Positions 1 to 64,000 of a stretch of 64,000 nucleotides of DNA are shown here, in pieces. The stretch lies in assembly GCA_963680875.1 (NCBI GenBank), contig OY804580.1, forward strand, positions 99,291,353 to 99,355,352, given 5' to 3'. Source of the stretch: Bathymodiolus brooksi (lineage: Eukaryota; Mollusca; Bivalvia; Mytilida; Modiolidae). Made by a program: the position numbers and the translations under genes. The notes under the pieces are model-generated. The model worked only from the letters and a program-made list of their open reading frames with translations, had not been told where the DNA came from and made no database searches. Within the stretch, counting starts at the first letter, position 1, and every line of letters starts with the position of its first letter.

Positions 1-3000
1 GTCTACACCCAGTACCCATTTGTTGGAGTAATATGGCCATGCTTACTTACACGCGTCTACACCCAGTACCCATGTGTTGAAGTAATATGGCCATGCTTAC
101 TTACAAGCGTCTACAACCAGTACCCATGTGTTGGAGTAATATGGCCATGCTTACTTACACGCGTCTACACCCAGTACCCATGTGTTGGAATTATATGGCC
201 ATGCTTACTTACAAGCGTCTACACCCAGTACCCATGTGTTGGAGCAATATGGCCAAGCTTACTTACAAGCGTCTACACCCATTACACATGTGTTGGAGTT
301 ATATGACCATGCTTACTTACAAGCGTTTACACCCAGTACCCATGTGTTGGAGTAATATGGCCATGCTTACTTACAAGCGTCTACACCCAGTACCCATGTG
401 TTGGAGTAATATGGCCATGCTTACTTACAAGGGTCTACACCCAGTACCCATGTGTTGGAGTAATATGACCATGCTTACTTACAAGCGTCTAAGCCCAGTA
501 CCCATGTGTTGGAGTAATATGGCCATGCTTACTTACAAGCGTCTAAGCCCAGTACCCATGTGTTGGAGTAATATGGCCATGCTTACTTACAAGCGTCTAA
601 GCCCAGTACCCATGTGTTGGAGTAATATGGCCATGCTTACTTACAAGCGTCTAAGCCCAGTACCCATGTGTTGGAGTAATATGGCCATGCTTACTTACAA
701 GCGTCTAAGCCCAGTACCCATGTGTTGGAGTAATATGGCCATGCCTACTTACACGCGTCTAAGCCCAGTACCCATGTGTTAGAGTAATGTGGCCATGCTT
801 ACTTACAAGCGTTTACACCCAGTAGCCATGTGTTGGAGTAATATGGCCATGCTTACTTACACGCGTCTACACCCAGTACCCATATGTTGGAGTTATATGG
901 CCATGCTTACTTACATGCGTCTACACCCAGTACCCATGTGTTGGAGTAATATGGCCATGCTTACATACACGCGTCTAAGCCCAGTACCCATGTGTTGGAG
1001 TAATATGGCCATGCTTACTTACGCGCGTCTACACCCAGTACCCATGTGTTGAAGTAATATGGCCATGCTTACTTACAAGCGTCTACACCCAGTACCCATT
1101 TGTTGGAGTAATATGGCCATGCTTACTTACACGCGTCTACACCCAGTACCCATGTGTTGAAGTAATATGGCCATGCTTACTTACAAGCGTCTACACCCAG
1201 TACCCATTTGTTGGAGTAATATGGCCATGCTTACTTACACGCGTCTACACCCAGTACCCATGTGTTGAAGTAATATGGCCATGCTTACTTACAAGCGTCT
1301 ACACCCAGTACCCATTTGTTGGAGTAATATGGCCATGCTTACTTACAAGCGTCTACACCCAGTACCCATGTGTTGAAGTAATATGGCCATGCTTACTTAC
1401 AAGCGTCTACACCCAGTACCCATGTGTTGGAGTAATATGGCCATGCTTACTTACACGCGTCTACACCCAGTACCCATGTGTTGGAATTATATGGCCATGC
1501 TTACTTACAAGCGTCTACACCCAGTACCCATGCGTTGGAGCAATATGGCCATGCTTACTTACACGCGTCTACATCCATTACACATGTGTTGGAGTTATAT
1601 GGCCATGCTTACTTACAAGCGTTTACACCCAGTACCCATGTGTTGGAGTAATATGGCCATGCTTACTTACAAGCGTCTACACCCAGTACCCATGTGTTGG
1701 AGTAATATGACCATGCTTACTTACAAGCGTCTACGCCCAGTATCCATGTGTTGGAGTAATATGGCCATGCTTACTTACAAGCGTCTACACCCAGTACCCA
1801 TTTGTTGGAGTAATATGGCCATGCTTACTTACAAGCGTCTACACCCAGTACCCATGTGTTGAAGTAATATGGCCATGCTTACTTACAAGGGTCTACACCC
1901 AGTACCCATGTGTTGGAGTTATATGACCATGCTTACTTACAAGCGTCTACACCCAGTACCCATGTATTGGAGTAATATGACCATGCTTACTTACATGCGT
2001 CTACGCCCAGTATCCATGTGTTGGAGTAATATGGCCATGCTTACTTACAAGCGTCTAATCCCAGTACCCATGTGTTGGAGTTATATGACTATGCTTACAT
2101 ACAAGCGTCTAAGCCCAGTACCCATGTGTTGGAGTAATATGGCCATGCTTACTTACAAGCGTCTAAGCCCAGTACCCATGTGTTGGAGTTATATGACCAT
2201 GCTTACTTACAAGCGTCTAAGCCCAGTACCCATTTGTTGGAGTAATATGGCCAGGCTTACTTACAAGCGTCTAAGCCCAGTACCCATGTGTTGGAGTAAT
2301 ATGGCCATGCTTACTTACAAGCGTCTACACCTAGTACCCATTTGTTGGAGTAATATGGCCATGCTTACTTACACGCGTCTACACCCAGTACCCATGTGTT
2401 GAAGTAATATGGCCATGCTTACTTACAAGCGTCTACACCCAGTACCCATTTGTTGGAGTAATATGGCCATGCTTACTTACACGCGTCTACACCCAGTACC
2501 CATGTGTTGAAGTAATATGGGCATGCCTACTTACAAGCGTCTACACCCAGTACCCATTTGTTGCAGTAATATGGCCATGCTTACTTACACGCGTCTACAC
2601 CCAGTACCCATGTGTTGAAGTAATATGGCCATGCTTACTTACAAGTGTCTACACCCAGTACCCATGTGTTGGAGTAATATGGCCATGCTTACTTACACGC
2701 GTCTACACCCAGTACCCATGTGTTGGAATTATATGGCTATGCTTACTTACAAGCGTCTACACCCAGTACCCATGTGTTGGAGTAATATGGCCATGCTTAC
2801 TTACACGCGTCTACACCCATTACACATGTGTTGGAGTTATATGACCATGCTTACTTACAAGCGTTTACACCCAGTACCCATGTGTTGGAGTAATATGGCC
2901 ATGCTTACTTACACGCGTCTACACCCAGTACCCATATGTTGGAGTTATATGGCCATGCTTACTTACATGCGTCTACACCCAGTACCCATGTGTTGGAGTA

Positions 3001-5160
3001 ATATGGCCATGCTTACTTACACGCGTCTAAGCCCAGTACCCATGTGTTGGAGTAATATGGCCATGCTTACTTACACGCGTCTACACCCAGTACCCATGTG
3101 TTGAAGTAATGGCCATGCTTACTTACAAGCGTCTACACCCAGTACCCATTTGTTGGAATAATATGGCCATGCTTACTTACACGCGTCTACACCCAGTACC
3201 CATGTGTTGAAGTAATATGGCCATGCTTAATTACAAGCGTCTACACCCAGTACCCATTTGTTGGAGTAATATGGCCATGCTTACTTACACGCGTCTACAC
3301 CCAGTACCCATGTGTTGAAGTAATATGGCCATGCTTACTTACAAGCGTCTACACCCAGTACCCATTTGTTGGAGTAATATGGCCATGCTTACTTACACGC
3401 GTCTACACCCAGTACCCATGTGTTGAAGTAATATGGCCATGCTTACTTACAAGCGTCTACAACCAGTACCCATGTGTTGGAGTAATATGGCCATGCTTAC
3501 TTACACGCGTCTACACCCAGTACCCATGTGTTGGAATTATATGGCCATGCTTACTTACAAGCGTCTACACCCAGTACCCATGTGTTGGAGCAATATGGCC
3601 AAGCTTACTTACAAGCGTCTACACCCATTACACATGTGTTGGAGTTATATGACCATGCTTACTTACAAGCGTTTACACCCAGTACCCATGTGTTGGAGTA
3701 ATATGGGCATGCTTACTTACAAGCGTCTACACCCAGTACCCATGTGTTGGAGTAATATGGCCATGCTTACTTACAAGGGTCTACACCCAGTACCCATGTG
3801 TTGGAGTAATATGACCATGCTTACTTACAAGCGTCTAAGCCCAGTACCCATGTGTTGGAGTAATATGGCCATGCTTACTTACAAGCGTCTAAGCCCAGTA
3901 CCCATGTGTTGGAGTTATATGACCATGCTTACTTACAAGCGTCTAAGCCCAGTACCCATTTGTTGGAGTAATATGGCCAGGCTTACTTACAAGCGTCTAA
4001 GCCCAGTACCCATGTGTTGGAGTAATATGGCCATGCTTACTTACAAGCGTCTACACCCAGTACCCATTTGTTGGAGTAATATGGCCATGCTTACTTACAC
4101 GCGTCTACACCCAGTACCCATGTGTTGAAGTAATATGGCCATGCTTACTTACAAGCGTCTACACCCAGTCCCCATTTGTTGGAGTAATATGGCCATGCTT
4201 ACTTACACGCGTCTACACCCAGTACCCATGTGTTGAAGTAATATGGGCATGCCTACTTACAAGCGTCTACACCCAGTACCCATTTGTTGGAGTAATATGG
4301 CCATGCTTACTTACACGCGTCTACACCCAGTACCCATGTGTTGAAGTAATATGGCCATGCTTACTTACAAGTGTCTACACCCAGTACCCATGTGTTGGAG
4401 TAATATGGCCATGCTTACTTACACGCGTCTACACCCAGTACCCATGTGTTGGAATTATATGGCTATGCTTACTTACAAGCGTCTACACCCAGTACCCATG
4501 TGTTGGAGTAATATGGCCATGCTTACTTACACGCGTCTACACCCATTACACATGTGTTGGAGTTATATGACCATGCTTACTTACAAGCGTTTACACCCAG
4601 TACCCATGTGTTGGAGTAATATGGCCATGCTTACTTACACGCGTCTACACCCAGTACCCATATGTTGGAGTTATATGGCCATGCTTACTTACATGCGTCT
4701 ACACCCAGTACCCATGTGTTGGAGTAATATGGCCATGCTTACTTACACGCGTCTAAGCCCAGTACCCATGTGTTGGAGTAATATGTCCATGCTTACTTAC
4801 ACGCGTCTACACCCAGTACCCATGTGTTGAAGTAATATGGCCATGCTTACTTACAAGCGTCTACACCCAGTACCCATTTGTTGGAATAATATGGCCATGC
4901 TTACTTACACGCGTCTACACCCAGTACCCATGTGTTGAAGTAATATGGCCATGCTTACTTACAAGCGTCTACACCCAGTACCCATTTGTTGGAATAATAT
5001 GGCCATGCTTACTTACACGCGTCTACACCCAGTACCCATGTGTTGAAGTAATATGGCCATGCTTACTTACAAGCGTCTACACCCAGTACCCATTTGTTGG
5101 AGTAATATGGCCATGCTTACTTACACGCGTCTACACCCAGTACCCATGTGTTGAAGTAAT

Positions 5161-7475
5161 ATGGCCATGCTTACTTACAAGCGTCTACAACCAGTACCCA
5201 TGTGTTGGAGTAATATGGCCATGCTTACTTACACGCGTCTACACCCAGTACCCATGTGTTGGAATTATATGGCCATGCTTACTTACAAGCGTCTACACCC
5301 AGTACCCATGTGTTGGAGCAATATGGCCAAGCTTACTTACAAGCGTCTACACCCATTACACATGTGTTGGAGTTATATGACCATGCTTACTTACAAGCGT
5401 TTACACCCAGTACCCATGTGTTGGAGTAATATGGCCATGCTTACTTACAAGCGTCTACACCCAGTACCCATGTGTTGGAGTAATATGGCCATGCTTACTT
5501 ACAAGGGTCTACACCCAGTACCCATGTGTTGGAGTAATATGACCATGCTTACTTACAAGCGTCTAAGCCCAGTACCCATGTGTTGGAGTAATATGGCCAT
5601 GCTTACTTACAAGCGTCTAAGCCCAGTACCCATATGTTGGAGTAATATGGCCATGCTTACTTACAAGCGTCTAAGCCCAGTACCCATGTGTTGGAGTAAT
5701 ATGGCCATGCTTACTTACAAGCGTCTAAGCCCAGTACCCATGTGTTGGAGTAATATGGCCATGCTTACTTACAAGCGTCTAAGCCCAGTACCCATGTGTT
5801 GGAGTAATATGGCCATGCTACTTACACGCGTCTAAGCCCAGTACCCATGTGTTAGAGTAATGTGGCCATGCTTACTTACAAGCGTTTACACCCAGTAGCC
5901 ATGTGTTGGAGTAATATGGCCATGCTTACTTACACGCGTCTACACCCAGTACCCATATGTTGGAGTTATATGGCCATGCTTACTTACATGCGTCTACCCC
6001 CAGTACCCATGTGTTGGAGTAATATGGCCATGCTTACATACACGCGTCTAAGCCCAGTACCCATGTGTTGGAGTAATATGGCCATGCTTACTTACGCGCG
6101 TCTACACCCAGTACCCATGTGTTGAAGTAATATGGCCATGCTTACTTACAAGCGTCTACACCCAGTACCCATTTGTTGGAGTAATATGGCCATGCTTACT
6201 TACACGCGTCTACACCCAGTACCCATGTGTTGAAGTAATATGGCCATGCTTACTTACAAGCGTCTACACCCAGTACCCATTTGTTGGAGTAATATGGCCA
6301 TGCTTACTTACACGCGTCTACACCCAGTACCCATGTGTTGAAGTAATATGGCCATGCTTACTTACAAGCGTCTACACCCAGTACCCATTTGTTGGAGTAA
6401 TATGGCCATGCTTACTTACAAGCGTCTACACCCAGTACCCATGTGTTGAAGTAATATGGCCATGCTTACTTACAAGCGTCTACACCCAGTACCCATGTGT
6501 TGGAGTAATATGGCCATGCTTACTTACACGCGTCTACACCCAGTACCCATGTGTTGGAATTATATGGCCATGCTTACTTACAAGCGTCTACACCCAGTAC
6601 CCATGCGTTGGAGCAATATGGCCATGCTTACTTACACGCGTCTACATCCATTACACATGTGTTGGAGTTATATGACCATGCTTACTTACAAGCGTTTACA
6701 CCCAGTACCCATGTGTTGGAGTAATATGGCCATGCTTACTTACAAGCGTCTACACCCAGTACCCATGTGTTGGAGTAATATGACCATGCTTACTTACAAG
6801 CGTCTACGCCCAGTATCCATGTGTTGGAGTAATATGGCCATGCTTACTTACAAGCGTCTACACCCAGTACCCATTTGTTGGAGTAATATGGCCATGCTTA
6901 CTTACAAGCGTCTACACCCAGTACCCATGTGTTGAAGGAATATGGCCATGCTTACTTACAAGGGTCTACACCCAGTACCCATGTGTTGGAGTTATATGAC
7001 CATGCTTACTTACAAGCGTCTACACCCAGTACCCATGTATTGGAGTAATATGACCATGCTTACTTACATGCGTCTACGCCCAGTATCCATGTGTTGGAGT
7101 AATATGGCCATGCTTACTTACAAGCGTCTAATCCCAGTACCCATGTGTTGGAGTTATATGACTATGCTTATATACAAGCGTCTAAGCCCAGTACCCATGT
7201 GTTGGAGTAATATGGCCATGCTTACTTACAAGCGTCTAAGCCCAGTACCCATGTGTTGGAGTTATATGACCATGCTTACTTACAAGCGTCTAAGCCCAGT
7301 ACCAATTTGTTGGAGTAATATGGCCAGGCTTACTTACAAGCGTCTAAGCCCAGTACCCATGTGTTGGAGTAATATGGCCATGCTTACTTACAAGCGTCTA
7401 AGCCCAGTACTCATGTGTTGGAGTAATATGGCCATGCTTACTTACAAGCGTCTAAGCCCAGTACCCATGTGTTGG
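5161..7475. repeat. long-range duplicate of satellite positions 87-2402
   Basis: The variant order from 87 to about 2400 recurs from 5161 at an offset of 5,073-5,074 bp (94 monomers less small indels). Positions 3433 and 5161 repeat the same start at 1,728 bp (32 monomers). The non-multiple of 54 is explained by two visible indels: a 2-bp loss at 3110/3111 (GTAATGG in place of GTAATATGG) and a 1-bp loss near 5819 (ATGCTACTT in place of ATGCTTACTT). These serve as internal phase markers. Confidence 0.8.
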
Positions 7476-9317
7476 AGTAATATGGCCATGCTTACTTACA
7501 CGCGTCTACACCCAGTACCCATGTGTTGGAGTAATATGGCCATGCTTACTTACAAGCGTCTAAGCTCAGTACCCATGTGTTGGAGTAATATGGCCATGCT
7601 TACTTACAAGCGTCTAAGCCCAGTACCCATGTGTTGGAGTTATATGGCCATGCTTACTTACAAGCGTCTAAGCCCAGTACCCATGTGTTGGAGTTATATG
7701 GCCATGCTTACTTACAAGCGTCTAAGCCCAGTACCCATGTGTTGGAGTAATATGGCCATGCTTACTTACAAGTGTCTAAGCCCAGTACCCATGTGTTGGA
7801 GTAATATGGCCATGCTTACTTACAGGCGTCTAAGCCCAGTACCCATGTGTTGGAGTAATGTGGCCATGCTTACTTACACGCGTCTACACCCAGTACCCAT
7901 GTGTTGAAGTAATATGGCCATGCTTACTTACACGCGTCTACACCCAGTACCCATGTGTTGAAGTAATATGGCCATGCTTACTTACAAGCGTCTACACCCA
8001 GTACCCATTTGTTGGAGTAATATGGCCATGCTTACTTACACGCGTCTACACCCAGTACCCATGTGTTGAAGTAATATGGCCATGCTTACTTACAAGCGTC
8101 TACACCCAGTACCCATTTGTTGGAGTAATATGGCCATGCTTACTTACACGCGTCTACACCCAGTACCCATGTGTTGAAGTAATATGGCCATGCTTACTTA
8201 CAAGCGTCTACAACCAGTACCCATGTGTTGGAGTAATATGGCCATGCTTACTTACACGCGTCTACACCCAGTACCCATGTGTTGGAATTATATGGCCATG
8301 CTTACTTACAAGCGTCTACACCCAGTACCCATGTGTTGGAGCAATATGGCCATGCTTACTTACAAGCGTCTACACCCATTACACATGTGTTGGAGTTATA
8401 TGACCATGCTTACTTACAAGCGTTTACACCCAGTACCCATGTGTTGGAGTAATATGGCCATGCTTACTTACAAGCGTCTACACCCAGTACCCATGTGTTG
8501 GAGTAATATGACCATGCTTACTTACAAGCGTCTAAGCCCAGTACCCATGTGTTGGAGTAATATGGCCATGCTTACTTACAAGCGTCTAAGCCCAGTACCC
8601 ATGTGTTGGAGTAATATGGCCATGCTTACTTACAAGCGTCTAAGCCCAGTACCCATGTGTTGGAGTAATATGGCCATGCTTACTTACAAGCGTCTAAGCC
8701 CAGTACCCATGTGTTGGAGTAATATGGCCATGCTTACTTACAAGCGTCTAAGCCCAGTACCCATGTGTTGGAGTAATATGGCCATGCTTACTTACACGCG
8801 TCTACACCCAGTACCCATATGTTGGAGTTATATGGCCATGCTTACTTACATGCGTCTACACCCAGTACCCATGTGTTGGAGTAATATGGCCATGCTTACA
8901 TACACGCGTCTAAGCCCAGTACCCATGTGTTGGAGTAATATGGCCATGCTTACTTACGCGCGTCTACACCCAGTACCCATGTGTTGAAGTAATATGGCCA
9001 TGCTTACTTACAAGCGTCTACACCCAGTACCCATTTGTTGGAGTAATATGGCCATGCTTACTTACACGCGTCTACACCCAGTACCCATGTGTTGAAGTAA
9101 TATGGCCATGCTTACTTACAAGCGTCTACACCCAGTACCCATTTGTTGGAGTAATATGGCCATGCTTACTTACACGCGTCTACACCCAGTACCCATGTGT
9201 TGAAGTAATATGGCCATGCTTACTTACAAGTGTCTACACCCAGTACCCATTTGTTGGAGTAATATGGCCATGCTTACTTACAAGCGTCTACACCCAGTAC
9301 CCATGTGTTGAAGTAAT
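6456..9317. repeat. higher-order repeat block of 2,862 bp (53 monomers)
   Basis: The variant order starting at 6456 (monomers with GGAATTATATGG, then CATGCGTTGGAGCAAT, then CATCCATTACACATG) restarts at 9318, exactly 53 monomers later. Long open stretches at 6942 and 9804 and at 7858 and 10720 keep the same offset. Between the two copies of the 321-codon stretch only a handful of codons differ, which implies about 99% identity. This points to recent unequal crossover or amplification of multi-kilobase blocks and not to monomer-by-monomer duplication. Confidence 0.85.
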
Positions 9318-12300
9318 ATGGCCATGCTTACTTACAAGCGTCTACACCCAGTACCCATGTGTTGGAGTAATATGGCCATGCTTACTTACACGCGTCTACA
9401 CCCAGTACCCATGTGTTGGAATTATATGGCCATGCTTACTTACAAGCGTCTACACCCAGTACCCATGCGTTGGAGCAATATGGCCATGCTTACTTACACG
9501 CGTCTACATCCATTACACATGTGTTGGAGTTATATGACCATGCTTACTTACAAGCGTTTACACCCAGTACCCATGTGTTGGAGTAATATGGCCATGCTTA
9601 CTTACAAGCGTCTACACCCAGTACCCATGTGTTGGAGTAATATGACCATGCTTACTTACAAGCGTCTACGCCCAGTATCCATGTGTTGGAGTAATATGGC
9701 CATGCTTACTTACAAGCGTCTACACCCAGTACCCATGTGTTGGAGTAATATGGCCATGCTTACTTACAAGCGTCTACACCCAGTACCCATGTGTTGAAGG
9801 AATATGGCCATGCTTACTTACAAGGGTCTACACCCAGTACCCATGTGTTGGAGTTATATGACCATGCTTACTTACAAGCGTCTACACCCAGTACCCATGT
9901 ATTGGAGTAATATGACCATGCTTACTTACAAGCGTCTACGCCCAGTATCCATGTGTTGGAGTAATATGGCCATGCTTACTTACAAGCGTCTAATCCCAGT
10001 ACCCATGTGTTGGAGTTATATGACTATGCTTACATACAAGCGTCTAAGCCCAGTACCCATGTGTTGGAGTAATATGGCCATGCTTACTTACAAGCGTCTA
10101 AGCCCAGTACCCATGTGTTGGAGTTATATGACCATGCTTACTTACAAGCGTCTAAGCCCAGTACCCATTTGTTGGAGTAATATGGCCAGGCTTACTTACA
10201 AGCGTCTAAGCCCAGTACCCATGTGTTGGAGTAATATGGCCATGCTTACTTACAAGCGTCTAAGCCCAGTACTCATGTGTTGGAGTAATATGGCCATGCT
10301 TACTTACAAGCGTCTAAGCCCAGTACCCATGTGTTGGAGTAATATGGCCATGCTTACTTACACGCGTCTACACCCAGTACCCATGTGTTGGAGTAATATG
10401 GCCATGCTTACTTACAAGCGTCTAAGCCCAGTACCCATGTGTTGGAGTAATATGGCCATGTTTACTTACAAGCGTCTAAGCCCAGTACCCATGTGTTGGA
10501 GTTATATGGCCATGCTTACTTACAAGCGTCTAAGCCCAGTACCCATGTGTTGGAGTTATATGGCCATGCTTACTTACAAGCGTCTAAGCCCAGTACCCAT
10601 GTGTTGGAGTAATATGGCCATGCTTACTTACAAGTGTCTAAGCCCAGTACCCATGTGTTGGAGTAATATGGCCATGCTTACTTATACGCGTCTAAGCCCA
10701 GTACCCATGTGTTGGAGTAATGTGGCCATGCTTACTTACACGCGTCTACACCCAGTACCCATGTGTTGAAGTAATATGGCCATGCTTACTTACAAGCGTC
10801 TACACCCAGTACCCATTTGTTGGAGTAATATGGACATACTTACTTACACGCGTCTACACCCAGTACCCATGTGTTGAAGTAATATGGCCATGCTTACTTA
10901 CAAGCGTCTAAGCCCAGTACCCATGTGTTGGAGTAATATGGCCATGCTTATTTACACGCGTCAAAGCCCAGTACCCATGTGTTGGAGTAATATGGCCATG
11001 CTTACTTACACGCGTCTACACCCAGTACCCATGTGTTGAAGTAATATGGCCATGCTTACTTACAAGCGTCTACACCCAGTACCCATGTGTTGGAGTAATA
11101 TGGCCATGCTTACTTACAAGCGTCTAAGCCCAGTACCCATGTGTTGGAGTTATATGACCATGCTTACTTACAAGCGTCTAAGCCCAGTACCCATGTGTTG
11201 GAGTAATATGGCCATGCTTACTTACAAGCGTCTAAGCCCAGTACCCATGTGTTGGAGTAATATGGCCATGCTTACTTACAAGCGTCTAAGCCCAGTACCC
11301 ATGTGTTGGAGTAATATGGCCATGCTTACTTACACGCGTCTAAGCCAAGTACCCATGTGTTGGAGTAATATGGCCATGCTTACTTACAAGCGTCTACACC
11401 CATTACCCATGTGTTGGAGTAATGTGGCCATGCTTACTTACAAGCGTCTAAGCCCAGTACCCATGTGTTGGAGTAATATGGCCATGCTTACTTACAAGCG
11501 TCTAAGCCCAGTACCCATGTGTTGGAGTTATATGGCCATGCTTACTTACAAGCGTCTAAGCCCAGTACCCATGTGTTGGAGTAATATGGCCATGCTTACT
11601 TACAAGCGTCTAAGCCCAGTACCCATGTGTTGGAGTAATATGGCCATGCTTACTTACACGCGTCTACACCCAGTACCCATGTGTTGAAGTAATATGGCCA
11701 TGCTTACTTACAAGCGTCTACACCCAGTACCCATTTGTTGGAGTAATATGGACATGCTTACTTACACGCGTCTACACCCAGTACCCATGTGTTGAAGTAA
11801 TATGGCCATGCTTACTTACAAGCGTCTAAGCCCAGTACCCATGTGTTGGAGTAATATGGCCATGCTTATTTACACGCGTCAAAGCCCAGTACCCATGTGT
11901 TGGAGTAATATGGGCATGCTTACTTACACGCGTCTACACCCAGTACCCATGTGTTGAAGTAATATGGGCATGCTTACTTAAAAGCGTCTACACCCAGTAC
12001 CCATTTGTTGGAGTAATATGGCCATGCTTACTTACACGCGTCTACACCCAGTACCCATGTGTTGAAGTAATATGGCCATGCTTACTTACAAGCGTCTACA
12101 CCCAGTACCCATTTGTTGGAGTAATATGGCCATGCTTACTTACACGCGTCTACACCCAGTACCCATGTGTTGAAGTAATATGGGCATGCTTACTTACATG
12201 CGTCTACACCCAGTACCCATTTGTTGGAGTAATATGGCCATGCTTACTTACACGCGTCTACACCCAGTACCCATGTGTTGAAGTAATATGGCCATGCTTA

Positions 12301-15300
12301 CTTATAAGCGTCTACACCCAGAACCCATGTGTTGGAGTAATATGGCCATGCTTACTTACACGCGTCTACACCCAGTACCCATGTGTTGGAATTATATGGC
12401 TATGCTTACTTACAAGCGTCTACACCCAGTACCCATGTGTTGGAGTAATATGGCCATGCTTACTTACACGCGTCTACACCCATTACACATGTGTTGGAGT
12501 TATATGACCATGCTTACTTACAAGCGTTTACACCCAGTACCCATGTGTTGGAGTAATATGGCCATGCTTACTTACACGCGTCTACACCCAGTACCCATAT
12601 GTTGGAGTTATATGGCCATGCTTACTTACATGCGTCTACACCCAGTACCCATGTGTTGGAGTAATATGGCCATGCTTACATACACGCGTCTAAGCCCAGT
12701 GCCCATGTGTTGGAGTAATATGGCCATGCTTACTTACACGCGTCTACACCCAGTACCCATGTGTTGAAGTAATATGGTCATGCTTACTTACAAGCGTCTA
12801 CACCCAGTACCCATTTGTTGGAGTAATATGGCCATGCTTACTTACACGCGTCTACACCCAGTACCCATGTGTTGAAGTAATATGGCCATGCTTACTTACA
12901 AGCGTCTACACCCAGTACCCATTTGTTGGAGTAATATGGCCATGCTTACTTACACGCGTCTACACCCAGTACCCATGTGTTGAAGTAATATGGCCATGCT
13001 TACTTACAAGCGTCTACACCCAGTACCCATTTGTTGGAGTAATATGGCCATGCTTACTTACACGCGTCTACACCCAGTACCCATGTGTTGAAGTAATATG
13101 GCCATGCTTACTTACAAGCGTCTACACCCAGTACCCATGTGTTGGAGTAATATGGCCATGCTTACTTACACGCGTCTACACCCAGTACCCATGTGTTGGA
13201 ATTATATGGCCATGCTTACTTACAAGCGTCTACACCCAGTACCCATGTGTTGGAGCAATATGGCCATGCTTACTTACACGCGTCTACACCCATTACACAT
13301 GTGTTGAAGTTATATGACCATGCTTACTTACAAGCGTTTACACCCAGTACCCATGTGTTGGAGTAATATGGCCATGCTTACTTACAAGCGTCTACACCCA
13401 GTACCCATTTGTTGGAGTAATATGGCCATGCTTACTTACAAGGGTCTACATCCAGTACCCATGTGTTGGAGTTATATGACCATGCTTACTTACAAGCGTC
13501 TACACCCAGTACCCATGTGTTGGAGTAATATGACCATGCTTACTTACAAGCGTCTACGCCCAGTATCCATGTGTTGGAGGAATATGGCCATGCTTACTTA
13601 CAAGCGTCTAATCCCAGTACCCATGTGTTGGAGTTATATGACCATGCTTACATACAAGCGTCTAAGCCCAGTACCCATGTGTTGGAGTAATATGGCCATG
13701 CTTACTTACAAGCGTCTAAGCCCAGTACCCATGTGTTGGAGTTATATGACCATGCTTACTTACAAGGGTCTAAGCCCAGTACCCATGTGTTGGAGTAATA
13801 TGGCCATGCTTACTTACAAGCGTCTAAGCCCAGTACCCATGTGTTGGAGTAATATGGCCATGCTTACTTACAAGCGTCTAAGCCCAGTACCCATGTGTTG
13901 GAGTAATATGGCCATGCTTACTTACAAGCGTCTAAGCCCAGTACCCATGTGTTGGAGTAATATGGCCATGCTTACTTACACGCGTCTACACCCAGTACCC
14001 ATGTGTTGGAGTAATATGGCCATGCTTACTTACAAGCGTCTAAGCCCAGTACCCATGTGTTGGAGTAATATGGCCATGCTTACTTACAAGCGTCTAAGCC
14101 CAGTACCCATGTGTTGGAGTTATATGGCCATGCTTACTTAAAAGCGTCTAAGCCCAGTACCCATGTGTTGGAGTTATATGGCCATGCTTACTTACAAGCG
14201 TCTAAGCCCAGTACCCATGTGTTGGAGTAATATGGCCATGCTTACTTACAAGCGTCTAAGCCCAGTACCCATGTGTTGGAGTAATATGGCCATGCTTACT
14301 TACAAGCGTCTAAGCCCAGTACCCATGTGTTTGAGTAATATGGCCATGCTTACTTACACGCGTCTAAGCCCAGTACCCATGTGTTGGAGTAATATGGCCA
14401 TGCTTACTTACACGCGTCTACACCCAGTACCCATGTGTTGAAGTAATATGGCCATGCTTACTTACACGCGTCTACACCCAGTACCCATTTGTTGGAGTAA
14501 TATGGCCATGCTTACTTACACGCGTCTACACCCAGTACCCATGTGTTGAAGTAATATGGCCATGCTTACTTACAAGCGTCTAAGCCCAGTACCCATGTGT
14601 TGGAGTAATATGGCCATGCTTACTTACAAGCGTCTAAGCCCAGTACCCATGTGTTGGAGTAATATGGCCATGCTTACTTACACGCGTCTAAGCCCAGTAC
14701 CCATGTGTTGGAGTAATATGGCCATGCTTACTTACACGCGTCTACACCCAGTACCCATGTGTTGAAGTAATATGGCCATGCTTACTTACAAGCGTCTACA
14801 CCCAGTACCCATTTGTTGGAGTAATATGGCCATGCTTACTTACACGCGTCTACACCCAGTACCCATGTGTTGAAGTAATATGGCCATGCTTACTTACAAG
14901 CGTCTAAGCCCAGTACCCATGTGTTGGAGTAATATGGCCATGCTTATTTACACGCGTCAAAGCCCAGTACCCATGTGTTGGAGTAATATGGCCATGCTTA
15001 CTTACACGCGTCTACACCCAGTACCCATGTGCTGAAGTAATATGGCCATGCTTACTTACAAGCGTCTACACCCAGTACCCATTTGTTGGAGTAATATGGC
15101 CATGCTTACTTACACGCGTCTACACCCAGTACCCATGTGTTGAAGTAATATGGCCATGCTTACTTACAAGCGTCTACACCCAGTACCCATTTGTTGGAGT
15201 AATATGGCCATGCTTACTTACACGCGTCTACACCCAGTACCCATGTGTTGAAGTAATATGGCCATGCTTACTTACAAGCGTCTACACCCAGTACCCATTT

Positions 15301-16389
15301 GTTGGAGTAATATGGCCATTCTTACTTACACGCGTCTACACCCAGTACCCATGTGTTGAAGTAATATGGCCATGCTTACTTACAAGCGTCTACACCCAGT
15401 ACCCATGTGTTGGAGTAATATGGCCATGCTTACTTACACGCGTCTACACCCAGTACCCATGTGTTGGAGTTATATGGCCATGCTTACTTACATGCGTCTA
15501 CACCCAGTACCCATGTGTTGGAGTAATATGGCCATGCTTACTTACACGCGTCTAAGCCCAGTACCCATGTGTTGGAGTAATATGGCCATGCTTACTTACA
15601 CGCGTTTACACCCAGTACCCATGTGTTGAAGTAATATGGCCATGCTTACTTACATGCGTCTACACCCAGTACCCATTTGTTGGAGTAATATGGCCATGCT
15701 TACTTACACGCGTCTACACCCAGTACCCATGTGTTGAAGTAATATGGCCATGCTTACTTACAAGCGTCTACACCCAGTACCCATTTGTTGGAGTAATATG
15801 GCCATGCTTACTTACACGCGTCTACACCCAGTACCCATGTGTTGAAGTAATATGGTCATGCTTACTTACAAGCGTCTACACCCAGTACCCATTTGTTGGA
15901 GTAATATGGCCATGCTTACTTACACGCGTCTACACCCAGTACCCATGTGTTGAAGTAATATGGCCATGCTTACTTACAAGCGTCTACACCCAGTACCCAT
16001 GTGTTGGAGTAATATGGCCATGCTTACTTACACGCGTCTACACCCAGTACCCATGTGTTGGAATTATATGGCCATGCTTACTTACAAGCGTCTACACCCA
16101 GTACCCATGTGTTGGAGTAATATGGCCATGCTTACTTACACGCGTCTACACCCATTACAGATGTGTTTGAGTTATATGGCCATGCTTACTTACAAGCGTT
16201 TACACCCAGTACCCATGTGTTGGAGTAATATGGCCATGCTTACTTACACGCGTCTACACCCAGTACCCATGTGTTGGAGTTATTTGGCCATGCTTACTTA
16301 CATGCGTCTACACCCAGTACCCATGTGTTGGAGTTATATGGCCATGCTTACTTACACGCGTCTACACCCAGTACCCATGTGTTGGAATA

Positions 16390-17500
16390 ATATAGCCATG
16401 CTTACGCACAAGCGTCTACACCCAGCACCCATGTGTTGGAATTATATAGCCATGCTTACTCACAAGCGTCTACACCCAGTACCCATGTGTTGGAATTATA
16501 TGGCCATGCTTATTCACAAGCGTCTACACCCAGTACCCATGTGTTGGAATTATATAGCCATGCATACTCACAAGCGTCTACACCCATCACACATGTGTTG
16601 GAATTATATGGCCATGCTTACTCACAAGCGTCTACACCCAGCACCCATGTGCTTGAATTATATGGCCATGCTTACTCACAAGCGTCTACACCCATTACAG
16701 ATGTGTTGGAATTATATGGCCATGCTTACCCACAAGCGTCTACACCCAGTACCCATGTGTTGGAATTATATGGCCATGCTTACTCACAAGCGTCTACACC
16801 ACACATTACACATTTGTTGGAATTATATGGCCATGCTTACTCACAAGCGTCTACACCCATTACACATGTGTTGGAATTATATTGCCATGCTTACTCACAA
16901 GCGTCTACACCCAGCACCCATATGTTGGAATTATATGGGCATGCTTACTCACAAGCGTCTACACCCATTACACATGTGTTTGAATGCACATTGCCATACA
17001 TACAAGAGTCTGTGCCTATTACACATTTGTTGGGATATATATGACAATATATATTCACAAGCGTCTGTACCCATTACACATGTGTTGGAATGTATATGGC
17101 AATATATACTCACAAGCGTCTGTATCCATTACACACGTGTTGGAATGTATATGGCAATATATACTCACAAGCGTCTGTATCCATTACATAGGTGTTGGAA
17201 TGTATATGGCAATATATACTCACAAGCGTCTGTACCCATTACACAGGTGTTGGAATGTAAATGTCAATACTTACTTACAAGCGTATGCACCATTTACACA
17301 TGTCTTATAATGTATATGGCAAATACGTACTCACAACCTCTGCACCCATTATACATGTGTTGGAATGTATATGACAATACTTACTAACAATCGTCTGTGT
17401 CTACTACATATGTGTAGGAATGTATGTGATAGTACTTACTCACAAGCCGCTGCACTCATTTCACATGTGTTAGAATATGTTTTACCATTACTGCCACAAA
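16390..17500. repeat. degenerate right edge of the satellite array
   Basis: From about 16,390 the monomers become a distinct subtype (ACTCACAAGCG with GGAATTATATGG). From about 17,000 they diverge further and drift to a 55-bp period (CTCACAAGCG recurs at 17109, 17164 and 17219), with substitutions and indels increasing up to 17,490, where the repeat becomes unrecognisable. Rising divergence toward a flank is the usual sign of an array edge that no longer takes part in homogenisation. Confidence 0.85.
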
Positions 17501-18145
17501 CTGGCATGTATATCATCGGACATGCTCTCAGACAATTTGGGTCTGCGGCCAAACCGACGGCTGAAGCGAAATAAATATTACCCATTGACCTATTCAACGT
17601 AGAAAATTGTTATAATAGTATAATTCGGATTATTATCAATAAAGCAACATTTATAATAGAATGGGGTCGAAAAAACTTTTTAACTTTTCTGTTGTCCGAG
17701 GGAACACAGGTTTATAGAAATGTGACATATTTTCTCCGAAACTATCGCGCGCGCTTTGTGTTGGACAAAATCATATTGACAACTCAACATTGACGAGTTT
17801 GACACGCAAAGATCGATACAGAGAACGTGCAGCAATGAGCAATCTAATTAAAACGTTTCATATTTTTTTTTCATTTGCGATACCCTAATGACAGTGTATC
17901 GCCATAGAAACAAATTAAAAAAGATATAGCAAATATCTAATTTCAATTAAATTGAGCTATTAGCAAGTGTTTAAATTGTTGGTTGCTGTTGCTTAACGTC
18001 AGGTGTGCAGTTTTTCAGCTATATTTTTGACGATAATACGCTTAAAAACAATGACGACCAATGGTGCCACAGAGATGGGCCCATTGACTGATTTTTGATT
18101 GCCGCACGTAAAAGGAGAGATGAAGTTTTCTCTTTCAATGGACCA
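17501..18145. other. satellite flank, no gene seen
   Basis: AT-rich single-copy-looking sequence immediately beyond the satellite. No long open frame, known domain or tandem structure was found; one short GCGCGCGC run lies near 17,748. Confidence 0.5.
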
Positions 18146-18147
18146 CA

Positions 18148-18335
18148 AAAAGAGTTTGAAAGTACAAAAGGGGCAATAAGAATCCGTAAATAGAAGAAGG
18201 ACAGACAATACAATGGCCAAAAGAAAAAGAACAAAAGGACAAACAACGATCTACAAAACACAACATAGAAAACTAGAGATTGAAAAACACGAACCCCACT
18301 AAATTGTTCTCCCTTAGAGCTTACTGCAAGTTGTG
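18148..18335 (-). repeat. dispersed repeat family A
   Basis: Copy of a repeat found at least nine times in this window, recognised by a pyrimidine-rich reverse strand reading WPLYCLSFF and the words CAATGGCCAAAAG and GAACCCCACTAAA. Short open frames here are a property of the repeat and are not treated as genes. Confidence 0.75.
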
Positions 18336-18368
18336 TTTTATGTGCAAAGGAGTGTGATATTTTCCTTT

Positions 18369-18562
18369 GCAATCAGTGCCTATCACCACTATAGTCGTGA
18401 GATCGAATCTTTCTCATTTTGAGGTGTACTTGATACAACATTATGCGATGAAATTTGTCAGTGACTTGCGACAGGTCGGTGGCTTTCTCCAGTTTCCTCC
18501 ACCAATAAAACTGACTGCCACGATATAACTTAAGTTTGGTTGAAAGCGGCATTAAACATCAT
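18369..18562 (+). mobile_element. SINE-B copy, tRNA-derived SINE (partial)
   Basis: Starts at CAATCAGTGCCTATCACCAC, keeps a degenerate pol III B box (GTGAGATCGAATC), then the shared body (CTTGCGACAGGTCGGTGG, AAACTGACTGCCACGATATA) and the tail GGCATTAAACATCATAA. The 5' half of the tRNA-like head is missing. Confidence 0.8.
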
Positions 18563-19020
18563 AACTCTAACCCTCACTGAGCTCAGATTCTAAGGAGTGG
18601 TCACAAAGTTTATGGTTGTTCGTTGTATGTTTTTTTTCTAGCACCCTTAGGCAATCATTGAATGACATCACTCCACAGAACATAAAATATTTGTGAAATA
18701 TACCCCCTCTCCCCAATTTATTATTTCATATTTTTATTTAAAAATAAGCTAATATATAACATAACAAAATGGAAACAATACCTTGAACAATTGGGCATTA
18801 TACATTATAACCCCTCCACCATTTAATACCCCCAAAAAATTATTCCCAACATATATAGCACTTAACATTATGACTCCCAAACAATAATATTCGCAAAATT
18901 TTAAATCAGATATTATTACATTCAAAGAATAATACTTCGCAAAATTCAACATTATGCCCTCCAAACAATATTATTCGCATAATCTAACATCAATACTTCG
19001 AAGTTAGAAAAAAAATTAAC
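18563..19020. other. no gene seen; degenerate tandem sequence
   Basis: AT-rich. From about 18,800 it contains decayed relatives of the 30-bp repeat that follows (words such as CAAACAATATTATTCGCA and AACATTATG). No coding signal was found. Confidence 0.4.
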
Positions 19021-19210
19021 ATCTTATACAATGCTTAGCAAAAATTTAGCATCTTATACAATACTTCGCAAAAAATTAACATCTTATACAATGCTTCGCT
19101 AAAAATTAACATCTTATACAATGTTTCGCAAAGATGTAACATCTTATTCAATGCTTCCCAAAAATTTAACATCTTACACAATGCTTCCCAAAAAATTAAC
19201 ATCTTACATT
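19021..19210. repeat. 30-bp tandem repeat, six copies
   Basis: Six units of 30 bp, each starting ATCTTATACAATGCTTCGCA or a close variant, lie at 19021, 19051, 19081, 19111, 19141 and 19171; a truncated seventh starts at 19201. The 10-residue reverse-strand periodicity is a by-product of the unit length. Confidence 0.9.
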
Positions 19211-19515
19211 TTGCCTCAAAATTAATGACACTACCAGTCTGGCCTTGACACAACCTGATTTTATTTGAGGTAAAGCATACGTACCAAATATTGCGAATAA
19301 AGCAATACACACTTTCATTTCGGCTATTAATATTCAATTAAAATAAAATTATAACTAAAGATAAATTCGGGACAGATATATATATATGTCATGAACATTC
19401 ACCACCTGGTTAAGCGATAGTGAATACATATCTATAGGTGGGGTTCAAGAACACGTGGAGAAATCACGCTTTCAGTTATTATTTTGAAATACTACTAAAT
19501 CTAAAAATATACTTA

Positions 19516-19672
19516 AGAAATAATTTATTGAAGGGGTAAGTTTGTTGGAGATTTTAACATGGGTAACATTATCTGCGCAAATATGGGTAACATTATCTGC
19601 GTAAAATTTGCGCAGATAATGCTACCCATGTTAAAATCTCCAACAAACTTACCCCTTCCATAACTTATTTCT
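19516..19672. mobile_element. large inverted repeat, MITE-like hairpin
   Basis: Arms 19516-19582 and 19606-19672 are inverted copies (about 67 bp each, with about three mismatches) around a short loop. The left arm contains GGGTAAGTTTGTTGGAGATT and GGGTAACATTATCTGCGCAA; the latter is also directly repeated at the loop. Partial further copies of the right arm follow at 19722-19760 and 19765-19812. No transposase is present, so a non-autonomous hairpin element is the best reading. Confidence 0.7.
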
Positions 19673-19808
19673 ATTCTAATAGGACATATACGGTAAATTT
19701 TTAATCCACATTCCTTTATAGTGTACCCATATTAAAATCTCCAACAAACTTACCCAGGCTTCCCATATTAAAATCTCCAACAAACTTACCCCTTCCATAA
19801 ATTATTTC

Positions 19809-19948
19809 TATGGCGTGCTGTTTTGGCTTTGTAAACAATAGGGTATAATAGAACAGCCAAATACGTCATGATCATTAGCGCGTGTAAGTCATAATAAATC
19901 GGGGATGTTTATACCCTTTTGTTTACAAAGCCAAAACAGCACGTCATA
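19809..19948. mobile_element. 140-bp MITE-like element with 39-bp terminal inverted repeats
   Basis: Arms 19809-19847 and 19910-19948 are near-perfect inverted repeats built on CGTGCTGTTTTGGCTTTGTA, separated by 62 bp of unrelated sequence. It carries no open frame. It abuts the preceding hairpin's satellite copies, which suggests nested insertion. Confidence 0.7.
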
Positions 19949-20469
19949 TTAGATTTAGGGATTTCCCTGGAAACGAACACATATTTACATTATGCTTAAT
20001 ATTAATTAGAGCTAGTATTTCACTTTGCTTTAAAATAAAAAAAATTGCTAATGTAATAACATTAATAAACAAAAATAATGTTGTTTTTTATGAATTTCCA
20101 TTTTTGAACTTCGCTTTTATTAGCTTCAGCCTCTTTATTTGTTTAATATTTCATTCGGCTATAATATTTTCCCGCATTTTTTGTTTTTGTTTTTGTTTTT
20201 TATTTGGGGTGTAATATATAAATCATTAATGTCCTTTGTTTTGCTATTTTGACAACTTTTCTATGTCAGATTGGACAAAATGAAACATATATATGTGACA
20301 CGTAGCTGTAGAAATGATTTAGAATTTTCGAAACCAAAGTTCTAACCAAGGGTTACAATCCAAAGTTCTAATTAAGGATATCTATCAATAATATGTCACC
20401 AAGGCTGTAGAGGTGTTAGATAATATTTTCTCTGCATGTTGTTTTGGATAAGACCAACCTTTAGAAACA
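19949..20469. other. no gene seen
   Basis: AT-rich sequence with homopolymer runs. Nothing beyond simple low-complexity tracts was recognised. Confidence 0.4.
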
Positions 20470-20700
20470 TAGATACGTCGTGGCCGTAATTGTTTGGTAG
20501 TGCAACCAGTGCCTATCACCACTGATGTTGTGAGTTCGAATCTCGGTCAGGGCGAGGTGTACAACATTGTGTTATAAAATTTGTGAGTGACTTGCGACAG
20601 GTCGGTGGTTTTCTCTGGGTCCTCCGGTTTCCTCCACCAATAAAACTGACCACCACGATATAATTGAAATATTGTTGAAAGTGGCGTTAATCACCATCAA
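20470..20700 (+). mobile_element. SINE-B copy, tRNA-derived SINE
   Basis: Near full length. A tRNA-like head has an A-box-like TGGCCGTAATTGTTTGGTAG and a B box GTGAGTTCGAATCTCGG. The common body follows (ACTTGCGACAGGTCGGTGGT, CTCCACCAATAAAACTGACC) and it ends in GAAAGTGGCGTTAATCACCA. It is useful as the orientation reference for the other copies. Confidence 0.85.
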
Positions 20701-20969
20701 ACAATCATATCTCTCTCCAATGTTCTTAATGTAAGTTCGCTAACATGGTGAAACTCCTTTAAATAAGTACTGCCGCAGTACATGATAAATTCGTGTTCTA
20801 TCTATATGACCTTTTACATGAACTAATGACCTTGTACCACAAAATATGGTCATAAGATATCTTGCATATCGAACAAATTCTATTGTTCCTGATAACCATA
20901 GAAATTATACGACGATATATTCGATTATAGTACGACTCATTGATTGGTTGGTGCTTAACGTCACGTGAG

Positions 20970-21085
20970 CAATATGAAAAGTTTGAAGATACACAGAAAA
21001 ATATAGATTGAGCAACACGAACCCTAACTAAAATGCGGGGATAAACTCATGTGCTCCGGAACGGTAGACAGTTCCTGCTTCATAA
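20970..21085 (-). repeat. dispersed repeat family A, internally deleted
   Basis: Contains AAAGTTTGAAGATAC followed directly by GAGCAACACGAACCC and GCTCCGGAACGGTAGACAG. The middle of the family consensus (the GGACAGACAACACAATGGCC section) is missing. Confidence 0.65.
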
Positions 21086-21566
21086 CTACAGTCAATAGTG
21101 ACATCATTTTTGGTGCTGGATATTGGAGAACATAACCGATCTGCTGCAAGTCACTGACAGACTGTAGCACAAGGGAACGACCAGTTTATTTTTAGGGGGT
21201 GTGTTTTTGTTCTGAAAAAAAATATTGTCGCTAAACTTTATGAAAAAATAAATAAATTGGCACGAAAGATGCAAAAAATTAATATTCCAACCACGGATCT
21301 TTGTACATAGTCTATATTGCATGATACCAAATCTCGGGATACCTAACGTGACTTTGCGAGATCACGCTATTCTTGGCATGCCACAATAATGCCGAATGGC
21401 TATTTACCTAACCTCTACATTAAATAAAATACAATGTGAGAAAGTTCACTATTTACTTACATAGATAACTAACATTGAATTATTTATTGCAGACTATTTG
21501 ATTGAGGTACAATGTTTATCCAATTTCTGTGTGTGGAATTTAATTCCTGAATAGAATATTTCACTG

Positions 21567-22590
21567 TTATGACCGAGGTACAAAATTGTACCCCAACTCA
21601 GTATGTGGAAGTATACAATTCATAAAAAAATGGTTACTGAAGCTCAGTATCCCCTGCTTTAAAGCTTCCAAAGAGGTACTATCCACCAATGGGTGTGGAA
21701 TGCTGTTCCATATCCTGACATTGTCTGGGAAGAAGGAATGCCTATAGGTTGATGTTCTGGAATATGGGACAAGGAATCGTGATATGTGACCTCTAGCTAC
21801 GGATGATGTAGTATGCAGCTCAAGCGGTGGTATTGCCACAAGGTCATTTACTATTCTGTACATCATTACAGCTTTACGTCTTGTTCGTCTCTCGGCTAAT
21901 GGTCGCCTCTGTAAGAGTATTTAACATAGTTGTTACGCTAGTAATTTGTCGATAATCATTACAAACCGGGCTGATCGTCTTTTGTACACTTTCTAATTTC
22001 TGGATATTGACGTTGGTAAATGGGTCCCAAACGGTGCATGTATACTCAAGCCATGGCCTTATTACTGTTATGTAGCCTACATTCTTTGTTCTTTGTGGAC
22101 AGTATTACATGTTTCTTTGAATAAAGGCCCTGGTCGAGTTGGCCTTTTTGGTTTTGTTTTCAACGTGCGTGTTCCAGTTGATGGCTTTGTGGATTGTTAC
22201 AACTAAATATTTAGCCGAGTCTAATATTTTAATTTATACCTATGTCTGTCATAACTTGTGGGATATGGCTTACGCTTGTTGGTAACACGTAGAAGCTGGT
22301 ATTTACTTGGATGGAACTCTTTAGCCAGTCAGATTCCCATCTGAGCAAGTTTTTCATATATTCCTGTAGTAGTTTCGAGTCTGCTTCATTTTAGATCTTT
22401 CTGTACAATACACAGTCATCGGCAAATAGACGAACAGGGTTTCAAAATGTTTGGAAACACTACTGCAAATTATATACTTCGAAATTTTACATGTACGACA
22501 GTCATGAAACTGTGCGATAGTTGGAGACACGTGATTTATCTCCTTTCTTGAAGATTGGCTTCTTTCCAATCTGGTGGGTTAGTGCCTTGA
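21567..22590 (-). pseudogene. decayed non-LTR retrotransposon, C-terminal reverse transcriptase part
   Basis: On the minus strand the longest open piece (21567-21866, 99 codons) reads like the C-terminal region of CR1/jockey-type LINE ORF2 proteins, with RMYRIVNDL-like and FFPDNVRIWNSIPHPLV motifs. Going upstream, the reverse complement keeps readable pieces in shifting frames: TVWDPFTNVNIQKLESVQK near 22,000 and the catalytic word VRLFADDCVLYRKI near 22,390-22,440, which is the reverse transcriptase F-A-D-D motif. Frames are broken by stops and shifts, and endonuclease and early fingers motifs are absent. It is a dead, 5'-truncated copy. Confidence 0.8.
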
Positions 22591-23100
22591 TTGATGGATG
22601 CTGGGATAAATGTTGTGATAAACAACTCATAAAGGACACCACTAAATGCAATAAAACAAACAACACAAGAAAGATATAAATAATGTGATGGGGGAAATAT
22701 TTTGTTCAATATTGTTCTGATGGTTAAAGAAAACGTTAATATTTATCCATGCGTCACCCCAAATCTATGTTACGGTTAATTTGTTTGCTTACGAAATGTT
22801 GTGGCGAGTTATATACGTACTAGCGAGTACTTGATGACCCCTTGTATCCAAAAAAAATAATCTTATTTTTGCCTTCGTGTGCGAAAAATTATGATCTAGG
22901 TAAAACGGCGATTCCTTCCTTAAACGTTTAATAGTTGGTCCCTAAAATTGTACCCATCACACGTCGCTTCTGACTGGAATTGAAATCACAACTTTTGAGG
23001 TGATATGCATTTGATCATAGCTCGAATGATTACTGCGCCCTCTATCGAAAATCGTCTCGTAATGTAACGACAGTATTGAGTCAAAATATAACGACTGGAT
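22591..23100. other. no gene seen
   Basis: AT-rich with short open frames only; nothing recognised. Confidence 0.4.
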
Positions 23101-23123
23101 TATTCGGGTTAATACGATGATAG

Positions 23124-23198
23124 CTACCAGAGTTATCGTTCCTTTGTCTCACATGACATCACATCTGAAGTGAGAGTAAGGAACGATAACTCTGGTAG
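23124..23198. repeat. perfect 21-bp inverted repeat
   Basis: CTACCAGAGTTATCGTTCCTT at 23124-23144 is matched exactly in inverse at 23178-23198, with a 33-bp loop. Related words (ATCGTTCTTTG near 30,128 and GCGATAACTC near 30,480) suggest a small dispersed palindromic element. Confidence 0.75.
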
Positions 23199-23419
23199 AG
23201 ATGGGACTACCATAGGAAGATGTACATTTGTACGTCCAATTACCATACGATTACGACCACAACGACCCTTATCAAAACAATAAGCATTGACCCAGATAAC
23301 GACTATATTGATATGAAATAAAATGTTTCATATTTCGATACCGTGTATTTTAAACCTTTATATATGCGATATCACGTTTAAATGGTTAATAGTGAGGTTA
23401 AAAATGTCATCCACATATT

Positions 23420-24395
23420 CAATTCAATTCAAAGCTTTATTTAGAGTCGATATAAATCATACATATAACACAAGCTCTAATGAGCTTTTAAAATCGACTA
23501 TTGTATATTACAACACATACAATCATGCATACAAACATATTAAATAAAAACATACATCAATTTATGCAATTCAATATAGACACAAGTTACAGAAGCAGAT
23601 ATCAACTGAACAAAAGCAAGCTAAAAATAAGAGGATCATACATTTAAGCAACAACAAAAAATAATAAAATAATAAAAATATTTAAAAGCATGAAAACTTA
23701 GAAATGCACTGCACTGGCATGAGCTGCCGTTCCATGTGTGGATTATATTTTGAAAGTGTTCTAATGATGTTTCTTGTCTGAAGTGATTCGGCAGTTCATT
23801 CCAGATTTGTACAGCATTATACCGAAAAGAATTTAAACCATACCTTGTTGTGCGTACTCTGGGTAAAACTGTTTTATCTTGGTGCCTAAAATTATATTTT
23901 TAATCTTTAATTGAAATTAAATCATGAAGATAGCTTGGACTTTGTTTATGGATAATTTTGAATCTTTCAACTGCAATAGTTCTTAATCTTCGTATTTGAA
24001 TTTAGATTTTATTAGTAAATTTTCATAAGTATTTTCATAGTCTTTATAAATGAAACGGAGAGCTCTTTCCTGGATTTTTTAAATTTTTTTAGTATTTTTT
24101 TCGCCGCAAAAGTGCCATGTTACCGGACAGTAATTAAAGTTTGAAAGAATAAAGGAGTAGTAAATGGTAAGGCGTCCTAATATGTTTAAATATTTACCTA
24201 TTCGTTTAAGGATATTTAATTGTTGGGATGCTTTTTTTTTTTTTTTTTTTACAAATTTGACATATATTTATCAAAATTTAGATGGGAATCAACGGTTATG
24301 CCTAAAGGTTTAACATTTTCTTCACATATAATTTTATTTCCTTTTAAATCAAAAGATTAAATTGTGTCTAATTGTTTTAGGACCAATGGCAATAG
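23420..24395 (-). pseudogene. decayed LINE ORF2 C-terminal fragment with 3' tail
   Basis: Reverse-complement reading from about 24,390 down to 23,700 gives consecutive reverse transcriptase C-terminal blocks: KFHAIAIGPKTIRHN, KPLGITVDSHLNFDKYM, ASQQLNILKRIGKYLN, YYSFILSNFNYCPVTWHFCG, QERALRFIYKDYENTYENLL, IHKQSPSYLHDLISIKD and RYGLNSFRYNAVQIWNELPN. An in-frame stop follows ISIKD and a poly-T/A run near 24,230-24,250 interrupts the frame. The stretch 23,420-23,700 would be its 3' UTR. The polymerase core is absent. The order and spacing of blocks fit CR1/jockey-superfamily elements common in bivalves. Confidence 0.8.
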
Positions 24396-24399
24396 CGTG

Positions 24400-24920
24400 A
24401 AATTTATCCATATCTTAGTGTCAGAATGAAAAATCATAAAAACAGAGCAAGCTCATTCTAACACATAGATACATGACTTTCTTGATACAAAATGTAAGCA
24501 AAAATGATAAGCAAAATTTAAATCGGTCACAAAGCAGAAAAAATCGTGACAGATTCCTGGGTAAAACGTTGATTTTCTTACCAGATCCGGAAGAAAAATG
24601 TTTATTGAAAATGGTGTGTCAACACGAAGTTTCTAAAATACGAAAACGAAATTGACCCAAGCGCGGATATTGAAATTGTCAAGGCATACCTTTCTACCAC
24701 ATTTTAATATTTAAATTTTGTTTTTGCTATCCTGTTTCGGCCCTTTAATTTACTTTCTTCCAACTTTAGACATTTACATTATTTGTCTTTGTACTCTTTT
24801 GAATATAATCGTACCTAATAAAGGTTATTTCAGAAACACTAAATTAGCATATTTACGATTTTATTGCAGATAACTTATTTAAATTTTGGAATACGCAAAA
24901 CCTCTTGCGAACCTCTGTAT
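24400..24920. other. upstream region of the CARD-like first exon
   Basis: AT-rich sequence without a recognised domain. A 60-codon open frame at 24473-24655 has no family resemblance. The TATA-like element and first exon lie immediately downstream, so promoter elements may be here, but none can be defined by eye. Confidence 0.35.
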
Positions 24921-24926
24921 GTAATG

Positions 24927-24935
24927 TATATATAA
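24927..24935 (+). promoter_or_regulatory. candidate TATA box of the CARD-Ig gene
   Basis: TATATATAA ends 55 bp before the ATG at 24991, a spacing that would leave a short 5' UTR of roughly 25-30 nt. AT-rich background makes chance occurrence easy. Confidence 0.35.
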
Positions 24936-24990
24936 TGTGTTGCCAATATAAACACCAACTATTCTCTACTGTGTATAATTAAAAACAACA

Positions 24991-25249
24991 ATGGGGAAGA
25001 TACTGGACGTATTTAATGATAATAGAGACGTGATAATCAGCAGATTATCAGAAAACCTCCCTAAGATTGTCAATTTGCTACAAGAAAAGGGAGTTTATAA
25101 AGAAAAGGAGAAACATGACCTCCTGGAAGAAAACTTTTATCTTGTAGTTAAAAACTTGTTTTCCCATGTGGACGCTGGGGGATACTATGCTGAATTCGTT
25201 GAAGCTCTGACAGAAGCGAGGGAAAAAGTTGTAGCAGATTTAGTTAAAG
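24991..25249 (+). CDS. CARD-like first coding exon of a CARD / Ig / coiled-coil gene
   Basis: The ATG at 24991 opens an 86-codon exon ending at AAAG|GTAAGT (donor 25250-25255, near-ideal), in phase 1. The peptide reads as a six-helix death-fold, best as a CARD: FNDNRDVIISRL (helix 1), IVNLLQEKGVYKEKEKHDLL (helices 2-3) and YYAEFVEALTEAREKVVADL (helices 5-6), which resembles the family's FxxALRExGQExLAxxL ending. CARDs make homotypic contacts in innate immune and apoptotic signalling. No signal peptide is seen, so the product should be cytosolic. The phase matches the Ig exons that follow 6.7 kb downstream. A death or death-effector domain is an alternative. The exon boundaries are well supported; the joining to the Ig exons is inferred from phase, strand and order. 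Confidence 0.68.
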
Positions 25250-25263
25250 GTAAGTTGATTTTT

Positions 25264-25350
25264 ATGTGTATGTGTTTTGTAGATCGTTGTTTGTTCTTCT
25301 TCGATATACAGATTCTGATTACCCCTTTGGTATCTTCAAACTCTTCATAA
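25264..25350 (+). repeat. dispersed repeat family A fragment
   Basis: TTGTAGATCGTTGTTTGTTC through CCCCTTTGGTATCTTCAAAC lies just inside the first intron, 14 bp after the splice donor. Confidence 0.7.
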
Positions 25351-27372
25351 ATTTGTGTCTGACTTTTTCAACTTTGATGTAAGCATTTTGTTGGTTTGGT
25401 ACAGGCACTTTAATAAAATCAATTGTACAGATCAAAACCCTATGTCTTAGTGAAATGATGCGGTAATGCAAGTGTTTTCCACTTGAGTAATTAAATAAAT
25501 GCCAGTGTAGAATGTTAATAAAACACTTTATGGTTAATATGATTTTTTGGTGAAAGGATATATGAGTGCAAGCAGAATAACACAAACCTGCTGCAATAAC
25601 TGACAAGTTTTATCACTTACAGTTATAGAGATCATAAGTGCTACAAACTTGAATCGAACTCACAATTTTTGACGATCCTCTATTTCATCAGTCGATAATA
25701 GTAATTACCATGATATACATAGAATAACGACAATTTTGAAGGTCGAGACAGACATTATCAAGAGTATCGCAGCGAGTCCGATATGACGAAATGTGATGCT
25801 AGTGATAATGTATGTCGAGATCTTCAGAACTGACGTTATTGTTTTATCGGTAACGTCATAATGGAAAAAGATAAAATGTTTAAATTACCGATAAAAAAGA
25901 AATATTTTTCATAATTGTAGTACATTCCATACCTCTGACATCAAACATCGAATGTAAATAAACTGTAAATAAACTGTCAGTCATAACACGTTGTTATCTT
26001 TACAAGCACAAATTAACATTATGTATGTACTGACTGTTGCTGTAATGTTCTTGTATTCTGAAAAGTTTTGGGAAGAGTCGCCTGTCAAAGTTACAATGAT
26101 AAAAATCACCATTGCATAAATGTCCGTGAAATACTGAGATTTCCAATTGAAAGTAAACCGATATTTCACTCAGTAAAATGAAAACGTTTATATCACCGTG
26201 TGACGTCACAGTCGCACGTCGCTACAATCGAAAATATCCTTGAGCGTCAAACAATGAAGAGCTATTTCTTTTTGGGAACGTCTTATTCACGCAAACAAAA
26301 TAGTAAAATATGTGTTATAAACAGTACTGTAGTTACCCTCTTATAAGGACCCTCTTATCAGACCAGATTTCAGATACTAACAAAATATCCCCCTCAAGAG
26401 AGACCTACCCTCTTATAAGACAAATTGTTCATTGTGGAAGTGGTGGACTTATAAGAGGGGGTCTACTGGACTACTCTATAGTTACTCTGGTATTCCCAAT
26501 GTCAAACATAAATAACTCGTAACCGAACAACAATGATAATGCACCCAAGTGCTAATGCATGAATCATTATTTTATAAATATTAAAAAGATCATTTTTGTA
26601 TGTTATTATGATTAACTGAAGAAAAAGGGGGAAAAACAACAACAGACAAACAAAAACCCCAAAACAAATGGGAAATACCCATAACACTTAATTCCCAGTC
26701 TACAGTTTAATTTTATATGTACATATCTTGTCCTTTGTCGTCTATAGTATCAAATACCATTGTATATTATTAATTAAATTCCAATTTGTAGGTTATCATT
26801 TAACGAGACATCAATTCCACACGAATTACCAAGTGCTTAATTATTTGTAATTCTATTGTTTGACTGAGATTGTATGTATGGATAAATTAAAATCAATTCC
26901 ACATGAATGTCCAAGTGCTTTATAATTTGAAATTCTATTATTTGACTGATATTGTATACATGGATAAATTAAAATCAGCGTTATTCTTCATGGAGATTAT
27001 TATTATAAACACATTTAAACAAACTATAAATTTCGAAAATATTTGCAATACTTTGTTTAAATCCATATATATATATATGGTCATAATTCGATAGCTAATT
27101 GTTCCCAAGGCCACATATATAAAACAATGGTCAAATATGTGGTGTTTGAACATATACATTAAAACTTATGGCAATATTTCATTGAAATTTCAAAAAAAAT
27201 TTAAATAGAAATTGGGAACAATACCATTTTAAGCAATATGATTATCAGCAAGATCAGGAAGTTACTACTAGCCAAAACATGTTATTGTTATACAATTCTT
27301 CGTCATCCTATACAATATATTAAAATTGTTAAGTTAAATTGCTGTCAAAAGAGATATATATATATATAAACA
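25351..27372. other. intron 1, left part: no exon recognised
   Basis: About 2 kb of AT-rich sequence. A short family F word (GGTACAGGCACTTTAATAAA) lies at 25400-25420. Around 26,330-26,470 the motif CTCTTATAAG recurs four times in both orientations, as in a small palindromic element. No Ig- or CARD-like reading was found. Confidence 0.4.
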
Positions 27373-27650
27373 CTTCCCGGCCCTTTCCTTATTCATGACT
27401 TATCACCGAATTTGTAGCTAGAGTAACACGACGGGTGTCACTAGTGGAGCAGGAACTGTTTACCTTCCGGAGCACCTGAGTTCACTCCCGGTTTTAGTGT
27501 GGCTTGTGTTACTCGATCTTTAGTTTTATTGTGTAATGTTTTACAGATCGTTGTTTGTTCGTTTGTCCTTTTTCTTTTGGCCATTGTGTTGTCTGTCCTT
27601 CGATTTACGGATTCTGAATACCCATTTGGTATCTTCAAACTCTTCTACTT
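27373..27650 (+). repeat. dispersed repeat family A, nearly complete
   Basis: Runs from CCCGGCCCTTTCCTTATTCA, through ACACGACGGGTGTCACTAGT and GGAGCACCTGAGTTCACTCC, to GGTATCTTCAAACTCTTCTA. It is the longest clean copy and the reference for the family. Confidence 0.8.
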
Positions 27651-28103
27651 TCTGCTTCCAGTATATTACTTTTCTTCTGCAAGTCTTTTCACATGTGTTT
27701 TTTCCTGTTGAACTTTAGTAAACTAGTTATTTTTAGCAAGTTATATATATATTTATTATGAAACTACCCCTTTACATCGGGGGCGCCAACCGCCAGGGTG
27801 TCGGTGGCGCGTCTAACTACAGTTATTAAAATGTACATTTATTATGATAAAAGCACATGCAACAAACATATGATAAGACATCTGCCATATATACACACAC
27901 GTTATAAACTGTCCATACACTCTCCATAAAACATCATTTATAATTATACTTAAAATATTTTAAACAGTAACACTCAATACTTCACTTCGTAATCTAAAAC
28001 ATGTTTCAATATACATTTTACCGATAAAATCATAAAATATTCCAATATCATTATTAAAAGCATATCCAATATCACCAACAATAAACTGTAATTTGGCACT
28101 AGT

Positions 28104-28436
28104 TTACTGTTCCATAAAGTCTACACCAATATAATAATCACTAGACTGTTTAGAAACAATATTAAAATATTCATCGCGAACACTAGACAGGACAGGGCAA
28201 TTTAACAAAAAATGTGCGAGATCTTCATCTTCACCGTTATTGCATAACAGGCATTTACTGTGTGCACTTAGGTGCATCCTGAACAGATATTTCTGAAGGG
28301 GTATGGTTTTGGTTCTTGGTAGTAGTTTCAGACGGGAGGCATAAAAATCATTATGGTTATTTAAGTAGTTTTGTTTGCCTAAACTAACAAAACACTGTTG
28401 ATAGAAATCAAGGCTACTTTTAGAGGAGACTTCCAT
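28104..28436 (-). pseudogene. C-terminal zinc-knuckle segment of the same LINE
   Basis: 110 codons with LLPRTKTIPLQKYLFRMHLS and the knuckle CLLCNNGEDEDLAHFLLNCP (C-x2-C-x8-H-x4-C), typical of the far C-terminus of jockey/CR1-type ORF2. Between 28437 and 28811 the reverse strand still reads LINE-like (ALESWQYRAAKIVIK, FINRQKVSYYKRLLELP) in a different frame, so the two pieces belong to one damaged protein. Confidence 0.85.
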
Positions 28437-28811
28437 TAGTAACTTGTCTCTGGCCTGAGATCCATATAACTTGTTAAATTCCTTAATGTTTATACCAAAA
28501 TTACGTCAGGCTGGGTTATTAAACTAGAAACATGTTCCTTGTAATTCCAAAAGCTGTCACCTTTTCTAACCATTTCATTAAATACGGATTTGCATAGTCT
28601 ATTATCGGGAAGTTCTAAGAGCCTTTTATAATATGAGACCTTCTGTCTATTAATAAAGTCGAGAATAGGTTCCCACCCCAGTTCTAGTAACAGGACAGCT
28701 TTAGTATATTCATTCTAGTTTTTATAACGATTTTAGCTGCCCGATATTGCCAGGATTCTAGCGCTTGTTTACACGTTTCGGAAAGAGGCATCCATACAGG
28801 ACAAGCATGGG

Positions 28812-29963
28812 TTAAAGATGGTTAACCGAATTCCAAAGTGATTCACCAAAATTCATGCGATTGAAATCACTATGTTCACCAAGTAGACGGATAAGACAAT
28901 TCAGCTGCTTATCTGCTTTTTCCTTAAGAAAACTATTCACGTGGAAGTTAGATTTTAAGGATCTATTAATGAAATAACCCAGATATTTGTACTCGCCCGT
29001 TTCTTCGATTGGTTCATTTCCTAATTTCCAGGTACCTTCCTTGTTAATGTTTTTACTTGTTATTAAAATTTTAGACTTTTTAGGGTTGAATTTTAGGTTC
29101 CATTTGTTGGCAAAAGCGTTCGAAATATTTAAAAGCTCCTGTAACTCTTCGGGTGATTCGGCTATGAGGACAACATCGTCCGCAAATAAAAGACAATTTA
29201 TCAATTTTGACGAAATATTTGCACCAATACTGCTATTTTCTAGCATGTTTGCTAAATCCGTCATTAAGATAGAAAAAAGCGTAGGGGACAAAACGCAGCC
29301 CTGTTTTAACCCAAACTCTTGGTCGAACCAGTCGGATTCAAAATCACCAAATATTACCTTATTTTCAACCTTTTCATACATTTTTCTTAGTAGTCTCCAA
29401 CATTTCCCTTTTATACCATTTTCCCACAGTAATGCAAAAAGGCCATCTCGCCAGACTCTATCAAAGGCCTTTGATAGATCCAAAAAAGCCAAATAAAGAG
29501 GGTTTCTAGAAGATTTATATAGGGATGCAATACCCTGTAAAGAAAATATTTGGTCTTCAATTCTTCTATCTTTTCGGAAGGCACCTTGAGTTTCACCGAG
29601 TATATTGTTTGATTCTAAAAAATCTAAAATTAATGTTTCCAGGATTTTGGAAAAAACCTTGTTAACATTCGAGGTTAGAGTAATACCTCTATAGTTGTCC
29701 AAATCATATATGGATCCAGATTTATGTAATGGTTTAATAATACCTTTACACCAATCATCTGGTATCATTTCGAAATCTGAAATACATGTAAAAAGATCCG
29801 ACAATGATTTTATCATTATATCCCCTCCATATTTTAGGAACTCATTTGGTATATCATCGATACCGGGAGCCTTACCAATTTTGAGATTATTTAAGGCTTT
29901 CGTTATTGACTTCTCGTTGACATAAATATTAAAAGAGTGACAAATAGGGGATAATTGTATCAT
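28812..29963 (-). pseudogene. LINE reverse transcriptase domain
   Basis: 383 codons with reverse transcriptase blocks in the right order: KAPGIDDIPNEF (residues 31-42), DNYRGITLTSNVNKVFSKIL (89-108), motif A FLDLSKAFD with Asp162, motif B LKQGCVLSPTLF (219-230), motif C LLFADD with Asp262 and Asp263, and KSKIL / YKYLGY (296-300, 325-330). All three catalytic aspartates are intact. The frame starts after the endonuclease and stops after NSVNHL; downstream homology continues in another frame, so at least one frameshift or stop disables the protein. The short open frames on the opposite strand here are shadows. Confidence 0.9.
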
Positions 29964-29984
29964 TTATTTTATTTTATGCAATAT

Positions 29985-30945
29985 ATGTGTCTATGGAAGA
30001 TTGTTCAGAGTTCGGTAATTTTGTTATTACCCTTATAAGTGTGGTCTATGGGTTAATACGTTTCTTCTGCAAGATAAACAATAGTTTGCAGTGATTCATA
30101 AGAAAGTAACAATCTCTAACAGAGCTATCGTTCTTTGATCGCACGACTTTTACAAGATTTTAGAAAAACTAAAGCAACCATTTTTCAAGCGAAATACTAG
30201 ATAATTAGTATCATATGCTCAAATTTCACACACTTTGCTAAATTTCTTTTACATTTTTTATCACGGAATTTAACGATCTTTTTATTTTTTCCCTGATTAT
30301 TTCAGTGCTGTTGCACAATTAAAATTTGTTTTATTCTAAGCCATTAAATAGTCGAAACTGAACAGCATCCACACAATGTTAAATTCATTTCCGTTCCGAT
30401 TAATTCCTGTTTTTATTTGGATATTACTGCACAAACATTGAATACTTAAGACACTGACATGCTGATGTGAGAGAAAAGAGCGATAACTCTTGTATATATT
30501 GATAGACTGTATATTTGTAGCAAACCTTGAAAGGCAGGGTTTAACGTAGCCTTTGTCCCAGCTTCTTAGCCTCATAGACATAAACTTTATATTTTAAGAC
30601 ACTGCACTTAGAAAGTCAACTTTGAACTGTTTTTCTGTGTATTTGTGACTGTTTCCAGGGCTCATACTATAAAGCTACCCAATATTGCCCATGGTTGGGG
30701 ATTTATTTTGGGGGAGGGCTCTGAGGGGGTAAGTATGAAGATGGTGAGTAGTCAGGTTGTAATATGGCAAGCCAGACCGTGAACAACATTGGTTTACGCC
30801 TTTAAATAGTGTCACGCTATTTATATATCTACACGTTTTAAAGACATCTTCGTGGAAATTTGGGAAAGTAGTAGGCACATAGTATACGCTACAAAAGGCT
30901 AAGAGTTTCGTCCTTATCTAACTCTCCATTCTTATCCAGAGGTAG
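29985..30945. other. intron 1, right part: no exon recognised
   Basis: AT-rich. The stretch 30,545-30,610 (CCTTTGTCCCAGCTTCTTAG, CATAAACTTTATATTTTAAG) matches a small element also seen at 45,175-45,245. No other structure was recognised. Confidence 0.4.
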
Positions 30946-30947
30946 TC

Positions 30948-31215
30948 AGGAAGAGTTTGAAGATACCAAAGGGGGTAATCACAATCCGTAAATCGAAAAA
31001 GAACAGACAACACAATGGCCAAAAGGAAAAGTACATAAAGACAAAAAACGATCTACAAAACATACACATAAAATTAAAGACCGAGTAACAGAACCCCACT
31101 AAAACCGGGGGTGAGCTCAGATGCTCCGGAAGGGTAGGCAGTTTCTGTTCCACTAGTCGCACCCGTCGTGTTAATCTAGTTACAAACCCGGTGATAAGTC
31201 ATGAATGATGATCTG
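30948..31215 (-). repeat. dispersed repeat family A, nearly complete
   Basis: Inverse of the 27,373-27,650 copy: GAAGAGTTTGAAGATACCAA through GACAACACAATGGCCAAAAG, ACCGGGGGTGAGCTCAGATG and CACCCGTCGTGTTAATCTAG to GATAAGTCATGAATGATG. Confidence 0.8.
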
Positions 31216-31329
31216 TGTTTCTATTCCTTTCCTTCATTTCTGTCTCGTCTTTACATATTGTTGAATTTATTCTCGTCGTGATAACATATTTGACACTGAA
31301 TGTTAAGAAAAGAACAACCAATAAATCTA

Positions 31330-31935
31330 AATAAACGTTAGAAAAAACCGAAGGTGAAATCAAGAATTGACAATTCAGGGACACTGGCAGTATTGGGTAC
31401 ACAAAATACAGGACGAAGACAAACGAAACAAATAAACGTTAGAGAAAACCGAAGATGAAATCAAGAATTGACAAATCAGAGACAATGGCAGTATTGGCCA
31501 CACTAGACACAAGACGAAGACAAACAAACACGGAAACTCAATACAACACAGAAAACTAAAAAAGATGAGCAACACGGACTTCACTAAAATCCGGGGGTGA
31601 TCCCAGGTGCTCGCACAGGGCAAGCAGTTTCTGTCTTTTCTTATAAGACAACCGCCATGTTTAACATGATGTTATACATATAGTCAAATTGTGTTGGACA
31701 AAAAACAAACACAAATAACATAAATAAGACCTCTTACAAACAACTGGGGGTAGAAACGAGCCCTACATCGTCTTGATGCGGAAATCGTAGCATACATCGC
31801 ATTACGGAACAAGCGACGTAAACATATATGATAGGACAAATAATACACGAGCCCTCCTACAGTCAACTGGGTGTAAAGACGAACCGAGCATCGTTGATAT
31901 GCAGAAATCGTAGCGAACATCGTAGCATGGAACTA
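31330..31935. repeat. dispersed repeat family D, two partial copies in tandem
   Basis: Words such as CAATACAACACAGAAAACTA, GTGTTGGACAAAAAACAAAC, AACAACTGGGGGTAGAAACG and ATGCGGAAATCGTAGCATAC define a family recurring at 32.6, 34.2, 35.7, 37.2, 42.9, 44.2, 48.5, 50.5 and 51.3 kb. Here the distal part is duplicated (31,640-31,800 and 31,830-31,935). It immediately precedes the first Ig exon. Confidence 0.7.
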
Positions 31936-31980
31936 GAATTGTTGTGACAAACAAATGTATGTTTTATGTTTTAGGTGTAG

Positions 31981-32241
31981 GCTGCTCTTTTACTACAAAG
32001 CTTGAGGATAGAAATGTTGTACACATTGGCTCAGTTGTTACGTTATCGTGTTGCCTGGACGAGAAACATGGCGTACGATGGTATAGAGATCATTGGAAAA
32101 TATCTATGAACGACAAATTTGAATACAAAAATGAACAGTTGAAACATAAACTTGTAATTGCTGATATACAGGAAAAAGATTCGGGCGTTTATTCCTGCGA
32201 ATGTGGAACAGCAAAAACTAGTTGTATATTGAAAGTCGAAG
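31981..32241 (+). CDS. Ig-domain exon 1 of the tandem cassette
   Basis: Acceptor GTGTAG|GC at 31979-31980 and donor GAAG|GTTTTA at 32242 bound a 261-nt exon, phase 1 to phase 1 (87 residues). The peptide has the Ig fold landmarks: VTLSCCLD (B-strand Cys), VRWYRD (core Trp), KLVIADIQEKDSGVYSCECG (D-x-G-x-Y-x-C signature with F-strand Cys). Spacing fits an I-set/V-like domain; extra cysteines (CC, CEC, SC) could form additional bridges or stay reduced in cytosol. There is no signal peptide. It is the most diverged of the five cassette exons (DEKHGVRWYRDHWKIS). An AG six bases upstream is an alternative acceptor. Confidence 0.8.
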
Positions 32242-33100
32242 GTTTTATTATTTATTTATATTAGTATATTCTTTTTTTACAATTAAGACGAACAAATGGA
32301 ATGAAAAACAAAAAAATACCGTACCGTCGGAACAGCTCTAAAATCCATGAGAAAATCCTTGGAATTAGAGACAAAATTGATACCCCTTTAACAATATATA
32401 CATGACCGATCACTTTCCGGGCTTGGTACAGGCACTTTAATAAGATGCAACTGGGTTAAACTAGTTTTAAGGTACAAAACATCCCTCCGAAGTACTCCGT
32501 TAACGTACATGATTAGAAACAGAAATTGTCATCTTTATGCATAAGAAGCCAACAAAACATTGTGTAATTTTCTAAGGGATTGTTCCTTAATTTATAGCAA
32601 AATGGAAAGAACTAAGTAGCCAGGTATGATATTTACAACAACACGGACAATACCTCCTAATACATTTCAACACAGAAAACTAAAAAGATGAACAACACGG
32701 ACCACTCAAACCCCGGGGTGAACACAGGTGCTCGCGAAGGGTAATGAGTTCCTGTCTTTTTCTTATAAAACACCCTCCCTGTTTTACATATAGTCAATAC
32801 GTGTTGGACACTACTATACGTAAACAAACATGAATAACATAAATAAGACATCAACCCTCCTACAAACAGCTGGGGGTAAAACCGAGCCAAACATCGTTTT
32901 TATGCGGAAATCATTACTGAACAAAGAACATCAATATATATGACAGGACAAATAATACATTAGCACTCCTACAGACAAGTGGGGATAAGGACGAACTAAA
33001 CATCATCTTTATTCAGAAATCGTAAAGGACATCGTAACGAGGAACTACAATTTTGTAAAATTGCTTCACAAATAATTTATGTTTTATGTTTTATTTGCAG

Positions 33101-33361
33101 ACTGTTCTTTTACTACAAAGCTTGAGGATATAAACGTTGTAGACATTGGCTCAGATGTTACGCTATCGTGTTGCCTGGACAAGGAACATGGCGTACAATG
33201 GTATAAAGGTCGGAGTGAAATATGCATGAACGACAAATTCAGATTTAAAGATAAACAAAGGAAACATAAGCTTATAATTACTGATATACAGGAAAAAGAT
33301 TCGGGCGTTTATTCCTGCGAATGTGGAACAGCAAAAACTAGATGCGTATTGAAAGTCGAAG
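33101..33361 (+). CDS. Ig-domain exon 2 of the tandem cassette
   Basis: Acceptor TTTTATTTGCAG|AC (polypyrimidine-like, ends 33100) and donor GAAG|GTTGTA at 33362 give 261 nt, phase 1-1. Ig landmarks: VTLSCCLDKEHGVQWYKG, HKLIITDIQEKDSGVYSC. Unique residues are mostly in the predicted C'-E region (GRSEICMNDKFRFKDKQRKH) and at the end (TRCVLKVEG). The 3' reading continues as CIIYLF then stop if the donor is not used. Confidence 0.8.
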
Positions 33362-33814
33362 GTTGTATTATTTATTTATTTTAGTAAGGTTCTTTTTTCA
33401 TAATTAAGACGAACAAAATAAATGAAAAGCAAAAAATACCGCTTCGTCGAAACAGCTCTAAAATCCATGAGAAAATCGTTGGAATCGGAGACAAAATTGA
33501 TACCCCTTTAACAGATATATACATGACCGATCACTTTCCGGGCTTGGTACAGGCACTTCAATAAAATACAACGGGGTTAAACTAGTTTAAAGGTACAAAA
33601 CCTCCCTCCGAAGTACTTCGTTAACGTACATGGTTAGAAACAGAAATTGTCATCTTTATACATTAGAAGCCAACAAATCTTTTTCAGTTCTATACGCATT
33701 TTGTAATTTTCTAAGGGATTGTTCCTTAATTTATTGCTAAATGGAAAGAATTAATAAGTAGCCAGGTATGATATATATACAACAACACTGACAGTACCTC
33801 CTAATACTTTTCAA

Positions 33815-34080
33815 CCGCATCAGTGGTGTACTGGTAAGCTTCTTCGTAGGTTCGAGCCCCGGTTGGGTCAAACCAAAGACAATACAAATGGTATCTGCTG
33901 CTTTCCTACTAAGCACACAGGTTGAAGAAGTAAGAGTATATACTGGTTGGCTCGGAATCAGGATAATATGCTTGAGTGGAGCGACAGGTCTACCCACGGA
34001 AAGTTCTCGTGGGTAGATAGCACAATTAACATAATCAAATTAAGCATGTTGGCATAATACAACAAGAACACCATTATTAT
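33815..34080 (+). mobile_element. SINE-C copy, tRNA-derived SINE in the Ig intron
   Basis: Head with A-box-like CAGTGGTGTACTGGTAAGCT and B box GGTTCGAGCCCCGG, followed by body words GGGTCAAACCAAAGACAATA, GGTATCTGCTGCTTTC, GGTTGGCTCGGAATCAGG and GGAGCGACAGGTCTACCC. Copies at equivalent positions in later units show that it was duplicated with the Ig unit. Confidence 0.78.
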
Positions 34081-34612
34081 TTCCGTGTATGTAACTTGTT
34101 CTCTGCATAATACGGCTGAAAATGTCTTTGTTTCTTTGTACTTTCCTTCATTTCTGTCTAGTCTTTATATATTATTGAATTTGTTGTCGTCTTGATAACA
34201 TATTTGACACTGAATGTTAAGCAAAGAACAATCAATCAATCTAAGTAAGGGTTAGAGAAAACTGAAGGGACAATCCAGAAACACTGTCAATATTGACACA
34301 AGACACGAGAGACGAGAGGAAGAAAAACAAAACACAAAAAACACAACACAACACAGAAAACTAAAAAGACGAACAACACGGGCCACACCAAATATCCTGG
34401 TGTGAACACAGGTGCTCGCGATGGGTAATGAGTTCCTGTCTTTTTCTTATAAGACACCCTCCCTGTTATAGATATAGTCAATACATATTGGACACTACTA
34501 TACGCAAACAAACATCATCTTTATGCAGAAATCAAAACGGACATCGTAACGAGGAACTACATTTTTGTAAAATTGCTTCACAAAAAATGTATGTTTTATA
34601 ATTTATTTGCAG

Positions 34613-34873
34613 ACTACTCTTTTACTACGAAGCTTGAGGATATAAATGTTGTACACATTGGCTCAGATGTTACGCTATCATGTTGCCTGGACAAGGAACA
34701 TGGCGTACAATGGTATAAAGATCAGAGTGAAATATCTTTGAACAAAAAATTTAAATTTAAAGATGAACGGTTGAAACATCAACTTATAATTGCTGATATA
34801 CAGGAAGTAGATTCGGGCGTTTATTCCTGCGAATGTAGAACAGCAAAAACTAGTTGTAATTTGAATGTCGAAG
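34613..34873 (+). CDS. Ig-domain exon 3 of the tandem cassette
   Basis: Acceptor TTATTTGCAG|AC ends at 34612, donor GAAG|GTTGTA at 34874; 261 nt, phase 1-1. Landmarks VTLSCCLDKEHGVQWYKD and HQLIIADIQEVDSGVYSCEC are intact. Compared with exon 4 it differs at 12 of 261 bases, ten of them amino-acid changing, including SLNKKF here and SLNDKF there, and CECRTA here and CECGRA there. Confidence 0.8.
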
Positions 34874-35324
34874 GTTGTATTATTTATTTATATTAAAGTA
34901 TGTTTTTTTTCACAATTAAGACGAACAAATTGAATGAAAAACAAAAAATACCGCACCGGCGGAACAGCTCTAAAATCCATGAGACAATCCTTGGAATCAG
35001 AGACAAAATTGATACCTCTTTAACAGATATATACATGACCAATCACTTTCCGGGCTTGGTACAGGCACTTTAATAAGATGCAACGGGGTTAAACTAGTCT
35101 TAAGGTACAAAACATCCCTCCGAAGTACTCCGTTAACGTACATGATTAGAAACAGAAATTGTCATCTTTATACATAAGAAGCCAACAAATCTTTATCAGT
35201 TCTATACGCATTGTGTAATTTTCTAAGGGATTGTTCCTTAATTTACTGCAAAATGGAAAGAACTAAGTAGCCAGGTATGATATTTTCAACAACACTGACA
35301 GTATCCCCTAATACATTTCAACCG

Positions 35325-35575
35325 CATCAGTGGTGTACTGGTAAGCTTATTCGTAGGCTCGAGACCCGGTTGGGTCAAACCAAAGACAATACAAATGGTA
35401 TCTGCTGTTTTCCCACTAAGAACATGGTTGGCTCGGAATCAGGATAATATGGTTGAGTGGAGCGACAGGTCTACCCGCGGACAGTTATTCCACTGAGATA
35501 GCACAATTAACATAATCAAATTAAGCATTTTGGTATAATACAAAAGGAACCCCATTATTATTTCCGTGTATGTAT
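35325..35575 (+). mobile_element. SINE-C copy in the Ig intron
   Basis: CATCAGTGGTGTACTGGTAA, B box GGCTCGAGACCCGG and the GGGTCAAACCAAAG body. A short internal part (the ACAGGTTGAAGAAGTAAGAG word) is deleted relative to the 33.8-kb copy. Confidence 0.75.
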
Positions 35576-36093
35576 CTTTTTCTCTGCATAATACGGCTGA
35601 AAATGTCTTTGTTTCTTTGTACTTTCCTTCATTTCTGTCTAGTCTTTTTATATTATTGAATTTGTTGTCGTCATGATAACATATTTGACACTGAATGTTA
35701 AGCAAAGAACAATCAATTAATCTAAGTAAGGGTTAGAGAAAACTGAAGGGACAATCCAGAAACACTGTCAATATTGACACAAGACACGAGAGACGAGAGG
35801 AAGAAAAACAAACACAAAAAACACAACACAACACAGAAAACTAAAAAGACGAACAGCACGGACCACATCAAAATCCTGGGTTGAACACAGGTGCTCGCGA
35901 TGGGTAATGAGTTCCTGTCTTTTTCTTATAAGACACCATCCATGTTATACATATAGTCAATACGTATTGGACACTACTATACGCAAACAAACATCATCTT
36001 TATGCAGAAATCGAAACGGACATTGTAACTAGGAACTACATTTTTGTAAAATTGCTTCACAAATAAAAAGTATGTTTTATAATTTATTTGCAG

Positions 36094-36354
36094 ACTGCTC
36101 TTTTACTACAAAGCTTGAGGATATAAATGTTGTACACATTGGCTCAGCTGTTACGCTATCATGTTGCCTGGACAAGGAACATGGCGTACAATGGAATAAA
36201 GATCAGAGTGAAATATCTTTGAACGATAAATTTAAATTTAAAGATAAACGGTTGAAACATCAACTTATAATTGCTGATATACAGGAAGTAGATTCGGGCG
36301 TTTATTCCTGCGAATGTGGCAGAGCTAAAACTAGTTGTAAATTGAATGTCGAAG
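36094..36354 (+). CDS. Ig-domain exon 4 of the tandem cassette
   Basis: Acceptor TTATTTGCAG|AC ends at 36093, donor GAAG|GTTGTA at 36355; 261 nt, phase 1-1. The B- and F-strand cysteines and core Trp are kept, but the residue after Trp is Asn (QWNKD) where the others have Tyr, a core-adjacent change that may weaken packing. Its nearest relative is exon 3. Confidence 0.8.
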
Positions 36355-36804
36355 GTTGTATTATTTATTTATATTAAAGTATGTTTTTTTTTACAATTAA
36401 GACGAACAAATTGAATGAAAAACAAAACATACCGCACCGTTGGAACAGCTCTAAAATCCATGAGACAATCCTTGGAATCAGAGACAAAATTGATACCCCT
36501 TTAACAGATATATACATGATCGATCACTTTCCGGGCTTGGTACAGGCACTTTAATAAGATGCAACTGTGTTAAACTAGTTTTAAGGTACAAAACATCCCT
36601 CCGAAGTACTCCGTTAACGTACATGATTAGAAACAGAAATTGTCATCTTTATGCATAAGAAGCCAACAAATCTTTTTCAGTTCTATACGCATTTTGTAAT
36701 TTTCTAAGGGATTGTTCCTTAATTTATAACAAAATGGAAAGAACTAAGTAGCCAGGTATGATATTTACAACAACACGGACAATACCTCCTAATACATTTC
36801 AACC

Positions 36805-37060
36805 ACATCAGTGGTGTACTGGTAAGCTTGTTCGTAGGCTCGAGCCCCGGTTGTGTCAAACCAAAGACAATAAAAATTGTATCTGCTGCTTTCCCACTAA
36901 GCACATGGTTGGCTCGGAATCAGGATAATATGGTTGAGTGGAGCGACAGGTCTACCCGCGGACAGTTATTCCACTGAGATAGCACAATTAACATAATCAA
37001 ATTAAGCATGTTGGCATAATACAAAAGGAACACCATTATTATTTCCGTGTATATAACTTT
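36805..37060 (+). mobile_element. SINE-C copy in the Ig intron
   Basis: Same head and body as at 35,325, sharing the same internal deletion next to GCACATGGTTGGCTCGG. That ties units 3 and 4 together as the latest duplication. Confidence 0.75.
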
Positions 37061-37604
37061 TTCTCTGCATAATACGGCTGAAAATGTCTTTGTTTCCTTG
37101 TACTTTCCTTCATTTCTGTCTAGTCTTTATATATAATTGAATTTGTTGTCGTCATGATAACATATTTGACACTGAATGTTAAGCAAAGAACAATCAATTA
37201 ATCTAAGTAAGGGTTAGAGAAAACTGAAGGGACAATCCAGAGACACTGTCAATATTGACACAAGACACGAGAGACGAGAGGAAGAAAAACAAAACACAAA
37301 AAACACAACACAACACAGAAAACTAAAAAGACGAACAGCACGGACCACATCAAAACCCTGGGGTGAACACAGGTGCTCGCGATGGGTAATGAGTTCCTGT
37401 CTTTTTCTTATAATACACCCTCCATGTTATACATATAGTCAATACGTGTTGGACACTACTGTGTGCAACCAAACATGAATAATATAAATAAGACATCAAC
37501 TCTCCCACAAACAGCTGGAGGTAAACCCGAGCCAAACATCGTTTTTATGCGGAAAACGTAACGGAACAAAGAACATCAATATATATGATAGGACAAATAA
37601 TACA

Positions 37605-37955
37605 TTTTATCCTGCAATGACAGCATTTACCGACCAATATAGCCTGCTCAATATTTTGTTTATGTTGGTCAGTTATAAATAGAACATACAAATGTAAAAC
37701 GGGACACATCGGGGGATATTGTTTTCAAATACATACACAAAATTATTTCAAATACTGTTATCATCGTCCAGTAAACGTTTATTTACGATTTAAAATTGCA
37801 GGATAAATACAATAAATGTGCACTGTCGAAGCATATATGTGTATTCGGCGCGACACGCGGGAAAAGGCTCGGCTCATCCTCACCTTTTCCGCTGTTTCTA
37901 AGCCTCATACACATATTACCTATATGCTTCGACAGTGCACCAGTATTGTATATAT
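37605..37955. mobile_element. about 350-bp insertion in the last Ig unit, with a 20-bp inverted repeat
   Basis: In unit 2 the sequence AATAATACATTAGCACTCCT is continuous. In this unit the same flanks (GACAAATAATACATTTTA and TCACTCCTACAGACAAG) are split by about 350 bp. The insert contains GTGCACTGTCGAAGCATATA at 37818-37837, repeated in inverse at 37921-37940. It has no long open frame. A non-autonomous element is likely. The 37820-37940 part also carries a CCTTTTCCGCTGTTTCTAAG word resembling the small element at 30.5 and 45.2 kb. Confidence 0.65.
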
Positions 37956-38096
37956 CACTCCTACAGACAAGGGGGGGGGGTGTAAGGACGAACTAAACAT
38001 CATCTTTATGCAGAAATCGTAAAGGACATCGTAACGAGGAACTACATTTTTGTAAAATTGCTTCACGAAAATGTATGTTATATGTTTTATTTGCAG

Positions 38097-38357
38097 AGTG
38101 TTCTTTTTCTACAAAGCTTGAGGATAGAAACGTTGCAGGCATTGGCTCATATGTTACGCTGTCGTGTTGCCTGGACAAGGCACATGGCGTACAATGGTAT
38201 AAAGGTCGGAGTGAAATATCTTTGAACGATAGGTTTAAATTTAAAGATGAACGGTTGAACCATCAACTTATAATTGCTGATATACAGGAAAAAGATTCGG
38301 ACATTTATTCCTGCGAATGTGGAACAGCAAAAACTAGTTGTATATTGAAAATCAAAG
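38097..38357 (+). CDS. Ig-domain exon 5 of the tandem cassette
   Basis: Acceptor TTATTTGCAG|AG ends at 38096, donor AAAG|GTTTTA at 38358; 261 nt, phase 1-1. Landmarks VTLSCCLDKAHGVQWYKG and HQLIIADIQEKDSDIYSC; the usual D-x-G is D-S-D here. It carries its own variants (VAGIGSYVTL, LNDRFKF, LKIKG). Its intron contains a SINE-C copy and ends near 39,080, after which the duplication stops. Confidence 0.8.
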
Positions 38358-38804
38358 GTTTTATTATTTATTTATATTAGTATATTCTTTTTTTTACAAT
38401 TAAGACGAACAAGTTGAATGAAAAAAAAATACTGTACCGTCGGAACAGCTCTAAAATCCATGAGACAATCGTTGGAATCAGAGACAAAATCGATACCCCT
38501 TTAACAATATATACATGATCGATCACTTTCCGGGCTTGGTACAAGCACTTTATTAAAGTAGAACGGGGTTAAACTAGTTTTAAGGGACAAAACATCCCTC
38601 CGAAGTATTCCGTTAACGTACATGATTAGAAACAGAAATTGTCATCTTTATGCATAAGAAGCCAACAAATCTTTTTCAGTTCTATATGCATTTTGTAATT
38701 TCCTAAAGGATTGTTCCTTAATTTATCGCTAAATGGAAAGAACTAAGTAGCCAGGTATTATATATACAACAACACTGACAATACCTCCTAATACATTTCA
38801 ACCA

Positions 38805-39070
38805 CATCAGTGGTGTACTGGTAAGCTTCTTCGTAGGTTCGAGCCCCGGTTGGGTCAAACCAAGGGGGAAAAATGGTATCTGCTGCTTTCCCACTAAGCA
38901 CACAGGTTGAAGAAGTAAGAGTATAGACTGGTTGGCTCAGAATCAGGATAATATGCTTGGGTGGAGCGACAGATCTACCCGCAGACAGTTGTTCTACTGA
39001 GATAACATAATCCAATTAAGCATGTTGGTCTAGTACAAAAGGAACATAATTTTTATTTCCGTGTATGTAA
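38805..39070 (+). mobile_element. SINE-C copy after Ig exon 5
   Basis: ACATCAGTGGTGTACTGGTA, B box GGTTCGAGCCCCGG, GGGTCAAACCAAGGGGG, and the ACAGGTTGAAGAAGTAAGAG word kept as at 33.8 kb. It resembles unit 2's SINE more than those of units 3 and 4. Confidence 0.75.
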
Positions 39071-39339
39071 ATTGTTCTCGGCATAATACTGCTGACAATT
39101 TGCCATTAAGCAACAACCATTAACTCGCTCAATTCTTATACGTTTTCGGGTTTAACATAGTTATTATATGTTACCGGTTTCAAAGAACCTTTCCACATCC
39201 GTTTTTTTCGTTTGTGAATGTGAATGTGTTGCACTATATATTCAGAGTATGATTTTCTGCAATGTTCTCGTTAATAAAAGTAGAATTTTATCACAATCTT
39301 ACAAAACACACATATAACTCTCAATAAATGAGTATCAAA

Positions 39340-39540
39340 CACAAACGTAGGTATCAAATTTAGTAGGCACGGCATGTTTCTTGGAAAAAAACCTTCATCA
39401 GGTACAGTCAGAAACAATAGATTGGAAATACAAATAATGTAAAAATCATTGCGAGCAAGAAAACCAAAGGGCCTAAACAGTATAGGCTATGGTCACCTAA
39501 ACCTGAAGGATGAGAACATTAGTTTTAATAGCGAGCATCG
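39340..39540 (+). repeat. dispersed repeat family E
   Basis: GTAGGTATCAAATTTAGTAG, GGCATGTTTCTTGGAAAAAA, CCTTCATCAGGTACAGTCAG, then AACCAAAGGGCCTAAACAGT and GGTCACCTAAACCTGAAGG. Five other copies lie at 50.3, 60.0, 60.5, 61.3 (inverse) and 63.15 kb (inverse). Confidence 0.75.
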
Positions 39541-39925
39541 CAAGATGCGAGCTAAACAGCAACATGTGTGTAATATATACTATCAATACCAACCGGAAAT
39601 GGATTCTAAGTTTCGGCATAGGATGGATAATTGGAGTGAATTACAGGAAATAGTCTTTTAATTTGAATAAAAAATAACTATCCAGTTTAAAAATAACAAA
39701 GAAAAAATAAAAAAAATATAAAGGAAATCGTACAAGCTTCTTTACATGAAACGATCAATTTATTTAAAAAATGGACAATCGTAGTTTCAGAAACTGATAT
39801 ATCTGATAACCACAAAGTACAACAACGAGCAACTACGGACTTATAACACTTTCCAGGCGGGAAGTATATGCGATGCTCGCCTGTAGGCTGTGCCTAATCC
39901 ATATTGATAATTACATCACTTTGTA

Positions 39926-40065
39926 ACTGTGATGTTCGTGTTGCTAGATCTTTAATATTTTGTGTAACGCTTGGCAGATCGTTACTTTTTTTTTTCGTTT
40001 GGCCATTGTATTGTCTGTCCATATTCGATTTACGGCTTCTGATTACCCCTTTGGTATTTTCTTCG
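39926..40065 (+). repeat. dispersed repeat family A fragment
   Basis: GATGTTCGTGTTGCTAGATC through CGTTTGGCCATTGTATTGTC to GATTACCCCTTTGGTAT. Confidence 0.7.
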
Positions 40066-40179
40066 ATAGATAATATATTTAATAAATAATGTCAGTGCCG
40101 AAGCACTGACTACTGAGCAGATGATGCTCTCAGGGACTAAGAGTTTAAATTTATTTGCATCTTTTTCTCTGTTTTGTAG

Positions 40180-40451
40180 CTTACTTATTCAAAAAACAGC
40201 TAGAAAACCTTACAATTACTTCAGGTGAAAAGCTGATCCTAACTTGTGAGCTGAACGCAGAATGCAAAAATGTTAAATGGTACAAAATAAATGGTGCCTT
40301 ATCATTTAGGGCCACCTGTATCAATGATAAGATAGCTGATAGTAATGCACACCAGTACCAGCTAGCAATCAACCATGTTAAAATGGAGGACGCTGGAGAG
40401 TACAGATGTGGCATCGAGAATGTCATAACCATCTGTAACGTCATGGTTAGA
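40180..40451 (+). CDS. divergent sixth Ig-domain exon, phase 1 to phase 0
   Basis: A pyrimidine-rich tract and acceptor (CTTTTTCTCTGTTTTGTAG) end at 40179; the donor AGA|GTATGT lies at 40452. The 272-nt exon enters in phase 1, like the cassette exons, but leaves in phase 0, exactly what the coiled-coil exon needs. The peptide shows a complete Ig pattern: KLILTCELNAECKNVKWYKI (B-strand Cys, core Trp) and YQLAINHVKMEDAGEYRCG (D-A-G-E-Y-R-C). It is clearly diverged from the five cassette exons and lacks their CC and CEC cysteines. It has a strong donor, so it is probably constitutive. Confidence 0.8.
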
Positions 40452-40964
40452 GTATGTGTCTTATGTTAATTTTATCAGAAACACACCGCTATAAAAGGAA
40501 AGTTTTAATAGTGATGGTCAATGATTCCATCAATATCAATTAAGCGAGCAACCACCTCTCACCATAAATCATTGAACATAAAAACGATCACGACATATGA
40601 CATTGCAAATTCCATGTCATGGCTTTGAGACAGGCACAAAAATGTTGCGGGATTAAAACCGTTATTGGGATCCTAATTCTCTCCTCTTGAGAATAGAATA
40701 TCCAATGACTATACAGATATAAACAAAGGATACAATGCATGAATAGATGTGTATGTATTAATACATTACGTTTATCAAAGTGGAATATCTCAGAATTGCA
40801 AAAACAGAACCTGCAGTACCATGACAATGTAATAAATTCGCGAGAAATTGTTTTTAAAGTCAAACCTGCCCATGCGGTCAACTCTCATTAGCAGCCACAT
40901 GTATTAAAATATCTACTTTGTATTGTCATTCTATGAAAAATTTCCTATGAATTGAAATTATTTC

Positions 40965-41290
40965 TTTGAGCCACGGGGGACTTGTAAATAGGACAATCCC
41001 ATAGGAAATGGTTCTCATCTTCAATTTTATTGTCTTTACAAAGGGTACATATTCTATCGGTCTTAGACTTTTTGGAGTATCTGCCCCTTTCAATGTCCAA
41101 GCTATAGGCACTTAGCCTTAGTTTGCCAAATGTGATCTGTCATTACGATTGGTTAATTCGTTGACATATGATCATGAAGCACGCTTTCCAAATTCACAAA
41201 ATTCTCTATAGAATGACAGTTTTGATGATTCCGAAATAATAATATTTTGCTGTTGCATATGTTGATCATTAATACGTTGCTGTAGCTGGT
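40965..41290 (-). pseudogene. LINE ORF2 C-terminal fragment in the intron
   Basis: The reverse complement reads QRINDQHMQQQNIIISESSK, KLSFYREFCEFGKRA, then after frame breaks KLRLSAYSLDIERGRYSKKS and the zinc-knuckle CTLCKDNKIEDENHFLWDCP (C-x2-C-x8-H-x4-C). This is the extreme C-terminus of a jockey/CR1-like protein, a different copy from that at 28 kb. Confidence 0.75.
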
Positions 41291-41314
41291 TAACTAATGG
41301 TTTGAGGGAGGTAC

Positions 41315-41545
41315 ATGTGTTGAAGTATGATATATCGTGGTGGTCAGTTTTATTGTGGAGTACCCGGAGAAAACCACCGACCTGTTGCAGGTCGTTGACA
41401 AACTTTATCACATAATGTTGTATCGAGTACACTTCGCCATGAACGGGGTTCGAACTGATAACTTTTATGGTGATAGGCACTGATTGAATAGTAGTTGTAA
41501 ATCCAGCTAGCATACGATAACTACCACGACGGCCTCATTGATGAT
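41315..41545 (-). mobile_element. SINE-B copy, tRNA-derived SINE
   Basis: Inverse orientation: GTGGTCAGTTTTATTGTGGA, AAACCACCGACCTGTTGCAG, B box as GGTTCGAACTGATAAC, head ending TAACTACCACGACGGCC. The GTTTAACGCC tail is missing. Confidence 0.8.
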
Positions 41546-41837
41546 ATTTGAATTGGTGACTTAAGGACAATTTATACAGTAGTTGAGTTGCTGTGTCAAT
41601 ATGTTGGAACTAACTTATGGGTCAAATTAAAAAAAAAATAAAAATAACAAATAACGAATCAGGGCGAAGCCTTTTATTGTTGTCATCTTATTTTACGAAA
41701 GGGACGTAACTCTACTACTAACCATATATTAAAAGTGCTGACCGTTTATTGAATTTCTACGGTTTCCACGTATTTGCTATAAACCAATGCTTTTCATAGA
41801 AATACGAAGTATGTAAAAGGTAAGATATAGTGCTTTA

Positions 41838-42085
41838 CAGGGACCGTCGTTGTCCTGATCATATGGTAGTTGGATTTACAGTGATTATCACCACTAAAGT
41901 TGTGAGTTCGAACCCCGTTCATGGCAAGGTGTACTCGATACTACATTATGTGATAAAGTTTGTCAGTGACTTGCGACAGGTCTGTGGTTTTCTACGGGTA
42001 TTCCGGTTTTCTCCAACAATTAAACTGACCGCCACGATATGAGTGAAATATTGTTGAAAGTGTCGTTAAGCATCATAAACTAAGC
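41838..42085 (+). mobile_element. SINE-B copy just before the coiled-coil exon
   Basis: Near full length: CGTCGTTGTCCTGATCATAT, B box GTGAGTTCGAACCCCG, ACTTGCGACAGGTCTGTGGT, AAACTGACCGCCACGATATG, tail GTGTCGTTAAGCATCATAAA. It ends about 30 bp before the acceptor at 42113, close enough to overlap the branch-point region of this intron. Confidence 0.82.
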
Positions 42086-42113
42086 TAAACTACATGTGCA
42101 TACTGCTTTATAG

Positions 42114-42648
42114 GAAAGAACGGAAATACAGATTGATGCTTCAGTAGAAACAACGGAACTGTTGTATGAATTGAACAGCACAATAGCCCGGCTAGAAGTG
42201 ACGAACGATGAAATATTACACACACAGACGAAATTAGGTGGGGCAGAAACAGAAGTAAAAGAAAACGAAATTATTATAAGAGAAAGAGAAATTATTATAG
42301 AAGAAAAAGAAACAGAGATAGCAAAACTTAAAGCTCTGGTTAAGGAACAAGGAGATACGCTAAAAATCAAAGAAAGTGAACTAGAAAACAAAGATAACTA
42401 CATTGAAGAACTCGAAGACAAAAGCGAAAAATTGGCAGAATCCGTTAAAATACTTGAATCAATATGTAAAGATTTAAAATTCACTAAACAACAGTCGGCA
42501 GAAATGAAGGAACATATTGAGAAATTGGAAGGCGAAAAACAGCACCTGGAAGTAAGAGTTAGCATCCTTGAATCATACATTAATAAAGGGAAAACTACCA
42601 ACGAGCAACAACAAGCGATTCTAGAAGATATCAGCAGAAAGTTGGAAG
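42114..42648 (+). CDS. coiled-coil exon of the CARD-Ig gene
   Basis: Acceptor TTTATAG|GAA (ends 42113) and donor GAAG|GTACGT (42649) define a 535-nt exon entering in phase 0, matching the donor of the sixth Ig exon, and leaving in phase 1. Its 178 residues are almost wholly charged heptad-like sequence (ELNSTIARLEVTNDEILHTQ, EIIIEEKETEIAKLKALVKE, NYIEELEDKSEKLAESVKIL, AEMKEHIEKLEGEKQHLEVR), so a long parallel coiled coil for self-association is likely. CARD followed by coiled coil is the layout of CARMA/CARD9 scaffolds, which oligomerise to nucleate BCL10 filaments. The open frame runs upstream of the first TTG to the acceptor without a stop, which supports an internal exon. Confidence 0.78.
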
Positions 42649-42889
42649 GTACGTATTAATTTTACTTTTGAGTAAAATAGGCCTACGCCTTATTGATAGA
42701 AAGGAGACTAACGATATATTTACATACATCTGTTAGACTCTTGTCCCGAAGATGCTTTTAAACAGAACATTTTTCTCTTATACCGATTTTTTTAAATCGC
42801 GTGTAAATTTGGAGCTGATAGTCGGTTGCCTCACTGTCATCGACAAATATTTCATGCATATTAAGGATGAGAACAAGTTATAAACACTA

Positions 42890-43075
42890 TATAATAAACG
42901 TCAGAGAATACCGAAGGGGCAATCTCAAATGAACAATCCCAACAAGACGAAGAAAAACAAAACAAAAACACAAATAACGTAAATTACACACCAGCCCCCC
43001 CACAAACAACTAAAGGCAAAGATGAACCGAACATCGCTTTCATGCGGAAATCGTAACGGACATCACATAAAGATG
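42890..43075. repeat. dispersed repeat family D
   Basis: TATAATAAACGTCAGAGAAT, ACCGAAGGGGCAATC, ACAAACAACTAAAGGCAAAG, ATGCGGAAATCGTAACGGAC. An internal part of the family is deleted. Confidence 0.7.
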
Positions 43076-43261
43076 AGATAACCGTGAGAGGTATGACACA
43101 GGCGAGATAGACGCCTTTAATATGCAAGGAGCGTGGCATTCTCTGAATTCTACACAGCATTCACTATCTTCCTCTATCAGGATTTCCGTGATAACCAATT
43201 GAGAGAGTACATTTGGTCTTGTATTTCAATAAACAGTGACAGTGTTAAACTAGTTTTGTAG

Positions 43262-43416
43262 GCAACATATCAGTTGAAAGATTGCAATTCCGTATGTACG
43301 GTTCAAATGACAACCAACCATTTTTTGATAATGTCAGTAAGGCAAGCGTTATCCTCTGGTGTAAATATTTTGAATATGAAAAAATGGCTACTAGAATGTG
43401 CTACTGCGATGTGTGA
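43262..43416 (+). CDS. weak candidate terminal exon of the CARD-Ig gene
   Basis: If TTTGTAG (ending 43261) is an acceptor, the phase-1 frame demanded by the coiled-coil exon stays open for 51 residues (starting GNISVERLQFRMYGSND) to a TGA at 43414-43416. The total from 24991 is then divisible by three (841 residues with all Ig exons). Against it, there is no domain, the acceptor has a poor pyrimidine tract, and the sequence up to TTAAACTAGTTTTGTAGGCA is similar to repeat family F, so the AG may be repeat-derived. A different frame (43274-43498) is open for longer but is out of phase. Confidence 0.2.
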
Positions 43417-43519
43417 ACTCTCTATTATCGAGGTAGAAAATATATGCATTGTCACGTGTAACAAAATGGAGGACTTTGACCCGTGGTTAAAGCGGTGAAT
43501 ATGAAAACTTGGGAAAAGA

Positions 43520-43712
43520 AGAGCTTAAAGATGGCAAGCGTGTAATCAGAATCTACAAAGCATTAGACAGAAAACTAAGAATCAAACAACACCAAACACT
43601 AAAAACCGGGGCTGCTCCGGAAGGGTAAGTAGCCCCTGTGCCACTAGTAGCACCAGTCGTGTTGCTCTAGTTACAAAGCCGATGATTAGCCAAGCATGAG
43701 GAAAAAACATTG
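43520..43712 (-). repeat. dispersed repeat family A
   Basis: GAAGAGCTTAAAGATGGC, CAGAAAACTAAGAATC, GCTCCGGAAGGGTAAGTAGC, CACCAGTCGTGTTGCTCTAG, GATGATTAGCCAAGCATGAG. Confidence 0.72.
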
Positions 43713-43718
43713 AGGAAC

Positions 43719-43724
43719 AATAAA
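43719..43724 (+). promoter_or_regulatory. possible polyadenylation signal AATAAA
   Basis: AATAAA about 300 bp after the candidate stop at 43416. It is the first such hexamer I noted downstream, but AT-rich sequence makes the match weak evidence and it sits next to a family A repeat. Confidence 0.2.
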
Positions 43725-44229
43725 AGCGCTCGTCTTTTGATAAAATTGTAATTTCCCAGTATATCCCTTTCCCTCAACCTGAACAAAAGTTTATCCCGTT
43801 TTGAAAAAATACTGGTAGACTTAATTTGTCAATGTGTTGTAGATTAGTTATGATTTTTAATGAAAGAGAGTCAGACATGTGTCAGAGATTTCAACAAAAT
43901 ATATTTACCAGGATTAATGTCTCTAAATTCAAATTTTGTGCAAAGTTTGATAATTGTACAATCTTGCGCTTTTTTTCATTTTGAAGCTGAAATCATTTGA
44001 TATTTACGCTTTTGCTGTACACTGTTGTTATCGATATCTACCACCTGTAGTTGGCTATGAAAATGCCCTAAATAATATCAGGTGATCACGTGATGATATA
44101 CAGTTAACAGGCTATCGTGAAAACGATGTAATGGGGATCAATCCGGATGCAGACAACCTACAAAACGGTGTGCGATTGGGTGGGGAGGAACGTTGCTTTG
44201 GGGATTCCTAAGTTATGCTAAGTGTGTAA
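43725..44229. other. no gene seen
   Basis: AT-rich. No domain, tandem repeat or transposon part was recognised. Confidence 0.4.
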
Positions 44230-44700
44230 TAAATCTTTTTTGGTAGGGTCCGTGTTCCTCATCATTTCAGTTTTCTGTGTTACTTTTGTTTTGTTTATCT
44301 TTGTTCTGTGTCTTGTGTCCAGTGCTGTCTTGAGTTCACCCCGGTTTTAAGTTGAGGGTTTCGTGTTGTACAGTTTGTCCATGTTGTGTCTTTACGCTCT
44401 AAGTTACGTGTTGTGATGTCCCAGGTCCGTTAGAATTTCCGCATAAAAACGATGTTCGATTCGTCTTTACCGTGTTATGTCTGATTGTGTTTGTGTTTGT
44501 TTGTGTATCGTGGTGACAACCATTCTGTGCTATCTTAAGTTTTTTGTTCCGTGTTGTGATGTTCCCTTTGATTCCAGCATGAAAACTATGTTCCGTTCGT
44601 CTTTACCTCCCAGTTTTCTGTAAGAGGGCTCATGTCATATTTATGTCATTTGTGTTTACTTCCGCAAAGTGGTGTCCAACACGTCGTGACTATATGAGTA
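44230..44700. repeat. dispersed repeat family D, long inverse copy with internal duplication
   Basis: Inverse orientation: GTCCGTGTTCCTCATCATTT, TGTCTTGTGTCCAGTGCTGT, TTCCGCATAAAAACGATGTT. A second partial pass follows (TTCCGTGTTGTGATGTTCCC, GGTGTCCAACACGTCGTGAC), so the distal part is present twice, as at 31.3 kb. Confidence 0.72.
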
Positions 44701-45119
44701 GCATAGCGGTGTCTTAAAACAAAATCAGCAAACAACAAAAACAGAAAAAAACAAAAAACAAAAACAAAATAAAACAAGTTGAAAAGAATGATTTTGAACT
44801 GGAAATGTTTATCTGTTTTTATTATTTTAAGCTTTAGAGAAGAAGAAGACCACAATTTGTTCTGTGTCATAAATACACATTTTATTATATCAGAAGAAGG
44901 TGGAAATGGAAAAAATATGGATCCTCGTGGAAGAAACTAAAAGAATTTGATGTGTACTATACGAATAAATTTGTACTAATAAAAATTGTATATGATGAAT
45001 ACTAAATCTTTAATTGTGACGTAATAATTATACTTCACTTATGATGTCATTCATAAGAATTGTTTGTCATTGAACATGTTGAAGAAGATATTTAATTTTA
45101 TCCTGCTCTTTTTCTATTT
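44701..45119. other. no gene seen
   Basis: A-rich low-complexity run near 44,720-44,780 followed by AT-rich sequence without recognised features. Confidence 0.4.
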
Positions 45120-45245
45120 GAGCAGCCAAATTGCATAAAGTTTATGTGTAATCTGGGGAAGGATCGGTGAACCTCGCCTTTATCCCAGTTTTTAAGCCCC
45201 ATATACATAAACTTTATATTTTAAGACATTGCACTATTATTGTTG
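45120..45245. repeat. small palindromic element
   Basis: ATAAAGTTTATGT at 45135-45147 is inverted at 45205-45217, with CCTTTATCCCAGTTTTTAAG between. The right half recurs at 30,545-30,606, and its core resembles the insert at 37.8 kb. Confidence 0.5.
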
Positions 45246-46516
45246 ATATATCTTCGTTATAACGACCTCAAAATATTTGCACAATAAACACAATGTACGG
45301 GCATCGTCGAGGAATAAAATTTATATTTTGAGAAATGGATTTGAAAACTTCGTTTCTTTTTTTAAATAATCGTAAGACATGATAAACCTCATTACAACAC
45401 AGAGTTGAGATATACATACACTATGGCAATGTTCTTATATAATACATGCATTATTATCCACCAATTGTGTGATTTTGAGTACTAATAAAGTGGGTCAAAT
45501 AAACTTTGGTGTTATTTAGTCATGAACCTAATAACACTTTACTGGTACCTAATTCATGCAGACCGCAGAAACGGTAACAGCATAACCACGAATGGGACAA
45601 AGAACACCATTTAAATCGATTAGAACGACGCTTTGGCTTTGGCAGATGTTTTGGACGTTTTTGACATTGCAGAATCAACGCAATATACGTACATTGTCGG
45701 TGAAAATAAACTTTATTTGCATTCTTTGCGAAACGGGAAAGATAAGCCCGCCAAAGACACGTTTTTTCTAATAGTTTCTAAAGCTCGTACAAATTGATGT
45801 TTATATTTTCCAACAATGTACGCATATTGTACATGCATTGGTTTTTTTGTTGTTGTTTTTTTATATCTAACCATCTCGTTCACTTAAGGTTTCCAACCGT
45901 AAGCTTTCGAATCGTGGTTGACATTACACTACCTCGTTTGAAATGACTTTACGTGGATTTATGGAACGTAAATAAATTTATGATACCTAAATAATTTTTT
46001 GGTAATTTTATGAAATCTTTTTCACTGAAGTTTTATGATTGCATGGCAATCTATACGATTGCTATTTTTAGATTGAACATCATTCTATCGCTATTGATTT
46101 TTTGCAGCACCATCTATAAACTTCAAATTGTAAACACAACTTTTTAGTTCGAAGCAATTTTCAAGATTTTTATTAATTTACTACTTCCACCCCTTCCACC
46201 CTCCTGTATTTTTGACATAGATTATGTTGTATATATTTGATAGGGCGCTTTGTCTGCCCCACCTTCGCTCATTTTTTTGGATATTTTTATGTGATGTTTT
46301 TATTGAATTAGGCTAGTTATTTGTTTTAGACTTTTTGATGTAGATTATGTTGTATATATTTGATACTAGTCTATATGTTTATAAATATCTTGTCTATCAT
46401 TTATTGTCAGATGCCTTGTCATTGAGCGAACAGAGCTCACATTATGCCTCACAACACATTGTTGTGGATATTCATCATTTAAGAGATCATAAATTATTGT
46501 TAAAAACCAATTTACA
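45246..46516. other. no gene seen
   Basis: 1.27 kb of AT-rich sequence. ATTATGTTGTATATATTTGA is directly repeated near 46,220 and 46,343, about 120 bp apart. Nothing coding was recognised. Confidence 0.4.
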
Positions 46517-46690
46517 GCGTTTTTAGCTCACCAAAGGGTCATATGAGGTGTTGTCATCACTTTGCGTTCTCGTCCGCGTCGTCGTCCGTAAACTTTTACA
46601 TTTTTATCTTCTTCTCTGAAACCACTCGGCCAATTGGAATCAATCTTGGTAGAAATGTTCATTAGATGGTCCCCTACAATGTTTATGTGT
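46517..46690. repeat. dispersed repeat with CGTCGTCGTCC word
   Basis: TTTTTAGCTCACCAAAGGGT, TCGTCCGCGTCGTCGTCCGT, TCTTCTCTGAAACCACTCGG and CCAATTGGAATCAATCTTGG form a sequence type I recognise as a widespread molluscan repeat. It is the only copy in this window. Confidence 0.55.
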
Positions 46691-46884
46691 TTTATTGATC
46701 AGAAGTGCACAAAAGAAACAAGAGGTCGAAATGTGTCAAACTGGACAGACAAGGCCTCTAGTAAATCAATGGCGTATCAGATATTTATGTTATTTAATGT
46801 AAACAGATAAAAAGAATATTTAAACATATTTCTAAAATTAGTTGATGTTTTGAAATATGTATGCCTTGTTGTTGACGTTCATGT

Positions 46885-47577
46885 TTGTTGGTGGGGGAAA
46901 GTACCAGAATAAAAGCTCCAAATTGTCGCAATTCACTGCAGAATTGTATTATCTCGCCACGGGATGGAATTCACAGTTCCAACTTGGAATTTTATAAGAT
47001 GTCAAATAATCTAACTCCTCAATATCTTAGTAACTTAATTCCGCAAAATTTCGGCATGATCCATGACCACAATACTCGTCATACCTCACGTATTCCTCCA
47101 GTACGCACTCGAACATCGCTCTACGCAAGCTATTTCATACCCTCCAGTGTACAACTATGGAACAAACAGCCAGAAAATATTAAATCAAGCAGATCTGTTC
47201 AGATAATTAAATCAAATCTTCAACCCCAAAACAATACTAAACCCATTTATTATTATATAGGTACTCGACTGGGACAAATTTTACACGCTAGGTTGCGTAT
47301 GCAATGCAGCTCTCTCAATCATCACTTATTTCGTAAAAACATTGTAAATTCCTCATTTTGTCAATGTGGGGCAACAGAAACCACGGCCCATTTTCTGCTA
47401 CATTGTCCCCGTCACAATGCAACAAGACTGAGATATATTCACACCATTAATTTACCAATTAACTTAAATACGGATTTATTATTGTTTGGCTCTACAGACT
47501 TAACGAATACTCTAAATACAGATATATTCTTAAACGTGCAGAAGTTCATCATAAGTAGTAAACGATTCACCTCCTAA
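46885..47577 (+). pseudogene. LINE ORF2 C-terminal part (5'-truncated)
   Basis: 230 open codons. From about residue 34 the sequence follows the C-terminal layout of CR1/jockey-like ORF2: LEFYKMSNNLTPQYLSNLIP, RTRTSLYASYFIPSSVQLWN, LGQILHARLRMQCSSLNHHL and the zinc-knuckle FCQCGATETTAHFLLHCP (C-x-C-x8-H-x4-C). The first ~33 codons are probably not part of the element. The polymerase domain is absent, so this is a 5'-truncated insert; its open frame suggests it is younger than the other LINE pieces here. About 350 bp of AT-rich 3' UTR-like sequence follows. Confidence 0.82.
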
Positions 47578-48455
47578 CCATATTCACACAACTTAAACAT
47601 GTAAAAAAAAAAAAAGCACTTGCACTTTTACACTTCATTTGTTTGTTTCTTTTTATTTATTTATTTTTTTCTTACTAAAGCACACCAAATAACATTGACA
47701 ACGACTGATTAACACTTGATAATTCTCAATACACTTCTACCTTTCGATACTAATTAAACCTTGAACACCAGATAACAACAGGGATACGGATTAATATAAG
47801 TTTAACCACTTGTTTCCGAATCCTATTGATTAATTTAAATGTATATATAATTTATTTGTGTATTATCATAATGTGTAATATTGAATTAATTAATAAAATA
47901 TGTTTATACTAACTTGGGAGGTAGTAGCTACGATGTTGTCCATGACGGCCCATACAAACTTATAATAAGTATTACTTTCTATCGAATTAAAAGACAGTCA
48001 CTTCATAATAGACACGCCTAAAATATACTTTTTACTTCAAATTTTATATTTGTTTATTTGTTGATAAATTGGATTTTTTATCAATTAGATTTAAAAGGGA
48101 AAAAAATTATTATGTGATGAATGAGAAAAAAAATCATATAAAATCATCGTGATGGTGCAGAATTTATTTCAGATGAACGAACTTATTTTTAGGATGAAAT
48201 ATGATATTTAATATAAACAATCTTTATAACTGATGAATAATCCAAAAATATTTGTAATAAAATATAATAAATCGCGTGGTATGTAAATGACTATATTTTT
48301 CCAGGATATAAATAGATCGCCATGTCTCAATGCCCTGTAACAACAATAAAAATGTCACCCAAGTCTTGATATTAGATCATCAAAAACGTAAACATTCACA
48401 GGATATTATTGATATCATGGTAGTACGTTAGTACTGAATTTTAATAGCCCAGGGT
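47578..48455. other. LINE 3' region, then AT-rich sequence without genes
   Basis: To about 47,930 this is likely LINE 3' UTR (poly-A run at 47,604-47,615, several TTAATTAATAAA-type words). Beyond that it is AT-rich with nothing recognised. Confidence 0.4.
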
Positions 48456-48459
48456 GGCT

Positions 48460-48503
48460 TTATGATGTTTAACGCCACTTTCAACAATATTTCAGTTAAA
48501 TGG
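48460..48503 (-). mobile_element. SINE-B tail fragment
   Basis: GATGTTTAACGCCACTTTCA followed by ACAATATTTCAGTTA, the 3' tail of SINE-B in inverse orientation, cut off after 44 bp. Confidence 0.65.
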
Positions 48504-48529
48504 CCGGCAATAATTACATTTTTATATAT

Positions 48530-48745
48530 AAACGCTAGAGAATACCGAAGTGACAATCAAAAATGGACATTCCAGAGAAGACGGCAACATAGGACACACA
48601 AGACGAAGAAAAAACCCCAAAAAACCCCAACACAATATGTGTTGACACCACTATACGTAAACAAACACATATAGCGTAAATAAGACATGAACACTCCTAT
48701 AAACAACTGGATGTAAAGACGAACCGAACATCTATATGCCATTAA
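48530..48745. repeat. dispersed repeat family D
   Basis: AACGCTAGAGAATACCGAAG, CACCACTATACGTAAACAAA, ATAAACAACTGGATGTAAAG, ACGAACCGAACATC. Confidence 0.7.
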
Positions 48746-48794
48746 GATTAAATATATCTTTCATAATGTTCTCGGTTATATCGTTCTGTAAGAA

Positions 48795-49575
48795 AAGGTG
48801 AAGATACTAAAAGGGTAATCAGAAACCGAAATTCGAAGAATGACATGCAACCCAATGTCGAAATGAAAAAGGACTAAATGACAAACAATGAGCTACAAGA
48901 CACCACACTGAAAACTAAAGACCGAGCAGCACGAACTCCACTGAAAACTGGGGGTGAATTCCGGAAGGGTAAGCAGTTCCCGCTCCACTGGTGGCACCCG
49001 TCGTGTGCTCCAGTTACAAACCCGAACTCCACTGAAAACTAAAGACCGAGCAGCACGAACTCCACTGAAAACTAAAGACCAAGCAACACGAACTCCACTG
49101 AAAACTAAAGACCAAGCAACACGAACTCCACTGAAAACTAACGACCGAGCAACACGAACTCCACTGAAAACTAAAGACCAAGCAACACGAACTCCACTGA
49201 AAACTAAAGACCGAGCAACACAAACTCCACTGAAAACTAAAGACCGAGGTACACGAACTCCACTGAAAACTAAAGACCAAGCAACACGAACTCCACTGAA
49301 AACTAAAGACCAAGCAACACGAACTCCACTGAAAACTAAAGACCGAGCAGCACGAACTCCACTGAAAACTAAAGACCGAGCAGCACGAACTCCACTGAAA
49401 ATTAAAGACCGAGCAACACGAACTCCACTGAAAACTAAAGACCGAGCAACACGAACTCCACTGAAAACTGGGGGTGAATTCCGGAAGGGTAAGCAGTTCC
49501 TGCTCCACTGGTGCCACCCGTCGTGTTGCTCCAGTTACAAACCCGTTGATAAGTCATGAATGAGGAAAAACCGGG
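48795..49575 (-). repeat. dispersed repeat family A carrying an internal minisatellite
   Basis: Starts like other inverse copies (GAAGATACTAAAAGGGTAAT, GACAAACAATGAGCTACAAG) and ends in GATAAGTCATGAATGAGG. Between them a 33-bp piece of the family has been amplified and a 91-bp piece is present twice (48934-49024 and 49454-49545, containing GGGGGTGAATTCCGGAAGGG). The 201-codon open frame here is the repeat read in phase and is not considered a gene. Confidence 0.85.
49025..49453. repeat. 33-bp minisatellite, 13 units
   Basis: Thirteen 33-bp units beginning AACTCCACTGAAAACTAAAG, each reading TPLKTKDRATR or a close variant in one frame. Copies differ at a few bases (GCAACACG, GCAGCACG, GGTACACG). 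The unit is part of the family A consensus (GAAAACTAAAGACCGAGCAA), so the array arose inside a dispersed repeat. Confidence 0.93.
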
Positions 49576-50334
49576 AAGTGTTCACAACAAGTAGAACATA
49601 TCGTAGTAATTTGTAACACAGATATTCCGTAACGGTTAACCACGTCATGGTGGCGACCTTAAAACTTTCGAAGTGATGACTTCAACGTTAACTTAGCCAA
49701 TAGCAACCCGTGCTGTAGTAGTTTCCTTGTAAGCAGCAACCTCTATTAAGGAAATTATGATATGAACCACAAGCTCTGGAATATCCGGATCAACTGAGAG
49801 ATATATACTCCATATGCAGGTGCTGCACATAAATGGAAAAGTTCATAATGAGAAAATTCAAATCATCTCTTTTGTCATAAAGTTTCGTTCTTAGCTTGCC
49901 CTCACTGTCAATTTCGAGCTGTATGAAGTAGACTTAGCTGTATCTGCGCTTTCCTGTGTTTCTAGCTTACTGGGAGAGATGAGATAAACACAAACGTAGA
50001 AGTATTTAGTTAAGGAACATCATCTGTATAGCGGAACGTGAAATTAAAGGATCGGGCTAGCTTCATTTCGTTTTTCTTGAGAAGCTCTTGTATCAATGGA
50101 TTGATTTTTTGTTAGCGTTTTTGGCCTCCAACTTTGCAACTATGATCTTGTTATTCTTGATTTTGCACCATTGTTTCCCCTAGTGGCATTATGTCAAAGC
50201 CTATTTTGATCGTAGTGTGAAGGCTTAGCAATTTGTCAGCAACTATTTTTGATATAATGCACATTTTAAATTGATTTACAAAACTGTGCATCCTTTCTTT
50301 TGTCCCTTAGTAAATTTACACCGTTTCTGATAAA
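49576..50334. other. no gene seen
   Basis: About 760 bp with no recognised feature. Confidence 0.4.
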
Positions 50335-50460
50335 AACGTAGATATCAAATTCAGTACGTGTTTCTGGAATAACCCTCATCAGGTACGATCAAGGTCAAAA
50401 TACTGAAAACCAGATAATCTAAAAGTTTTTGGGAGCATGAACACCGAAGATCGTAGCACG
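50335..50460 (+). repeat. dispersed repeat family E
   Basis: AACGTAGATATCAAATTCAG, TACGTGTTTCTGGAATAACC, CTCATCAGGTACGATCAAGG, GGGAGCATGAACACCGAAG. Confidence 0.72.
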
Positions 50461-50479
50461 GGCTCCCGAGTCTATCCCC

Positions 50480-50900
50480 GGTTGTTGTTGGGGTCCGTGT
50501 TGCACATCATTTTAGTCTTTTGTGTTGTCCTATTATGTGTCTACATTCTGAGTTCCGTGTTGTGATGTTCGTTACGATTTCCGCATAAAAACGATGTTTG
50601 ATTCGCCTTTTCCTCTAGTTGTTTGTAGGACGTCTCATGTCGTATTTACGTTATTTATGTTTGCTGGCGTATAGTGGTGTCCAACACATATTGTGTTGTG
50701 TTTTTGTTTTGTTTTTCGTCATCTTGTGTACCCTATGTTGTCAGTTTCTCTGTGTTTTTCGTCATCTTGTGTACCCTATGTTGTCAGTTTCTCTGTGTTT
50801 TTCGTCATCTTGTGTACCCTATGTTGCCAGTTTCTCTGGATTGTCCATTTTTGATTGTCCCTTCTGTATTCTCTATCGTTTATTTCCTAACAGCATACTT
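50480..50900. repeat. dispersed repeat family D with a 43-bp triplication
   Basis: Inverse family D (GGTCCGTGTTGCACATCATT, TTCCGCATAAAAACGATG, GGTGTCCAACACATATTGTG). Within it a 43-bp unit (CGTCATCTTGTGTACCCTAT start) recurs at 50717, 50760 and 50803. The apparent membrane-like open frames in two phases come from this T-rich repeat. Confidence 0.8.
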
Positions 50901-51254
50901 TTATTCTTGTTCGTTAAATAAATTATAAGTTATAAACAAATCTATATATAGATATTGAGAAATATGATCTTATAAAAATTATAGTTTGTACTTGATTTCA
51001 GTCGTCGAAAATATGATTAATATTAACACCCTTCATCAATTTCTGAAGGACATGTTTTATTGTGACAAAAAATTAATAGCTGTTGATTATGGAATCGATT
51101 TCATCTTAATCAAATGCAATTTCAAGATCATGAATTGATAAACCTATGAAATGGATAGATCTCCACAAAATTGTTTACATCGCATTTTAAATATCTACAT
51201 ATAAAATATTTTTTTTTTCAAATCTTTGTGACCGTGGACCATAGTGGGTAAACT

Positions 51255-51540
51255 ATTTATTGCGTTGTCCTGTTATGTGTCTTTACATTCGTGTTGTGAT
51301 GTCAGTTACGATTTCCACATAAAAACGGTTTTCGTTTCGTCTTTACCTCCAGTTGTTTGTTGGAGGGCTCATGTGTTATTTACGTTATTTGTGTTTGCTT
51401 GCGTATAGTGGTGTCCAACACATACTGTGTTTTGTTTTTCTTTGTCATGTGTACCCGATGTTGCCAGTTTCTCTGGTTTGTTCCTTTTTGATTGTCACTT
51501 CGGTATTCTCTAACGTTTGTTATCCACACTCCCTGCAGGT
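51255..51540. repeat. dispersed repeat family D
   Basis: GCGTTGTCCTGTTATGTGTC, GTTACGATTTCCACATAAAA, GGTGTCCAACACATACTGTG, GTACCCGATGTTGCCAG, GGTATTCTCTAACGTTTG; inverse orientation. Confidence 0.72.
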
Positions 51541-51765
51541 TAAAGACCTCTTTTATAGATTTCTTAAAAGATTAGACATATTGAAGCCACTACAAATGTC
51601 TAAATGTGTAACCCTTACCCAACTATGCCTACTTTCCAGTAGCAGTTCAAATTTGTAGATCCGGCTGACCCATCCCTTCCCTCACTGCTACATAGTTTTT
51701 ATATATTAATGAAATTATTCTCGTCCTGAATATAATTGAAATACTGCTTGCTGAACGTTAAGCAA

Positions 51766-51900
<135 letters not shown>

Positions 51901-52009
51901 TTATTTTTGATGGCAGTAAGTTATTATTGAATAATGTCACGTGAGCAACTTTAAACTACATTGTATATATATCATGCCAACAACAAGTTATATTTTGTTG
52001 AGATGGTGA

Positions 52010-52235
52010 TGCTGATGATGTCCGCTTTGTACTAGACGAATACACTGAGTTAGATTTTATCACGATAGCTCACCGAGACAACAGTCCACAGATAAAGACA
52101 TGTTGCTTTAATTTGACACATTATATTGTTTTTACTCATTAATGCTGCATAATTAGCGGAGAAGCAATAAATGCCAGTGCTATAGTCTTTGGTTTGCTCA
52201 CTGGGGGTCAAACCGATGACCTACCACATTTGACG
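52010..52235 (-). mobile_element. SINE-C copy, diverged, inverse
   Basis: ATGATGTCCGCTTTGTACTA, GACAACAGTCCACAGATAAA, TAGCGGAGAAGCAATAAATG, CTTTGGTTTGCTCACTGGGG and GATGACCTACCAC are the reverse of the 56.5-kb copy, with substitutions and a weak B box. Confidence 0.65.
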
Positions 52236-52401
52236 AGCATACCAGACATTGTACCTCAGAGGCGGTCTTTCTTTGAGTAAGCGCATGCGTGAATTATTAC
52301 GTTGTTCAGTTATTCCTGATTTATTTTCGACATTCGGAATGTACAGAGTAGATATACTAGTATACCATAAGTATGTATGTATTTGCTTGATTTTGTTTGT
52401 T

Positions 52402-52651
52402 TGATGGTGTTTAACGCCACTTTCAACAATATTTCAGTTATATCCTGGCGGTCAGTTTTATTGGTGGAGGAAACTGCAGGATCCGGAGAAAACTACCGAC
52501 CTGCCGGAAGTGATTGACAAACTTTATCACATAATGTTGTACACCTCGCCCTGATCGTAATTCGAACTCACAACATCAGTGGTGATATGCACTGATTGCA
52601 TAGGTAGTTGTAAATCCAACTAAAATATGATTACGGCCACGACGGCCCCCT
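52402..52651 (-). mobile_element. SINE-B copy, full length, inverse
   Basis: GGTGTTTAACGCCACTTTCA, CTGGCGGTCAGTTTTATTGG, GAAAACTACCGACCTGCCGG, B box as ATTCGAACTCACAACATCAG, head end AATATGATTACGGCCACGAC. All family landmarks are present. Confidence 0.85.
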
Positions 52652-53599
52652 TTATGTATTGATTATGTTTTACATAAATCATTATATTTGTATAAATTTA
52701 TTCACATAAATGTGTATTTGACCATATTGACTGTTTCGGGCTATGTATTTAAGCTATGAAAAGAAAGTGTAAACAATGATGGACAGCAATCCACCAATAT
52801 CAACAAAGCGAACAGTCACCTCTCATCTCAAATCATTGACATATGGCGTTGGAAATCCAGCTTGAGATAAATGTTTATAACTGTAAAGAAGATCTCTGTA
52901 ACATTAGCACTGCCTACGATGACTATTGTTATACATTGATATTTAATGTCAGTAATCTGATATCTGCTGTTTTAGTCTTTGTTTGTTTGCTTGATTGAAT
53001 AATTACATTACTTCCGTTTTTCATTGAAATGTTACAATATGATTGGTTATGAAGTGGTCACATGATTATAAAAGAGATGTTTTACATCCCAAAAAAACTC
53101 AAACCCGAACTTGCACGTGCTTCCATGACCACGTCAGATGTAAACAATCAATGGCGTAGTAATTTCCAACAGCAAATAATCTAACACAAATAAAATTTAC
53201 AACGAAAAATTCACCTATATTAAATTTTGGTGTGATTTAAATGTAATTATAAGAATTGAATGCATTTTTTTGTAGTTTTATAGGCGTGTAAAAGCGTGGA
53301 CCGAGGCACATTTTTTGTATGAAGCGCTAGCATTCAATTCTTAAGTAATATGACACGCCATTAAAATAATCTGATTTTTCCTACATTTTTATTCTTTTTT
53401 TTTTAAATATTTTATTATTGTTATTGATTTATTCATAATTGTTTATTATTCATGTTTAGCTTATTTAAATGCATTTTAACAAGCATTTTAATTTTATGTT
53501 CTACTAAATAAAGTTAGAAGACAAATATATCCACGAATTATTCCCTTTCAGCGAAAGTTAAGAACCTTCCATATTTGTCTTTGAATTACCAGTGTAAAC
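52652..53599. other. no gene seen; one small inverted repeat
   Basis: AT-rich. TAAGAATTGAATGC at 53250-53263 is inverted at 53330-53343 around GTGGACCGAGGCACAT, as in a small MITE. Nothing coding was recognised. Confidence 0.4.
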
Positions 53600-53760
53600 A
53601 ATATTAAAAACAAAACATATCATACAGTTCCATAACCCAATAGAACAATCACAGAAACAGACAAAATCGATACCTGTAACACACAAATGCATGACCGCTC
53701 ACCTTCCAGGCTTGGCACAGGCACTTCAATGAAAAGTGCAGGTTTAAACTAGTATATTTT
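53600..53760. repeat. repeat family F
   Basis: CAGACAAAATCGATACCTGT, GCATGACCGCTCACCTTCCA, GGCTTGGCACAGGCACTTCA and GGTTTAAACTAGTATA match the sequence found after each cassette Ig exon and around the minisatellite at 61.5 kb. Confidence 0.7.
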
Positions 53761-53805
53761 GATATCAAGAAATAGGATATCATTTCACACCGTATTAGAA
53801 TTATA

Positions 53806-55327
53806 TACTAGTCAACAAAAGAAACGATACAAGGGTTTGATGCTCAATATTTTTTACATAGAGAAAAACAAATCGGCAAAAAATCATATAATTTAGATTC
53901 ATATGGGCATAGCAAATGAGGCAATATCAACAAAATTTCTCAACATTATTATCAGAACAAATCACGGACAGACAAAAATTGTCATGCAGTATGGAGGTTT
54001 GCGGAGTTCAGTAACGTGTGTGAGCACCTCTTGCAGCAACGACAACTTCGCATCTCCGACACATAGAATCAATCAATCGTTGGATAAAGACTTGTGAGAT
54101 GTTGTTCCACTCGTGCACAAGTGCGTCACGCAGCTCCTGTAGTGTTTCCGATGGATTTTGACGGTGGCGAACACGTCTACCGAGTTCATCTCATAAATGT
54201 TCAATTGGTGACAGATCCGGTGATAACGCCGGCCAAGGAAGAACACGGATATGATTCTGGTTCAGAAAATCTTGACAAATATGAGCCACGTGACATCTTG
54301 CATTGTTATGTTGAAAGACGTAATCAAAGTATCGCTGTTGCAGAAAGGGCAGAAAGATAGGATCAAGAATATCGTCTCTGTATTTTACGGCATTCAATGT
54401 TCCTTGAACAATTTTGGGCTGAGTGCGACCATCATGACAAATTCCTGCCCAGACCATAACACTCCCCCCTCCAAAACGGTCGGACTCGTACACACACTGG
54501 TCCGTAAAATGTTCCCCACGCCTGCGGTACACACGAAAACGTCCATCGCTAAAACAAAGTGAAAATCGGGATTCATCACTAAAAATAATGTGTTGCCAGG
54601 TGAGAAGCCTCCAACGACGGCGTGCACGAGCCCAGGCTAGTCTCGTGGTCCTATGGCGTTGTTGAAGGTTTGGTCCCACCACCAGACGCCTAGCTCGGAG
54701 TCCAGATTCACGTAGTCTTCTGCGAACAGTCTGACCCAAAATTCGGAATTTTGCTAGACCAGGTGTTCTACGGGCAGTGTCCACAGCCGTTATCATACGG
54801 TTCCGGAGGTGAATAAGGCGTAAATGTCTGGCTTGACGTTGTGATGTCACACGCGTCTTGCCGTTACGGAGTCTGTCATTCGTCCTACCTGTTTGTCGAA
54901 GACGAATCATTGGCCTTGAAATGGTTATTCTTGACACATTAAAGTGGTCTGCAACGGCCTGGTGAGTCATTCCAGTCTGAACCATACCCACCGTTCGCTC
55001 ACTGTCATTTTGACGGAGCCGTGGCATTGACGTTCTTGTTAAAATTCAAATGTTCAGAATGGCAAATTGTTTACTTTTGTTTGCAGCACAATTAATGACC
55101 GCAGGTGATTTAAATGCCTAATTCCATCATCGCAAACTCGATCATGGGACGTAAAATTGACTTTCCGGAATTTTTCAGTAACGGAACAGGATGTTATTGT
55201 TTATTTTGTGAAGATAAACGTGTTTCACGCAAAAATTGACGTAAATGATAATAAACAATTGTTTTGGTTTTAAAATAAAAAATATATTAAAAAAAACTAT
55301 TTGCATCGTTTCTTTTGTTGACTAGTA
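53806..55327 (-). mobile_element. Tc1-like transposon with terminal inverted repeats
   Basis: Inverted ends CTAGTCAACAAAAGAAACGA (from 53808) and its inverse (to 55325) match perfectly over at least 21 bp and are flanked by TA on both sides, the target dinucleotide of Tc1/mariner elements. The element of about 1.52 kb carries one transposase on the minus strand. Size, TA flanks and single gene all fit the family. The transposase is disabled. Confidence 0.92.
53990..55027 (-). pseudogene. Tc1-like transposase, broken
   Basis: The open frame 54191-55027 (278 codons, ATG at 55027) has a helix-turn-helix N-terminus (HQAVADHFNVSRITISRPMI), a second DNA-binding part, and a DDE catalytic region: first Asp in FSDESRF, then QHNNARCHV where the usual motif is QHDNARPH, and the final Glu in PDLSPIEHL. 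The second catalytic Asp is therefore Asn. The frame stops directly after IEHL at a TGA where the family normally has Trp. Readable coding sequence continues (DELGRR, ALVHEWNNISQ) to about 53,990. Loss of one catalytic acid plus a premature stop mean it cannot act by itself. Confidence 0.93.
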
Positions 55328-55513
55328 TATAATTATTGAAAATGAAAACTGTAATAAACATTGACTGATTTTGTTTTATTCCATTACATGATCCTTTCCG
55401 AGAATATAACCAAAAGCCCTTTATTTATTGTATCTCTGGAGGTTTGGGTCCATAAACGTAACTTAGCCCCTTCACTCTACATTGAAGTGCCATGTACCAA
55501 GGCAGAAGAATAA

Positions 55514-55633
55514 TGGGTCATGTATATCTGTGTCAGGGATATCTGGGTCATGTATATTTGTGTCAGGGATATCTGTGTCAGGGATATCTGGGTCATGTAT
55601 ATCTGTGTCAGGGATATCTGTGTCAGGGATATC
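55514..55633. repeat. 15-bp tandem repeat, eight units
   Basis: Eight 15-bp units alternate between TGGGTCATGTATATC and TGTGTCAGGGATATC types in the order 1-2-1-2-2-1-2-2. Open frames through it in two phases are by-products. Confidence 0.93.
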
Positions 55634-55884
55634 GATTTCATCTCTATTTCTACGATTTTTCTATTGTATTTTGGAACAACTGTGCTAATGATGTTGTATT
55701 ATCTTGTACCTTTCTTGATTACCAGATGAATGAATTTTATTTCTGTTTTCAATTTAATCAACTGTTAAATTCATACTTTATATTGAAGAGTAGAAAATAA
55801 CGAAGATGTCCTAACTAATACGGCATCGCATTTGTGAATTAGTAGGGTTTGACCGACCTATTTCATAAACATGATGTGGATTGG

Positions 55885-56128
55885 TTTCGCTTTACGGTGT
55901 TTAACGCCACTTTCAACATTATTTCAGTCACATCGTGGTGGTCAGCATTATTGGTGGAGGAAACCCCGAGAAAACCACCGACCTGTCGCAAGTCACTGAC
56001 AAACTTTATCAAATAATGTTGTACACCTCGTCCTGAGCGGGATTCAAACTCACAACATCAGTGGTGATAGGCACCGATTGCATAGTTAGTTGCTAATCCA
56101 ACTATCATACGATCACGGCCACGACAAC
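55885..56128 (-). mobile_element. SINE-B copy, full length, inverse
   Basis: GGTGTTTAACGCCACTTTCA, CGTGGTGGTCAGCATTATTG, AAAACCACCGACCTGTCGCA, B box as ATTCAAACTCACAACATCAG, ending ATACGATCACGGCCACGAC. Confidence 0.85.
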
Positions 56129-56519
56129 TTTATTCAATGTGTTAGTGGTATCCATTTTACCTCTTTCTACGAGTTTTTTTTATTGTGGAACTGTTGCAAC
56201 ATTGTTGTATTTTTTGGCTTTCATTTTATTAGTATCATTCTGAACCAAAAATATTTCAGGAATTCTAATGACAAGTTTTAGGCAACAGACAATCAATCAT
56301 CTAATGACAAGTGAGTGCACTCTTGGTAGTTGTCTGTTATCTTCTATATTACCAACATGTACAGTCTGTCCGTCCTTGCTATCTGAACTGTGTTTGTGTA
56401 CATTATGCTAAAAGTTGGAGCGAGTGATTGTTGGTCTCCAAATATGCCGAAGTTATATTCGATGAAATAATTAAGATAACTGATTAGTTTGATTTTATAT
56501 AGCTAAATCACTGAAACAA
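56129..56519. other. no gene seen
   Basis: AT-rich spacer between two SINEs, with only short open frames. Confidence 0.4.
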
Positions 56520-56790
56520 CACGAGTGTGGTAGATCGGGTGTTCGAGCTCCGTTCGGGTCAAACCAAAGAATATGAAATTGGTATTTATTGTTTCTCCGC
56601 TAAGCATGCAAAATTAAGGAGAAAGAGCAAAGATTGGTTGGCTCGAAATCAGGAAAATGCATCCGTGTGGGGCGATATGTCTATCCGCAGACTGTTGTTT
56701 CAGTGAGCTAGCACTATCAAAATCCAACTAAACGTGTTGGTCTAGTACAGAGCGGACATCATCATCATATCATTGAAAATTAACTTGTTC
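56520..56790 (+). mobile_element. SINE-C copy, tRNA-derived SINE
   Basis: GTGTGGTAGATCGGGTGTTC, B-box-like TGTTCGAGCTCCG, GGGTCAAACCAAAGAATATG, CTCCGCTAAGCATGC, GGTTGGCTCGAAATCAGG. It is the same family as the SINEs in the Ig introns, but more diverged. Confidence 0.75.
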
Positions 56791-56828
56791 TCGTTATGAT
56801 ATAGCTAAAGATGGTGAGTTGGTGTTAT

Positions 56829-56885
56829 ACAACACTCACTCACTCACTCACTCACTCACTCACTCACTCACTCACTCACTCACTC
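56829..56885. repeat. (ACTC)n microsatellite
   Basis: Fourteen uninterrupted copies of a four-base unit directly after a SINE-C 3' end, so it may have grown from the SINE tail. Confidence 0.95.
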
Positions 56886-56944
56886 AACATCCACCAGATA
56901 TTAAATGTTGCGTACTTATCGGAGAAGCAGCAAATAACAATTTT

Positions 56945-57345
56945 ATAGTTTTTGATTTGACCTGTGACCTGGGTTCACAGTTTTTGATTTGACCTGTGAC
57001 CTGGGTTCACAGTTTTTGATTTGACCTGTGACCTGGGTTCACAGTTTTTGATTTGACCTGACCTGGGTTCACAGTTTTTGATTTGACCTGACCTGGGTTC
57101 ACAGTTTTTGATTTGACCTGTGACCTGGGTTCACAGTTTTTGATTTGACCTGACCTGGGTTCACAGTTTTTGATTTGACCTGACCTGGGTTCACAGTTTT
57201 TGATTTGACCTGACCTGGGTTCACAGTTTTTGATTTGACCTGACCTGGGTTCACAGTTTTTGATTTGACCTGACCTGGGTTCACAGTTTTTGATTAGACC
57301 TGTGACCTGGGTTCACAGTTTTTGATTTGACCTTACCTGGGTTCG
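56945..57345. repeat. 30/32-bp minisatellite, about 13 units
   Basis: Units containing GGGTTCACAGTTTTTGATTT differ by presence or absence of TG in GACCTGTGACC, giving 32- and 30-bp forms. The array ends in GGGTTCGAATCCACGATCTA, a tRNA-like B box in inverse orientation, which shows that the repeat grew at the junction of a SINE-C-type head (57335-57390). Confidence 0.93.
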
Positions 57346-57390
57346 AATCCACGATCTACCGAGCAATATAATCATTACACCATTGATGTT

Positions 57391-58449
57391 GTTTTATTAG
57401 ATGGAATACTGGAAAATAAGCCAGTAAGCAACAACTCACTTGGAACACTATCTGTCAATTTCATGATAACTATTTCTTATTGTTTACAGAGCAAAACACA
57501 ACCACATTCATATACATACCGTGTAATAAGTTTATTTATTCCCTTTTGTGAGATATGAATCTTCAAGTTAACAATTATTTCTCAAATTTAACTTATGCAA
57601 ATTTATCTATTAACAAATAATTTCACACTGGCAACAAGATGCTGACTACTATTCTATTTATAGAATACTCCACAATGCTCTCTTCAATATTTAATATAAT
57701 TATAATAAGGCAACGGGATGTCGTTTTTTTACATAAATATGCAAAAAGACATATATTGTATACATACAATGACATTTAGTCATGCTTACAGTAGATTTAA
57801 TTGTTATTTACAGTATTGCTATAGACGTTTCGCTATTTATTATTATATGTCATTCATTTTATGTTGTCAAAAAAAAACGCTGATTGTGTTTAAAACAAGA
57901 TTCGTGGATAATTGTAAATAATAAAACCGTAGATATCACATTTCGTGTGTTATTTTTAATATAAAAAGGTAAACACATGGGATATGTATTTTATAAACAT
58001 TTAATAAATCAATGTTAAGGTGTTTACATTATGTTGCTTAAAACTTATTTTGTGAAGTTGAAAACATTAAATCAAGAAGACATTAAAGGTTTAAATTAGA
58101 ATCGCCCCATGCTGGTTATTCTATTTCTTACAAGATTGCTATACCATAGCCAATGTCCCCCGCCTATTTACATAGATCTGTGTATAAATTACTTTCATTA
58201 GTTCCTATGACTGAAATGGACTAATTTTTAAAGAAGCTCTGTCGTCAATGATCAGTCAAGAATTATGCTTGTGTTCTAGCAAGCCTTTATATGGGTTCTA
58301 TATTAGAAATCATTTGTTATTTTAATTGTGCTAGCTGTTGTATATAAATATTTAAAACAGCAGGTGCTCATCTCCATACACTATTGTTATGCCCTTAAAA
58401 TTTAATTGGATTCTACAAAATTAAACGTAAATAACTTACCATTTTCAAA
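57391..58449. other. no gene seen
   Basis: About 1 kb of AT-rich sequence. No domain or repeat family was recognised. Confidence 0.4.
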
Positions 58450-58865
58450 TCGCTTTTGTCACTATCACATTCCTCATGTGGGAAAAACCCTACATATCAA
58501 TTTTCATTGAAATTGGAGCACTTCGAAATTTTACACATTTTGGCCGCTATCTTAAAAATGGCTGCCAAAATGACCGACATTTTGAAATCGCATTGGTCAC
58601 GATCACATTCCTCTAAAAACCCTAAATATCAATTTTCTTTGTAATTGGAGCATTTGAGCACTTCGAAATTTGTTATGTGTTTTGGCGACCATATTGAAAA
58701 TAGCTGCCAAAATGGCCACCATAATGGCTGCAATGGCTGCCATTTGTAAATCACATTCCTCAGGCCGAAAATCTTCTGAATATCAATTTTCGTTGAAATT
58801 GTAGCACTTTGAAATTTTGATGTGTTTTGGCAGACATCTTAAAAATGGCCGCCATTCTCACAATT
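58450..58865. repeat. three imperfect tandem copies of about 140 bp
   Basis: Each copy carries CACATTCCTC, then TATCAATTTTC with a G-A-A-A-T-T core, a GAGCACTTCGAAATTT-type word, and finally an AAAATGGCTGCC-type word. The copies start near 58,465, 58,605 and 58,750. Confidence 0.8.
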
Positions 58866-59085
58866 TGTTTGCCCCATTTCGAACTTAAGCTAGAGATTCC
58901 TAATATAATGCGTGTGTGTAAGTTTGATAATCAATTGGTCAACAAATAACAATCTTAGAGCGCTTACAACATATCTCGGACTGACGGACCGACTAACGGA
59001 CTAACGGACGGATTAACGGACTAACGGACGGACGCCCGGCATTTCCATATCCCCCGCTCCGCTTTGCGGGGGCGGGGGACAAAAA
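58866..59085. repeat. GACGGAC-rich tract and GC-rich hairpin
   Basis: Short-period ACTAACGGACGGA repeats (58,980-59,035), then CCCCCGCTCCGC / GCGGGGGCGGGGG, a strong GC hairpin at 59,050-59,078 in otherwise AT-rich DNA. This tract and the preceding three copies look like one dispersed molluscan element. Confidence 0.65.
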
Positions 59086-59419
59086 AGTTAGAGAAAACAG
59101 AATAAACAATAAAACAAAACAAAAACAAAAACAGAAAAACAAAACAAAACAAAAAACCCAACAACAAAATAAACACATAGAACAAAAACAAAAAAAGCAC
59201 AGAAAATTAAGCCAACTCTCTTTTCGGTATGGAGCCAGATCAGACAAAGCAATCAGTCTCAGGAATCCCAAAGCAAACTGTTGTGCTGAAACGTTTTGCA
59301 TCCGCAAATATACAGCCACTCTTTCATATATAATGCATATACTATTGCGTAAATATTTTTAGCAGAATTTCAGCAAGGAGTTTGTTTGTATTAAATTGTT
59401 TGTGTATGTAAGAAACGTT

Positions 59420-59525
59420 TGTAGACAACACATCGAAGAAGGACACATACAACAATGGTCAAAACGAAAAGGACAAACAATGATTTATAAACCACTACTC
59501 AAAACTAACGATATAGCAACACGAA
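59420..59525 (-). repeat. dispersed repeat family A fragment
   Basis: CATCGAAGAAGGACACATAC, AACAATGGTCAAAACGAAAA, GGACAAACAATGATTTATAA, ATAGCAACACGAA. Most of the GC-rich half is missing. Confidence 0.65.
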
Positions 59526-59629
59526 ATGTAAATACCAATTTGAATTTTAGATATGAATTGTGTTATACACAGTAGTCTGTTTGATTAAAATGGTGGTCCT
59601 TTCGAGTAAAATGAGTCAATAATAAGTGT

Positions 59630-59870
59630 TAGGCTGTTTAACGCCACTTTCAACAATATTTCAGTTATATCGTGGCGGTCAGTTTTATTGGTCGAGGAAA
59701 TCTGAGTACCAGGAGGAAACCACCGACCTGCCGTAAGACACAAACAGACTTTATCACATAATGTTATATCAAGTACACACAATTCGAACTTACAACTTTA
59801 GTGGTGCTAGGCACTGATTGTACACGTAGTTGTATATCCAACTACCATAAGATCAAGACCACGAACCCTC
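59630..59870 (-). mobile_element. SINE-B copy, full length, inverse
   Basis: GTTTAACGCCACTTTCAACA, CGTGGCGGTCAGTTTTATTG, GAAACCACCGACCTGCCGTA, B box as AATTCGAACTTACAAC, ending CCATAAGATCAAGACCACGA. Confidence 0.83.
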
Positions 59871-60029
59871 GTCAATAATAGTGATACAACACAACTAGGA
59901 TAAAAATATCATATACAAAAAATGTACCACTAGTGAAAACTAGAACTTAACATCGAATATCCTGTCTTATATGTAATATTCGTCGTGAATGCTTAATTCT
60001 TAGATCTAAGAAGGAAATCAGATGTTCAG

Positions 60030-60230
60030 TTAAAACATAGGTATGGCACACGACGCGTTTCTGGAATAACCTTTATCAGGTACACTCAAAGAAGATTGGA
60101 AAGCTAGATAGCTTTATATATCATTGGGAGCAACAAATCCAAAGGGTCTAAACAGTATAGCCAAAATCTCCTATGGTCGCCTATGCTTGACTGAGGGTAC
60201 TATTGCATTTGATTATAATCACATTATATA
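60030..60230 (+). repeat. dispersed repeat family E
   Basis: CACACGACGCGTTTCTGGAA, TAACCTTTATCAGGTACACT, CCAAAGGGTCTAAACAGTAT, GGTCGCCTATGCTTGACTGA. Confidence 0.75.
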
Positions 60231-60494
60231 GGAACTGTAAATTTTAAATCTAAAATTGTAATTATTCGTCCGTTTCAATCTGGTTTAGAAACGTTATTCT
60301 TTTATCAGAAACAAATATATTTATAAAATCAATCATTTCTATGAAATAAATAGAGTCCTTCAATCATTTCTGAATTATCATTCGGATGAAGGGTATATGA
60401 TTTATGCTTTTTCTTTAGCGTACATGTAATTAATTTTTGTAATACGAGCTTCTGTTAACAAAATAATCCATACTTGAATGTGCATTGATAAGTT

Positions 60495-60720
60495 ATTAAA
60501 CGTAGATATCTATAATTTAGTCCACACGACGCATTTGTGGAATAGCATTCATCAGATATGCTCTAACTCAAAGCCAGATAAAAAAAAAAGTGTTTAGGAG
60601 AAAGAAAACCAAAGGGGCTAAGTTGTACAGACAAAATCAAATATGGCCATCTATGCTTGAGAGAGGAGAACCTTAGCTTTAGTAAACAATTACACGATTT
60701 AGGAACTGTAAATTTCAATA
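60495..60720 (+). repeat. dispersed repeat family E, second adjacent copy
   Basis: AACGTAGATATCTATAATTT, CGACGCATTTGTGGAATAGC, ATTCATCAGATATGCTCT, CCAAAGGGGCTAAGTTGTAC, GGCCATCTATGCTTGAGAGA; same orientation as the copy 450 bp upstream. Confidence 0.75.
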
Positions 60721-60963
60721 ATAAACATATCTTATAACCCATGTCAGTGCCGAAGCAGTCACTACTGGGTGGATGATATCCACGACACGCATCATTCAGT
60801 ATTAAAAAAACATTCCATATTGTATGGAGACTAAAATAATAAACATGTACCAAACAACAGCTGTTACAAAACAATTGAAATATCATCTCTTGACTTCATC
60901 GTATCGGTTAATATGAAATATTATTATACTTCGTGTAAGTTTCTGTAGTGATATTTGGTACTG
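60721..60963. other. no gene seen; short GTCAGTGCCGAAGCA repeat
   Basis: GTCAGTGCCGAAGCAGTCACT near 60,743 repeats the word GTCAGTGCCGAAGCACTGAC at 40,091, and both are followed by CTACTG(A/G)G and a GATGAT word. It is a small dispersed element of unknown kind. Confidence 0.45.
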
Positions 60964-61053
60964 TAATATTTTGGCATATTACCTGGACAGTCAGACACTC
61001 AGTATAATAATGATATTAATGTGGTCTTGTCCAGGTAATATGCCAAAATATTA
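60964..61053. repeat. perfect 25-bp inverted repeat
   Basis: Arm TTTTGGCATATTACCTGGAC (within 60964-60988) is inverted exactly at 61029-61053 with a 40-bp loop. No open frame is present. Likely a small palindromic element. Confidence 0.78.
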
Positions 61054-61284
61054 CCCAGGTCTGAGAGACATATTACCCGACTCATTATTATATAATTAAT
61101 ACTGATGAAACTAAAAACATAGCAAAATTTAAAAAGATAAAATAAACCACCAATGGTTGACTTGAGATATAATTATGCAATATTGTTGGTTTTTTTTTTA
61201 TTGCACACTGTCTATAACGGTAATATAAAATATAGTGATTGCAATTGTGCATGAAACAAAAATATCCTAGTTTGCACAAGTCCG

Positions 61285-61425
61285 TAGTCGTTCATGTTAA
61301 GCCCTTTGGTCTTATTGCTCCCAAACTTTATTTAGCTTTCCAGTCTTTCGGTTTTAAGAGTACCTGATGAATGTTACTCCAGAAACGCCCTCCTGTGCAC
61401 TAAATTTGATATCTACGTTTTTATT
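61285..61425 (-). repeat. dispersed repeat family E, inverse
   Basis: AAGCCCTTTGGTCTTATTGC, GAGTACCTGATGAATGTTAC, TCCAGAAACGC, AAATTTGATATCTACG. Confidence 0.75.
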
Positions 61426-61439
61426 TGAATATAAATTTT

Positions 61440-62015
61440 CAATAGCAAGTTAATAAAACGAAAAACAAAAATGACCACACTGTCGGAATAGTTCTAAGTC
61501 AAATGACCACACTGTCGGAATAGTTCTAAGTCAAATGACCACACTGTCGGAATAGTTCTAAGTCAAATGACCACACTGTCGGAATAGTTCTAAGTCAAAT
61601 GACCACACTGTCGGAATAGTTCTAAGTCAAATGACCACACTGTCGGAATAGTTCTAAGTCAAATGACCACACTGTCGGAATAGTTCTAAGTCAAATGACC
61701 ACACTGTCGGAATAGTTCTAAGTCAAATGACCACACTGTCGGAATAGTTCTAAGTCAAATGACCACACTGTCGGAATAGTTCTAAGTCAAATGACCACAC
61801 TGTCGGAATAGTTCTAAGTCAAATGACCACACTGTCGGAATAGTTCTAAGTCAAATGACCACACTGTCGGAATAGTTCTAAGTCAAATGACCACACTGTC
61901 GGAATAGTTCTAAGTCAAATAGGATAATCATAGAAACAGAGACAAAATTGATACCCCTAACATACATATACATGACCACTAAACTCTCCCTGCTTGATTA
62001 AAGCACTTCAATATG
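61440..62015. repeat. repeat family F expanded by a minisatellite
   Basis: Flanks match the Ig intron repeat: before the array GAAAAACAAAAATGACCACA; after it GAGACAAAATTGATACCCCT, ATACATGACC and AAGCACTTCAATA. The array lies where Ig introns have a single CCGTCGGAACAGCTCTAAAA. Confidence 0.8.
61469..61916. repeat. 32-bp minisatellite, 14 identical units
   Basis: Fourteen consecutive 32-bp units (AAATGACCACACTGTCGGAA start) with no substitution seen between copies, from 61469 to 61916. Such uniformity means very recent amplification, or an assembly artefact in copy number. Confidence 0.97.
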
Positions 62016-62029
62016 TTTGATTTGATTTG

Positions 62030-62275
62030 ATTTTTGTTGGTGTTTAACGCCACTTTCAGCAATATTTCAGCTATATCATAGCGACCAGTTTTAGTGGTGG
62101 AAGAAGCCGGAGTACCCGGAGAGAACCACCGACCATGGGCAAGCAACTGGTAAACTTTATCACTTGCGGCTACGAGTCGAGTGCACCCTTTTTGTAATTT
62201 ACAAAGCCGGGCGCGAACCCACGCCGTATTGGTGACAGGCTTGTATGAGTTGTTAGGTAATCCAGAAAGCAGAAA
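62030..62275 (-). mobile_element. SINE-B copy, diverged, inverse
   Basis: GGTGTTTAACGCCACTTTCA, GCGACCAGTTTTAGTGGTGG, GAGAACCACCGACCATGGGC, GGCGCGAACCCACGCC as the B-box region. It diverges from the other copies in the body (CTTGCGGCTACGAGTCGAG), so it is probably a sister subfamily. Confidence 0.78.
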
Positions 62276-63149
62276 GGAGTATATTGTACAGATCATAATT
62301 CATTTCATACATAGGCCATGATATAACTGAACAATTGCTAATTAAATTGATTAAATCTTTAAATTTTAAACTTTAAAATTGGTATTTGTTGCTGTTCCGC
62401 TATAAGCAGGATTCATTTCATACATGTATTATCATATACAAACTTGTTAATTTTGTTTGCCATGATATACACCGTAGCTTAATATTAATTATAGTAATTT
62501 AAACCTACCCTTTTTATATTATCTCATCCGTCCCAATGTATACATTTTCCCCGCCCCATTGTATTGTTTTTTGTCGCCCCATTTTATAAAAACCGCCCCA
62601 ACGTTGAACGCCGATCCAACTACCTAACTCATTTAGCTACCCGCGCCCTCACTTAAATATAAATTGCTTGGTTATATTAAAATAAAATATTACAACAACA
62701 ACAGAATTAAATAAATAGTCGTATGACAAAATATGGGATCTTTAAATATAAATAATATCAATACTGAAGTCGGCCATATCAGATGAATATTATATCATTA
62801 AATTGACTGACTTTATGATTTTCCTGTATACAAATCTCATATTCAACGCCAAGCGTATTAGATCAGTAATAAATCCGTAATAAACCAAAGGTAATATCGA
62901 TATTTTATTATTTGTTATTGTAGAAGTTCTATGATGCCTCCATCATTCGGTTCTGAAGGACTAAAATCTTCTTCTGTGATTACAAATTTATATCTATATT
63001 GATCAAGGTGTAGATTTCATTCTGTTTAGTCATGTCATGTGACGACCTAATGAAAACAAAGCTCATAAATAGACTTAGTAAGAAATGATATTGTATTGAT
63101 GTAAATGAACATAAGAAACTATCCAACATTACATCTAGATATATCCCAC
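62276..63149. other. no gene seen
   Basis: AT-rich. A GCCCCA motif repeats at 62,552-62,605 (CCGCCCCATTGTATT, TCGCCCCATTTTATA, CCGCCCCAACG). Nothing coding was recognised. Confidence 0.4.
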
Positions 63150-63225
63150 ATATACGAGTACCTGATGAAGGTTATTCCAGAAACGCGTCGTGTGCACTAA
63201 ATCTGATATCTACGTTTTAATTACA
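63150..63225 (-). repeat. dispersed repeat family E fragment, inverse
   Basis: GAGTACCTGATGAAGGTTAT, TCCAGAAACGCGTCGTGTGC, ACTAAATCTGATATCTACG. Confidence 0.75.
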
Positions 63226-63282
63226 TACAGACACAAATTAAAGTAAAGGAACAGGTTATAGTAAGAAATGATATTGCGCATA

Positions 63283-63392
63283 GGAGAATGTCCGAGTAAC
63301 TCTCAATTCCCTAAAAATAATGGAGCCAAGGGCCCGAAGGGGCCGAGACTCATTGTTTTTAAGGAATGGAGAGATACGAGGACATTCTCCAA
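63283..63392. mobile_element. 110-bp imperfect palindrome, MITE-like
   Basis: GGAGAATGTCCGAG... at 63283 pairs with ...GAGGACATTCTCC ending 63392; inner arms CTCAATTCCCTAAAAATAAT and TTTTTAAGGAATGGAGAG also pair, around a GC-rich centre (GGGCCCGAAGGGGCCGAG). A partial further copy (TCTCCATTCCTTAAAAATAA) lies at 63,496-63,520. Confidence 0.68.
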
Positions 63393-63529
63393 CTTAAAAT
63401 ACACCCATTGTACTTTATTAATGTTATTAATTATTAATCTTGTAACAAAAAAAACGTTTGTGTAGAGTATCTAAAGTACGAAGAGAACAATAACTCTCCA
63501 TTCCTTAAAAATAATGGATAGTTTTTGAC

Positions 63530-64000
63530 AATAGATTTACATAACACGTGAATTTTAAAGGAGCATTATCTGACAAAATCGTAAATTTGTGTTACCCATA
63601 AAAACTATCAGATATGATTGATCCCTTAATAAAACGTGTTTCTGTAACTTATAAATGTTATGAAATGTACGTGCATCGGGGAAAAAAGGTGCAACTGCTC
63701 GTGTTTTGAGATCGATCAAGAAATGGACGCCATCTTATTAATTATCGGCATTGTTTACGGAGTTTGCCGAATCGTCATTAAATCAGTACAACAATGCACT
63801 TATTTCTTATTTTCTGTGAATCTGCTTTTAGTCGGTGTTAATTACGGACAAAGAACCATGCACGTTTGTAGTTAATAAGCGACAAAATACAAATTATTCG
63901 TTTTTACTTGTCACTAGTAATGTCAGTTGCATACGGAGAAAGCGAGGTCAAATTATTTGCTGGCAAGGAAATAATAAATCGATGGTAATTCTCGTTCTCA
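63530..64000. other. no gene seen to the window end
   Basis: A 71-codon ATG frame at 63660-63875 is cysteine-rich at its start and hydrophobic later, but has no recognised family or splice support. It could belong to something outside the window. Confidence 0.35.

Follow-up and report, generated by a model that had tools for sequence, protein, structure and literature searches.

In a 64,000-nucleotide window of the Bathymodiolus brooksi genome (the whole stretch of DNA analysed), a set of exons on one strand probably forms a single gene. Its product would be cytosolic and would consist of a short helical head, as many as six immunoglobulin (Ig) domains of the muscle type, and a coiled-coil tail. 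The explanation that we prefer, at a probability of about 0.45, is that this protein is an oligomeric adaptor of the cytosol, consisting of a helical N-terminal domain, a row of I-set domains of the titin/obscurin type and a partly coiled-coil C-terminal tail. Of interest is an Ig array that would have a helical head on one side and a coiled coil on the other, and that includes recent, apparently optional copies of an Ig exon. The features are listed in Table 1.

Table 1. Positions of the candidate exons and of associated features in the window.
Feature	Position	Strand	Basis
Exon 1 (E1), predicted helical domain, 86 codons + 1 nt, phase 0-1	24991..25249	+	Phase; donor 9/9; codon score
Broken reverse-transcriptase-like frames (presumed LINE type), inside intron 1	28104..29963	-	Translations
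Five tandemly duplicated units, each carrying one Ig exon (family D1)	31947..38362	+	Spacing 1120, 1512, 1481, 2003
Ig exon 1 (Ig1), phase 1-1; start 31981 with alternative acceptor	31975..32241	+	Pfam I-set 43.8 bits; donor 5/9
Ig exon 2 (Ig2), phase 1-1	33101..33361	+	I-set 46.4 bits; AF2 pLDDT 93.6; donor 5/9
Ig exon 3 (Ig3), phase 1-1	34613..34873	+	I-set 46.2 bits; donor 5/9
Ig exon 4 (Ig4), phase 1-1	36094..36354	+	I-set 44.5 bits; donor 5/9
Ig exon 5 (Ig5), phase 1-1	38097..38357	+	I-set 38.1 bits; donor 5/9
Ig exon 6 (Ig6), phase 1-0, diverged single copy	40180..40451	+	I-set 40.4 bits; acceptor 15/17 pyrimidines; donor 6/9
Helical, partly coiled-coil exon, phase 0-1	42114..42648	+	Donor 8/9; acceptor 10/17 pyrimidines; heptad signal
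Possible last exon with TGA, weakly supported	43262..43416	+	Phase fits; protein then 843 aa

The eight candidate exons from E1 to the helical exon join on the + strand into a reading frame that is free of stops over 792 codons, and every internal exon is flanked by AG on its 5' side and GT on its 3' side. These observations bear out the original prediction of one strand, these exons and matching phases. The ATG of E1 has A at −3 and G at +4, with an in-frame TAA upstream (24976-24978). By codon use E1 ranks among the highest 1.0% of 258-nt windows, and it scores high solely in its own frame. The length of the E1 frame is unremarkable, as simulations gave a mean of 1.7 frames of at least 123 aa, and 32 of the 40 runs produced one or more; 12 such frames were observed, counting repeats and mobile elements. 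Intron 1 is 6.7 kb long and has a retroelement inside, so E1 could belong to something other than this gene, and its joining to the Ig exons is inferred from the sequence. The broken frames in this intron, judged by motifs in their translations, are presumably a LINE-type reverse transcriptase.

Splice sites differ in quality along the gene. Donors are best in E1 and the helical exon, followed by Ig6, and weakest in Ig1-Ig5, where a score of 5/9 does not rise above background (26% of all GTs have it, and 10% have 6/9), so that some of these five copies may be dead exons. The acceptors of Ig1-Ig5 have 11-12 pyrimidines in 17 positions, and that of the helical exon is no better. With Ig6 at 6/9 and this acceptor at 10/17, the contrast between Ig1-Ig5 and the other exons is partly soft.

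Among known Ig domains, those of the candidate come closest to the cytosolic class found in muscle, represented by obscurin, titin and myosin-binding protein C (MyBP-C). All six Ig exons match the Pfam I-set family (PF07679) at 38.1-46.4 bits, where the cut-off is 23.7, and the AF2 model of Ig2, made with the six Ig exons as its alignment, has a pLDDT of 93.6 (the other four AF2 models reach 70.6-80.6); the prediction of six Ig exons is upheld by these results. When the Ig2 model was compared with the PDB by Foldseek, the best 50 of 1487 matches (E up to 0.001) were obscurin, titin or MyBP-C, with 20-32% identity to Ig2 in the matches listed, five of which are labelled only ‘IG27’ and are taken to be titin I27. 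Obscurin and titin were also the best protein-sequence matches, and the first seven PDB matches of an Ig profile were titin and MyBP-C. Adhesion proteins were present among the best 60 PDB sequence matches.

Ig1-Ig5 are tandem copies with equal exon lengths and no stop codons, the latter having a chance of 0.025 under neutrality. In the introns downstream of the copies, the six pairs examined differ, per 600 nt, by 0, 5, 4, 4, 6, and 9 runs of indels. At the 26 positions that the copies have in common with Ig6, 11 changes were counted where 18.1 ± 3.5 were expected (2.8% of simulations were as low). Speaking against our explanation, pooled dN/dS of Ig1-Ig5 is 0.77, and their 56 amino-acid changes are not clearly reduced from a neutral value of 60.8 ± 3.8 (13% of simulations were as low). 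Ig6 has 29% identity to Ig2 in the alignment, and its matches within the window are to Ig1-Ig4 only, plus one chance-level row at E 0.92. Symmetric 1-1 phases mean that any choice among Ig1-Ig5 keeps the frame, and these exons may be optional cassettes.

The same data bear on a possible but rather unlikely alternative, that of a muscle or cytoskeleton protein in which the helical ends of a titin/obscurin-class Ig scaffold would serve to anchor dimers or filaments, and the protein would play no part in immunity. This shares its layout with the adaptor and differs in the task assigned to it. It gains from the kinship by fold with obscurin, titin and MyBP-C, and from the same proteins heading the sequence lists, but solved structures are rich in muscle Ig domains, fresh and weakly constrained local copies would be unusual for part of a sarcomere, and no Fn3, kinase or GEF family was found in the three + frames of 42,649-64,000 and 17,401-31,974. 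The cytosolic Ig arrays known are mainly those of muscle.

The exon that follows Ig6 has no proline and abundant Glu and Lys. A strong heptad signal is seen in 36 of its 154 28-residue windows, a level that 9 of 500 shuffles attain. It is a coiled coil in parts, with a change of register; the coiled-coil exon of the original prediction is therefore helical and partly coiled, but not one unbroken coil. No PDB sequence matches it at E up to 0.1. With its donor unused, this exon reads on to a TAA at 42657-42659, giving a protein of 795 aa, and it may be the last exon. The possible exon beyond it is unremarkable in codon score, which 30% of 150-nt windows match or exceed, and a Pfam search to E 0.01 gave no family for it. 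The weak donors of Ig1-Ig5, their tandem origin, and this possible read-through end are additions to what had been described before.

E1 had been described as a CARD, with a death-fold profile search named as the check, and that description is not supported: nothing is found at family thresholds, and a weak similarity above controls remains. A Pfam search with E values to 10, which recognised 12 of 12 CARD sequences, gave no family for E1, CARD (PF00619), DED (PF01335), and Death (PF00531) included, and no relative was found among PDB sequences. On a home-made CARD profile it scores 4.1 bits, where 12 left-out CARDs score 27.9-64.0, seven death domains (DDs) and DEDs 0.6-6.7, and two pieces of coiled coil 2.3 and 4.7. 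Of 4669 scored shuffles, 61 do as well as E1. Its scores on the corresponding DED and DD profiles are 7.0 bits (reached by 21 of 4919 scored shuffles) and 1.2 bits (349 of 4670). In hhalign, E1 lies above all 13 unrelated controls (its own reversed sequence, seven overlapping coiled-coil pieces, and five reverse-transcriptase pieces) on CARD and DED, both globally and locally. The local scores are 15.6 for CARD, reached by 2 of 150 shuffles, and 20.1 for DED, reached by none of 150; the probability is at most 8.9%, across 29 columns, and with DD profiles E1 does not stand above the controls. The PYD of ASC, a true death-fold domain outside the profiles, scores below E1 on CARD and DED, which shows that distant members of the fold escape this test. 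A single-sequence AF2 model of E1 has three helices and a pLDDT of 67.6, which is too poor for judging a six-helix death fold, and the lack of any death-fold chain in 23 Foldseek rows or the best 50 VIA-align rows for this model therefore carries no weight. On these sequence comparisons, it is possible that E1 is a CARD or a very divergent death fold.

A stronger form of our explanation would be an innate immune scaffold headed by a CARD or DED, in which E1, as a true but very divergent death fold, nucleates filaments and the Ig row binds a partner or ligand, with the coiled coil holding the protein inactive or clustering it as in CARD9/CARMA. The lead of E1 over unrelated sequences and nearly all hhalign shuffles would fit such a scaffold, as would the escape of distant members such as the ASC PYD from the test. 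We consider it unlikely given the absence of a Pfam family, the low hhalign probability, the lack of a lead on DD profiles, the shuffles that equal the CARD score, and the higher score of the protein's own coiled-coil piece on that profile (4.7 against 4.1).

The protein had been predicted to have no signal peptide, and this agrees with a scan of 17,000-31,960 for leader exons with a donor of 6/9 or better, in which no plausible leader was found; the only start, with two donors, is opposite a reverse-transcriptase-like frame. E1 does not begin with a hydrophobic stretch, the highest hydropathy mean over 19 residues is 1.23, and Ig1-Ig5 have no N-x-S/T sites. Because no leader exon was found, a cytosolic protein is favoured. 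Three protein searches gave four, zero and six matches, all of them Ig proteins (from fish, human, insects, and shrimp, with two lacking a name), and the set of six comprised a titin-like first match, two LRIG3 and Robo1 among others, with four of the six of extracellular type or unassigned location. No close relative outside the window was found in these searches, whose targets were limited to 0.55-1.75 times the query length and to shared exact words, with only the 7998 and 7992 candidates richest in such words scored in two of them; given these limits, a missing mussel relative does not amount to proof of absence. It is improbable that the Ig exons encode a protein that is secreted or sits in the membrane, with its leader exon beyond the stretch scanned and E1 unrelated to it. 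The adhesion proteins in the PDB matches, LRIG3 and Robo1 would suit such a protein, as would the extra conserved cysteines of Ig1-Ig5 (five or six in most copies of the alignment), but the leader scan argues against it, the Ig fold is nearest to the cytosolic class, and the titin match P0005 likewise has Cys-x-Cys in the same strand.

Domain scans of the surrounding DNA, read through stops, covered the three + frames of 42,649-64,000, 17,401-24,990 and intron 1. With E up to 0.01 they found no caspase-like domain and no helicase or RIG-I C-terminal domain in 42,649-64,000. Nor did they reveal known domains of a wider gene in these three stretches; the sole two matches lay in tandem repeats, each under its curated cut-off (apolipoprotein, 49,012-49,470; decapeptide repeat, 57,127-57,288). 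There are no further copies of E1, the helical exon or the last exon in the window, and no tRNA genes in 30,000-44,000. It is very improbable that the window holds the N-terminal part of an Ig-bearing RIG-I-like receptor (RLR), or of another longer gene, with the helicase farther on: PMC8998645 reports such receptors (type L4) from Mytilus coruscus, as well as an RLR of oyster that acquired four N-terminal Ig domains via gained exons, but no helicase family follows here in the three + frames of 42,649-64,000, and the helical exon is able to end the protein.

In the cytosolic adaptor that we prefer, the coiled coil would join chains side by side and so make the Ig row a multivalent binding arm, and E1 would provide homotypic or partner contacts, possibly as a very divergent death fold. 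The core transcript would consist of E1, Ig6, and the helical exon, with the splice from E1 to Ig6 staying in frame, and Ig1-Ig5, as recent tandem copies with weak donors, would be optional cassettes that alter the arm's length and surface. We infer, rather than show, the cytosolic location, oligomerisation, the optional use of the cassettes and any immune role. If this explanation is true, animals without antibodies could make variable intracellular binding arms from muscle-type Ig modules. A bolder version, to which we give little credence, is a cytosolic immune scaffold of a new kind in which variable titin-class Ig cassettes link a divergent death-fold head to a coiled-coil tail, their number set by weak-donor splicing and ongoing tandem duplication; a single gene would then give a set of multivalent receptors differing in reach and surface.

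In comparison with known systems, the candidate resembles obscurin, titin and MyBP-C in the fold and class of its I-set domains and in their tandem array, but it is short, has a helical head, a coiled-coil tail and five near-copies, and is without Fn3 or kinase on the + strand of 42,649-64,000 and 17,401-31,974. With CARD9, CARD10, CARD11, and CARD14 it shares a helical head and a partly coiled-coil part; its head is not recognised as a CARD, six Ig exons lie between head and coil, and the helical exon has no PDB sequence match at E up to 0.1. MALT1 and other type 1 paracaspases, described in PMC5978004 as having a death domain, Ig and a paracaspase, are similar in that a helical head precedes Ig domains, but the candidate has six of these and a coiled coil, its head is not a death domain by profile, and no caspase-like family follows in the three + frames of 42,649-64,000. 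With no CARD recognised and no such domain downstream in the window, and with Ig domains nearest to obscurin, titin and MyBP-C, a merger of the MALT1 and CARMA layouts is not supported. The original prediction thus stands for its exons, single strand, phases, cytosolic-class Ig domains, helical exon and the lack of a plausible leader in 17,000-31,960, but not for the CARD head or the merger. Among the titles and abstract openings listed in searches of the open-licence literature, none described a protein that combines CARD, Ig and coiled coil. AjNLRC4 of the sea cucumber also ties Ig to an innate-immunity framework with no CARD, although it is a membrane protein with extracellular Ig and a NACHT domain, according to PMC8699970. 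Unlike the candidate, which has no helicase downstream in the three + frames of 42,649-64,000, the lophotrochozoan L4 RLRs are helicase receptors, but as presented in PMC8998645 these cytoplasmic receptors of bivalves likewise bear N-terminal Ig domains, and they lend plausibility to intracellular Ig binding arms.

The exons and splice phases of the original prediction were rebuilt from the DNA and join without a stop: the first exon (E1), six immunoglobulin exons (Ig1-Ig6) and a helical, partly coiled-coil exon together give 792 codons plus one base. With the last donor unused, the frame stops at TAA 42657-42659 (protein of 795 aa), in which case the gene could end with the helical exon. The possible last exon has ordinary codon scores, matches no Pfam family and should not be leaned on as part of the gene. 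We consider the locus a genuine candidate gene whose domains stand in an unusual order.

Exons of the candidate gene
Exon	Position	Strand	Frame
E1	24991-25249	+	starts at ATG 24991, end phase 1
Ig1	31975-32241	+	phase 1 at both ends
Ig2	33101-33361	+	phase 1 at both ends
Ig3	34613-34873	+	phase 1 at both ends
Ig4	36094-36354	+	phase 1 at both ends
Ig5	38097-38357	+	phase 1 at both ends
Ig6	40180-40451	+	phase 1 to 0
Helical exon	42114-42648	+	phase 0 to 1
Possible last exon	43262-43416	+	protein then 843 aa

Our best explanation is a cytosolic adaptor in which E1, Ig6 and the helical exon would form the core transcript and Ig1-Ig5 would be five optional cassettes. The phases are symmetric: any set of Ig1-Ig5 can drop out, and a direct join of E1 to Ig6 is in frame. 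Donors match 9/9 consensus places in E1, 8/9 in the helical exon, 6/9 in Ig6 and 5/9 in each of Ig1-Ig5, the scores shown by 10% (6/9) and 26% (5/9) of all GTs; acceptors carry 15 pyrimidines of 17 in Ig6, 11-12 in Ig1-Ig5 and 10 in the helical exon. Because this contrast between core and cassettes is partly soft, we put the probability of the whole explanation at slightly under one half (about 0.45). Among the readings open to test, the most interesting is that a cytosolic scaffold would carry Ig cassettes of optional use.

Alternatively, Ig1-Ig5 could be dead copies. Pooled dN/dS between copies is 0.77 (ten pairs, range 0.42-1.44), and the 56 amino-acid changes are not clearly fewer than the 60.8 ± 3.8 of neutral simulation. 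On the other side, all five are stop-free (chance 0.025), exon lengths are equal whereas the introns that follow show 0-9 indel runs per 600 nt between copies (6 of 10 pairs examined), and positions common to the diverged Ig6 changed 11 times against 18.1 ± 3.5 expected (2.8% of simulations as low). Constraint is present and weak.

The adaptor, a muscle or cytoskeleton protein and a CARD/DED-headed immune scaffold overlap in layout, so the probabilities of these readings do not add up to one. All six Ig exons clear the I-set threshold of Pfam, and five are tandem copies (74-80% protein identity to Ig2; spacing 1120, 1512, 1481 and 2003 nt). Between Ig exons lies a repeated piece (about 33812-33869, 35320-35376, 36800-36857 and 38800-38856), SINE-like by eye with a tRNA-like B-box look, in which ARAGORN finds no tRNA. 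An AF2 model of Ig2, aligned with the six window copies, reached pLDDT 93.6 in the best of five (others 70.6-80.6), and Foldseek returned obscurin, titin or myosin-binding protein C (MyBP-C) in all 50 matches listed of 1487 (E up to 0.001). By modelled fold, the domains are nearest the cytosolic muscle class. By sequence this lean is softer: against PDB sequences a six-Ig profile places titin and MyBP-C in the first seven rows, followed within the best 60 by adhesion proteins, among them CEA-type ones, DSCAM and contactin, where Ig6 alone likewise finds adhesion proteins. A protein search gave six matches, the first titin-like, two LRIG3, one Robo1 and two nameless. Extra cysteines argue against a cytosolic place; the titin match, P0005, carries the same Cys-x-Cys. 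A cytosolic protein is favoured because of the fold and the missing leader exon: a scan of 17,000-31,960 found a single start, opposite a retroelement frame. Broken reverse-transcriptase-like frames, which by their motifs we take to be of LINE type, lie in intron 1 (6.7 kb) at 28104-29963 on the minus strand.

E1 is weaker than the Ig exons as part of the model, and is probably the first exon. Its frame length alone is unremarkable: with the satellite set aside, a dinucleotide simulation of the remaining 46.5 kb gave an average of 1.7 frames reaching 123 aa against 12 observed, with at least one in 32/40 runs. Set against this are its full 9/9 donor and its codon use, which ranks within the best 1.0% among windows of 258 nt and scores 0.138 in its own frame and -0.001 and -0.069 in the others on a table trained on other exons of the gene. 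The window opens with a 17.4 kb tandem array (1-17396; 54-nt unit, 322 copies, 93% matches), whose long open frames follow from a unit length that is a multiple of three.

The CARD that the original prediction placed in E1 was not shown by Pfam (no family, E up to 10), by PDB sequences (nothing relevant; best E 0.58, a designed protein) or by home-made profiles. A model built from the E1 sequence alone shows three helices (pLDDT 67.6) and is too poor to decide the fold. Profiles of 12 CARDs, 4 death domains (DD) and 3 DEDs, each verified by Pfam, gave E1 4.1, 1.2 and 7.0 bits, respectively. On the CARD profile left-out CARDs scored 28-64, against 0.6-6.7 for true DDs and DEDs; two coiled-coil pieces from this window reached 2.3 and 4.7, the second of them exceeding E1. 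With hhalign, E1 was reached by 1 (global) and 2 (local) of 150 shuffles on CARD, 4 and 0 on DED, and 10 and 14 on DD; it stood above all 13 unrelated controls (the coiled-coil pieces among them overlap one another) on CARD and DED and not on DD, at probabilities never above 8.9%. Since the PYD of ASC, a true death fold left out of the profile sets, scored no better on CARD or DED, hhalign neither shows nor excludes a remote death fold.

In the three plus frames, Pfam found no known domain in 17,401-24,990 or intron 1, and only two repeat artefacts in 42,649-64,000; within the window this argues against a continuation into a caspase-like domain (MALT1) or a helicase (RLR). The artefacts are spurious matches in tandem arrays at 49019-49469 (33-nt unit) and 56947-57344 (30/92-nt units); a third array lies at 61469-61920 (32-nt unit). 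A plus-strand frame of 233 aa (46876-47577; no Pfam match, E up to 0.01) resembles the C-terminal portion of a protein from a non-LTR retroelement, and a minus-strand frame of 284 aa (54191-55045) appears by its features to be a Tc1/mariner-type transposase.

With no CARD recognised in E1 and no caspase-like domain found in the plus frames of 42,649-64,000, the proposed merger of MALT1 and CARMA layouts is unsupported, and nothing in the window ties this gene to a CBM route. Such a route may exist in molluscs, as PMC5978004 describes a Bcl10 and a MALT1-like protease in oyster. Bivalve RLRs with N-terminal Ig domains, described in PMC8998645, show that Ig domains have entered cytoplasmic immune receptors.
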